The notes under the pieces: model-generated | Told to the model about the DNA's origin: nothing | The model's database searches: none | The model's input: the letters and a program-made list of their open reading frames with translations, nothing else | In this document: piece after piece, positions 1 to 64,000 of the stretch | Layout: each line of letters begins with the position of its first letter | Numbering within the stretch: position 1 is the first letter of the stretch | Translations under genes and position numbers: made by a program | NCBI GenBank assembly: GCA_019828595.1 | Contig: JAHQRK010000016.1 | Coordinates: 1,736,001-1,800,000, forward strand | From: Aphanomyces cochlioides | Taxonomy: Eukaryota; Oomycota; Saprolegniomycetes; Saprolegniales; Verrucalvaceae | Direction of reading: 5' to 3' | DNA length: 64,000 nt

Positions 1-2281
1 AGATCTGTTAATTCAGTGATTGCTATGAGTACAAGTCATTTGAAACTGGAGCAAAAGCTTGACTTGAAAAGAAAAGAGTTGGAGTCTCGCTTGGGACTTC
101 TTTCAGCCAATTCACCTGAACGAGAGAAGGAAGTTACCTTGCAACGATTCATGGAAAGCCCGATGGAGCGAGGTCGAAAATTAGATACAAAGGTGGATCA
201 GCTACGAGAAGAAACCAATGAGTTGAAATGTGAAGTGGATCGAAGTCTTTCCTCCTTAAAAGTGAAACAAGAAGCGTACAGAGAAGTATTTAACTTGTAA
301 ATGACTATGTAACACATGCATTTAGGAAATCCAAAGAGTCATATCATTATACATGAAAAACGAAAAGTATCGAATGGACGTAACAAAGAGCTCAATGAAG
401 AGTCTTGTTCGAGCACACGAGCATTTGGTGAACGGATTACTAAGTGCTACGAAGGTGTCATTGCTTGAACTTGAACAAATTAGTTCCAGCGGAGATATAA
501 AGGAATTTATTCAACAAAATCAAACTCCATGGCTACAGCAAATCATGTTCAAAGTCAACCTTCATGGAAATCCTATTCTCACTGAAGAATTCAAGACTTT
601 TGAACGTCGACCTATTAAACTTGCTCGTATGAGTAGTAGCTTCAGTCGATTCGTTGAGGAAGTTGAGGATAACTCCGACCGTGATAAGCCACCAACCAGT
701 GACGGCTCTCAGAGAGAAGAAACATTGGGTTCTTCGGACTTGCAAAAAAATTTTAATGTAAGGGTCTATCTACCCTATTGCATTCGCTTAATTAATCAAT
801 TAGCTTCCATCAACAGAGCAACTTGTCAACAGCTTTTCTTGTGCAATTTACATCAACAATTTTCCGCACCATGGTCGACTGTACTTGTCTCAAGCTTACC
901 TGTGCTTCACAGGATGGCGAGATTCGTATGTTGTACGTAATCTGCCATAATACGTGCTGTTTTCTCATTAACTCGAAGGTGTTGCCACTGATAGAGATCA
1001 ATCACATTGAGAAGAAAAATACTGCGATTGTTGTCCCAAACGCAATTGAGGTTGTTGTATCTATACCAAAGTGGCTCATTTCCTTGCTTTAGTTGACCAC
1101 AGAAAAACAGGGGAAATTGTTCTTTGCGTCATTTATATACAGGTATTTGATAGACATCAACCATCCTAGCTCATGATTATGAAGAGACGAATGTGTTCAG
1201 GCAATTATGCAACTGATTCAAATAAAGAAGCAAACAGAAGAAATTCTATCACCTGCACCAACTTCAATTAACGTGAAAGATACCATAGCAGACGAAGTGA
1301 TGCCAAATACGTCGGAATCATCAACAAATAGTCCTATTCTTTCTCTGGACGACAATTTAACCATTCTCGCTCAAGACTTTGAACCGGTGCTGGACCAGAC
1401 ATTACCTTTCAGTTTAGAATTCGCTTTTCAACGTCTATGGAAGCATGATGAATTCTTCACCAAGCTGCTCATAGACTCTGGCGAAACAAACCTTCGTGTT
1501 GGTAAGATACAATGTCCTGGTTCCTCGTGTAATGCGAAGTAGACCCCTGGAATGTTAGTGAAAACAACTACAGTGCTTTCGAACGTCTCGAAAATTTCCA
1601 TGGCATGCGAAGAGTATCCTACACACACAACAAGAAGTATATGGTTGGCCCTAGCAGCATCCCAACCGTTCTCGTGCAACGATACGCTTACTCGCAGACG
1701 GAGTACTTTGTATTGAATGCTACTTCAACTATTTCAGATGCACCATACCACGACTATTTTCGAGTAGAAAGTCGTTGGTTGTTTATTGCATCGAAACAAC
1801 CAAATGAATGTCGTGTCAAAACTGGCATCAGATTGAATTGGAGCAAAAACACTTGGTTGAAGAAACAAGTACGAAGTTATTTTCTTGTAATGTAACACAG
1901 CTTTAGATTGAGGGAGCGACTATCTCCGAATCAAAAGAGACAATGAAACACTGGGTTACAAAGGCGATTGAAGAGGCGGTGCAAAATCAATCGATATCTA
2001 CGTCAACGGCAAATTCTTTAGATGATCGCACAATCAAAGCAGAACCAAAAGTACAAATCCCGCTTAACCGAGCAGTACCTCCTATTGCGTCTTCTGTGCC
2101 ATCAATACCAAACACAACACCCACAGCGTTCCAAATAGTCTGCCTCATTTGCTTATTCATCTTGATATATACCGTCTATCAAAATTCAATGCTTCTACGT
2201 GAAGTCATCTCTACTCAGAAAGAACAGCAAAGATTGCTCCAACAAGTTTTAGAAAAATTGTCTGAACTAGACCGAGTTTAG
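1..2281 (+). CDS. GRAM-VASt domain lipid-transfer-like membrane protein (5' end outside window)
   Basis: The gene is already open at base 1, so the N-terminus is missing. The first exons (1-285, then from 326 after a 40-nt intron) encode a charged, coiled-coil or BAR-like helical region. After a second intron near 757-825 comes a GRAM/PH-type fold with the typical GRLYLSQAYLCF strand (about 870-930) and an LIEINHIEK continuation. A VASt (StAR-like sterol-binding) domain follows at about 1380-1920, with YFRVESRW, CRVKTGIRLNW and a final WLKKQ-IE junction across a short intron. A single hydrophobic segment near residue end (2130-2190, IVCLICLFILIYTVY) and a short amphipathic tail end the protein at TAG 2279-2281. 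GRAM-VASt proteins of the Lam/Aster/VAD1 group sit at membrane contact sites and move sterols; that role is inferred. The 3' end converges on the next gene only 25 bp away. Confidence 0.8.
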
Positions 2282-2306
2282 CTGTAAAGCATAACACAGA
2301 ATCTGG

Positions 2307-3534
2307 CTAATAGCTCTCTTCGAAGTCCCCCAAGCACGATAAATCCAGCTTTGGAATGCAGGACGGTACACTATATAGCGCCGGCCCATTTGAAACAATC
2401 AAACTTGTGTCGGCATCATCTGCATCATCTACAAAGTCAGGTGTATATACGATCGTTAGGTACCGTTGTTCTTCCCAATAGTATATCTATTCGTATCTTG
2501 TCGTTACTGGTGAGCATCATCACGAGCACTATACCCCCTCTCTGAAAGCTTTGCCATGTCTTGTGGAAAGAATTCCTCTACACGAAACAGAAAATGCCCA
2601 AAGAGTCTTCAAAATGGTCATACCTTGATTGCCTTTCAGCATTTCGTTGGCTGAGATACGATAATTCTCGAGGTGGTCATTGAATACATCCCGAATAACT
2701 TGCAACATGCATCCATAGGTCTATGGTACATATAAATTTTCCTTTCATACTGAAGTACCGTGTCGTGAAGAATAATTTCATCGAAAATGTCTCGAGCTAC
2801 CTGCCATCTGATCTTGCTCTTGTTTGGGGTCTAAACATGAATTATGCGATCAGCGGCTGATGAACACTTTGCCTTCAATGACTCAATGTCTTGAAGGCGT
2901 GACAGAAGCTCGGACTCTAGCTGAAGTGGCGACATGGTCTTTTTGTCTGCAAAATTCGATTTTGTTGTCTCACAAAGGAAGGACCGCATTTCAAGATGCT
3001 TGACTTTCCCGGCACTCTTTGGACGCATAGTACCCAACTTTGAGCTGTCATGATCGCGAAAAATTGGTCCGTGAAGCAAGTTGGAGTCATTTATGACAGC
3101 TTGAACCAATTTTTTTCGTAAAGCCGATGCTGATGTACACCGCCTTCGTGCAGTTAAGATACAAATAGGAGCGATAGCTCACCTTAATGTAGACGTTTGT
3201 GTCCTGTTTGGACCAGATATTGTACTCTTGGAAGTGGTAATAGAACTTCCACAAAGGAATGGCCGCTGACTCTATTATACTCGTTAAAATGAGGGTAAGA
3301 AATGAGTTTGAACGGCAAGTGTTATTTCTCCTGTTGAGACAGTTGTATGTGACTACTCTTTTCGGTTGATATATGGATGGAAGTATAAGTTTACCTTCAG
3401 CTTGACAGGTAGCCCCTTATCCTTTTTCACTCCAACTCCTGAGCGTTGCTTCGGCCGGTGCATTACAGTTCTGTCCTGACGATCAAATCGTTTCACAAAC
3501 GTTACGTAGTCAAGGATAGAATGGACTCATGCAT
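2307..3534 (-). CDS. unrecognised multi-exon protein with coiled-coil segment
   Basis: I do not recognise this gene. Reading the minus strand, consistent exons appear at about 3520-3394 (ends GLPVKLK), 3320-3181 (WKFYYHFQEYNIW region), 3140-2858 (VQAVINDSNLLHGPIF through a helical LESELLSRLQDIESLKAK) and several pieces down to an acidic C-terminus (DFVDDADDADTSLIV, ending FEESY) with stop at 2307-2309. Introns of 37-60 nt with GT/AG ends restore the frame. The helical part suggests a coiled coil and no membrane segment is visible. The true start is uncertain; it lies between 3520 and the EIF1AD stop at 3635. The gene converges with the GRAM-VASt gene. Confidence 0.45.
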
Positions 3535-3634
3535 CCTAGACAAGCCAGACGCCTAAACTGAGCTCTCATCGACGAAATTGAGAGCGAATACTGCAGTTGG
3601 AACAATCAATAGAATATTGCTGAATTGTATCGTA

Positions 3635-4281
3635 TTATTCGTCATCGCTGTCGTCGCTCTCTTCCTCTACATAACGTCCTCCCATGCGATTTCGATTGAC
3701 AAACAACATTGGATCATCTTGACCATCAATGTCGTCATGATTTTCATCCGTGACGATGTCTCTACTGTTCAAGGGAGCCGATGGAGGAACTGTATTTGGC
3801 ATTTGTTCGGCGTTGGCACGTTGATCCAAGACAGTGTCCTCATCAACGGTGAAGGCCTCTGGCCACAAATTCTTCTTCTTCAAATGCTTGATTTGGTCTT
3901 TGTAAAGAATGTGCTCCACTATATAATTGACTGCGCCTTTCGATTTACTCGTGGCTAAACACAGCATCATTAACTCGTAATGTCAGCGACATTTCCTACA
4001 CACCTCCAGCAACAATCAGGTAATCTCCCCGACGGATCCAAATCAATTTTCGATACTTTGTTGGCAGCATGGCTAGCCCTGTAGACCCTTCAGGTGTTTC
4101 AATCTACAGAGGTACCAACATCAATCCTTCTTCCATTTGCATTGTTTACCTCGAGCAAATTGCTTCCACGCATCGATTGCACTCGCACAATCAATTCTCC
4201 ATCTGCAGGCTCAGGTTCGCCGTATAGTACATCCTGTGTTACTCCTTTTCGATAACCACTTCGTCGACCGGCTCCACTCAT
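3635..4281 (-). CDS. EIF1AD: EIF1AD-like S1/OB-fold (eIF1A-like domain) protein
   Basis: Three exons on the minus strand. Exon 1 (4281 to about 4153) starts MSGAGRRSGYRKGVTQD and contains GELIVRVQSMRGSNLLE, the start of an eIF1A-like OB fold. Exon 2 (about 4106-4014) gives ETPEGSTGLAMLPTKYRK and IWIRRGDYLIVAG, the classic KYRKxIWIKRGD strand of the family. Exon 3 (about 3957-3635) gives the KKKNLWPEAF motif and then an acidic tail containing DDPMLFVNRNR and an EEESDDSDDE end, as in animal EIF1AD. The two introns are short (about 46 nt and 55 nt). The family is nuclear/cytoplasmic, RNA-binding and linked to translation or ribosome biogenesis. Length is normal. The assignment rests on motif order remembered from the family. 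Confidence 0.85.
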
Positions 4282-4678
4282 GGTTATGGTAGAGGAATGA
4301 ATTGGTCTGTAGGTTGGAAGAGGCATTTGACATCAACTTGATTGGTGGAATGGTATTCATCCGAATAAATCAGTTCTCCGGATAATATCATGAGGGGTTT
4401 ACCAGATTGGATTGCTGTGGTGAAAAATACAAGTTGGAAGCAAATTAATTACACTGACATATAAGCAGGATACGACAAGTATACGACAAGACAAATTATT
4501 TGATTGGATGTTCGTCAAATGATGTAATGATCTATTGGTAGAAAATATATTCTGCCTTTCGATTGGGCGATCGAGTTGTCGGACGTCAACATAGCACCAA
4601 ACATTGAGCATATATAGACAATAATTGGCTAATATACAGCTAAAGCCACATTTCAAGTGACTTTCTGCTTTTGCGGGT
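4282..4678. other. intergenic gap between divergent EIF1AD and recombinase gene
   Basis: About 400 bp without a convincing ORF. It holds a small direct repeat of TACGACAAG (near 4470-4490). I see no RNA gene or clear promoter motif. It should contain the EIF1AD promoter and, if the recombinase belongs to a transposon, that element's left end, whose limit I could not place. Confidence 0.4.
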
Positions 4679-6149
4679 ATGGAGAGCGCGAGACCATCCA
4701 AGAAGACCATCCAAGACGCTTTCTATGGAGCGTCGACGAGACGGACATATGACACGTACCAGCGACAGTTTCTTCTTTATATACAACAAAACCATGGTGA
4801 CATGAACCCCCGCTCAGCGACGACAGAAGTATGCACAGACTTTCTGCACCATCTCTATGAAAAGGGTCGAAAAGCCCGTACAATTGACTTGGCAAAAACA
4901 GCTCTAGTGGCGTATTTCTCCTCGCATGGCGTTTCACCCAATCCGGCCCAGGACGTCATAGCTCGTCGATATGTCGTTGGCCTCCAAAAGTACAACAAGC
5001 AAAATTGTATTGACGAGGAGAAAAAGGCATACCATTTGTCTATTCACGAGCTGTCTACACTATTAAACTGCATGTCTGATCACAACCCTTTCCTTGGATC
5101 AATGCTGCGCTTCTTGTTCTCGGCATGTTTTATGGGATGTTTCCGGATCAGTGAATTGTTGGCGTTGCGCTGGAATGATGTCTCTCTTGTCCAAGACGAC
5201 ACGGGTCGCTTTCTCTCTGTGAGGTTGAAATGGCACAAGAAGGCAAATATTGAAGGCGAATGCCAATTGTATCACTTGATTGACGAAGTGGAATTCCCGT
5301 GCTTGCGAGTGTGTGTACTTTTTTGATGAGTATGTCTCGATGGTGCGTGCAGCCTGTGTGAACATCAACAAAGATGCGTTTGTGTTTCCACAAACCTCAA
5401 TACCAAGTCATAATGGTGCACCAATTGTTAACTGGTTTAAATGTCTTGAACAGACTCCACTGAGAAAGATATTGAATGGGATGGTTGAGACTTGTCCAAA
5501 TTTGCCAACTGGAATTACCCTTCATAGCATGCGGAGGGGTGGCTGCTTCTATCGAGTGTTTGAATCTCCTCGTCGGCGATTTAATTTCCGAGAGCTTATG
5601 GCCTGGTGTCGATGGGAGGATCCACAGACGTGCTCGGAGTATTTGATTACACAGAGTCTTAGTGACGAGATCAATCCCAGGAATCTACTGCGTTCAGCTA
5701 AGTTTAGCCAACCTCAGTCAATTCAAATGGACAATCCCATCGCACAACACAACTTAGTCGACGAAATTGGTCGTGCGGTTGCGACAAATATCCAAAAGAA
5801 TAACTTAGTCTTGCAGCCCAAGTCAGGCGCAAACAATGTGCTGCGCCAAGCGAGTCTGAAGGAATTTATTGTCGAAAAGAGAATCCCAACTGCCCATTCG
5901 GGCAGAGAAGCTTGGCAACAATGGCACTTTGCTGACCCAAAGAGTGGCCAACATTGTGCGCTCAAAGATTTTAGTCGAGAAATGATACGAGCCGATCGAA
6001 AACGATATTCAGAACGCCAGACGTTAGCCTTGGCGTTTATACGATACGACACTTACGAGCAATTTGAAGTCGACTACTTTGGATTCACTCAAACTTATGC
6101 TAAGCTATTGAAAGAGGTTCGGCGACGTAAGCGTATGAATGCTCCTTGA
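4679..6149 (+). pseudogene. Crypton-like tyrosine recombinase, frameshifted
   Basis: Two overlapping frames together encode one tyrosine recombinase of about 490 residues. The first (4679-5326) carries an N-terminal SAM-like core-binding domain (STRRTYDTYQRQFLLYI) and the first catalytic block, CFRISELLALRWNDV (Arg), followed by RLKWHKKAN (Lys). The second frame (from about 5300 to 6149) carries LHSMRRGG (the HxxR block) and WEDPQTCSEYL with the presumed nucleophilic Tyr, then a C-terminal tail without obvious domain. The frames shift by one base near 5300-5320, in or next to a TG repeat and a run of six T. No suitable intron bridges them. So this is either a recent pseudogene or a base-calling error. 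Cryptons are DNA transposons that use such a recombinase; ends were not identified. It belongs to a different lineage from the array at 40.7-61 kb. Confidence 0.7.
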
Positions 6150-6214
6150 TTGTAGTTTGTGTAATACATGTCATCTTACATTCTGTCGCGAGTCGCGGCA
6201 GCACTACGAGTGGT

Positions 6215-6940
6215 TGATCTCCTTGGCACGGGAGAAGGACAAACAATTCTCGTAGGGACGGCGACGAACGAGGCCGAACAGAGCTCGGACACAGAGCTTG
6301 GACATACGGCGACAAAACTAGGCTAAGCAGAGCTTGGGTAGACGGCGCCAAACGAGGACAAACAGAGCTTGGAGAGACAGCGACGAAAACGCCAAATAGA
6401 GCTTGGACAAACATCGACAAAACAAGGCCAAAGAGAACTTGGATAGACAGCGGCGAACAAGGCCAAACAGAGCTTGGCCTGGAGGCGACAAATTAAACTC
6501 AACAGAGCTTGGGCATACAGCAACAAAACTAGGTCAAATATAGCTTGGACATACTAGTACAGCAAAAATACTAGGGCAAACATAGCTTGGACAGACCGCG
6601 CCAAACGAGGATAAACAGAGCTTGGACAGACGGCGCCAGACGAGGACAAAGAGAGCTTGGAGAGAGAATGACGAACAAAGACAAACATAGTTGGGACAGG
6701 AGGCGACAATTAGGCCAGACAGAGCTTGGACAGACGGCGACAAACGAGGCCACACAGAACTTGGACAGACGGCGAGGACAAAGGACAAGTAGAGCTTGGA
6801 CAGACGGCGACAAACATGACCACACAGAGCTTGGACAGACGGAGAGGACAAAGGACAAACAGAGCTTGGTCAAGCGCCGAGAACGAAGGACAAGAAGAGC
6901 TTGAACAGACGACAAGGACGAAGGAAAAGCAGAGGCGACA
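6215..6940. repeat. degenerate minisatellite, unit about 35 bp
   Basis: A run of roughly twenty imperfect copies of a unit built on AGAGCTTGGACAGACGGCGA followed by CAAACGAGGAC/CACAC. Clean 35-bp spacing is seen around 6720-6895; elsewhere units vary by deletion. Long ORFs on both strands here are simple translations of the repeat and are not annotated as genes. It follows the Crypton-like pseudogene by less than 100 bp. Confidence 0.85.
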
Positions 6941-7326
6941 ATTTCTTGATTTTGTCCAATCAAGAAGTTGTCGGTTGGATTTGTCGGATATTTAAAATTA
7001 TCCTTACATATCAAGGTCATTGCAATGCATCATAGGGCCAAGCCCATAAACAAATGTCTAAGTCATACACTAGCACATTGATTGACCCTTATGACTCAGA
7101 ATATCTTCTTAAAGTAGCATCGTGTCAAATCGGCAGTGTGCTCGTGAGAGCAGATTTTTCGTGTGCGTCCATACCTTTGATCCACACTGTAAGAAGAAAC
7201 AGCTCAACGATACAATTTGAGGACTCTGCCTAACAAGTACTCACACTTGACCACATAGATAAAGAAAATCCACATTGGATTGCATTCAATTACATGCAGA
7301 GCCTGCCTGCACACTGTACGCTTTGG
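6941..7326. other. spacer downstream of VLCAD gene
   Basis: About 385 bp between the minisatellite and the VLCAD stop. No ORF with coding character, RNA gene or repeat was recognised. It must contain the VLCAD 3' UTR and polyadenylation region. Confidence 0.4.
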
Positions 7327-9464
7327 TTACGAGTTGACACCAGTTGGATGCGATGGAATATACTTCGAATTGGCGAAAATTTCGTCCGCAATAGATTTGA
7401 GTTGCGTGTCCTTCTTGCCGTGCGATCGAATTTCTTTTAAGTTGCTCACAATCTTGTCCGAGGCTCGCTCAACAAATAATTGCGTCAAGGCAAGCTCATG
7501 AGCAGCTACAAGAGCACATCCTTAATAATTGCAAGGACTACTTGCAACGCACCTGTTGGTGAGTTTTCGTTCAAAGCGGTCGACGCTCGGGAAATTGTTG
7601 CAGTAATGGCAAACAAGTTGATCGCAGCATCTGCCACTCGTTTCATTTGGAGTTGCTCGTTCACAATTTTCTTTCCATGTTTTCGCAACAAGGATTCAAT
7701 AGCGTCACCAAATTCAGCAGTTCGGGCTTGCAAGATCTCACCAGATGCCTTCAGCTTGGGATGCACTCCGGCAAGTGGGGCAGGAGACGAAATCTTCTTT
7801 TGCACTCGCGAAGAAATTTCCGATGCAATCGCAGCAGGGTCGTTGAAGGGATTCTTGAAAAGACTACCGACAGCTGACAAGCGCTCACCAGCCGTCTAGA
7901 AAGTGCTCTCAAATTAATCATCCATGTCATCGTCCTTGGCTTACCTTCACGCCACTTAGGGCGATGAGCATTCTCAAGATTTCATTTGTGCCTTCGAAAA
8001 TGGACAAAATACGAGAATCTCTCATGTATCGCTCAAAGGGCCAGTCACGCATGAAGCCAGTGCCTACAGCAGTTTAAATACATGGTCACAATTCGACAAG
8101 AATTACCTCCCATGATTTGAATGGCTTCATTTATTCCCTCGAAGGCAACTTCAGAACCAAACACTTTGCACATGGCAGCCTCAATTTCGCAAAATGGATC
8201 GCCGCGATCAATCATACCAGTGGTCATGTACGCCATGGACTACGTGAGATTCAGTATCACGCAAGGTACTCATTCAAAACTCTACCTCAATGGCATATGT
8301 GTTGAGCGCCATGACTCCGATTTTTTCTTTGATTAAACCAAATTCAGACAAAGTCGAGCCAAACTGCTTGCGCGTCTTGGCGTGCTCGGCTGCCAGGCTG
8401 ATAACGCGTCGTAAAGTTCCTCCTGATGCTGCCCCAATACCAAAACGTCCGTTGTTCAAAATATTCATTGCCACTTTAAATCCATGGCCAACACCAGCGA
8501 GTCCACCAGTTTTACCATCAGGACCTCCACCCAAGACATTTTCTACGGGCACCTAAAATGAATTCAATGACGGTTCAGAATGCAAGTACAGTACCTTGAC
8601 GTTGTCGAAGAAAACCTGACAAGTATTGGAGCCACGAATACCCAACTTGTCTTCTGGAGGGCCGTTGGTGAGTCCTCCAAACGATCGTTCAACAATGAAC
8701 GCCGTGACCTAGATACAAGAGGATTTAGACTAAGAATTGAAAAAATGTACCTTGTCCTTGCCATCGACTTCTGTCTGTGCAAAAACAGTCATGACTTCAG
8801 CCCAGCCACCGTTGCTGATCCAAATTTTTCCACCATTGAGAATGAAGTGAGTCTTGTCTTCTGACAAAACCGCACGTGTCTGGATGGATTGTGCGTCAGA
8901 GCCACTGCTAGGTTCGGTTAAAGCAAAGGCAGCAAGGTGTTCACCAGTTGCAAGCTTTGGCAAGTACTTGGCCTTTTGCTGCTCGTTGCCGTTGAGGAGG
9001 ATACCTTTCAACCCAATTGATTGATGGGCCATAATCGTCACAGCAATCGATGCATCCGAGAGTTCTTCACAAACGCGTGCATACCCAGTATTACTCAGAC
9101 CAAGACCGTTCAAGTCTTCAGGGATTTGCAAGCCAAACAAGCCCAACTCTTTCAAGCCAGCCAAGGTTTCTTCAGGGATAATCTTGGTGTCGTCGATCTT
9201 CTTTGCATCAATTCCTTCAAAATACTTAATCACAGGATTCACGAGCATTTGGAGCGTCTCAATTTCTTCTTGTGGTAGTTTTGGAAACGGAAATGCCAAT
9301 TTGGCATTGTTCACGCCCAAGAACAATCCACGCGTGTAGCTTACGCTTGCCGCCACTTCCTCAGCCGACTTCAATTTTGTTCGTTCACCCCCGGATGAAG
9401 CAGTTGACAACCAACGGGGTGACTGACGCACATATTTTGATCGAGCGATACGAAGGCCCAGCAT
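7327..9464 (-). CDS. ACADVL: very long-chain acyl-CoA dehydrogenase, mitochondrial
   Basis: Minus-strand gene starting at ATG 9464 with an Arg/Ser-rich mitochondrial presequence ([19 protein letters not shown]). Exon 1 covers the acyl-CoA dehydrogenase N-terminal and middle domains: [16 protein letters not shown], the [18 protein letters not shown]/substrate loop, and [13 protein letters not shown]. Later exons give [19 protein letters not shown], the [17 protein letters not shown] segment, AIQIMGG and [11 protein letters not shown] with the likely catalytic Glu. The C-terminal VLCAD-specific helical extension runs to [10 protein letters not shown], stop at 7327-7329. At least six short introns are needed; the last, near 7520-7550, is only about 32 nt. 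The enzyme does the first step of long-chain fatty acid beta-oxidation at the inner membrane. Family membership is secure; exon edges are hand-drawn. Confidence 0.92.
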
Positions 9465-9548
9465 GATATTTTTCGTCTTCCTCCTTGGTTGCCGAAACCA
9501 CTCTGACGACGAAGCCGATCTTTTAAGTTGAGTCGTCTTATCCGGACA

Positions 9549-9571
9549 GTTGACTCAACTGTTGAGTCAAC
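9549..9571. promoter_or_regulatory. perfect 23-bp palindrome with two TGACTCA/TGAGTCA cores upstream of VLCAD
   Basis: Two 11-bp arms (GTTGACTCAAC and its exact complement) are separated by one T, about 85 bp upstream of the VLCAD ATG. Each arm contains TGACTCA, the AP-1/Gcn4-type bZIP site. A further half-site (GTTGAGTC) lies near 9526. A dimeric bZIP operator is plausible but untested. Confidence 0.45.
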
Positions 9572-9810
9572 TTATGGTTGAAGATGAAGTCTACCTCGCA
9601 AATCTGATGTGCTGACACGTCCCCACCAAAGAGAGCCATTGAACCACAGCCAAGTGAGAGGAAGGGTCTGTCAGCTAATTTCAGCTCCAGCAGGCGAAGT
9701 GTCTGGCGTTTGTCCAGCGGATACGATCATGTCTCTTTAAGATGTTTTACATGTAAATAAGCTCAACACCTTCTGCCTATTTAAAATGCTCGTCTCATGT
9801 TTAAAAATAA

Positions 9811-10376
9811 GGGCGGGTCTGGATGCCCATCAATTTTTTTATTCCATAAAACTGAAAAGACATTTTGCAAAATTTTTCCGAAGTTCCAAATTCACAATTT
9901 AAAATGGAATAGTTGGAGAATTTGTTATTTGTCTGGATGCCACAACTTGAGGCCCACAAGAAACCTCAACATTACCGGTACAGACGATTGTTGTCATACT
10001 ACTGTGTCAGTCTCTTCCGACCGGAAACTTTGAAATGAGCCAGAGTTGAGCAAGGCTCGATCACTGTCGCTTCTCAGAGTGTTAGAACATGCAACAGTGA
10101 TAATATATAGTGTGTGCGTGTATTTTTGTAGAGATGACAAGCTGAATCTCAAGCTTGACTCGATCACTGCGTTCATGACGAATATATGTCATAAAAAATA
10201 GACCAATTTGGTCCATTTTTTTATGGCATAATTTGGCCAAAACTCCAGAAAATTGTGACAAAAAATTCTTTGAGAAGGTGGCATCCAGACAGTCAAAATT
10301 GAAAATTATGGCATATTTCGAATTATGGCATTTTTTGGCATTTTTATGCCATTTTTGGTGGCATCCAGACCCGCCC
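9811..10376. mobile_element. PIF/Harbinger-like MITE with 17-bp TIRs and TAA target duplication
   Basis: The element begins GGGCGGGTCTGGATGCC and ends with its exact reverse complement. It is flanked on both sides by TAA (9808-9810 and 10377-10379), a 3-bp target-site duplication typical of PIF/Harbinger. Length is 566 bp with no coding capacity. Two internal copies of the TCTGGATGCCA core, one near 9930 and one inverted near 10280, mimic the ends. The interior is AT-rich, with repeated ATGGCAT words toward the right end. Superfamily assignment rests only on the TSD length and sequence. Confidence 0.7.
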
Positions 10377-10598
10377 TAAAGAAAAATGTCAAACCGTGTG
10401 CAATTTATCAAAATATTGACAAATTGAGTAAAATGCTTGTAAAATGTGGTTTTTATTGTATCTCTAGAAAAAAACTGGAATCTTGCAAAGAAAATACGAC
10501 GCAGCCATTTTGACGCAAAAATGATGCAATACAAACTTCAAGTGCAATGAAATTGAATGCTTCGAACATGTTTTTCAAACATTTAAAGAGTTTGAAAT

Positions 10599-10652
10599 TA
10601 CACTATTTAATGTTCATAATAAAAATTGCATGCGTAAACGTTAAATAGTGTA
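10599..10652. repeat. inverted repeat with 30-nt loop
   Basis: TACACTATTTAA at 10599-10610 is matched by its complement at 10641-10652. Pairing extends to about 16 bp with one mismatch. It lies in AT-rich non-coding DNA between the MITE and the CCAAT-box region; no function can be assigned. Confidence 0.45.
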
Positions 10653-11190
10653 TGCGTCAATTAATTAAAACATTTTCGAAACATCTCAAAACTACAGTTT
10701 TGGACCCAAACGACAATAAAACCACATAAGTCGGAAAATGTAGGAGTTATATTTGATATTTTGACGAATCGTAGGAACAATATTCTGATATTTTCCATTT
10801 TTTCGAAATAATACCTCACACATTAACTTGATTAAAGTATGAATTTCGTTTTGACTGAAATTTTTGCCAAATTGTAGGACCGAAATTCCTACGTTTCATT
10901 GACCAATCAAACATCTATAAAATCTCTTTATATTGACCAATCATGTTGTTGGTATCATCTATCGAGTGTTTCTACTTATGTAATGCGAGGTCGCAAGAAG
11001 CTTTAGGTGACAGCTGAAGCTCGATATAGAGAGAAAGACTTGAATATACGATCATGGTCTTGATACCCTCAAACAAAGGACACTTGCCGTATCTCGCTTC
11101 CGACCTTAACATTCCTCAATAACTAAATAACCAAACATTACATAGGACACCGTAGCTCCACCTTTGTTGTAGGTGTATAATCTAACCACT
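10653..11190. other. AT-rich non-coding stretch
   Basis: No convincing ORF. It contains two TGACCAATCA blocks (near 10900 and 10938) about 38 bp apart with TATA-like sequence around them, which could be CCAAT elements of an unrecognised promoter. I see no RNA gene. Confidence 0.3.
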
Positions 11191-11256
11191 GTTCGACTTG
11201 GTTCATATTCGTCTCGTGATGAATAGACCATGAGACGAGTATGAACAGAGTCAAAC
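11191..11256. repeat. imperfect 28-bp hairpin
   Basis: The sequence at 11191-11218 can fold back on 11229-11256 with 23 of 28 positions matched and a 10-nt loop. The inner 18-bp part (GTTCATATTCGTCTCGTG against its partner) has two changes only. No ORF crosses it convincingly. It may be a decayed element end or a precursor-like hairpin RNA. Confidence 0.4.
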
Positions 11257-11865
11257 CGTGGGAATGCAAACTGCGTCGTCAGACTGCATTTCATATCTCT
11301 ATGCATGTGCGCAGTATTGAGCAACCCCCCTGAGTAAGGTGCTTGACGCTTTCTAGCAATGCTGATACCTTTGCCATGAAACAGGTATTCGCGACACACA
11401 ATCGTGATAGTGTATTAATATCAAGATAAAAGTACACTTCATGACAATAGAATTCATGAACAATCAAGCAATAAGCTACACTAGAGCTGCAAATGGAATT
11501 AAAACGAGCAAAATTGTAGGAATACAGCTCAAATCTATAACCTAACAACGCAATAGAGCATACATATGCACGCAACCGATAAAATTCATCCGTATCGCAA
11601 AGCGTGAACTATTTCTAGCTTGAACGCGCAGCGACCAGGCTCTTTTGTCAATTGGTGAAAACCACCATAATCAAAACCTCATTAATCAGAGTGCTTGTTT
11701 AAACCTAGCCCTAATTTACACATTTTTTGATAATATTTTGATAAATTATACACCATTTGACATATTTGACATTTACAGTACCCTAAAAATAATTTATGTA
11801 AGACAAATTGGGCTTGTTCATATTTTAAATCCATTTAAAATACTCTCCTTGTCTGTCTTGGGTAT
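11257..11865. other. non-coding or unrecognised sequence
   Basis: Only weak ORFs rich in rare residues are found on both strands, and none resembles a protein family. The stretch near 11700-11850 is AT-rich. I see no repeat or RNA gene. Confidence 0.3.
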
Positions 11866-12664
11866 CTACGATGAAAAAATTTCGCGCGGCGATGGCAAAG
11901 ACATCTTGGACGGTGCACCTGTCAGTTTAACTCCAAAAAGATCAACCAACCCCTTGTTCGCTGTCGCTAAAAATGAATCTAGTTGGTATGAAATGTCGTC
12001 TTTGTGTTGCCGTTGCCTTCGTCGTTTATTGTTCACGAATTCATTCCACCGCCTGTATGTCAATGGCGTGCGTTCGACCTGCTGTATGGTCCAACGGGAC
12101 TGTCTACGTGTGGTACTGTTTATCATTTTACTCGACAACACTTTTCCACTGTCAACTTCAGGGAGGAAACTGTGTTCCGAATCGTGGTGGTGAGATTGCT
12201 CACAACAATCCCCACACACGAATCAAAATACCATAGCTGGCCGTTTTGAGAATGAAAACGAGACTTTCATCAGCTTTAATGGTAGGAGGGCAACCGATGT
12301 TTACACTTGAGCAGTATAGTGATCATTCTGTCCATCCCTTCCATGGGTCTCAAAGTGGGATCCAGGCCAGACTCGACACCCGAACAGTTCAAGTACAGCT
12401 CCACAATCAAGTAATTTTCAATGACAAGTGCTAGAGCCGAGCATAACATCAACATGTGATCGTCCTTGCTGATCGAATGAAATCGACACGAACCGAGATC
12501 AGTAAGAGATGAAGGTGCTTCTCCATGGCATCTATCATTTCTATTGAGACTTTCTTCGCTGCAGAGCAATTTGAAGATGTAGGAACGCAAAAGGTATTCT
12601 CATGAGACTGTCCTTGCTGGTCCAGCAATAATGACAGATTAGAACTGCAGGGAGTGAAAGTCAC
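11866..12664 (-). CDS. doubtful hypothetical protein, multi-exon
   Basis: Unrecognised. Minus-strand segments have coding character: 12664 to about 12450 (SSNCSAAKKVSIEMIDAMEK), 12480-12290 (MLMLCSALALVIENYLIVEL, then GMDRMITILL), a link through 12240-12130, and a last exon at about 12110-11866 (RRWNEFVNNKRRRQRQHKDD, ATANKGLVDLFGVKL, ending PREIFSS). I could not join them with fully consistent splice phases. The gene may be real but mis-read, or decayed. It would be divergent from the GTPase gene at 12901. Confidence 0.3.
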
Positions 12665-12900
12665 ACTTGTACAGATATAGTAGATCAGAGCATGAGTGTT
12701 AGCAAAGTGAAAACGCAGCTACTCTTCTATTTCGTTTGCTTACGGCAGGAGTCACTGTGGTGCGTCAAATACAACCCGCAAGCTGAGTTGGCACCTCAAT
12801 GAACTCATGCTTGAACGAGGACTTGAGCGAAATAGTCCTATAATTATTTCTAGATTGGTCCTATATCCTATTTAGGATTTGTCGTCGACTTGCAGAAAAG

Positions 12901-15673
12901 ATGCCGCCGGTGTGCTTAATTAGACAAGTTGCCGATGGCCTTGAAACGTGCCCTGATGGCCTTGCGTGAGTTCCATGGCTTGATACGAATATTAAGCATG
13001 TACACTTGTGTATAGACTTCTCCAATCTCTCAAGGAAGAACCAGTCGCAGTGATTTGCTTGGCAGGACAATACAGGTAGCGCGTTGCCACATCAGAACTC
13101 TTGCTGAGCAAGTGATACACCTCTAGAACGGGAAAGAGCTTCTTCTTGAATCAAATGTGCCGCAATTCATCATTGAAGCATACCCCATCAAACGAAGGAT
13201 TCGTTGTTGGCCCCACAACCGAGTCGTGCACACGAGGCATATGGATTTGGGATGCCAATCAACGAAATGGACGGGGTGAAAAAATCTTGCTCATGGACAC
13301 AGAAGGAATTGCATCGACAGATAATGATGAGACGTACGATGCCAAGATCTTCTCCTTAGGGCTACTCCTCAGCTCTGTTTTTGTTTTCAATACTATGGGT
13401 GTAATTGACGAAGGTGCGATTGACAGGCAAGTGACATTTCTCGTAAGACAATCTAAATGACGTCCACTGCAGATTATTTCTCGTCTCTGAATTGACAAAA
13501 CATGTGTGCATCCATGACCACGGCGTTGGAAAGAGTGCTGGAGACTCCATTCAGACCTTGTCTGATGATTATGTTATGGATGAGATAAAGAGTGTTAGTG
13601 AGGATGCTTTGGCACCGCACTTCCCTCCGTTTGTGTGGCTCTTGAGGGATTTCCTGTTGGATATTCAAGACAGTGGAGAACAGCTGACTCCAAACGCATA
13701 CCTGGAACGCTCACTGGAGTCAAGGGAAGGCGCTTCCAAGCGAATTCAAGAGAGAAATCGAATTCGACGCTCAATTCGAACGCTTTTTACACACCGCGAA
13801 TGGTACAAGTTGTTGATCTCTTCAAAACCCTTATTTGTGTATGATAGTATGACCTTGGTACGACCAGCGACAGATGAAGATAAGTTACGCCACGCCAGTC
13901 TTCTCCCAGACGACGAGTTGCGCCCCGAATTCCTTGTTCAAATGCACGCAATTCGAGAGCGTTTGCTTGATATCGCGCGTCCAAAACGTGTCCTAAATCA
14001 AGTCATTGATGGGACCAAACTAAGTCACCTCGTCGAATGCTACGTAAATACCATGAATAGCGGAGTTGTTCCTGACATTAAAGCTGCTTGGGATTATGTG
14101 AGTGATGTCACATGCGAAGCAGCGTGCTTTCATGCGATTGAGACGTACAAGCAAGTTATGGCAACCAATAACTCCATGGCACAACCAGAATTTGAACGTG
14201 TGTACAAGGAAGCACAAGAAGCTGCCTTGAATATCTTCAAGAAAGAATCAGTAGAAGGCGAGGCGCGGAAACGATGCTTTCAAACATTAAAGCAGACAAT
14301 TGCGCAGGACAAAACGCAACAAATTGCTGCTTTACAACAAAAATCTGCTGAATTTTGTACCACACTCTTGGAGAAACTCTTGCATCAACTTGTCAAGTGC
14401 CCGATTGAAAATGGAGAATGGGACGATGCAAAAGGATTTGTTCTAGTTGACCGACTTGCACCTCTGTTTAATGCCTATGATAAAGATGGCGATGGGCCTT
14501 CAAAAATGAAAACGCTGTTGCACTTCGTCAAGACAGACCTGTTGGCCATGGTAGAGCTCTTATTTGTACGCATGATGAATCGGTACGATGCGCTGTTGGA
14601 AAGCACAAAAAAAGCAGCTGATGAAACTATTCGAGTGCGTGACCTTCAATCATTACTTCGATAACTATACTCTGATAGGAAAGCGAGAACGCGAGGATGA
14701 TTGTCGAGAAAGAGTGTCACAAGTTTCAAATGGAGAGCACTCGGCTCATCGGTGTCGTAGCAACGTTGGAAGAAAAGTTGGAGAATGCACAAGCGCAAAT
14801 AGTGCAGTTAAAAGACGTGCAAAATGAGTTGCAAGCACAGCTACGGACGAGCGATGAGAAAAGAAAGACCCAGAAGATAGAATTCGAGTCACTCAAAACT
14901 CAGCACGCATCTCTAGAAAATGATCAAACGAAATTGCAGTCACAACTGGACCTGACACAAGAATCTCTACGACAAAGTAATTTCAAGGTGGTTGTTTTAT
15001 GGACGAACTAAGGTGTTTGTGTGGTACAGGTAATGAAGAGAAGGAATCGACGCGAGCACAATTGACATCCCAGCTAAATGAAGAACGAGAGGAAAGAACC
15101 AAGGAGCGAGAGCTTTCGATTTCGAATTTGGCCAAACAAGCCGCGGAACTTCATGCCGTGCAACGAAATCTCAAGCTCCGCGCATCGGAATTGGAAGAAT
15201 CCCAGCGGCAAAACACCCTGCTGACAAAAGAGCGCGACATCTTGTCTTCTAAACTGCAAGATCTCCTGAATGTCCACGAAGAATTATCCACAAACTTGCA
15301 CTCGATATCTGAATCAAACGATGCATTTGCTCAAGAAAAAGCACGACTGCAGAGTAGGTGTGAACGTCTAGAGCAGGAATTGGGCTCCTTGAACGAGCGA
15401 TTTCAAGTCGAAATTGTGTTGGAGCGGTGCTGTGCGGAAGTGGTCAAGCAAATTGAGGGAGAGAAGGTGCGGAGACATTTAGCTCGGTTGATGCTCATAT
15501 GTGTCTAGACCATACACACCTTGATCGAAGAGAAAGCGACGCTCCAAGAAACTTTGGGCGATCTGCATCTGAAGATATCTTCGTTGCCAGATTTTTACCA
15601 GCGTCAAGTCTTTTGTGCCGAAGAGCCCGTGCCAGACTTTTTCGAAGCACTCACATCCTTGATGGGGAAGTAG
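12901..15673 (+). CDS. guanylate-binding-protein-like large GTPase with long coiled-coil tail
   Basis: Starts at ATG 12901 (MPPVCLIRQVADGL). After two short introns the P-loop reads AGQYRTGKSFFLNQM, split by an intron after GQYR. The switch region FVVGPTTESCTRGIWIWD and the LLMDTEGIAS G3 motif follow, then FPPFVWLLRDFLLDI with the RD-type G4 motif and PNAYLE, all hallmarks of the GBP/atlastin (GB1/RHD3) class. Helical middle domain to about 14660. After a splice the tail (14690-15460) is continuous heptad-rich coiled coil, ending PDFFEALTSLMGK at TAG 15671. The intron after AIDR (about 13427-13472) appears to use a GCAAGT donor. Such GTPases act on membranes or in defence; the role here is inferred only from family. 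The 3' end lies 27 bp from the next gene's stop. Confidence 0.85.
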
Positions 15674-15699
15674 AACAGTCTTGTATTAAAGTGCTCACT

Positions 15700-16353
15700 T
15701 TAATAGCCTCTTCTATCACGAGATCGGTCCCGAGACCGGCTTCTATTGCGTCGTTCATCGTATCCATCGTCGCGTCGGCGAGAAGATGATTCATAATGAC
15801 GATCATCGCGATCGTCTCGTCGCTCCGAGCGAGACTCAGTGCGACCGTAACCTGCATCTCGATCGAATTCCGGTTCGCGTCTACTCGAGCGAGAGTCGCG
15901 TCCATATCCTGCATCACGATCATAGTAACCTGCGTCTCGCCGACTCAAATCATATCGACCGTATCCATCGTCACGCCGATCTGAACGTGAGTCATGGCGA
16001 CCATTACCAGAATCTCTATGGCGAGAATCACGGTGGTCATCATATCGTCGTTCATGATTATCCCGATAATCGCTTCTCCGGTCTGTGTCTTCGTGATTTC
16101 TACGGCGAGAGTAGCTGTCGTCAGCATGATTACCAGAGCGACTTGAATGGCCATTTCTTTCATAGCCACGGTGATCCGCATCGTGCTCATCTCGGCGAGA
16201 TTCTCTCGCATCATTGCCACCGCGTCCTTCAGCATCTTCAAATTGTCCTTTAGCCGGCTCAACTGATACAGATGGAGCTGCGGCAACACTGGAGCTGGGA
16301 TTGGTCATCCATGCAGGAAGCGTCGCAGCCTTTCCTCGCCCTCGCCCAGCCAT
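15700..16353 (-). CDS. Arg/Asp/Ser-rich (RD/RS-type) protein, probably RNA-related
   Basis: Uninterrupted 217-codon ORF, start at 16353. The N-terminus MAGRGRGKAATLPAWMTN is an RGRG-x-LPAWMT opening that I recall from splicing-related proteins. From about residue 45 the protein is an extended low-complexity array of Arg, Asp, Ser, Tyr, Gly and His, with loose repeats of RRDAGYYDRDAGYGRDSRSS type, ending RSRSRDRSRDRRGY. Such RS/RD tracts usually belong to nuclear speckle or splicing factors. No RRM or zinc finger is present. The opposite strand has shadow frames because of the repeats. Gene symbol cannot be given. Confidence 0.7.
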   Translation of the reverse strand: MAGRGRGKAATLPAWMTNPSSSVAAAPSVSVEPAKGQFEDAEGRGGNDARESRRDEHDADHRGYERNGHSSRSGNHADDSYSRRRNHEDTDRRSDYRDNHERRYDDHRDSRHRDSGNGRHDSRSDRRDDGYGRYDLSRRDAGYYDRDAGYGRDSRSSRREPEFDRDAGYGRTESRSERRDDRDDRHYESSSRRRDDGYDERRNRSRSRDRSRDRRGY

Positions 16354-16617
16354 GCTTTGCCAATGATTTTCAACTGAAACGTCTCGTTCATTTTGTGGTG
16401 GGAGATTAAATCACGTTAAATTCGATGAAACTCTGTTAATGAATGAGTTATTGTTCATTTCAAAATTATCTCGACTGATCACTGACTTCTTGTATAAAAA
16501 GTTTAGAAAGTTCATACGTTGAACTAATGGCGGCATGAACATAAAGTCTCACGAGTTTGATGCCATTCTGGCGGGAAACGATTGTTCACTTGGACAAGCT
16601 CGGGTCAGTGTGAAAGC
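16354..16617. promoter_or_regulatory. divergent promoter region between RD-rich gene and POLA1
   Basis: A 264-bp gap separates two divergently transcribed housekeeping-type genes. No distinct TATA box or operator was recognised; GTTAA and TTCAT words recur. Confidence 0.4.
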
Positions 16618-19600
16618 ATGTCGCGACGAGCAAGCCGCGGGACAAACAATGGTGGACGCATGAGCGCGCTGAGCGAAATTCGTCGTTTGAGAGAGGCCAA
16701 ACTCAATGGCGCCGACCAGGACGACGTGTCTCAATCTGAAACGAAAAGGATCAGTCGTATCGACACATACAATGCTCAAGAAGGCAGCATCTACCAAGAG
16801 CTGACTGAAGAAGAATACAATGAACTCGTTCGCAAACGACGAGAAGAATTGCCATTTGTTGAAGATGACGAAGGTGGAATGGGATATTATGACGATGGCG
16901 AGGAGCAGTACTTTGAAGACGATGGTGACTACGATGAAGAGATTGTCGACGCAGACGAGAGCAATGACAACGGCAAACGCCCTAGCTCTGGCGCACTATC
17001 AAGCTCGTATGTGAAGCGTGCCAAGAAAATGCAGAGAGCAAAACTTGGAACAGGAAGTGAACAAAAAATTACACAAATGTTCTTCTCCAAGAATAACAAT
17101 ACCAACGAAGCATCCAAGAGTGTTGCAAACAAGAAAACCATCAATCCTAAGCGAGGTATGTGCGACTTAGTCAGCTAAATTGTGATCCTGGTTAGACATC
17201 GATTTGGACAGTATGTTAAATGATTTGACAAGCAATCCACTCAAGGTTTCATCGTCAAACAGATCAAAGATATCATTTGGAGCCTCCACTTCTTCACAGC
17301 GATCGTCCCAGATGACATCTAGCTATCAGGCTGTCCAAGAATTCTCGTCAAAACCATTACAGCCAAGTTCCAACGATGATGACGAGGATGTTTTTCAGAA
17401 CGATAATGCTTTTGAGTATGAAGGCGAAGAAGTCATAGACTCTATAAACTCGACATCCTCTGTCTTAACCAAGACAGAAATCGAAGAACCGAAGGTAGAA
17501 GATGCGAAAATCGAGCCAGCAATCAGCAAGAGAGAATTGCTGCTTAAAAAGGTTAGCGCACTTCCAATTTTGCTTTATTAAGTCCTTGCAGGCGCGAGAA
17601 AGCAGGGTGGAAGCTTCTGCCGCAACAGAAAAGATTTTGTCAAGTAGTAAGACTCCGTCAAACCTTCCAGCAGCAGTATTCGATGTACAAGCGGTTCCTT
17701 CGAACGAAGTTGGCGAATGGTGGAAAACAAACGAAGAAAGCCAAAGCTCGGTGGAACTCAGTGCTCAAAGTGAAGCTTCAGACGAATTTCAAATGTTTTG
17801 GACAGATGCAGTCGAAGTCCGAGATCGACCAGGAAAAGTTTATTTGATTGGCAAGGTATTCAGATACTGTATTGGTTTATATTTAACTGTTGACCCAGAC
17901 AAAAGACGGACAAGGCTTCAAAAGTTGCTGTGTAGTTGTAAACAACTTGCAACGATACCTATATGTAGTTCCTCGTATTCCAGCCGAGAAGAAAGAACAA
18001 TACAGTACCATGGCGGATATGCCGAGAGAAGACCAACAAGAGTTGTGGATGAAGATGCACACAGATATGAGCTCATTGCTGATCCCGTCTTGCATCACGG
18101 ACAAAAAAGACCAGCAAAATTTCCGAACTAAACTTGTTGAACGAAAGTAAGTGATGCCACGTGAAGCACATAAATTATTTTCATCATTAGTTATGCATTT
18201 GAATTGCCCGATCTCCCACGAGGAAAGAACGTATACCTGAAGGTTAAGTATCCTGCCAAGTATCCACCGCCTTCTCCCGATATGTGCTCTAAAGGTGGAT
18301 CATCCTTTGTAAGAATTTGTGGTGGGTCAATTCGTCCCCTGGAAACCTTTCTCATTCGCCGAAAATTGCTTGGACCATGTTGGCTTCGAATTGAAAATCC
18401 TCAAAAAGTCAACAGCAATCACCAAAGTTATTGTAAAGTTGAGTACGAGACATCAACTCCAGTGAATGTGATTCCTATTCATGGGCTACCACCCCCTCCA
18501 CTCACTGTGATGAGCCTGAGTGTGAAGACTTCTTGTAATCCACATTCCCACAAGCACGAAGTTGTTGCTTTTTCAGCGGTAACTGAAACAAATGTCAACC
18601 CTGAAGGCGGTAACAAGCGGGGAGGAGGTATCAGCCACTTCTCAGGCATACGACCATTTATGATGGAATCTCAACGTTTGCCGGAAAGTTACACTACCGC
18701 TGCGTCGTTTAGTCCTCGTTTCAAGACACCTCAATCCTTGAGTATCGAAATGAACGAAAAAGCGTTGCTGAATTTTCTACTGGCACGTGTTCAACGTGAA
18801 GACCCTGACGTTATCGTTGGTCATAACTTACAAGGTTACACCCTTGATGTCCTTATGTCTCGCATGGAGAATTACAAGATGGGCGGTTTGTGGTCGCGTC
18901 TGACTCGATTACGACGTGGACTTTTGACTCCTATGAATCAAGGCGAAGGATGGAATGAGTATCGATTGGACGACATGTCTAATGGACGCTTGTTTTGTGA
19001 CACCTTTGTAGCGGCAAAAGAACTGTTGACCTCACAATCTACCTATTCGCTGACCCATTTGGTTTCAACACAATTGAACAAAACTCGATTGGAAGTTGAA
19101 ATGACTGACATTCCCGCTATTTTATCGTCCGGACCAGAAAACTTCGTTAAGCTGATTCATCACACGCTGGATGATGCTATGTTTGTGTTGCAGCTGATGC
19201 ATAAGTTGGAAGTGATACCTCTGAGCAAGCAGCTCGCCAACCTGTGCGGCTATTTGTGGAGTCGCACCTTGCAAGCCAACAAACGAGCAGAGCGGATTGA
19301 GTATTTACTGTTGCACGAATTTGATCGATCTAAGCATAAATTCATCGTGCCTGAGAAATCACGCGACAATAAACCAAAGTCGGGAAAGAAGCGAGAGCCT
19401 GCTGGCTATGCTGGTGGAATGGTTTTTGCTCCAAAGAAGGGACTGTATGATAATTTTGTCGTGTTACTGGATTTCAACAGTCTTTATCCGTCAATTATCC
19501 GAGAGTATAATATTTGCTTCACAACAGTCGAACGCAACATGACTTCAACAACCTCTGAATCCCAAGCTCCTGTTCGAACACTTGACGATGGCGACGAGGA

Positions 19601-21591
19601 TGAAGAAGGGGAAGTTGCGCCAAAAATCGAAACAGATGTGCCTGCCTTACCCAGCGCGTCATGTGAAGAAGGAGTATTGCCTCAAGTGATTAAGCGTCTT
19701 TTGGAATCGCGAAAGTTGGTCAAGCAACAACTTAAAGCCGAACTCACTGCTGGAAACATCGAAAAGAGTAAGACTCTCGACATCCGTCAAAGAGCGATCA
19801 AGCTCACTGCAAATTCCATGTACGGTTGTCTGGGATTCCGCTTCTCGCGATTCTATGCTAAGCCTATTGCAGCCTTAATTACGTCCACAGGGCGTCAAAC
19901 TCTCCAGCGAGCCCAAGAAGTCGCTGAACAAGAATGCGGATATGACGTGATTTACGGTGACACAGATTCAATCATGGTTGACTCCCGAAGCGACAAACTG
20001 GAAGAGGCCAAACGCATTGGTCGCGAAATTCAGCTGCAATGTAACAAACACTTTAAGCTTCTTGAGCTCGAAGTTGATTACATTTTCAAGACAATTCTCT
20101 TACTCAACAAAAAGAAATACGCCTCTCTTGTTGTGAAAGAATATAATGGGGAAGTGGTATGACATTTCAGTTTTATATTCTTTAACAATGCTTGTAGAAA
20201 TACGAGAAAGAAGTGAAGGGTCTCGACATGGTCCGTCGTGACTGGTGTGTTTTGTCGAAAGGTGTCGGCAATGACATTTTGGACTTTATTTTGTCTGGTA
20301 TGGCAAGAGATGATGTAGTCGAGAAAATTCATGAGTATTTGCAAACAATTGGCGATAACATGCGATCCGGAAAAGAACCAATCGAACAATATGTAATCAC
20401 GAAGAGTTTAAATAAAGCTCCCGAGCAGTACCCAGATAAAGCGAAACAGGTTGGTTGCTTTAGGTTACCAATTATGACCTCTCATTTTGTCCTAGTATCA
20501 CGTTCAAGTGGCACTGGCATTGCGAAATCAAGGAAAGGCTGTTGGTGTTGGTACTCAAATTCCTTATGTTCTGTGCAAAGAAGAGGAAGCTGGCACTCAG
20601 CGTCGTGCCTATCACCCTGATGAAGTGAAACGTTCCCAAGGAGCCCTAAACATCGATGTCGAATGGTATCTTGAGGCTCAGGTTTGCACATTTCCTTTTT
20701 ACTTCGTATGATAATTTTATTGCTTAGATTCATCCCCCTGTCAATCGCCTATGTGCTCACATTGATGGCACATCGAGTCCACAATTAGCCCACTGTTTAG
20801 GCTTGGACACCAGCAAATTCTCTCACTCTATTCAAAATGTTGGTGATGAAGAAATTGATGTCATTCCCAGTGTGCTCCAGCATGATTCCGATCGGTTTAA
20901 ATCTTGCACTCCTCGTAAACTAAAATTCTATGTGTGTTTGAACTTACAATGGTACAATAGTTCTGCTAACCTGCTCGAAGTGTCAACAGGAAAATCCATT
21001 TCCTGGCGTATTCGGCCCTCGCAGTCGCAGTTACACATGTGGTCTGGAATGTCCAAATGAAGTTTGCCGGGCGAACTTTTGGGGTTTTGAGCAACAAGGT
21101 CTATATGGACGAATTGGTGACGATTTGGTTGCATTAATATCGAATCGAATGCATCTGGCAATCCGAGAGTGTACAAAACGATATTATCAAGGTTGGGTCG
21201 TGTGCTCTGAAGGAACATGTGGATCAAGAACTCAGAAGCAGTCGTTGCGCGGAAGAAAAGGTGATGCTTGTTCAGTGTCAGGTTGTCGAGGAACTGTGTG
21301 TATGGAGTATTCTGAAAGTGCCCTTTACACACAATTGAAGTACTACCAGTCCTTGGTTGATGTCGATCGTGCCATTACCAACGTACAAAAAGAAAACTCC
21401 CGTCACATTGGGCAAGAAGTAGCCCCGAGTGGCCTTAATGAGCGTCAAAAGGAGGTGTTTCAAAAACTCTTTATTCAAATCAATGAGGTACGTGAAATTG
21501 TCAGACAGAAATAATGTGTCATATTTAGACAATCGATCGTAATGATTACAACTGGGTCAAGCCTTCCATGTGGACATCGTTGTTTTCATAA
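16618..21591 (+). CDS. POLA1: DNA polymerase alpha catalytic subunit
   Basis: Start ATG 16618 (MSRRASRGTNNGG). The acidic N-terminus has the LSEIRRLREAKLNG helix and YQELTEEEYNELVRKRR, the conserved N-terminal motif of Pol alpha. Later come the degenerate exonuclease-like domain (PDVIVGHNLQGYTLDVLMSR) without a clear catalytic DxE, and B-family polymerase motifs: DFNSLYPSIIREYNICFTT (motif A), RAIKLTANSMYGCLGF (B) and YGDTDSIMV (C), then KKKYASLV. C-terminal cysteines (CGLECPNEVC, and CSEGTC...CSVSGC) form the two metal sites. About ten short introns interrupt it; the largest exon is about 18190-20157. The last exon encodes TIDRNDYNWVKPSMW and ends at TAA 21589-21591. It is the replicative polymerase of the primase complex. 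Identity is certain, exon edges approximate. Confidence 0.95.
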
Positions 21592-21881
21592 TCATTGTGA
21601 TTGCCGGGTGCATGATGTGTTAATGAACTTAGATTTATGAGTTGACGTTGAAATACTGGTGTTATATTTCTTTTCTTTTCAATAGTTGTAATTTGATTTC
21701 CGATTTCACCCTTGCGAAAACGGAATGCAACAATATCGAAGAAACTACGGGGCTGCCAAAAGTATATATAGACTCATTTCAGTGAATTACAAATCATGAG
21801 GACTTAGTGGCAACCTCCTCTTTGATTCGGCTTAGATAATGAACAACAAATTCAAACGATGAATGAATTACACAGAAAACG
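21592..21881. other. 3'-3' intergenic gap
   Basis: About 290 bp between the convergent POLA1 and SAPS-PH genes, with no gene seen. It should hold both polyadenylation regions. Confidence 0.5.
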
Positions 21882-24800
21882 TTACTGCTTCTTGATTTGT
21901 TGTTCATACACGGCTAAGTTTGGCAAGGAGGCGACATGGCGCATACCTCCTTTAATTTCCTTGGTCAAGGGTTCAGTACTGTTTGGATCAGTTTGAAATC
22001 TGGGGGGCAAGCGACTCAGTTGCATTGGCTTTGCCTTAACATTGAAAGTCAAGCCATTTTGAAACATTTTCAGATCCAGTTCTTTGCCCTTTTCACCAGT
22101 TGTTTGAGCTCGTTTACGCTCCCCATTGTCAACACCGATTTCACTCTGCTTAATTGTATCGATGGAGCTGTTGTCGGCGTCGTTATCGATTTCAATAGCT
22201 AAGGCATTAGCACTAGATACATGAGTGTTCGTTGCTGACGCCTCGATTGCATCTTCGAGTGCATGAATCCATTGTTCTTGTCTTCCCCAAGTATCCGTCA
22301 AAACGAGAAAGTTCTTGTAGCCTTTTGTTGTGAACTGGATACCATGTGCGCCGCCACCAGGGCCGGCTGAAGCACCAAATGAGTACCATTTACGAACTGA
22401 CGTGGGAATAACCCACTTCATTCGAGTCGTCCAGTTGGACATTCCACTATGGAGTGTATCGCAATACCACAACTTATCGCACTTTCGACAAAGTCCGACG
22501 TACGTCAATGTAAACGTCAGTGCATGAAATGGCATAGGAACTGGAAATTGGATGAACGAGGATACCCTAGTGGGTTCTGGAACTGGGATATGGTCGTGGA
22601 TCTTGTCCTTCTTGTAGAGAAATCCTGTAATGAAGTCCTCAGTTGTATTAACCTTGCAATGAAATGTTGCTGCTCCAGAGAAAATGGTTTCCAAATAGCC
22701 ACTCATGCGCTCAATATTGCTGAGCGTGCTTGACACATATGCCAACGAGCTTTCTTTCAAGTTGATGCAACCAGAGCACAGTGGTGCATGGCGTTGACCT
22801 AATGGGGTCATTTCTACTGAGTTTTGCTTGGCCAAAATATTCTCAAACTCGGCCCACTCAGGGGTAGCTAGAGTGTACTGTCGAACAACTTCTTGGCATG
22901 TGATTGTTGACTTGTCCTTGTAAACTGGGGTGCTAATAGAAACAATCAGTTAGACTTTACATACCATGTCCTACTTGATTAAAGTGAAGATGCTGTTGGC
23001 AATCGTGGTCATGTGCCCTTTGTATTGCACTCGATCGTGATATGATTTCATCACAAAATCGAGAAGACTCGTGCCTGGTAAGAACATGCTATTCAGAAGA
23101 GGGCAAGAAGGAAGGCGCTTTTGATCCGGGTCCAACAGTACAAATCGAATGATATCAGTAATTTCGTGATGCAACATACTGTTGCTTGGGTTGGATTCGA
23201 AGCATGACATGAGTACAGGCATACATCCTGCAGATGCCAATGCCGCGTTCAGCCCACCATGTTGTAGAAAAATGCATCTCTTGAGAAAAGTCACAATACA
23301 TAAGAGTGTATTTCCTGTTGGTTTCCTTTTCGTCACAAATGTTTTGCACAGCTCGACGAAAGATGCTACTCGAGGCAAGAGCAGAGTTGTAATTTCCGTA
23401 TGTGTGTCGCGCAACAAAACTTCGACACTGGTTGTGTCGCGCTTTTTCTTATGGTATCCCAGAGTGCTCATTAACATCATGAGAACTGACAGTGCTCCAC
23501 CTTCTTGCAGTGGAAACTTAGTGTCTGTTTCATTCACTTGTCTTGTCAGCTCAGCATATCCCAAGTCCAAAAATACAGTCAGAGCATTTTCAGTACGACA
23601 AAAGTGAACGAGAAGTGTACGCAAAAGTTCATTCTGCTGACCCAAAGGGGTTCGTGCAGTGATGAGAGGTAGAGAAAAGTCATGATTTTCGACGAAGACG
23701 ACTGGATCATACACCGATGGTGGGAATATAATGTACTTCAGCAAAGAACAAATATTTTCCACGGAGTCCCTTTGATAGGCAGTACCCACACCCCAACTGA
23801 GCGTGCGTTGCCAAGAGTATAAACGATCGAACATACAAACAAATAGCCCGCTTTGGACGAGGCAGGTTTGGCCTTCTTTGGAGAGGTCTGAATACAAAAT
23901 CCACACCAAAGTATCGCGAATCGAGTCCAATCCAATGTGACAAATCAACCATGGTACAATATGAGTACTTTCAGATCCCAAAAAATATAGTATGGCTGGT
24001 CCCAAGAATCGGTTGTTCACGTAGAAATTCACAACTTTGCAAAAGAGGACAACCAATACTTCGTCCAGTGTACCGCTTCGACATAAAAAATTAAAAAGTA
24101 CTTTGAAGTATCCTAAGCACTTTTCCTTGTCCAGAATACCATGTGTTTCAAATACATGACTGCCATACCATAAGGCAACCTCACAGCAAAAATGTTGGAC
24201 TTTGTAATAACCATAGACTGGGTCCATTGTAGTAGCGGGAAGTGACGTCATTAACTTGAGAACATCGAAGATGATTCGTGGTTCTTCAAGCCAAGCTACT
24301 GTTTTAGGATTTCGAAGAGCCTCTCTTTTCAATACATCGATATTTACTCCCTCCGAATCAGATAGTTTGATCAAGTCAAGCAAGGTGAATCCTGGTGTTT
24401 TCAAAGCTTCTTCAATGTGTCGCCGCTGATCTTTTACGGAATCCTAAGTGCAAACTCAGCTGAAATGGTGTTTGCAGTTTCTCTACGCTTTCTGCCCGTT
24501 CGTGAAGATAATCTTCAACAGGTTGATGGCCAGACTGCACTGCGATCATTTCCGCTGTATTTCCATCTCGCTAAGTACATCATTAGCTGAATATTCGATG
24601 TGACAGTTACATCTTTAGCAAGTAAACTTGCTCCTGCATCTGCTAGAAGCTTCACTGTTCCCAAATTACCAGCTCGGGCTGCTTCCATGAGAGCTGTAGT
24701 GGAGTTCGCCTATATCAAAATTAGTGAGTCAGGGCTTATTGCGAAAGAGCAATACACTGGGAATGTCCATTTCCGCCTTTGCCTCGATCAAAGCCGACAC

Positions 24801-26019
24801 GCAATCGTCGTGGCCACTTCGAGCTGCGTTGTGCAATGCAGTCGTACCTCGTTTCTACTACATAGTGAAATCATAGAAGGCAGACCATCTACCGACCCGA
24901 TTGCGCGATAAATTGATGTTAGCGCCTTTTCGAATGAGATATCTCAAGCATGCTTCTGAGCCATCTCTTGCCGCAATCATTAAAGCAGTATGGTCATGAA
25001 CCTAGAGGAGAATTTTAGGTGAGTGAGAGGCGTCGTCGTACGTCTTCTGCATCAATATTGGCTCCAAACATGATTAAAGCACGAGCTACTTCAATGTTCC
25101 CCACAGAACATGCGACCATAAGAGGTGTTGTTCCATTAGGCTATGACGAGTGAGGAAAGGTGAGCATGCTGATGTACCTTGTGCTCATCCAGCGAAATGC
25201 CACAGCTATGAAGAACTTCGATGCAGTCGACGTGGCCATTTTCCGCAGCATCGCAAAGTGCATTTGCCACGGGAATATCCTGATATTCCAAGATGTCAAG
25301 TTGCCAAATTAGTGTTTTGTTGTGCATACCTTCAGTGAGAGTTTGGCTTGCGCAGAAAGTAGCAAAGCTCGCAAAACAGCAGTTTCTCCAAGACGTGACG
25401 CAGTCGATATCCCGAAAGGAATGTCATCGTCCACTAAATGTTCCAGAGCTGCATGTCCTCGAAGGAATTCCAGGGTGACTTTTTGCGGTTTACTTTCAAG
25501 AAATTGATCTGCGTGAAATTTTGATAGCCGGACAATTGGGATATCGACGGTCTGTCTGCCCGACGAGTGAAATCCTTCAAAGAGCATTTTGGGTCCCAAA
25601 TACTCTTCTCGCTCTATGAAGATACATCCAGTAACTCCAGCTTTGAGTAATCGGCGAATAATATCTGGGAAATGCACTCTCCCCCCTCTTTCGACTATCG
25701 CAATGTTGCCGCCAAGCTCTGGTAAATTCCGGAGCTCAAAATCCACTTTCACAGGATTCGCAAACACGACCATGCCTTGCACCTAGGAAATCAAAGACGT
25801 CTAGTACGCTCCACTGATTCGTGTAATTTACCGTACCTGAGTATTCTTGTTGCTGTATTTGTAGCTCGAAGGTTCAGCAAAGTGGTGTGTTCCATTCCAC
25901 ACAACAAACGGCAATCCGTTATAATGATCCGGCGGACGCACTCTCTTGTCAATCGATTTTCCGCTCGAGCTTGACCGCTGGATGGATTGCTGATGTTGAT
26001 GCGAATGATCGTTTCCCAT
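21882..26019 (-). CDS. multidomain scaffold: PA-like, ankyrin repeats, SAPS (SIT4/PP6-regulatory)-like and PH domain
   Basis: One minus-strand gene; all joins work in phase through short introns. Start ATG 26019 (MGNDHSHQHQQS) has an in-frame TGA just upstream, and Gly2 with Ser6 fits an N-myristoylation signal. Residues about 40-180 look PA-domain-like (VVWNGTHHFAEP, NIAIVERGG, LLKAGVTGCIFIE). Exons at about 25270-24510 encode six ankyrin repeats (NGTTPLMVACSVGNIEVARA, HTALMIAARDG, TTALHNAARSGHDDC). The large exon at 24445-22972 resembles the helical SAPS domain (TLLDLIKLSDSEGVNIDVLK, HHEITDIIRFVLLD, GHMTTIANSIFTLI). The last exon gives a Cys pair and a PH domain (ITGFLYKKDKIHDH ... WGRQEQWIHALEDAIE), ending EQQIKKQ. 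A membrane-tethered PP6/Sit4 phosphatase adaptor is the inference. The combination is unusual. Confidence 0.7.
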
Positions 26020-26432
26020 GGCTCAAAGATGCGGGAGGACTCGCCCCGTCTAGATCGTTTGCCCTTGGAATATCCTTTGACAATGGCAACTTGACGCCAA
26101 GGCGGAAATGAGCCAATGAGAGACGTGTACGGTACGTTGAGATTCAGAAACGCATAGAAAACCCCAGATCTTATAGCGCCGTCCTGGCTGGCTGGAGGAA
26201 GCGGTGGTGGGTGGGTAAACCCCTCCTTCATCGTTGTATCAGTAGCTAAATCCTCTCTCGAAGTCCCATTATATCGGTCTCTGCACAGTAGTTTGGTGCA
26301 CGACACATTTGCCTGACTGTGTTTGGAGTGTGATAGGCTTGGGTTCAAGCTGCGCAGGACGACGGCTCTCGCTTCGTCGTGACTACCTGCTCAAGCGTCA
26401 TGCTTTCGATATGAGCTTGGATACATGTACAA
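26020..26432. other. intergenic, promoter side of the scaffold gene
   Basis: About 410 bp. A long minus-strand frame runs through it into the first exon of the scaffold gene but in a different phase, and it does not join usefully. No RNA gene or repeat was seen. Confidence 0.35.
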
Positions 26433-26845
26433 CTATGCCGATCGAGTGGTTGTTCTTTGCATGGGTTTGTGCGCCTTTTGTTTGTGGATCTACTGATGTG
26501 CAAGCGATTGTGTACGCCTCTCGATGAATTGTGTCAATCGAGAAGATGTGTGAGTGAAAGTTCCATTTGAGAGAGTGGCATGGACGATTGATGTCATCTG
26601 CATCTAAAGGCTGTGAGCGGTACAGCTATAACACGTCATGCTTCCTCTCATTTCCTCAAGAAAAGGTTATTGCACTGCCAATAGAGGTCTATTCATGCTC
26701 TCTTCCGACACGCTTCCTCACGGGCATGCTAGAAGCCACCACTGTCAACAATCCATTGACAAGTGACTTCAACTTCGTGGATGGCACTCCCGAATTTCAC
26801 TCTAGTTTCATCCTTGACATGTATGAGGCTTTCCGTGCCCAGTAA
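26433..26845 (+). CDS. possible small secreted protein
   Basis: Unrecognised. ATG 26433 opens MPIEWLFFAWVCAPFVCGST, which looks like a signal peptide with an AxA/CG-type cleavage zone. The frame stops at about 26526. A second stretch with coding character (26660-26845, VNNPLTSDFNFVDGTPEF, ending YEAFRAQ) could be its last exon, but I could not prove the splice. The stop lies only 12 bp before the TA at the Tc1 insertion. Small secreted proteins are common in oomycetes. Confidence 0.25.
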
Positions 26846-26859
26846 GGAGCCAGGAGCTA

Positions 26860-28391
26860 CAGTCCGCGACATGGCTATACGATCACCCCTTTTGCGAGCC
26901 ATTTTTGGTCTCCTCGCCATATTAAATGCTGCTAGATAAGGTGAACAGTGATAGTTTAACATGAGAGCTCGAATGCAATGCATGTAAGTGACATTTGTGT
27001 GTTAGAAGCTAACCAAACTACATATTACTTCAATGACCCACGACATGGCTATACGATCATGACATGAACTGAGTTAATAGTCAATACTACGGCCTTTCAA
27101 TGCTACAATTTCGATGCAACGCTTATTCATTGAGGCAAGGAGTTTGTCGAGAGAGCTTTGGCTGACCTGGTTCCACGCATTTTGAATTGCAATCTTCAAA
27201 TCGGACCGACTACTGTAGGTGCGGCCATTCTTGTAAACTGTGCGCACCATTTGGCCCCACACATTCTCCATAGGATTCAAATCAGGAGAACGTGCAGGCC
27301 ATGGCAACAAACGAATATTGTTGGCGGCCATCCAATCTTTAGTCGCCTTGGAGGAATGGATTGGCGCATTGTCTTGCTGGAGGACCCAAGAGTCACCCCC
27401 AATTCGAGCCGCAGAGGGGAGGAGAAAATTCTCCAAAGTCGAACATTACTTCGTGGAGTCTTGTTTTCCCTCTAAAAATGCAAGAGGAGTTTTCCCCCTA
27501 CCAGCAAAGCCACCCCAAACCATGACAGACCCACCACCACTCTGTTGTTTGCTGAAATACTGGGGCTCCTTCGGGAGATCCCGCCAGTAGTACTGAAGAC
27601 CGTCTGGGCCGTCAAGTTTAAACTTCTTTTTATCAGAGAAGATAATCTGACGCCACAGACATTCCTCAGTAATACGGAGGGTCGCCCATTCAACTCGGTT
27701 TCGACAGTGCTGTGCTGTCATCCAGGGACCAGACTTTCACTTCTCCTAGTTGAGACGGTCACTTGATCGGAGGATTCTCTGGACTTGTCTTTTGCCTATT
27801 GGCAACTTGTTTTCGGCTTGGAGCTGTGCAGCTGTCGATTTGCCTTTGCAGGCGTCTCGAATGAGAGCGCGGACTGCCGTGGGGTTCACCATTGGCGTCG
27901 ATCCTGTCCGTTTTACTGAGCCATACCTGTCGGGAGAAGTTAGGAAGGCTGAGATACAGCTTTGTGAACGTTCAAGCTGCTTTGCAATCCACCGTTGAGA
28001 CTTTGGCGACATTCCAGGCCTTTATTTGAGCCTGCTCCTTCTCGGTCAGTTTCTTTCCTCTAGGCTTCTACATGTTTAACAAAGTGAGCGTCAAGTCACG
28101 TAAATTGATTAACGCGTTACTTATGACTTCGATCTTGACGAATGACGCTTGCATTGCGTCAGGGGACTGCGTTATTCGTCTTGATCGTATAGCCATGTCG
28201 CGCGTTGACATACCTGTGCTCACTTGAAGGCAAATATCTCAGTGTCAACACCATCAATTTTATCCCTGGTGGCACCATAATATTGGCAAATCAAAATACT
28301 TCATTATGCATTTGGCTATGATGCCCAGAAGTGATTGGTTAAAATTGAACAGCCTCAAGACGGGGTGATCGTATAGCCATGTCGCGGGATG
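26860..28391 (-). mobile_element. Tc1-like DNA transposon A, decayed, with IR/DR ends
   Basis: Bounded by TA dinucleotides (26858-26859 and 28392-28393). Both ends carry GACATGGCTATACGATCA near the tip, and a second copy in the same orientation about 178-180 bp further in (near 27047 on the left, 28188 on the right). This is the double-direct-repeat (IR/DR) end structure known from Sleeping-Beauty-type Tc1 elements. Total length 1,532 bp. The transposase between is broken. The outer TIRs match each other over roughly 26 bp after the first few bases. Confidence 0.85.
27074..28070 (-). pseudogene. Tc1-like DD34E transposase A, broken
   Basis: Minus-strand remnants in order: KPRGKKLTEKEQAQIKAW (about 28070), then after a frameshift WIAKQLERSQSCISAFL (helix-turn-helix, 27990) to QRILRSSDRLN, an in-frame TAG and TGA, then WRQIIFSDKKKFKLDGPDG (first Asp), an in-frame TAA near 27442, then VLQQDNAPIHSSKA (second Asp) and SPDLNPMENVW (Glu), with 34 residues between the last two. 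It ends ALKGRSIDY at 27074. At least one frameshift and three in-frame stops mean the copy cannot make a working enzyme. Confidence 0.85.
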
Positions 28392-28766
28392 TACAAACTT
28401 AATAGGTTTGGCATGTGCATCACATGATTCAAATGGTTGGTTGGGCTCATGATGTCGCTCTGGATCGGTTTACGCGTCGTTTCGATCCGAAACCGATTGT
28501 AGCACACTGGAGCGGTTCAAACTGGTTCGTCCTCCAGGTGATAGAGAGCCGTTTCCACAATAAAGGCGTCAACATTGTTGTGGAAATGCTCGCATCCCCC
28601 TGGATAGCCCCTCGCAACGTGAGGAAAGCACAAGGGGATACAACAACACATATACGAGATGGATTCTTTTTCCCATGTCGTACGAAAAAGAGAAGCTCAA
28701 GACGGCATAGAGCGCGACTTACTACTATTAATAGTATTGTGTTGGTTGTGTGCACGACTGTGTACA
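28392..28766. other. spacer between two Tc1-like elements
   Basis: About 375 bp of single-copy-looking sequence separates the two transposons. A + frame (MVGWAHDVALDRFTRRFD) crosses it and runs into the second element's end, so it is probably not a gene. No other feature seen. Confidence 0.4.
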
Positions 28767-30297
28767 GTTTGAAAAGAAATCATAGACGCAACATGTCTAT
28801 CGTTAACATCGTGATACGATCGCACGTTTCTCGATGCCGCAACGACATACAGATATGTGAGACCATCATATCTACCAACTCTGAAGTCTTTATCTCATCG
28901 AGATCTTGTGTTGGGGAATAATATGAGTTGCTAAGATACTGTGCTGAAAAGAAATTATAGACGCAAGCATGTATTATCATCTACTTATCAATGCAATTGC
29001 CACGGCGTAGAATAACTTGAGCCATTCTTGTTGGCATGCCTTCGACAAGATCTTGTAGATACTCTTGACTTATTTCACTCCAAGATTTCATGATTTGGGC
29101 TTTCAAATCAGCCTTGGTTTCAAATTGTCGCCCATTCGCATAGACTTTCCTCGTTAGAACCCCCCAAACATTTTCAATGGGGTTCAAATCGGGGCTCTTA
29201 GCGGGCCAAGGCATAGTTGGCCATGGCAGATCACTCAGAAAATCCATTGTCGATCGCGATCGATGGATCGAAGCGTTGTCTTGTTGAAAAATGGCGCCAC
29301 GATTTTGCGCCAAATCTTCAAGTTCGTTCATTGCAGGTACCAGATAGGTCCGCAATGTCTCCTGGTACTTAATAGAGTCTTGTCTTCCTTCGAGGAAAGC
29401 AAGATCTGTCTTGTTGTAGTGGATAATGGCAGCCAAGAGAAATACCGATCCACCGCCAGAAACCCTCTTGGAGAACGTTTCGACCTCATGGCGAATATCA
29501 TGCCAGTAGTACTGGCAGCCGTCAGGTCCATCCAGATTGAACTTCTTTTCATCGGTGAACATTGTCATCTTCATTTGGCCATGGCGATTGAGATATTTGG
29601 AGGCGAATTCAACACGCGCTTTCTTGTGCTCGGTCGACAGACGTGGGTTTGAGCGGCGTTTGATGTACTTTGCGAATTTAGACATTTTGAGAACATTAAG
29701 AATAGTAGTTACTTTACCATTAAGTGCAGCAGAGATCTGTGCAGATGACTTTCCCTTGCGTGTAGCTTGTCGGAATACCCAACGTATCTCCCGGCGAGTG
29801 AGCTTCACGCGTCTTCCGGCCTTCTTTTTCGGTGTTTTTCGATTTAAATTGCAACAAAAGTTCGAACGAGCTTCTCACTGCGCCCAATGGCTCTTCCAAT
29901 CCAACGGAGAGACTTTTTTCGTGAAGATAAGCCATAATTTGTCCCTTTTCAACATCAGTGATGTTTTTGCCGTGTGGCATGTTGATGTATGAAGCGCAGG
30001 GCGCACTCAGTGCAGCCTCTATGCAGGGAAATGAGCGTAATCAATATGATTACTGTAGAAGCTTCCTATTGGCTTAAATTGTACATGGACTAAAATTGCG
30101 TCTATAATTTCTTTTCAGCACCATATCTCAAAAAGTAAAACAACTTCTCAACACAGCATCTCTTGACCGCAAGGCCTTGAGAGTTGATGCATAGGATAGT
30201 TTCACATGTCGTTATGTGCTAACGGCACCGCGGAACACGTCCTGTTGTCACGATGTCAAAGAAAAACTTGGTGCGTCTATGATTTCTTTTCAAACTG
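28767..30297 (-). mobile_element. Tc1-like DNA transposon B with IR/DR ends
   Basis: Flanked by TA (28765-28766 and 30298-30299). The outer repeat GAAAAGAAATCATAGACGC lies at both tips in inverted orientation, and an inner near-copy (GAAAAGAAATTATAGACGC) lies about 175-180 bp inside each end (near 28948 and 30115). Length 1,531 bp, almost the same as element A, but TIRs and transposase sequence differ, so it is another family with the same IR/DR plan. Confidence 0.85.
28981..29980 (-). pseudogene. Tc1-like DD34E transposase B, catalytic domain open, N-terminus frameshifted
   Basis: Starts MPHGKNITDVEKGQIMAYL at 29980. The helix-turn-helix region then needs several frame changes between about 29905 and 29810 (RWIGRAIGRSEKLVRTF lies in another frame). 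From about 29808 one frame is open to 28981: LTRREIRWVFRQAT (second HTH), MTMFTDEKKFNLDGPDG (Asp), IFQQDNASIHRSRS (Asp), SPDLNPIENVWG (Glu), 34 residues apart. It ends RRGNCIDK. The DDE domain has no stop, so decay is more recent than in element A. Confidence 0.85.
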
Positions 30298-31044
30298 TAT
30301 TTGGATTGTAGCAGGTTAAAGTTCGACTGTGGGATTGAACTGACTGGCTGCTCTTCCAAGAGTACGTACGCACCAGCACAACAACGAACCAGACAAATCG
30401 TTCAAAACCAAGCTTGGGACCTTCAAATCTTTACTCAAACGAGGTCTCAATGCTGCTTTTCTTGATCTCGACTGAAGGTTTTTCCTTTCGAGTCCAAGTG
30501 GAGCCCACATTGACCAAGGGTGTAAGGTGCTGGTTCTTGTGCGCATCTAACGTAGTCTCTTCTTTATTCTGTAAACTGCACCCACAAGCTCACATTTTCA
30601 AGTCATGAGGTATAGACACGAGTTGACACGACTGGTGATCGATGCCCCTGCGATAGCAATCAAGTAACCCCGTGTTCTAAGCCGCAGCGAAACGCTTTAG
30701 GAACGACCAGTTCTTTGCGCGCCATGTTTCATGGAGCCCATGAACCCGTCGGACAACGCGGAGGTTGGTGGTTAGAACGTTTGGACCAAGCAAATCGCAT
30801 TTAATCGAGAAATCGGTGCTATTCTTCGAGTTGACAGGAAAAAATAAAAAATAACGCGACAGAACCGGCATATTTTTAAAGCAGCGGAGTTTGTAATAGG
30901 TGGAACGTGGGTATGTAACCCTTTGAAGTACGGAATCGAACGTGTGAAAGCGAACTTGGCTGAGACCCACAACACCGCACAGTGCCGCTGTCGGGCAATC
31001 CAGGCGCAGTTTGTTTTCTACGAAACAAGAAAGGCGTGACGCGG
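30298..31044. other. intergenic, promoter side of P4-ATPase
   Basis: About 750 bp between the Tc1 element and the flippase gene. Weak overlapping frames on both strands show no family motif. I see no repeat or RNA gene. Confidence 0.35.
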
Positions 31045-34000
31045 ATGGACGTGGAAGGCGGGAAGAGCCAATCTATAGGCTATCAAAGCGTCCAAACACC
31101 TCCTCCTCACGATGGTGAAGAGTTTCGGGTAGAACGTTTGTCCGAGCAGATCGAGCTGGATGAGCGGCCCTCTGCAAATGAAGATATCGCATTGAGGTAT
31201 CGAGATGAAGCGTACGTGATGGGTATTGAGGATGTGCTTGATTCGATGCTTGTAGAATTCATGTCGATGAAGTCGAAGCGGAACCAGTGACGATGGAAAT
31301 TCGAGCATTCCAAGTGATTGAGGGGGTCTTTTGCTTCTTGAAGCACACAACATTATACGAAGCCAGGAAGTACCTCAAGTTTATCATTATTTGGCAAGGT
31401 ATCTTTTGTTCAATTCGCTTCTTGCCAATCCTGCTTGGTTACTCCTTTCGATCCACAGTACCAGTGTTCATCTTGGTAAGAGAGGCACCCGATGACCATT
31501 CTAATGTTTGGTAGTACTTGACCCTTATCTTTGGATGGCATGGGGCAAACCACTTGGTACCGCGCTCACTCCTTTTCTACAAGATGGGAATGCAGCTGAG
31601 TTTGGTTGTGGATGTACTTTGGTATGCCGTCGGATGGAATGGTTCCCCACATGAGCAGGATGATAAAAAAAACCTCAATATTTCGCGAGCTACAGCATAT
31701 TGGATTCAGCTAGTTATCTCGTCCATTTTGTTCATGTGGAACATATTAGGTCTGTTGTATGGTTGGAAGCTTAGACGCATCGTTAAGTCTGTCGCGAACC
31801 AACGAGAATGCGAGCGTGCTGCTCTCGTTACCGAACCTCGAAGTGCGAAGATTGATATAAATGGTTATTATCTGCTATCTGTATAAAGGCTCATGTTCTC
31901 TTTTGTAGAACCAAAACCAAAACGTGTAGTGACACTGAAGGATCCCGACGGGACATTTATTTCTAATACCATTCAAACGAGCAAGTACACCCCATGGAAC
32001 TTCTTCTATGTTTTCTTCAAGATGCAGTTCAGCCGCTTGGCCAACGTGTATACCTGCATCGTTGTTGGGCTTTGCTTCTTTGATTTTTCCCCTGTCGGTC
32101 CTGCTGCCAGTTTGATTCCGCTTCTCATTGTCTTCACTACGGCTGCCATTAAGGATGTTTCAGAAGATCTTCGTCGACACAAATCTGACTACAAGGTGAA
32201 TTCCAAACCTATCCAGATTCTCCGAAATGGGGCACCTCAAGACTGCATGTGGAAAGATGTTTTGGTTGGAGATTTGCTTGTGATGAAGGAGGGCGACGAA
32301 GTTCCAGCAGACTGTCTTGTTTTGGCAACTAGCAACAAAAATGGCATGTGCTATGTTCAAACGGCGAATTTGGATGGAGAAACAAATATGAAGATTCGTC
32401 AAGCACTGACGACGCAAAAATTTAATTCGATTGGGGAGCTGGACAACGTGAAAGTGTCTGTTACTTGCGACGCTCCAAACAAAAACATGTTCGAATGGAG
32501 TGGCTATGTTGACTTGAATGATGAAAACCTCCCGGCATCAATCGACAATTTGTTGCTCCGAGGATGTGATCTCTGTAGCTCCGAGTGGACAGTTGCAATG
32601 GTTTTATATACCGGGCCCGAGACCAAAATTGCATTAAATGCATCCGATGGAGAGAAAAAAAACAAGCGAAGCCTCGTGGAAAGATCATTGGACAGTTTCT
32701 TCGTTATTGTATTGGTTGTTCTCTTCACGATCTCTCTGTACTGCTCTTTGGGAAGTCAACATTGGAGTACTACGAATGATTTCTATTTGGATCCTGAATA
32801 TCTCTATGGTGATGGCGATTCAACTTCTGACTATATATTCCTCAGTTATGTGATTCTATTCAACAACTTGATCCCATTGTCAATGTATGTCACTATGGAA
32901 GGAATTCGTTTCGTTCATGCTCGATACATGGAAAATGATTTGGCAATGTACGACGAAAAAACTGATACACCTTGCGAGGCGCGGAACAGTAATATCAACG
33001 AAGATTTGGGTCAAATCCAGTATATATTTTCAGACAAGACTGGTACTCTGACCCGAAATGAAATGGTGTTTGCTAAGTGCACTGTTGCCGGACTGAAGTA
33101 CAATGACATGGATTTGGACAAGGTATGCGACTCGCACTCATTTCATATTGTATTAAATACGTTCTAGACCTCTAGACCTGGTACTCGGTTTAACGATTCT
33201 CGATTGTTGCATCGCCTAAATAACCAGCATGGTTCGGCGAACGATATTCATGAGTTTTTGACTTTGCTCATGATTTGTAACACTGCAATGCCCCAAATGG
33301 ATGACGGCGATGTTCGCTACCAGGCATCTTCTCCTGATGAGCAAGCTTTGTGCTTGGCCGCGTATGACCTTACATACTGTTTAAAGAATCGTAGCGGGTC
33401 CAAATGTGAAGTCTCTATCCAAGGCACCCCAGCTGTGTTTGAAATTTTGCACGTTCTTGAATTCAACAGTGACCGAAAGCGTATGTCAGTGATTTGTCGC
33501 AATGAGCAAGGCGTAGTCAAGATTTATTGCAAGGGGGCTGACGATGTTATTTTTGACCGTTTGGACCCTGGACAACCCCAAGGTGTTCTTCACGTTACAA
33601 AGGGCCACTTGCAAGATTACGCTTCACAAGGTCTTCGAACCTTGACAACAGCTATGCGAACATTGAAGCATGAGGAATACGCTGAGTGGAAGACTATTTA
33701 TGAGGAAGCTGAAGCCTCCATGGACAAGGCGAAGTTGGCTGCTGCTGCTGAGTTAATCGAACGAGGTTTCAAACTGTTGGGAGCCACTGCCATCGAAGAT
33801 CTTCTTCAGGAAGGTGTTGGAGAATGCATCACGTCCTTGCGAAAGGCCGGTATTAACTTTTGGGTTCTGACTGGTGACAAAAAGGAAACTGCAATAAGCG
33901 TTGGCATGTCATCTGACGTGATTGATGATTCAATGGATGTTATTGTACTGGACAGCCAAAACAAAGAACACCTTACCGACACATTGGAAGACTTGTACAA

Positions 34001-35564
34001 ACACATGGTGGACGACAAGTGGGGTACAAGCAAGGACGACTCTATCTCATTTGTTATTTTTCAAACTCTCAAGCGTTTGTGGGTTATCGGCTTCAATCAA
34101 TTGTTGTCTGTGCTTTCAGGAAAATACAGAATGAATCCTCGAAAGCGTCATCGCAAGCGTCGCCGCAATAGTGAAGCAAATTTGAATATGGAAGTGTTTC
34201 CGCGGCGCGAAGTGCTGAGTTCCACGAGCAGTGTTTCAACCAATAACGCTGCTGATCCATTCGCTAAGGAATTTGAGCAGGTTCGAGCTCAATCTGCCAC
34301 TCATGACAGCGAAGACGAATCAATTGATTACGCCATGGTCATCGACGGGAAGACCCTTGGACTTGTTCTTGATGACGACATCAAATACCTTTTCCTTGCC
34401 GTTGCTCAACAGTGCAAATCTGTCATCTGCTGTCGATGCTCTCCATCACAGAAGGCTGCTGTAGTGCGATTAGTTACCGAGCCAACCTTGCTTTGGACTC
34501 CAGGAAATGTCAGTCTTGCAATTGGAGACGGTGCAAACGACGTACCAATGATCCAAGCAGCAAGTGTTGGGGTGGGTATCAGTGGCAAAGAAGGTCGCCA
34601 AGCAGTGTTGTCCAGTGACTATTCCTTTGCCCAGTTCAGATTCTTGAAGCGGTTGGTTTTAGTACACGGCAACTATTGCTACAAGCGTGTATCAAAGCTG
34701 CTCTTGTTTTCCTTTATGAAGAACGTTGCACTTTCGTTCACAGGATTTTTCTTTGCACCCCAAACCCAATACAGTGGCCTTCTCATGTATTTCAGCATCC
34801 TTTTCACTCTCTACAATGCTTTGTTTTCGACAATCCCGATTGTTATCCTCGCTATGTACAACCAAGACGTGAGTCCGTCAGCCTTGATGCAATATCCAAC
34901 TTTGTATCACAATGGCTTGGATAATCGTTCGTTTAACTTGTCCAGTTTCTTGGGTTGGTGTGGCCTTGGTATGTGGCACGCCTATGTCGTTTTCATCACG
35001 CCGTTTACTTGTGATGGTTACTATCGAAATTTCTTCTCCAAAGCGACGGACCAAGCATACGTGTATCACCCAGAGCCTCTGGGTTTGTGGGCAGATGGTG
35101 TAGCATCATACACATATCTTATTGTCGCCTCGACTTTCCAGATATCATTGTTGACAAGCAACTGGACGATGCCAAATGTAGTTGGTGTATACGGAACCCT
35201 TATTTTCTACTTCGTCTTCATCTGGTTCTTTTGCTCGGCCTTCAGTATTTTCAAAGCTGATTTCTTGGATTCGTATGATGCCTCGAATGTTTTTCAACAC
35301 TTGGTTTGCCAACCCTGGTTTTGGTTTGGCATGTTGGCGTCTGGAGTCGGCGCAGTCATGCCCAACTTTATTCTCCGAGCCGGACGAGTTTTATTTTACC
35401 CCGAACCATCACATTTGATGCGTGAATGGAACAAAATGCCAACTGATAGTAGTCACGAAGAAGCACCACGTGATAGCCCTCGAGTTGTACGAAACCAAAC
35501 CGGTTTCGCTTTTTCGGAAGGAGCACCCATTGAAACTAGAGCTGTATTGCAGACCTCATCATAG
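31045..35564 (+). CDS. P4-type ATPase (phospholipid flippase) with extra N-terminal membrane region
   Basis: Start chosen at ATG 31045 (MDVEGGKSQSIGYQS). The first about 60 residues are hydrophilic. A stretch with about four hydrophobic segments follows (YLKFIIIWQGIFCSIRFLPI, VFILYLTLIFGWHG, SLVVDVLWYAVGW, WIQLVISSILFMWNILGLLY). After a 45-nt intron near 31870 the P4-ATPase proper begins (LKDPDGTFISNTIQTSKYT). Motifs: GDEVPADCLVL, NLDGETNMK (actuator), FSDKTGTLTRNEM with the phosphorylated Asp, ASSPDEQALCLAAYD and FNSDRKRMSVI (nucleotide binding), GDGANDVPMIQAASVGVGI, then ten-helix membrane part to about 35390. A Lys/Arg-rich insert (RKRHRKRRR, about 34140) sits in the P/N region. Ends SSEGAPIET-type tail at TAG 35562. 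It moves aminophospholipids to the cytosolic leaflet; the usual CDC50 partner is not in this window. Confidence 0.9.
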
Positions 35565-36459
35565 GTTGACAATTAAATATCTTATATATTTGGAAGTTAA
35601 AACACCTCGATCGTTTTCTTCACAGCAACCCGTCTCAATTGTTTGAATGTATTTAGCCAAAATGTTTACATTGTGGAATTCAACAAAATACTCCACTTTT
35701 AGTGTGCGTTTTGTCGCAGTGTTTTCAGTGTTTCGGGTGAAATATAAATGAAATCAGGCGTTCACTGAAATAGAAACAAGTTGCGGGTTTGGTTGGGTGA
35801 AACGTGTCTGGGAGAAAATATTATGGGGATTCAAATCAGCAAAATCGGCTGCTTATCCATTTCGACCGCACTTTTGAGTTTTGCTTTTTTGTCGGCCGAA
35901 AATTTAGAGTTCCTCCAGAGGTATTTTTGCTTTTCGAAGAGATCGAAAACAAAAAGGAAAGGCAAATTCTCTAATTCGCTGGCAAAACGTGTTATCGAAA
36001 AAAAGTCCAGAGGTATTTTTGTTTTTCAGGTTGGGCCACACCAGCAGCAAGCTCGATTGTCACAAATCTTTCGTTCAGTAACAATCGAGATAATAGCAAC
36101 GGTCTTCTCTTAACGAAGCAACTGACTAGATACGTCCTCTGATCCTCCATCGAGCATGCTGTGGCGGCTTGAGTGAACGACAGAATAGGTGAATTGAAGA
36201 TTGGGACTTAGTGATCTGTTGACAAGCAATGATGTTTTATTTGGATAAGCTGCTTTGCAATCTTTCAGAGTAGCCGCAATTCGTTTAGTACACGACGATT
36301 GAAGATATGTGCTAGGTGTCATGGATAATTGAATGAAAATTTGTTCATAACATGTCTGATCAGTTAAGATTGACATGAAAGGGTACGTATATATTGCATT
36401 TTAAACGAATAACGCAGGCGTACAGGAACTCTGTAATGAATGGGGAGGGAGGATGCAAA
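35565..36459. other. 3'-3' intergenic region between flippase and OSCA genes
   Basis: About 895 bp, AT-rich, no gene. A short direct repeat (CCAGAGGTATTTTTG-like, near 35925 and 36008) is the only structure noted. It should carry both polyadenylation regions. Confidence 0.4.
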
Positions 36460-39400
36460 TCAGAGAGACCGAGAGAATGCACCACCACCGAAGGCTTCGT
36501 TGTATATAGGGTTCATCAAGATATCGTATGAGTGACAGCCTTCAAGCATAATTCCAGATTCCTCTTTGGTATGTTTAGATTCTGCAGCTTCCTCCAGTAA
36601 AATTGGCGCTCCACGACGGGCCAAAGCCGCAGTATACTGCTCGCGAAGATGTGGCTTCAACGTTTTCTTTGCAAGATTTTCTCGGAGAACAAATGTCGGG
36701 ATGGCGTCGAAGTAGTTTGGCAACTTTCTCGGCTCTTTAATACCTTTTAACATTTTGAAGCAAGTAGGGAAAACAGAGCGGAATGCTGAAGCAAAATAAC
36801 GGAAGACAATCAAGCGAGCCAAAGCCAAAACCACAATGGCAACAAATAGAGCAAACATAACTCCAGAGGGCATTGTGATTGCTCTAGATACGATTCGACC
36901 ACCTCGTTTCAGTTGATTGTTCAAAGAGTTGAGACCAGATATGTTGAAGTCAATTGCATCAAAGATTTGTGTGTTCGAGTACATCCAAATTCCAAACAAG
37001 GTGTGCAACAGTATTGCCCAGGGTAGCAAATTTCCTGCAGCAGTGGCAATTTTGCCATCGTATTGTGGTGGTGAACGTACGACCCGTAAAAATGCTAGTC
37101 ACATACGTATAAGCAGAGAAACAACTACAGTACATACTGAATTTGTCAGTCCAATACGTAATGATCATGCTGAAAAGCCCAATGAGAAGCATGAGTGGCA
37201 TTCCCGACGAAAACTAAATCATGTCAGTACTAACAATTTCTATTCCTTACCAATAGGGTAATGAATATCGTATTCATCACGACGGAATATCGACTCGCAA
37301 GGTCAAATTCGGGCCCACGATATAAAGCCTCGAGGTCTCGTTGGGTATCTTGGCGTGTGATAGAGAAATCAAATGAAAAGCCTCGATCAATGAATCGCTT
37401 CATTTCCATAATAACATAGGTAATGAAGACGTCTGCGTGAGGTGACACCATATTGATAATCATTGTCAACATCAAGGAAATACCGACGTCGTTGTACCAA
37501 TTCACTGAGAAGTCTGAATATTTACCACTGAACAACTTAAAACCAGCAATAGTCGCCCCTGCACCGTCTGACATAACCTACACAATGGAATTAAATCAAT
37601 CAAAGTTGGTAACTGAAATACATCGTCCATATTTGCATTGAGGAGCAAAACGATCAAGGCGGTATTGAAAAATTGAGCAATGAAGATTTTGTACACTGTT
37701 GCGACGACAACACCAGATCGTGTATGACTCTTTTGCTTCAGCACCAAGAGTCGCAAGACAGGCGCCAAACAAGCATTTATAATCACAACAATCAAGACAG
37801 AGGCAACCATCAAGGCGTTTATTTCCAAGTACTGTGTTCCCCATGTGTCACAATACTTTTGGCTCGATCCGGTGCGACGGTCAACGAATTCAATGTTCAT
37901 GGCTTCTTTTAACGATGTTTGGAGTAAGGCGGCTTTGCAAAAACACATCACCATCGTTTGGTCACCAGAACCACTTGTCTGTTCTTGAATGACATCCCAT
38001 TGGGACACACCTTCAGCTGGGCAAGACACTGGAGCCCCATACTTTTGAGTTAAATCATTCTTCTTCACCTTTGCTACGTAAATGACAATGAAACTCAAGC
38101 ATAGCAATGACAGTGCAAAGATGTTGACAACAATTATGCGCATTGTGCGGTTGAAAACAGTGTAGTCCAAGTTTTCCCAAATAATATCGGTCGGGTCTGG
38201 AGCAGTTTGAATCCACATGCGCTTTTTCTTAAATCGTTTGTGGTAAGGCTGAAAGAGGCGATGCAACGCTCCCAAGTTTGGATATTCGCGCAAGCATCTC
38301 AAGTAGCCTTCTTCTTCTTCAAATGTGATATATGCTGTGACTGCGACAAGACTTTTGCCCTTGTTTTTCTTCTCCCATTCATCCAACTGCTTTTCGTACT
38401 TCGCAAATTTATCATCTATCTTATTCGATGCTTTGATAAGCTTGTCCATGCGTTTCTCAAACGTTTTACTGTCTAAACCTCTCGCTGATTGATTATCGCC
38501 TTGCTTCGATTGATGGTGATTCACCACTCTTTCGCGCAAAATCTTAAACTTGGCAATCCGTTGCAGCGCAACATCGAGTTTCGCAGCCACTTCTCCGCGT
38601 TTTCGCATAAGGTTGATTTGAGTTGCATTAGTGAGTCCAAAGTTGATGTCTGCAACTTTAATATCCTTGATGGCTTCATTGTAGACTGGTGGTTTGCTAC
38701 TAAGAACTGTTTGGAGGTGTGTTTTCAACTAGTGTCCATGTCAATTTCCGATGCTTTAGATAATTTTACCTCTTCAGCTAGCTTAGGGACATCCTTGTGC
38801 GCTGGCAAGTGCATCAATTGAACAGTGTAGTTTTCCACATTGATCCTTTCCTTCAAAATACGTGCATTAGCATTTTTCTCTTGCCTTTTCATCCACAAAA
38901 CTATCAAAATGAACACGACAGAATACAGTATGTCCAAGCCACATGCTGTTTCCACAAAGTGTTGGCGCTAGATATGTAGTTATGAATATGGTTGCGAGAT
39001 ATCACTGCCTACCGTTATACTATTCCAGCCCATGATTCGGAATGCCCACGAGTTAGAAATGACAATTTGTGTGGTCATACATTGAGCTCTTGCGATAATC
39101 CCCCTAACATTCGAAGTTCCATTTTGGCTTTTTGGACAAGAAGATTTATCCATGCCATCGGCAATGCTTCCTTGACAGAATAGGGCACGAGAATCACCAC
39201 CGAGACAGCGAGTGTTATAAGTTGGGTCATATTTCCATTGAAATATTTCAGAGTCATTCACTTGAATTGTACAGCTAGTTTGTCCCATGCATATTCCTTG
39301 CAAAATGGGCACAACCGATGGACTGGAACATCCTGTCGCATTTTTTAGTATCAACTCGTTGAATTGTGGAACTCCTTTCGAATCCGTACTGTATGCGCAG

Positions 39401-40472
39401 CAAGGGTCTCCAGCAGTGGGATAACCTCCCAAGTAACAAGGAGATCCAGTGGATGGGCAGGTTGTGCCATCTAAACTTCCACGGCAAGTTCCCGCACTAT
39501 TAACTTGGTATGCCTGAGGGCATGAGCATTGCCCTTGCGAATCATACAAGGAGTAAGATGCCTAATATGCCATCAATATTTCAATAAAACTCGGCAAGTG
39601 TACCTCAATGAAGCCAATTTCACCGTACGGACAGGTGAGGGTCAGCGATTCACCATACTTGGCTTGAGCACAGACTGATTGCGATTCTCCAAGATGTCCC
39701 ATGCTGGTCATGCCCAGAATTGAGAGAGGGTTCTTTTGCAGCTGCAATTTTAGAGCATCACCACTCTCGCTGCCGCAAATAATGTAGATTGACATGGCGG
39801 GCAAGCTGATGACAAACATGATCAAGAAAAGCCAAGACATTACTTTCTACAAAACAACGTTAAAATGATGTCCACGCTGTAAGCTCTTCGTACAAGAAAT
39901 TTGAAGTAGAGACTGACGCCGATGCCATATTTGCTCAGTACATGAGAATCAGTCGGCAGGGTATGAAACGAGTGAGCTCCGAAGTCAGTACCAATCACGG
40001 GATAAGTCTTTGGAACTGGATGCCCCATTAGATCTCTCTCAGTTTGAGAGTAACACATTGGATGCGTCAAGCCTCTATCACGATGACACTTGGCGTACGA
40101 CAAGTATTTGAAAGTTTTTGTGCCGCAATCCGGAGGATACCCAGCAAGCTGTGGATCATGTCCCGGAGATTGGCATCCGCTCTGATATCCCTCCGGCTCG
40201 TCGGGAGGGATCGCAATCGTAAGATCCTCAATCGGGATTTCACCGTCCACTTGATTCACAACGTCATCCCCATCGTTTGTTGTGTCCGGCACCTCTTCAT
40301 CTTTGGAATGTCCATTAACTGCAGAAGTTTTGTCTTCGAGACCACGAGGTGGCTGTTGCCGCACTGATTCATTCACTTGGTCATCTCCACTGTGAACAGA
40401 CGCTTCCGCCGCTTGTCTTGATTCTTCAGCTTTTGGGATATCTTTCTTCTTGGATGAATTCTTTGAGGGCAT
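36460..40472 (-). CDS. OSCA/TMEM63 (CSC1-like) cation channel with lectin-like extracellular domain
   Basis: Minus strand, start ATG 40472 (MPSKNSSKKKDIPKAEES). A hydrophilic acidic N-terminus of about 200 residues is followed by a first membrane helix (WLFLIMFVISLPAMSIYIIC, about 39835). An extracellular Cys-rich region (39740-38990) then opens LTLTCPYGEIGFIEASY and contains ICMGQTSCTIQVNDSEIF and CLGGDSRALFCQG, the layout of a galactose/rhamnose-binding (SUEL) lectin. After the next helix (LDILYSVVFILIVLWM) comes the cytosolic domain with VTAYITFEEEEGYLRCLREY, then the family signature APDPTDIIWENL, and the multi-helix channel core ending near 36760. The tail ends FGGGAFSRSL. At least seven short introns join in phase. 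OSCA/TMEM63 proteins are mechanosensitive or osmosensitive cation channels; that role is inferred. Confidence 0.82.
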
Positions 40473-40739
40473 ATATGCAACCTTGTAATGGCTGTCTGGA
40501 GCTCGCTACAAGATCTCTCTTCGTACTCCTTGGACGAAGTTGGAGGAGAAAGGGAGAACCTAAACGATCGTTTCAGTTATTCCTAGCGATCCAAAAACCC
40601 TTTCGTATGTAACCACCCTTGCAAATGTAACTGTCTCGGTGCGAATGAGTTGGCATTTCCACCAAGCAGACTTCGATCTGATACATCCACATCTTGGGCC
40701 TTCTCATGCAGCTACCACACACAAACGAAAGAATAACAC
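40473..40739. other. left flank of the tandem array / OSCA 5' region
   Basis: Single-copy sequence between the OSCA start codon and the first array junction, so it probably contains the OSCA promoter. A minus-strand open stretch (40737-40575) begins with an acceptor-like GTGTGGTAG next to the array, which may be an exon cut off by the insertion. Confidence 0.35.
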
Positions 40740-40930
40740 ACATTCTCCGGCTTTTGCTTGACGGTATCCGTAATTTCAAGTCTTGTGCTGGACGAACGTC
40801 AAGCATTTTCGACACGTGGGTATTGTACAGTATACATAAATCAAGTATTCGATTGAGTGGATGAAATTTGCTTGACGGACATACAACACTCTTTCATTGG
40901 TAGTTTAATTTACGTTTTGCGTCAAGGAAG

Positions 40931-42924
40931 ATGCAAAGGGATACAAGCATTCAGGCGCTGCGGGACAATCGAGTCTCAAGGAACATGAGTGCGGGCTACA
41001 AGAGTGGCGTGAATGTGATAAAAAGTGGATATTGGATCATGGAGACGCCTCCATGATCGACGAGGATGGTAACATTGATCTCGATGTATTTGGATATGGC
41101 GAGTTTCTCCAGTTTATTGAATGGACGGTTCGACACACCAACAAAAAGCCCGGAACTCTGTCAGGATACCGCTCTGCTCTTCGGCACTACTATCGCGATG
41201 CAGGTAGAGCAGCGCCGATTGAGTTTGACGACGACATAAAGGAGATTTTTCAAGGTAAGCTAGTATTCTGCGAATTAAGTTGCACTCATTAAAATTTGTA
41301 AGGTATACGACGTATGTTTGCCGACGAGGAGCAGCTCTTATCCTCAAGGGACTCGGGGAAGAGACCTCTGGGTTACTCCCTGTATTCTGCTTTGTGTCAT
41401 CGGTCGCTTTCGATGTAGGACGGTGGCTTTGCCCATCACTATTTAGTTCTCTCCTGGAATTTGATGTGTCGCTCTCGTTCAACTCAAACAATCCGCTTGG
41501 ACCACATAACCTTCGAAGAAGATGCAATCGGTGTCGTCTTTTATAAAAGCAAAACGGACCAGGGTGGAATGAAACGTCGTGATCCAAAACATATCTATTC
41601 GAATCCAATGGAACCAACTACTTGTGTAGTCCTTGCTCTGGCAGTGTATCTCTCCTGCAATCCAACCCTTGTGAATGGCTTTTTGTTTCCTGGCTCCAAC
41701 CAAAGAGACCGCTTTGATAAGACTCTACAACGTTTGCTTGGTGATATCACTGAGTCTCGTGGAGAAGTGGTCTCAATTAATGAAATTGGAACGCACTCTA
41801 TACGCAAGGGAGCCGCTACGTTCGCTTGTTCTGGCTCCACTAGTGGGCCATTCATTATTAGTGTGTGTATTCGATGTGGATGGAGTATTGGACATGTTCT
41901 TGAACGATACATGCATTATGAAAAGGCAGGAGACCAATTCTTGGGTCGTGTCATTGCTGGTCTGCCGTTGAACTCGAGTAAATTTGCTTGCCTCCCCCCA
42001 CACTTTGATATTGTTTGTCCTCCTGTCGTTGATGAAAGACTACGCCTCATGTTTCCAAGTCTTGCCGCTGTCCCGGCGTTAACCTCTGTCCTGCAACTCT
42101 GCATCGCGTCGTTGGTTTTCCACAGTCAATTTTTGTTTAGAGAACTGCCCCACCGACATCCTCTCCTTGCTACGCCAATCTTCCGAAATGAGACACTAAT
42201 GCTGTCTCCCCGATCGTTTGTGATGGTTGAATCATCTACTTTGCATCCCACAGGCATCCCACCACATGCGCAGCTCCATGTTGGTCTTGAAAATACACTC
42301 CATGTCCTTGGCAAACTCCCCGACACTGTGGCTGAACGAGTGGAACAGATCATAGAAGAAAATGGTTTGACGGCTGGAAACATTACTCCTCAGTTTCTCA
42401 ACTCTACTCTTGAAACTATTCTACAGAGTATGCGCATCGGTGGACCTGCACATAGTCCTTCTCTAACCTCTACAGTGGACGATCATGGCTCAAAATTGCA
42501 TGTATGGAGTGGCTGTCTCCGAAAACTACCCCAAGGATTTTGTTTTCCCTCCGTTGATTTGTCGAGCGCATGGCAACTTTGGTGGCTAGGCAACACTCAC
42601 TTGGGCTGGCCACCATTTCCACCATTTCTTGATACGATAGATTTCAATATCTCTACGCAACGACGTCAACTTACAGAATGGAAATTCACCATGAATTACC
42701 TCAGAACCACCTTTGAACGAACGTCGCGCACGAAAATGTCTACAAAGCCATCTGAGATTAAGGTTTCAAAGGCATTTGAAATTGTCTTGCCTCATGTAAA
42801 CTCCATTTGTTCTGCACATGGCGCAAACTCGGGCAAACGACGCGTCTCCCAACTCAAACTCTTGACGGTAGTCCGAGATCTGCGCAAGCACGCTCGTTCA
42901 CAACTCCAAAACTCGAGCGATTGA
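40931..42924 (+). pseudogene. array unit 1: Crypton-like tyrosine recombinase, broken
   Basis: Exon 1 starts ATG 40931 (MQRDTSIQALRDNRVS) and must change frame by -1 at the A5 run 41020-41024 to continue as WILDHGDASMIDEDG, FLQFIEWTVRHTNKKPGTLS (core-binding domain). A 48-nt intron follows (41255-41302, GTAAGC...TTGTAAG). Exon 2 continues GIRRMFADEEQLL, meets an in-frame TAG at 41416-41418, then reads FAHHYLVLSWNLMCRSRST (Arg block), YKSKTDQ (Lys), THSIRKGAATF (HxxR) and RCGWSIGHVLERYMHY (Trp/His position and Tyr nucleophile). The last 280 residues contain KLPQGFCFPSVDLSSAWQLW and WWLGN, resembling the DNA-binding C-terminus of Cryptons. All catalytic residues are present; the ORF is not continuous. 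This copy has PPFPPF and Gln in the RRQLTEWK segment, and a T for A just after the left junction (TCTTGTGCTGG). Confidence 0.85.
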
Positions 42925-42960
42925 AAGTAGACTGTAGTAATTTCAGCCAATAAAACCTCA

Positions 42961-43180
42961 CTTGACGTCCATCCAGCAAATTCCAATCACAATACATTCT
43001 CCGGCTTTTGCTTGACGGTATCCGTAATTTCAAGTCATGTGCTGGACGAACGTCAAGCATTTTCGACACGTGGGTATTGTACAGTATACATAAATCAAGT
43101 ATTCGATTGAGTGGATGAAATTTGCTTGACGGACATACAACACTCTTTCATTGGTAGTTTAATTTACGTTTTGCGTCAAG
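42961..43180. promoter_or_regulatory. inter-unit spacer with five CTTGACG heptamers around the ACA junction
   Basis: Shown for the unit 1/2 boundary and repeated at every boundary. CTTGACG occurs at 42961 (+), 43011 (+), 43051 (-), 43125 (+) and 43174 (-). The ACA junction (42994-42996) lies between the first two. The spacer also contains the AATAAA (42949) of the preceding unit and must hold the promoter of the next, whose ATG is at 43185. The heptamers are candidate recombinase-binding or promoter elements. Confidence 0.5.
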
Positions 43181-43184
43181 GAAG

Positions 43185-45178
43185 ATGCAAAGGGATACAA
43201 GCATTCAGGCGCTGCGGGACAATCGAGTCTCAAGGAACATGAGTGCGGGCTACAAGAGTGGCGTGAATGTGATAAAAAGTGGATATTGGATCATGGAGAC
43301 GCCTCCATGATCGACGAGGATGGTAACATTGATCTCGATGTATTTGGATATGGCGAGTTTCTCCAGTTTATTGAATGGACGGTTCGACACACCAACAAAA
43401 AGCCCGGAACTCTGTCAGGATACCGCTCTGCTCTTCGGCACTACTATCGCGATGCAGGTAGAGCAGCGCCGATTGAGTTTGACGACGACATAAAGGAGAT
43501 TTTTCAAGGTAAGCTAGTATTCTGCGAATTAAGTTGCACTCATTAAAATTTGTAAGGTATACGACGTATGTTTGCCGACGAGGAGCAGCTCTTATCCTCA
43601 AGGGACTCGGGGAAGAGACCTCTGGGTTACTCCCTGTATTCTGCTTTGTGTCATCGGTCGCTTTCGATGTAGGACGGTGGCTTTGCCCATCACTATTTAG
43701 TTCTCTCCTGGAATTTGATGTGTCGCTCTCGTTCAACTCAAACAATCCGCTTGGACCACATAACCTTCGAAGAAGATGCAATCGGTGTCGTCTTTTATAA
43801 AAGCAAAACGGACCAGGGTGGAATGAAACGTCGTGATCCAAAACATATCTATTCGAATCCAATGGAACCAACTACTTGTGTAGTCCTTGCTCTGGCAGTG
43901 TATCTCTCCTGCAATCCAACCCTTGTGAATGGCTTTTTGTTTCCTGGCTCCAACCAAAGAGACCGCTTTGATAAGACTCTACAACGTTTGCTTGGTGATA
44001 TCACTGAGTCTCGTGGAGAAGTGGTCTCAATTAATGAAATTGGAACGCACTCTATACGCAAGGGAGCCGCTACGTTCGCTTGTTCTGGCTCCACTAGTGG
44101 GCCATTCATTATTAGTGTGTGTATTCGATGTGGATGGAGTATTGGACATGTTCTTGAACGATACATGCATTATGAAAAGGCAGGAGACCAATTCTTGGGT
44201 CGTGTCATTGCTGGTCTGCCGTTGAACTCGAGTAAATTTGCTTGCCTCCCCCCACACTTTGATATTGTTTGTCCTCCTGTCGTTGATGAAAGACTACGCC
44301 TCATGTTTCCAAGTCTTGCCGCTGTCCCGGCGTTAACCTCTGTCCTGCAACTCTGCATCGCGTCGTTGGTTTTCCACAGTCAATTTTTGTTTAGAGAACT
44401 GCCCCACCGACATCCTCTCCTTGCTACGCCAATCTTCCGAAATGAGACACTAATGCTGTCTCCCCGATCGTTTGTGATGGTTGAATCATCTACTTTGCAT
44501 CCCACAGGCATCCCACCACATGCGCAGCTCCATGTTGGTCTTGAAAATACACTCCATGTCCTTGGCAAACTCCCCGACACTGTGGCTGAACGAGTGGAAC
44601 AGATCATAGAAGAAAATGGTTTGACGGCTGGAAACATTACTCCTCAGTTTCTCAACTCTACTCTTGAAACTATTCTACAGAGTATGCGCATCGGTGGACC
44701 TGCACATAGTCCTTCTCTAACCTCTACAGTGGACGATCATGGCTCAAAATTGCATGTATGGAGTGGCTGTCTCCGAAAACTACCCCAAGGATTTTGTTTT
44801 CCCTCCGTTGATTTGTCGAGCGCATGGCAACTTTGGTGGCTAGGCAACACTCACTTGGGCTGGCCACCATTTCCACCATTTCTTGATACGATAGATTTCA
44901 ATATCTCTACGCAACGACGTCGACTTACAGAATGGAAATTCACCATGAATTACCTCAGAACCACCTTTGAACGAACGTCGCGCACGAAAATGTCTACAAA
45001 GCCATCTGAGATTAAGGTTTCAAAGGCATTTGAAATTGTCTTGCCTCATGTAAACTCCATTTGTTCTGCACATGGCGCAAACTCGGGCAAACGACGCGTC
45101 TCCCAACTCAAACTCTTGACGGTAGTCCGAGATCTGCGCAAGCACGCTCGTTCACAACTCCAAAACTCGAGCGATTGA
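43185..45178 (+). pseudogene. array unit 2: Crypton-like tyrosine recombinase, broken
   Basis: Same structure, intron, A5 frameshift and in-frame TAG as unit 1. Unit-specific state: keeps the three-base-longer PPFPPF, has RRRLTEWK (Arg), HITFEE and RFDKT, and the CACATAG variant shared with units 1 and 4. Confidence 0.85.
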
Positions 45179-45438
45179 AAGTAGACTGTAGTAATTTCAG
45201 CCAATAAAACCTCACTTGACGTCCATCCAGCAAATTCCAATCACAATACATTCTCCGGCTTTTGCTTGACGGTATCCGTAATTTCAAGTCATGTGCTGGA
45301 CGAACGTCAAGCATTTTCGACACGTGGGTATTGTACAGTATACATAAATCAAGTATTCGATTGAGTGGATGAAATTTGCTTGACGGACATACAACACTCT
45401 TTCATTGGTAGTTTAATTTACGTTTTGCGTCAAGGAAG

Positions 45439-47429
45439 ATGCAAAGGGATACAAGCATTCAGGCGCTGCGGGACAATCGAGTCTCAAGGAACATGAGTGC
45501 GGGCTACAAGAGTGGCGTGAATGTGATAAAAAGTGGATATTGGATCATGGAGACGCCTCCATGATCGACGAGGATGGTAACATTGATCTCGATGTATTTG
45601 GATATGGCGAGTTTCTCCAGTTTATTGAATGGACGGTTCGACACACCAACAAAAAGCCCGGAACTCTGTCAGGATACCGCTCTGCTCTTCGGCACTACTA
45701 TCGCGATGCAGGTAGAGCAGCGCCGATTGAGTTTGACGACGACATAAAGGAGATTTTTCAAGGTAAGCTAGTATTCTGCGAATTAAGTTGCACTCATTAA
45801 AATTTGTAAGGTATACGACGTATGTTTGCCGACGAGGAGCAGCTCTTATCCTCAAGGGACTCGGGGAAGAGACCTCTGGGTTACTCCCTGTATTCTGCTT
45901 TGTGTCATCGGTCGCTTTCGATGTAGGACGGTGGCTTTGCCCATCACTATTTAGTTCTCTCCTGGAATTTGATGTGTCGCTCTCGTTCAACTCAAACAAT
46001 CCGCTTGGACCACATAACCTTCGAAGAAGATGCAATCGGTGTCGTCTTTTATAAAAGCAAAACGGACCAGGGTGGAATGAAACGTCGTGATCCAAAACAT
46101 ATCTATTCGAATCCAATGGAACCAACTACTTGTGTAGTCCTTGCTCTGGCAGTGTATCTCTCCTGCAATCCAACCCTTGTGAATGGCTTTTTGTTTCCTG
46201 GCTCCAACCAAAGAGACCGCTTTGATAAGACTCTACAACGTTTGCTTGGTGATATCACTGAGTCTCGTGGAGAAGTGGTCTCAATTAATGAAATTGGAAC
46301 GCACTCTATACGCAAGGGAGCCGCTACGTTCGCTTGTTCTGGCTCCACTAGTGGGCCATTCATTATTAGTGTGTGTATTCGATGTGGATGGAGTATTGGA
46401 CATGTTCTTGAACGATACATGCATTATGAAAAGGCAGGAGACCAATTCTTGGGTCGTGTCATTGCTGGTCTGCCGTTGAACTCGAGTAAATTTGCTTGCC
46501 TCCCCCCACACTTTGATATTGTTTGTCCTCCTGTCGTTGATGAAAGACTACGCCTCATGTTTCCAAGTCTTGCCGCTGTCCCGGCGTTAACCTCTGTCCT
46601 GCAACTCTGCATCGCGTCGTTGGTTTTCCACAGTCAATTTTTGTTTAGAGAACTGCCCCACCGACATCCTCTCCTTGCTACGCCAATCTTCCGAAATGAG
46701 ACACTAATGCTGTCTCCCCGATCGTTTGTGATGGTTGAATCATCTACTTTGCATCCCACAGGCATCCCACCACATGCGCAGCTCCATGTTGGTCTTGAAA
46801 ATACACTCCATGTCCTTGGCAAACTCCCCGACACTGTGGCTGAACGAGTGGAACAGATCATAGAAGAAAATGGTTTGACGGCTGGAAACATTACTCCTCA
46901 GTTTCTCAACTCTACTCTTGAAACTATTCTACAGAGTATGCGCATCGGTGGACCTGCACACAGTCCTTCTCTAACCTCTACAGTGGACGATCATGGCTCA
47001 AAATTGCATGTATGGAGTGGCTGTCTCCGAAAACTACCCCAAGGATTTTGTTTTCCCTCCGTTGATTTGTCGAGCGCATGGCAACTTTGGTGGCTAGGCA
47101 ACACTCACTTGGGCTGGCCACCATTTCGATTTCTTGATACGATAGATTTCAATATCTCTACGCAACGACGTCGACTTACAGAATGGAAATTCACCATGAA
47201 TTACCTCAGAACCACCTTTGAACGAACGTCGCGCACGAAAATGTCTACAAAGCCATCTGAGATTAAGGTTTCAAAGGCATTTGAAATTGTCTTGCCTCAT
47301 GTAAACTCCATTTGTTCTGCACATGGCGCAAACTCGGGCAAACGACGCGTCTCCCAACTCAAACTCTTGACGGTAGTCCGAGATCTGCGCAAGCACGCTC
47401 GTTCACAACTCCAAAACTCGAGCGATTGA
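45439..47429 (+). pseudogene. array unit 3: Crypton-like tyrosine recombinase, broken
   Basis: Same two lesions. First unit with the three-base-shorter PPFRF form. It has HITFEE and RFDKT like units 1-2 but CACACAG like units 5-9, and RRRLTEWK. It is therefore intermediate between the two array halves. Confidence 0.85.
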
Positions 47430-47689
47430 AAGTAGACTGTAGTAATTTCAGCCAATAAAACCTCACTTGACGTCCATCCAGCAAATTCCAATCACAATAC
47501 ATTCTCCGGCTTTTGCTTGACGGTATCCGTAATTTCAAGTCATGTGCTGGACGAACGTCAAGCATTTTCGACACGTGGGTATTGTACAGTATACATAAAT
47601 CAAGTATTCGATTGAGTGGATGAAATTTGCTTGACGGACATACAACACTCTTTCATTGGTAGTTTAATTTACGTTTTGCGTCAAGGAAG

Positions 47690-49674
47690 ATGCAAAGGGA
47701 TACAAGCATTCAGGCGCTGCGGGACAATCGAGTCTCAAGGAACATGAGTGCGGGCTACAAGAGTGGCGTGAATGTGATAAAAAGTGGATATTGGATCATG
47801 GAGACGCCTCCATGATCGACGAGGATGGTAACATTGATCTCGATGTATTTGGATATGGCGAGTTTCTCCAGTTTATTGAATGGACGGTTCGACACACCAA
47901 CAAAAAGCCCGGAACTCTGTCAGGATACCGCTCTGCTCTTCGGCACTACTATCGCGATGCAGGTAGAGCAGCGCCGATTGAGTTTGACGACGACATAAAG
48001 GAGATTTTTCAAGGTAAGCTAGTATTCTGCGAATTAAGTTGCACTCATTAAAATTTGTAAGGTATACGACGTATGTTTGCCGACGAGGAGCAGCTCTTAT
48101 CCTCAAGGGACTCGGGGAAGAGACCTCTGGGTTACTCCCTGTATTCTGCTTTGTGTCATCGGTCGCTTTCGATGTAGGACGGTGGCTTTGCCCATCACTA
48201 TTTAGTTCTCTCCTGGAATTTGATGTGTCGCTCTCGTTCAACTCAAACAATCCGCTTGGACCACATATCCTTCGAAGAAGATGCAATCGGTGTCGTCTTT
48301 TATAAAAGCAAAACGGACCAGGGTGGAATGAAACGTCGTGATCCAAAACATATCTATTCGAATCCAATGGAACCAACTACTTGTGTAGTCCTTGCTCTGG
48401 CAGTGTATCTCTCCTGCAATCCAACCCTTGTGAATGGCTTTTTGTTTCCTGGCTCCAACCAAAGAGACCGCTTTGGTAAGACTCTACAACGTTTGCTTGG
48501 TGATATCACTGAGTCTGAAGTGGTCTCAATTAATGAAATTGGAACGCACTCTATACGCAAGGGAGCCGCTACGTTCGCTTGTTCTGGCTCCACTAGTGGG
48601 CCATTCATTATTAGTGTGTGTATTCGATGTGGATGGAGTATTGGACATGTTCTTGAACGATACATGCATTATGAAAAGGCAGGAGACCAATTCTTGGGTC
48701 GTGTCATTGCTGGTCTGCCGTTGAACTCGAGTAAATTTGCTTGCCTCCCCCCACACTTTGATATTGTTTGTCCTCCTGTCGTTGATGAAAGACTACGCCT
48801 CATGTTTCCAAGTCTTGCCGCTGTCCCGGCGTTAACCTCTGTCCTGCAACTCTGCATCGCGTCGTTGGTTTTCCACAGTCAATTTTTGTTTAGAGAACTG
48901 CCCCACCGACATCCTCTCCTTGCTACGCCAATCTTCCGAAATGAGACACTAATGCTGTCTCCCCGATCGTTTGTGATGGTTGAATCATCTACTTTGCATC
49001 CCACAGGCATCCCACCACATGCGCAGCTCCATGTTGGTCTTGAAAATACACTCCATGTCCTTGGCAAACTCCCCGACACTGTGGCTGAACGAGTGGAACA
49101 GATCATAGAAGAAAATGGTTTGACGGCTGGAAACATTACTCCTCAGTTTCTCAACTCTACTCTTGAAACTATTCTACAGAGTATGCGCATCGGTGGACCT
49201 GCACATAGTCCTTCTCTAACCTCTACAGTGGACGATCATGGCTCAAAATTGCATGTATGGAGTGGCTGTCTCCGAAAACTACCCCAAGGATTTTGTTTTC
49301 CCTCCGTTGATTTGTCGAGCGCATGGCAACTTTGGTGGCTAGGCAACACTCACTTGGGCTGGCCACCATTTCGATTTCTTGATACGATAGATTTCAATAT
49401 CTCTACGCAACGACGTCAACTTACAGAATGGAAATTCACCATGAATTACCTCAGAACCACCTTTGAACGAACGTCGCGCACGAAAATGTCTACAAAGCCA
49501 TCTGAGATTAAGGTTTCAAAGGCATTTGAAATTGTCTTGCCTCATGTAAACTCCATTTGTTCTGCACATGGCGCAAACTCGGGCAAACGACGCGTCTCCC
49601 AACTCAAACTCTTGACGGTAGTCCGAGATCTGCGCAAGCACGCTCGTTCACAACTCCAAAACTCGAGCGATTGA
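47690..49674 (+). pseudogene. array unit 4: Crypton-like tyrosine recombinase, broken, 6-bp deletion
   Basis: Same two lesions, plus a unique in-frame 6-bp loss (two residues, Arg-Gly) in the TESRGEVV segment near 48517. It has HISFEE and RFGKT like the right half, but CACATAG like units 1-2, which makes it a mosaic. Confidence 0.85.
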
Positions 49675-49934
49675 AAGTAGACTGTAGTAATTTCAGCCAA
49701 TAAAACCTCACTTGACGTCCATCCAGCAAATTCCAATCACAATACATTCTCCGGCTTTTGCTTGACGGTATCCGTAATTTCAAGTCATGTGCTGGACGAA
49801 CGTCAAGCATTTTCGACACGTGGGTATTGTACAGTATACATAAATCAAGTATTCGATTGAGTGGATGAAATTTGCTTGACGGACATACAACACTCTTTCA
49901 TTGGTAGTTTAATTTACGTTTTGCGTCAAGGAAG

Positions 49935-51925
49935 ATGCAAAGGGATACAAGCATTCAGGCGCTGCGGGACAATCGAGTCTCAAGGAACATGAGTGCGGGC
50001 TACAAGAGTGGCGTGAATGTGATAAAAAGTGGATATTGGATCATGGAGACGCCTCCATGATCGACGAGGATGGTAACATTGATCTCGATGTATTTGGATA
50101 TGGCGAGTTTCTCCAGTTTATTGAATGGACGGTTCGACACACCAACAAAAAGCCCGGAACTCTGTCAGGATACCGCTCTGCTCTTCGGCACTACTATCGC
50201 GATGCAGGTAGAGCAGCGCCGATTGAGTTTGACGACGACATAAAGGAGATTTTTCAAGGTAAGCTAGTATTCTGCGAATTAAGTTGCACTCATTAAAATT
50301 TGTAAGGTATACGACGTATGTTTGCCGACGAGGAGCAGCTCTTATCCTCAAGGGACTCGGGGAAGAGACCTCTGGGTTACTCCCTGTATTCTGCTTTGTG
50401 TCATCGGTCGCTTTCGATGTAGGACGGTGGCTTTGCCCATCACTATTTAGTTCTCTCCTGGAATTTGATGTGTCGCTCTCGTTCAACTCAAACAATCCGC
50501 TTGGACCACATATCCTTCGAAGAAGATGCAATCGGTGTCGTCTTTTATAAAAGCAAAACGGACCAGGGTGGAATGAAACGTCGTGATCCAAAACATATCT
50601 ATTCGAATCCAATGGAACCAACTACTTGTGTAGTCCTTGCTCTGGCAGTGTATCTCTCCTGCAATCCAACCCTTGTGAATCGCTTTTTGTTTCCTGGCTC
50701 CAACCAAAGAGACCGCTTTGATAAGACTCTACAACGTTTGCTTGGTGATATCACTGAGTCTCGTGGAGAAGTGGTCTCAATTAATGAAATTGGAACGCAC
50801 TCTATACGCAAGGGAGCCGCTACGTTCGCTTGTTCTGGCTCCACTAGTGGGCCATTCATTATTAGTGTGTGTATTCGATGTGGATGGAGTATTGGACATG
50901 TTCTTGAACGATACATGCATTATGAAAAGGCAGGAGACCAATTCTTGGGTCGTGTCATTGCTGGTCTGCCGTTGAACTCGAGTAAATTTGCTTGCCTCCC
51001 CCCACACTTTGATATTGTTTGTCCTCCTGTCGTTGATGAAAGACTACGCCTCATGTTTCCAAGTCTTGCCGCTGTCCCGGCGTTAACCTCTGTCCTGCAA
51101 CTCTGCATCGCGTTGTTGGTTTTCCACAGTCAATTTTTGTTTAGAGAACTGCCCCACCGACATCCTCTCCTTGCTACGCCAATCTTCCGAAATGAGACAC
51201 TAATGCTGTCTCCCCGATCGTTTGTGATGGTTGAATCATCTACTTTGCATCCCACAGGCATCCCACCACATGCGCAGCTCCATGTTGGTCTTGAAAATAC
51301 ACTCCATGTCCTTGGCAAACTCCCCGACACTGTGGCTGAACGAGTGGAACAGATCATAGAAGAAAATGGTTTGACGGCTGGAAACATTACTCCTCAGTTT
51401 CTCAACTCTACTCTTGAAACTATTCTACAGAGTATGCGCATCGGTGGACCTGCACACAGTCCTTCTCTAACCTCTACAGTGGACGATCATGGCTCAAAAT
51501 TGCATGTATGGAGTGGCTGTCTCCGAAAACTACCCCAAGGATTTTGTTTTCCCTCCGTTGATTTGTCGAGCGCATGGCAACTTTGGTGGCTAGGCAACAC
51601 TCACTTGGGCTGGCCACCATTTCGATTTCTTGATACGATAGATTTCAATATCTCTACGCAACGACGTCAACTTACAGAATGGAAATTCACCATGAATTAC
51701 CTCAGAACCACCTTTGAACGAACGTCGCGCACGAAAATGTCTACAAAGCCATCTGAGATTAAGGTTTCAAAGGCATTTGAAATTGTCTTGCCTCATGTAA
51801 ACTCCATTTGTTCTGCACATGGCGCAAACTCGGGCAAACGACGCGTCTCCCAACTCAAACTCTTGACGGTAGTCCGAGATCTGCGCAAGCACGCTCGTTC
51901 ACAACTCCAAAACTCGAGCGATTGA
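49935..51925 (+). pseudogene. array unit 5: Crypton-like tyrosine recombinase, broken
   Basis: Same two lesions. Unique substitutions: Gly to Arg in VNRFLFPG (near 50680) and Ser to Leu in LCIALLVF (near 51114). It has HISFEE with RFDKT, a combination not found in its neighbours. Confidence 0.85.
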
Positions 51926-52185
51926 AAGTAGACTGTAGTAATTTCAGCCAATAAAACCTCACTTGACGTCCATCCAGCAAATTCCAATCACAATACATTC
52001 TCCGGCTTTTGCTTGACGGTATCCGTAATTTCAAGTCATGTGCTGGACGAACGTCAAGCATTTTCGACACGTGGGTATTGTACAGTATACATAAATCAAG
52101 TATTCGATTGAGTGGATGAAATTTGCTTGACGGACATACAACACTCTTTCATTGGTAGTTTAATTTACGTTTTGCGTCAAGGAAG

Positions 52186-54176
52186 ATGCAAAGGGATACA
52201 AGCATTCAGGCGCTGCGGGACAATCGAGTCTCAAGGAACATGAGTGCGGGCTACAAGAGTGGCGTGAATGTGATAAAAAGTGGATATTGGATCATGGAGA
52301 CGCCTCCATGATCGACGAGGATGGTAACATTGATCTCGATGTATTTGGATATGGCGAGTTTCTCCAGTTTATTGAATGGACGGTTCGACACACCAACAAA
52401 AAGCCCGGAACTCTGTCAGGATACCGCTCTGCTCTTCGGCACTACTATCGCGATGCAGGTAGAGCAGCGCCGATTGAGTTTGACGACGACATAAAGGAGA
52501 TTTTTCAAGGTAAGCTAGTATTCTGCGAATTAAGTTGCACTCATTAAAATTTGTAAGGTATACGACGTATGTTTGCCGACGAGGAGCAGCTCTTATCCTC
52601 AAGGGACTCGGGGAAGAGACCTCTGGGTTACTCCCTGTATTCTGCTTTGTGTCATCGGTCGCTTTCGATGTAGGACGGTGGCTTTGCCCATCACTATTTA
52701 GTTCTCTCCTGGAATTTGATGTGTCGCTCTCGTTCAACTCAAACAATCCGCTTGGACCACATATCCTTCGAAGAAGATGCAATCGGTGTCGTCTTTTATA
52801 AAAGCAAAACGGACCAGGGTGGAATGAAACGTCGTGATCCAAAACATATCTATTCGAATCCAATGGAACCAACTACTTGTGTAGTCCTTGCTCTGGCAGT
52901 GTATCTCTCCTGCAATCCAACCCTTGTGAATGGCTTTTTGTTTCCTGGCTCCAACCAAAGAGACCGCTTTGGTAAGACTCTACAACGTTTGCTTGGTGAT
53001 ATCACTGAGTCTCGTGGAGAAGTGGTCTCAATTAATGAAATTGGAACGCACTCTATACGCAAGGGAGCCGCTACGTTCGCTTGTTCTGGCTCCACTAGTG
53101 GGCCATTCATTATTAGTGTGTGTATTCGATGTGGATGGAGTATTGGACATGTTCTTGAACGATACATGCATTATGAAAAGGCAGGAGACCAATTCTTGGG
53201 TCGTGTCATTGCTGGTCTGCCGTTGAACTCGAGTAAATTTGCTTGCCTCCCCCCACACTTTGATATTGTTTGTCCTCCTGTCGTTGATGAAAGACTACGC
53301 CTCATGTTTCCAAGTCTTGCCGCTGTCCCGGCGTTAACCTCTGTCCTGCAACTCTGCATCGCGTCGTTGGTTTTCCACAGTCAATTTTTGTTTAGAGAAC
53401 TGCCCCACCGACATCCTCTCCTTGCTACGCCAATCTTCCGAAATGAGACACTAATGCTGTCTCCCCGATCGTTTGTGATGGTTGAATCATCTACTTTGCA
53501 TCCCACAGGCATCCCACCACATGCGCAGCTCCATGTTGGTCTTGAAAATACACTCCATGTCCTTGGCAAACTCCCCGACACTGTGGCTGAACGAGTGGAA
53601 CAGATCATAGAAGAAAATGGTTTGACGGCTGGAAACATTACTCCTCAGTTTCTCAACTCTACTCTTGAAACTATTCTACAGAGTATGCGCATCGGTGGAC
53701 CTGCACACAGTCCTTCTCTAACCTCTACAGTGGACGATCATGGCTCAAAATTGCATGTATGGAGTGGCTGTCTCCGAAAACTACCCCAAGGATTTTGTTT
53801 TCCCTCCGTTGATTTGTCGAGCGCATGGCAACTTTGGTGGCTAGGCAACACTCACTTGGGCTGGCCACCATTTCGATTTCTTGATACGATAGATTTCAAT
53901 ATCTCTACGCAACGACGTCGACTTACAGAATGGAAATTCACCATGAATTACCTCAGAACCACCTTTGAACGAACGTCGCGCACGAAAATGTCTACAAAGC
54001 CATCTGAGATTAAGGTTTCAAAGGCATTTGAAATTGTCTTGCCTCATGTAAACTCCATTTGTTCTGCACATGGCGCAAACTCGGGCAAACGACGCGTCTC
54101 CCAACTCAAACTCTTGACGGTAGTCCGAGATCTGCGCAAGCACGCTCGTTCACAACTCCAAAACTCGAGCGATTGA
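52186..54176 (+). pseudogene. array unit 6: Crypton-like tyrosine recombinase, broken
   Basis: Same two lesions. HISFEE, RFGKT, PPFRF, and RRRLTEWK (Arg), the last shared only with units 2 and 3. Confidence 0.85.
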
Positions 54177-54436
54177 AAGTAGACTGTAGTAATTTCAGCC
54201 AATAAAACCTCACTTGACGTCCATCCAGCAAATTCCAATCACAATACATTCTCCGGCTTTTGCTTGACGGTATCCGTAATTTCAAGTCATGTGCTGGACG
54301 AACGTCAAGCATTTTCGACACGTGGGTATTGTACAGTATACATAAATCAAGTATTCGATTGAGTGGATGAAATTTGCTTGACGGACATACAACACTCTTT
54401 CATTGGTAGTTTAATTTACGTTTTGCGTCAAGGAAG

Positions 54437-56454
54437 ATGCAAAGGGATACAAGCATTCAGGCGCTGCGGGACAATCGAGTCTCAAGGAACATGAGTGCGG
54501 GCTACAAGAGTGGCGTGAATGTGATAAAAAGTGGATATTGGATCATGGAGACGCCTCCATGATCGACGAGGATGGTAACATTGATCTCGATGTATTTGGA
54601 TATGGCGAGTTTCTCCAGTTTATTGAATGGACGGTTCGACACACCAACAAAAAGCCCGGAACTCTGTCAGGATACCGCTCTGCTCTTCGGCACTACTATC
54701 GCGATGCAGGTAGAGCAGCGCCGATTGAGTTTGACGACGACATAAAGGAGATTTTTCAAGGTAAGCTAGTATTCTGCGAATTAAGTTGCACTCATTAAAA
54801 TTTGTAAGGTATACGACGTATGTTTGCCGACGAGGAGCAGCTCTTATCCTCAAGGGACTCGGGGAAGAGACCTCTGGGTTACTCCCTGTATTCTGCTTTG
54901 TGTCATCGGTCGCTTTCGATGTAGGACGGTGGCTTTGCCCATCACTATTTAGTTCTCTCCTGGAATTTGATGTGTCGCTCTCGTTCAACTCAAACAATCC
55001 GCTTGGACCACATATCCTTCGAAGAAGATGCAATCGGTGTCGTCTTTTATAAAAGCAAAACGGACCAGGGTGGAATGAAACGTCGTGATCCAAAACATAT
55101 CTATTCGAATCCAATGGAACCAACTACTTGTGTAGTCCTTGCTCTGGCAGTGTATCTCTCCTGCAATCCAACCCTTGTGAATGGCTTTTTGTTTCCTGGC
55201 TCCAACCAAAGAGACCGCTTTGGTAAGACTCTACAACGTTTGCTTGGTGATATCACTGAGTCTCGTGGAGAAGTGGTCTCAATTAATGAAATTGGAACGC
55301 ACTCTATACGCAAGGGAGCCGCTACGTTCGCTTGTTCTGGCTCCACTAGTGGGCCATTCATTATTAGTGTGTGTATTCGATGTGGATGGAGTATTGGACA
55401 TGTTCTTGAACGATACATGCATTATGAAAAGGCAGGAGACCAATTCTTGGGTCGTGTCATTGCTGGTCTGCCGTTGAACTCGAGTAAATTTGCTTGCCTC
55501 CCCCCACACTTTGATATTGTTTGTCCTCCTGTCGTTGATGAAAGACTACGCCTCATGTTTCCAAGTCTTGCCGCTGTCCCGGCGTTAACCTCTGTCCTGC
55601 AACTCTGCATCGCGTCGTTGGTTTTCCACAGTCAATTTTTGTTTAGAGAACTGCCCCATCGACATCCTCTCCTTGCTACGCCAATCTTCCGAAATGAGAC
55701 ACTAATGCTGTCTCCCCGATCGTTTGTGATGGTTGAATCATCTACTTTGCATCCCACAGGCATCCCACCACATGCGCAGCTCCATGTTGGTCTTGAAAAT
55801 ACACTCCATGTCCTTGGCAAACTCCCCGACACTGTGGCTGAACGAGTGGAACAGATCATAGAAGAAAATGGTTTGACGGCTGGAAACATTACTCCTCAGT
55901 TTCTCAACTCTACTCTTGAAACTATTCTACAGAGTATGCGCATCGGTGGACCTGCACACAGTCCTTCTCTAACCTCTACAGTGGACGATCATGGCTCAAA
56001 ATTGCATGTATGGAGTGGCTGTCTCCGAAAACTACCCCAAGGATTTTGTTTTCCCTCCGTTGATTTGTCGAGCGCATGGCAACTTTGGTGGCTAGGCAAC
56101 ACTCACTTGGGCTGGCCACCATTTCGATTTCTTGATACGATAGATTTCAATATCTCTACGCAACGACGTCAACTTACAGAATGGAAATTCACCATGAATT
56201 ACCTCAGAACCACCTTTGAACGAACGTCGCGCACGAAAATGTCTACAAAGCCATCTGAGATTAAGGTTTCAAAGGCATTTGAAATTGTCTTGCCTCATGT
56301 AAACTCCATTTGTTCTGCACATGGCGCAAACGGGCAAACGACGCGTCTCCCAACTCAAACTCTTGACGGTAGTCCGAGATCTGCGCAAGCACGCTCGTTC
56401 ACAACTCCAAAACTCGAGCGATTGAAAGTAGACTGTAGTAATTTCAGCCAATAA
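54437..56454 (+). pseudogene. array unit 7: Crypton-like tyrosine recombinase, broken, with altered C-terminus
   Basis: Same two lesions as the others. A unique 2-bp deletion near 56331 (AACTCGGGC reduced to AACGGGC) shifts the last 40 codons, so the frame ends at 56454, 29 bp past the equivalent normal stop. A silent C to T change lies near 55659. Confidence 0.85.
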
Positions 56455-56685
56455 AACCTCACTTGACGTCCATCCAGCAAATTCCAATCACAATACATTC
56501 TCCGGCTTTTGCTTGACGGTATCCGTAATTTCAAGTCATGTGCTGGACGAACGTCAAGCATTTTCGACACGTGGGTATTGTACAGTATACATAAATCAAG
56601 TATTCGATTGAGTGGATGAAATTTGCTTGACGGACATACAACACTCTTTCATTGGTAGTTTAATTTACGTTTTGCGTCAAGGAAG

Positions 56686-58676
56686 ATGCAAAGGGATACA
56701 AGCATTCAGGCGCTGCGGGACAATCGAGTCTCAAGGAACATGAGTGCGGGCTACAAGAGTGGCGTGAATGTGATAAAAAGTGGATATTGGATCATGGAGA
56801 CGCCTCCATGATCGACGAGGATGGTAACATTGATCTCGATGTATTTGGATATGGCGAGTTTCTCCAGTTTATTGAATGGACGGTTCGACACACCAACAAA
56901 AAGCCCGGAACTCTGTCAGGATACCGCTCTGCTCTTCGGCACTACTATCGCGATGCAGGTAGAGCAGCGCCGATTGAGTTTGACGACGACATAAAGGAGA
57001 TTTTTCAAGGTAAGCTAGTATTCTGCGAATTAAGTTGCACTCATTAAAATTTGTAAGGTATACGACGTATGTTTGCCGACGAGGAGCAGCTCTTATCCTC
57101 AAGGGACTCGGGGAAGAGACCTCTGGGTTACTCCCTGTATTCTGCTTTGTGTCATCGGTCGCTTTCGATGTAGGACGGTGGCTTTGCCCATCACTATTTA
57201 GTTCTCTCCTGGAATTTGATGTGTCGCTCTCGTTCAACTCAAACAATCCGCTTGGACCACATATCCTTCGAAGAAGATGCAATCGGTGTCGTCTTTTATA
57301 AAAGCAAAACGGACCAGGGTGGAATGAAACGTCGTGATCCAAAACATATCTATTCGAATCCAATGGAACCAACTACTTGTGTAGTCCTTGCTCTGGCAGT
57401 GTATCTCTCCTGCAATCCAACCCTTGTGAATGGCTTTTTGTTTCCTGGCTCCAACCAAAGAGACCGCTTTGGTAAGACTCTACAACGTTTGCTTGGTGAT
57501 ATCACTGAGTCTCGTGGAGAAGTGGTCTCAATTAATGAAATTGGAACGCACTCTATACGCAAGGGAGCCGCTACGTTCGCTTGTTCTGGCTCCACTAGTG
57601 GGCCATTCATTATTAGTGTGTGTATTCGATGTGGATGGAGTATTGGACATGTTCTTGAACGATACATGCATTATGAAAAGGCAGGAGACCAATTCTTGGG
57701 TCGTGTCATTGCTGGTCTGCCGTTGAACTCGAGTAAATTTGCTTGCCTCCCCCCACACTTTGATATTGTTTGTCCTCCTGTCGTTGATGAAAGACTACGC
57801 CTCATGTTTCCAAGTCTTGCCGCTGTCCCGGCGTTAACCTCTGTCCTGCAACTCTGCATCGCGTCGTTGGTTTTCCACAGTCAATTTTTGTTTAGAGAAC
57901 TGCCCCACCGACATCCTCTCCTTGCTACGCCAATCTTCCGAAATGAGACACTAATGCTGTCTCCCCGATCGTTTGTGATGGTTGAATCATCTACTTTGCA
58001 TCCCACAGGCATCCCACCACATGCGCAGCTCCATGTTGGTCTTGAAAATACACTCCATGTCCTTGGCAAACTCCCCGACACTGTGGCTGAACGAGTGGAA
58101 CAGATCATAGAAGAAAATGGTTTGACGGCTGGAAACATTACTCCTCAGTTTCTCAACTCTACTCTTGAAACTATTCTACAGAGTATGCGCATCGGTGGAC
58201 CTGCACACAGTCCTTCTCTAACCTCTACAGTGGACGATCATGGCTCAAAATTGCATGTATGGAGTGGCTGTCTCCGAAAACTACCCCAAGGATTTTGTTT
58301 TCCCTCCGTTGATTTGTCGAGCGCATGGCAACTTTGGTGGCTAGGCAACACTCACTTGGGCTGGCCACCATTTCGATTTCTTGATACGATAGATTTCAAT
58401 ATCTCTACGCAACGACGTCAACTTACAGAATGGAAATTCACCATGAATTACCTCAGAACCACCTTTGAACGAACGTCGCGCACGAAAATGTCTACAAAGC
58501 CATCTGAGATTAAGGTTTCAAAGGCATTTGAAATTGTCTTGCCTCATGTAAACTCCATTTGTTCTGCACATGGCGCAAACTCGGGCAAACGACGCGTCTC
58601 CCAACTCAAACTCTTGACGGTAGTCCGAGATCTGCGCAAGCACGCTCGTTCACAACTCCAAAACTCGAGCGATTGA
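56686..58676 (+). pseudogene. array unit 8: Crypton-like tyrosine recombinase, broken
   Basis: Same two lesions. HISFEE, RFGKT, PPFRF, Gln in RRQLTEWK, CACACAG. It matches unit 9 almost everywhere. Confidence 0.85.
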
Positions 58677-58936
58677 AAGTAGACTGTAGTAATTTCAGCC
58701 AATAAAACCTCACTTGACGTCCATCCAGCAAATTCCAATCACAATACATTCTCCGGCTTTTGCTTGACGGTATCCGTAATTTCAAGTCATGTGCTGGACG
58801 AACGTCAAGCATTTTCGACACGTGGGTATTGTACAGTATACATAAATCAAGTATTCGATTGAGTGGATGAAATTTGCTTGACGGACATACAACACTCTTT
58901 CATTGGTAGTTTAATTTACGTTTTGCGTCAAGGAAG

Positions 58937-60927
58937 ATGCAAAGGGATACAAGCATTCAGGCGCTGCGGGACAATCGAGTCTCAAGGAACATGAGTGCGG
59001 GCTACAAGAGTGGCGTGAATGTGATAAAAAGTGGATATTGGATCATGGAGACGCCTCCATGATCGACGAGGATGGTAACATTGATCTCGATGTATTTGGA
59101 TATGGCGAGTTTCTCCAGTTTATTGAATGGACGGTTCGACACACCAACAAAAAGCCCGGAACTCTGTCAGGATACCGCTCTGCTCTTCGGCACTACTATC
59201 GCGATGCAGGTAGAGCAGCGCCGATTGAGTTTGACGACGACATAAAGGAGATTTTTCAAGGTAAGCTAGTATTCTGCGAATTAAGTTGCACTCATTAAAA
59301 TTTGTAAGGTATACGACGTATGTTTGCCGACGAGGAGCAGCTCTTATCCTCAAGGGACTCGGGGAAGAGACCTCTGGGTTACTCCCTGTATTCTGCTTTG
59401 TGTCATCGGTCGCTTTCGATGTAGGACGGTGGCTTTGCCCATCACTATTTAGTTCTCTCCTGGAATTTGATGTGTCGCTCTCGTTCAACTCAAACAATCC
59501 GCTTGGACCACATATCCTTCGAAGAAGATGCAATCGGTGTCGTCTTTTATAAAAGCAAAACGGACCAGGGTGGAATGAAACGTCGTGATCCAAAACATAT
59601 CTATTCGAATCCAATGGAACCAACTACTTGTGTAGTCCTTGCTCTGGCAGTGTATCTCTCCTGCAATCCAACCCTTGTGAATGGCTTTTTGTTTCCTGGC
59701 TCCAACCAAAGAGACCGCTTTGGTAAGACTCTACAACGTTTGCTTGGTGATATCACTGAGTCTCGTGGAGAAGTGGTCTCAATTAATGAAATTGGAACGC
59801 ACTCTATACGCAAGGGAGCCGCTACGTTCGCTTGTTCTGGCTCCACTAGTGGGCCATTCATTATTAGTGTGTGTATTCGATGTGGATGGAGTATTGGACA
59901 TGTTCTTGAACGATACATGCATTATGAAAAGGCAGGAGACCAATTCTTGGGTCGTGTCATTGCTGGTCTGCCGTTGAACTCGAGTAAATTTGCTTGCCTC
60001 CCCCCACACTTTGATATTGTTTGTCCTCCTGTCGTTGATGAAAGACTACGCCTCATGTTTCCAAGTCTTGCCGCTGTCCCGGCGTTAACCTCTGTCCTGC
60101 AACTCTGCATCGCGTCGTTGGTTTTCCACAGTCAATTTTTGTTTAGAGAACTGCCCCACCGACATCCTCTCCTTGCTACGCCAATCTTCCGAAATGAGAC
60201 ACTAATGCTGTCTCCCCGATCGTTTGTGATGGTTGAATCATCTACTTTGCATCCCACAGGCATCCCACCACATGCGCAGCTCCATGTTGGTCTTGAAAAT
60301 ACACTCCATGTCCTTGGCAAACTCCCCGACACTGTGGCTGAACGAGTGGAACAGATCATAGAAGAAAATGGTTTGACGGCTGGAAACATTACTCCTCAGT
60401 TTCTCAACTCTACTCTTGAAACTATTCTACAGAGTATGCGCATCGGTGGACCTGCACACAGTCCTTCTCTAACCTCTACAGTGGACGATCATGGCTCAAA
60501 ATTGCATGTATGGAGTGGCTGTCTCCGAAAACTACCCCAAGGATTTTGTTTTCCCTCCGTTGATTTGTCGAGCGCATGGCAACTTTGGTGGCTAGGCAAC
60601 ACTCACTTGGGCTGGCCACCATTTCGATTTCTTGATACGATAGATTTCAATATCTCTACGCAACGACGTCAACTTACGGAATGGAAATTCACCATGAATT
60701 ACCTCAGAACCACCTTTGAACGAACGTCGCGCACGAAAATGTCTACAAAGCCATCTGAGATTAAGGTTTCAAAGGCATTTGAAATTGTCTTGCCTCATGT
60801 AAACTCCATTTGTTCTGCACATGGCGCAAACTCGGGCAAACGACGCGTCTCCCAACTCAAACTCTTGACGGTAGTCCGAGATCTGCGCAAGCACGCTCGT
60901 TCACAACTCCAAAACTCGAGCGATTGA
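58937..60927 (+). pseudogene. array unit 9: Crypton-like tyrosine recombinase, broken
   Basis: Same two lesions. It differs from unit 8 by a silent A to G (CTTACGGAATGG, near 60678). Its spacer runs to CACAATACA and then single-copy DNA begins (GATTTACC, 61000 onward). Confidence 0.85.
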
Positions 60928-60999
60928 AAGTAGACTGTAGTAATTTCAGCCAATAAAACCTCACTTGACGTCCATCCAGCAAATTCCAATCACAATACA

Positions 61000-62236
61000 G
61001 ATTTACCTTGGTGGGGAGTAGCGACTGTTTCGAGCACAAGCTATTCGATGTAGTGTGGTACATGGACAATAGAGTCGAAGAGTCAATAGAATGGCAGCGG
61101 AAGAACTGGCATATCTTCCTCTTGAGCCTCTCGTCAACCCCTGAGTCATTACTTTCATGCACTTGTAGCTCACATCAATATCTATAATGCAGCGTGTGAC
61201 GAATGGAATCAGCGTGGGCCAGACTGGCGGTAAGCACAAAGCAAGCAAAGAACTCATGATGACCTAAACTTCGAAATGAACTGGCACGATGCATCAGGAG
61301 ATGAGTGCAAAACGCAGTGCTGTGTCAATTCTATCTAGCTCATTTATGATTGCAGTAACAAGCAAGGATGAATCCAAACGCGCCTTGGCAACATGAAACT
61401 TATAGAATATGACTTTCTTGTTGTGAATTTGTATGGTGTTCTCATGTATGAGACGACTCTAATGAAGTGTAAGCATCTAGAGGTAACTTACTTGTTGATT
61501 GCTCAGAGTGAGTATACTTTGATTCTTGGGACTTCGTTGTTTTATTAACCTTTGACACCTGTGCTTCCATCGCAAGTCCATAGTTTTATTGCACCAAGTA
61601 TTGGCAAACCACGTGTGAAGTAACTAAAATGATGAATTGTACTGTACTGTACGTCTTGATCTCATATTGTTAGCCTCATTTGTTGTCAAGACTGGTGCTT
61701 TATGAAGTTCCCCCAGAGTTAAAAAAATCATGAGCGTCACGGCGAATACTCTAATCTTTCATCTTGAAATGCTTTTGTCTGTAGGTGTCGACATCATTCA
61801 AAGTACGACAAATCACTCGAACCCGACCCGAAAATGAGTCGAGTTGTTTGTGCTCACCACAGTTGCTGCCAGAGGTCATTGTATGTTCACCGAACGATCA
61901 ATGAACTACCAAGTGTCACAAGAATAAATGGAGTTGATACGGCTACATTGCTCTCTGGCGTGCATGGCTCTCTGGTTCTACAGTCACATTTGCAAACTTT
62001 GTTCCATATTGGATCGAATTAACCTCGATATTTTGAATTGCAAGACAAGTAGACACTGATATTTATAAGAGTGTGGATACCTTGTTCTTTGTAGTCCTTG
62101 TCGGGCGCGTTCAACCTCTGTCATGCACCCTTAGGGTGCTCCTCTTCTCCTTTGATTGCATCTAACCATTTATCCGGATATTTGAATATCCACTCCAGAA
62201 AGGGCGTCCGATTTGAAACTCCAAGAAAGGACCAGC
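61000..62236. other. right flank of the array, gene-poor
   Basis: About 1.2 kb. On the minus strand an open stretch (61170-61012, DERLKRKICQFFRCHSID) ends at an AAG-GTAAAT donor-like site that abuts the array and may be an exon of an interrupted gene. The rest (61260-62236) has only weak frames, with no RNA gene or repeat seen. The last part is the 5' region of the vasohibin gene. Confidence 0.35.
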
Positions 62237-63301
62237 ATGAAGGATGTCGGGGCAAAGCTACGAGAAGTCACCGAGATTGTACGAATGACCCCGGATTTAC
62301 CAGTGGTAGGATGATCTTCTTGTATATACCTGGTTGCATCTTGATGTAGCCACCTATTCCTGAACCACCAAAGAGACTCGGGAAAGGAAATGTTCGAACA
62401 AAACTCATGGCAGTCCAGCAGTACTTGAATGAATTGGAATACAACTACACTGGAACTGTGTACTTTGACGTGAATAAAAATCGAAGCCACAAGAGTATTT
62501 ACGGGACGGCGAAAGAAATCATACAAGAATCTCTCCCAATACAGTGCTTGGAAGCTGTCTTTGTTGCAGCATATTTGACTGCTGGCGGTCCCGAGTACGA
62601 AGGCACAAACTTTAATCACCAAGTCGATCGTCTTTCTATCAGCTTCAAGACGAAATGTGGAGGAAAGGTCTTCCGCCACATCGTCCTCGGCGTTAAACAC
62701 CAGGTGTTGAATGCGGAAACATAAGCTATTTAACTCGGCTTAGCATATTTGGGGCGCTTTGGGACTTAGCCGAAGCGCTGGACTTATGTTTAAAGATCTC
62801 AAGTTCAAAGTAAGTTGACCAAGGGAGTTTCGCTTATGGCCATCGTAGAGCCTTAGCGAGCTGATCCATGATTTTGTCGAAAACTATGCAAAGAGTTGCC
62901 ATGAGGCAATTCAATTCCATTATAACGTTTGCTCATCTATGTGACCCTAGGTCATAAAAATTTATTTGGGACTCCCATTCAGCCATGATATACATTCAAC
63001 AGAGCGAGTTGAATGGAGGGTAAGTTTGCATAATCCTGAGTCTTTGGATGAACTTTTGTAGGTTCTGAACATCAAAGTAATCGATGATTCATGGGAAGAT
63101 GCGGCGAGCCAGTTTGATCTTTTTGCAAGGGAATATCCAGAGCTCATTAGGTGAATTTATTTCATGGATCCTCTTGTTGAAGGCGTACGTAGCCATTTAT
63201 ATCGTGTCGGGGAGTTGCCAGAGTCCTTCAGCGACAAATTTACATTGCACAAACCACCCAAGAAAACCCTCTCACCATCTCGGAAAAATCGAGGATTGTA
63301 A
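62237..63301 (+). CDS. VASH: vasohibin-like tubulin tyrosine carboxypeptidase
   Basis: Start ATG 62237 (MKDVGAKLREVTEIVRM); an in-frame stop lies upstream. After a 48-nt intron PPIPEPPKRLGKGN begins the conserved core: AVQQYLNELEYNYTGTVYF, SLPIQCLEAVFVAAYLT with the catalytic Cys, ISFKTKCGGKVFRHIVLGV with the catalytic His, and, after another intron, WGALGLSRSAGLMFKDL with the Ser of the Cys-His-Ser triad. LGLPFSHDIHSTERVEW and SWEDAASQFDLFA follow. A basic C-terminus (KPPKKTLSPSRKNRGL) ends at TAA 63299-63301. One intron (62919-62942) seems only 24 nt. The enzyme removes the C-terminal Tyr of alpha-tubulin; its small partner SVBP is not seen. Family assignment is firm. Confidence 0.88.
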
Positions 63302-63328
63302 CACACCTTCATTCTCTAAGCTCTATAA

Positions 63329-63860
63329 CGTCGAATTAGTGAATGGGAAAGCATCAGCGAACCTAGCCTCAATGAGAATGTGGGGTCAGCGCAAGATGCA
63401 AAACGTTTACTCCTCCGTGTCTCGCCACAAATGTTGCACTTCAAGAGTCAGCGAGCTTCTCTTGATGCCTCTTTGATTGAATACGCTCCTACAAACTTGT
63501 TTCTCCACAATGAATCACCCTACAATCTCGTGGTTACAGTGTGCGTGAAGCCGTATTTGAAAATACTGGGCAAGTCTCGAGAACCTACAGTTGATTCCCA
63601 GCTATTTGCATTTAAATTCCAGCTTAAGCCTGTAGATGTCAATTTTGCCATTACACATCTCACTTGTTTGCTAGAACTCGGTGACATCGACAGCAGTCCG
63701 ATTAATCGTGCCAGTGCAAACTGCAAACCAAACAAGCGAACCAACGGCAATATCGATCAAATATGTCGCTGTTGAAGCTGGCGTAGAAACTCCGACGGCT
63801 GTGAGTGACTCAATGCTTCAGCATGCCACAATTGCGATCCCCTATGATTGGAAAGAGTAG
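63329..63860 (+). CDS. MSP (major sperm protein)-domain-like protein, start uncertain
   Basis: A frame beginning after a stop at 63326-63328 reads SEPSLNENVGSAQDAKRLLL, then VSPQMLHFKSQ and PTNLFLHNESPYNLVV, then FAFKFQLKP. A 43-nt intron (about 63633-63675, GTAGAT...GCTAG) leads to NSVTSTAVRLIVPVQTANQT and ISIKYVAVEAGVETPTAV, ending IPYDWKE at TAG 63858. The strand order (SPxxLxF, NxSxxxLVV, KFQLKPNSV, V-ISIKYV) fits an MSP/VAP immunoglobulin-like fold. No in-frame ATG is present before VSPQ, so a first exon is missing from my model. It ends 47 bp before the kinesin ATG. Confidence 0.6.
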
Positions 63861-63907
63861 CTATAACATAAGTCATCTTCTTGTTCTAAATATAGTTGTT
63901 TGTTGAC

Positions 63908-64000
63908 ATGTCCGATGGAGGCGGCGATGCCGACTGCTTCGAGTCTGTCAAGGTAATTGCACGAATGCGACCGCTCGAAGCCAACGAAGAGAACGTCAAC
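63908..64000 (+). CDS. kinesin motor protein, N-terminal fragment (continues past window)
   Basis: ATG 63908 opens MSDGGGDADCFESVKVIAR, then MRPLEANEENVN up to the window edge. VKVIxRxRPL is the first beta strand of the kinesin motor domain. Only 31 codons are visible, so the class cannot be told. Neighbouring vasohibin also acts on microtubules, but shared regulation is speculation. Confidence 0.8.
   Translation, partial: MSDGGGDADCFESVKVIARMRPLEANEENVN

Follow-up and report, generated by a model that had tools for sequence, protein, structure and literature searches.

How does a transposable element come to stand in a chromosome as nine complete copies of itself, joined head to tail? The question is raised by positions 40740-60999 of the window (the whole 64,000-nucleotide stretch of DNA analysed here), which is part of contig C8 in the 76.2-Mb, 94-contig genome that we searched. 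In the assembly sequence, this region is an array of nine complete head-to-tail units of 2245-2254 bp in a single orientation, and unit-by-unit comparison found no partial units within it. The original prediction had described this arrangement, and the unit starts, spaced 2245-2254 bp apart, confirm it. Between any pair of units there are 1-6 substitutions (mean 3.6) and a few indels. The features of the array are:

40740..42993, plus strand, unit 1: 2254 bp; its left edge is ACA, with CA the only part conserved across loci
42994..45247, plus strand, unit 2: 2254 bp; its 3' part has a 3-bp insertion also found in unit 1
45248..47498, plus strand, unit 3: 2251 bp
47499..49743, plus strand, unit 4: 2245 bp; an in-frame 6-bp deletion
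49744..51994, plus strand, unit 5: 2251 bp
51995..54245, plus strand, unit 6: 2251 bp
54246..56494, plus strand, unit 7: 2249 bp; a 2-bp deletion causes a frameshift near the C terminus (ORF of 509 codons)
56495..58745, plus strand, unit 8: 2251 bp
58746..60999, plus strand, unit 9: 2251 bp and the closing ACA
41255..41302, plus strand, short intron in unit 1 (GT..AG, 48 bp), deduced from the reading frame and homologues
41416..41418, plus strand, in-frame TAG of unit 1, ahead of the catalytic part
43670, 45924, 48175, 50420, 52671, 54922, 57171 and 59422, plus strand, the same TAG in units 2-9
41419..42924, plus strand, catalytic-domain ORF of unit 1: 501 codons (498-509 in the other eight units)
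42988..43004, plus strand, first of the eight inner junctions: CACAAT-ACA-TTCTCCGG, the form expected at the junction of a circular element

The triplet ACA stands at all ten edges. At the outer left junction the sequence is ...AATAACAC-ACA-TTCTCCGG, at each of the eight inner junctions it is ...CACAAT-ACA-TTCTCCGG, and at the right junction it is ...CACAAT-ACA-GATTTACC. The flanks are not repeated elsewhere within the window and, once the array is masked, the sole remaining window self-matches at E up to 1e-10 come from a minisatellite at 6292-6934; together these argue that the array is not a product of chance. The minisatellite itself has units of ~36 bp and matches itself at shifts of ~36 and multiples, with ~72% identity.

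Each 2.25-kb unit contains a single long ORF plus a short first exon. The protein carries the conserved tyrosine-recombinase (YR) residues R-K-H-R-W-Y; R18, K45, H126, R129 and Y164 are present in 9/9 units, unit 4 having the last three displaced by 2. The best structural matches of its catalytic part are Flp, Ndc10, Xer and Cre, with Flp at the top and a best Foldseek E of 0.0019. Residues and structural matches alike uphold the view of the unit as a Crypton-like tyrosine-recombinase element. A Pfam search with the protein (P0001) returned no informative family, a PDB sequence search gave one weak and irrelevant match, and no relatives were confirmed in viral_contigs or genome_contigs. The named Crypton-like proteins recovered from Aphanomyces euteiches are distant from those of the window (best 61%, over part of the length). 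Elsewhere in the window, a P-type ATPase ORF is 99% identical to an A. euteiches protein, with A. stellatus and A. invadans next at 78-82%. This makes the host A. euteiches or a close relative, the distance of the Crypton-like proteins speaking against A. euteiches itself.

Is the array unique in this genome? A search for single copies and further arrays, as the original prediction had proposed, recovered six full and one partial dispersed copies of the array's family (96-98% identity), together with a second nine-unit array and two dimers. Three protein searches, in which the best 86 of 852, 88 of 771 and 88 of 775 candidates were scored, yielded at least 95 elements at at least 74 loci; the latter is a lower bound, since DNA searches add more (e.g., C20:261415). 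Head-to-tail sets occupy four of these loci, each belonging to a different one of four families. The three beyond the window are:

C45:2560001-2582620, array 2: nine units of another family, 2510-2532 bp each
C45, dimer: units of 2264 bp
C25, dimer: units of 2234 bp

Chance would be expected to produce 0.09 pairs within 2.6 kb and, with random CA hits, ~0.0006 exactly abutting pairs. As a control, the best 150 of 767 matches to DDE_3 transposases hold two same-strand pairs less than 3 kb apart, and neither contains a repeated unit (five further same-strand pairs at 4.5-13.3 kb fall outside this comparison). A general tandem tendency of transposons in the assembly is rejected on the evidence of these two closest pairs. 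Four tandem sets among the 74 loci listed stand against none among the best 150 of 767 DDE_3 matches (Fisher P 0.011, on two incomplete lists). The second nine-unit array and the two dimers, whose ends are just as exact, suggest that tandem sets are a recurring habit of such elements and not a freak.

The ends of the elements indicate the shared core. We compared 22 insertion loci, namely this array and 21 others, excluding an interrupted copy on C56. The outer left ends read N-CA, where N is A at 10 loci, C at 6, G at 3 and T at 3; the right ends read A-CA at 22/22 loci, those of L017 and L019 being degraded, and the inner junctions of all four tandem sets read A-CA in 18/18 cases. The original prediction of the same ACA at ten junctions is thus correct in that the triplet is present at all ten, but ACA is rejected as the shared core, since the base before CA varies at outer left ends (it is A here) and only CA is invariant across the 22 loci. 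Read from these sequences, the pattern of N-CA on the left and A-CA on the right and inside suggests that the A comes from the element and that CA is common to target and element. In array 2 the base at the outer left is T, and in the C25 set it is C, yet the inner junctions there are still A-CA; they are therefore not copies of the outer left junction. Such inner junctions would be expected from a circle junction or, equally, from exchange between attR and attL. That the array has exact element ends and circle-form junctions between units, as had been proposed, is supported by the ten junctions here and the 18 inner junctions overall.

These ends also bear on classification. Members of the Crypton superfamily share R-H-R-Y catalytic residues, use no second transposition enzyme and carry short direct repeats of 4-6 bp at both ends without terminal inverted repeats. 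A circular intermediate is a further hallmark, and the inner junctions here have the form that one would give. The R-H-R-Y residues are present here, and neither a reverse transcriptase (RT) nor a DDE family was found for P0001 (E up to 1) or in 37 aligned relatives (E up to 0.1). At the termini, by comparison, the common core is only CA at the 22 loci, and subterminal inverted arms occur in 3/4 families. These arms lie at one offset (+4), with shuffle P values of 0.06, 0.013 and 0.02, the first family thus reaching only 0.06; in the C25 family they are no better than shuffles, with 9/14 bases matching at the common offset. Three families have CATTC...ATA-CA as their ends, and the remaining one has CATAAT...ACA-CA. 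Stramenopile Cryptons, or CryptonS, are described by Kojima and Jurka 2011 (PMC3212892) as having terminal repeats of 5-6 bp, in the majority TATGG. Like CryptonS, the present element has a YR as its sole enzyme, a stramenopile host (Aphanomyces is an oomycete), no GCR1_C domain (37 proteins gave no match at E up to 0.1) and a short direct repeat at its tips. Unlike CryptonS as published there, its terminal core is CA, and terminal direct repeats of 5-6 bp, mostly TATGG, were not found; we therefore class it as a Crypton-like YR transposon and not as CryptonS.

Some shorter elements share the termini of the array's family. L016, L018, L020 (~0.94 kb) and L021 (1.85 kb) carry its left 77 bp and right 27-30 bp around interiors that do not match its own, and L019 is similar but has a worn right end. 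These elements, with their N-CA / A-CA ends, are putatively non-autonomous derivatives.

The nine units descend from one copy. Nineteen substitutions are common to all of them and absent from 6/6 full dispersed copies, and one of these private changes is the in-frame TAG, found in 9/9 units and 0/7 dispersed copies. Against the seven dispersed copies the units form a single clade (support 100/100, with the bootstrap not settled), and array alleles occur in 0/7 of the copies compared, one of which is partial. At sites that vary inside the array, the dispersed copies covering each show one state only, which places the origin of the alternative state inside the array. Lesions of other kinds disrupt several of the dispersed copies. 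Changes in the catalytic ORF on the founder branch number 11 nonsynonymous and 2 synonymous, where 76% nonsynonymous is expected without selection; this is about the neutral expectation and gives no sign of selection. The array thus grew from one copy, apparently defective already, most simply in place.

The other sets resemble it in this respect, and in every one of the four the units are closer to one another than to any dispersed copy compared. Array 2 units have eight substitutions in common that are absent from the relatives compared, and its left-most unit alone keeps a 4-bp stretch present in relatives. The dimer units share eight and four changes absent from the two relatives compared per dimer; this comparison was made without an outgroup, and for the C45 dimer it took in the near-identical relatives other than C12. 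Three single copies (C26:282040-284303, C20:261415-263703 and C12:263674-265921) are 99-100% identical to the C45 dimer; no other dispersed copy seen, in whichever of the four families, is as close. In the family of array 2, L026 (C23:1143135-1145039) and L027 (C45:1112149-1114054) have the same missing and inverted internal segments, and seem to represent a rearranged element that moved as such.

After duplication, the units appear to have exchanged sequence. Five shared variants of the window array cluster in neighbouring units relative to shuffled orders (P 0.021), and 6/10 variant pairs occur in all four combinations, a pattern that takes recombination, conversion or recurrent mutation to produce. 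In array 2, three shared variants tend to lie in blocks (P 0.036, or 0.053 without its deletion), and one of three variant pairs shows all four combinations. The neighbour tests are modest, with five shared variants in one array and three in the other; within these small numbers, likeness of neighbours and mixed combinations are the trace left by unequal exchange. Unequal crossing-over, which had been offered as an alternative origin, fits the expansion of the array, as neighbours tend to be alike and variant patterns point to recombination between units.

Taken together, the best explanation of the array, in which we have moderate confidence, is an exact first duplication made by the recombinase, followed by expansion through unequal exchange. 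A Crypton-like YR transposon would have inserted at a CA dinucleotide in the oomycete chromosome and decayed in place, acquiring the in-frame stop. Recombinase from other copies, its putative source, may then have acted in trans on both ends of the decayed copy. The attR end on one sister chromatid may have recombined with the attL end on its sister, or an excised circle may have re-entered at the sister's end or next door; both routes would double the element with exact ends and without flanking DNA. From two adjacent copies onward homologous exchange would suffice, and unequal exchange with conversion could have produced nine units and kept them alike. A recombinase is implicated because at four loci the duplication breakpoints coincide exactly with the two ends of the element, and because the units of each set are one clone the donor is most simply the same locus. 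Since the founder was apparently unable to make a full-length recombinase, the enzyme would have come from another copy and worked in trans; such action is unnecessary if the stop arose only after the duplication and was spread by conversion.

The original prediction favored repeated insertion of circles. Exact ends and circle-form junctions agree with that proposal, but circles from elsewhere do not fit one clone with 19 private changes and a shared stop. Dispersed donors are rejected on the same private changes, the single clade and the lack of array alleles in the seven dispersed copies. A narrower version, in which monomer circles from the array or founder locus were serially inserted into the ends of an existing copy with recombinase in trans, accounts for circle-form inner junctions and for exact ends in 4/4 tandem sets, and SXT/R391-type YR elements of bacteria build tandem arrays according to PMC2786100. 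Circles from the dispersed pool would remain at odds with clonality, and circulating units would leave single copies with array alleles, which 0/7 dispersed copies compared (one partial) carry; we consider this route unlikely. One-step integration of a multimeric circle of the broken copy, as a rolling-circle or recombination product, would deliver clonality and exact ends at once, and both arrays have nine units, which may be coincidence. Variant patterns nevertheless show exchange after formation, two dimers exist, and the left-most unit of array 2 retains ancestral sequence, so that we regard such an event as improbable. Fewer copies in the real genome than in the assembly would be a still more improbable explanation: single-base deletions in array 2 could, at a guess, be assembly errors, but variant combinations differ between units, the flanks differ, and tandem sets occur at four loci of four families. 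That the host has kept the array for a domesticated DNA-binding or dosage function is very improbable: the catalytic ORF and the catalytic residues checked are retained in 9/9 units, but recent origin by itself accounts for the open frames, and the 11 nonsynonymous against 2 synonymous founder changes and the stop common to all units speak against it.

The duplication and expansion that we favor have partial parallels. Flp, the best structural match of the catalytic part, has an amplification role for the yeast 2-micron plasmid, but that system is a plasmid with inverted sites and has no chromosomal array. Tandem prophages are site-specific arrays in bacteria whose members then undergo homologous recombination. 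Similarly, SXT/R391 integrative conjugative elements are known from PMC2786100 to build tandem arrays by successive transfer into a recipient, with homologous recombination between members; these are bacterial, large and of few copies. Among eukaryotes, the TATE element is already known to form tandem clusters within Leishmania braziliensis telomere repeats (PMC6681497). It is likewise a eukaryotic YR element in clusters, but a retroelement in telomere repeats, whereas the present array is YR-only, lies in a region with host-type genes and is the clone of a broken copy. No report of tandem Crypton arrays was apparent in the literature searched, which lay largely outside subscription journals; in the main text of PMC3212892, 'array' is absent and 'tandem' appears once, in a reference title.

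Four exact-ended tandem sets, two of nine units, together with 22 insertion loci place the core at CA and display the recombination junction. Crypton transposition has so far been argued from analogy (a circle and a short core). The sets and loci also separate two steps that are usually confounded, an exact first duplication and a later expansion, and suggest a DNA-transposon route to long tandem arrays. With a founder that was apparently already broken, trans action, or conversion, becomes a testable claim. More tentatively, and with some doubt on our part, trans recombinase acting on the ends of immobile copies might drive exact tandem amplification generally in this genome: exchange between attR and attL of sister chromatids would multiply dead elements in place while emptying the site on the other chromatid, and would be a chromosomal equivalent, in eukaryotes, of bacterial YR-made arrays.

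Finally, the window holds other genes of note. A Tc1-like DDE_3 transposase ORF on the minus strand (28981-29874) is the only transposase among ten non-array ORFs scanned, of 17 with at least 200 codons. An ORF at 13447-14664 encodes the guanylate-binding protein domains GBP and GBP_C; to our knowledge, a GBP-domain protein is unexpected in an oomycete.
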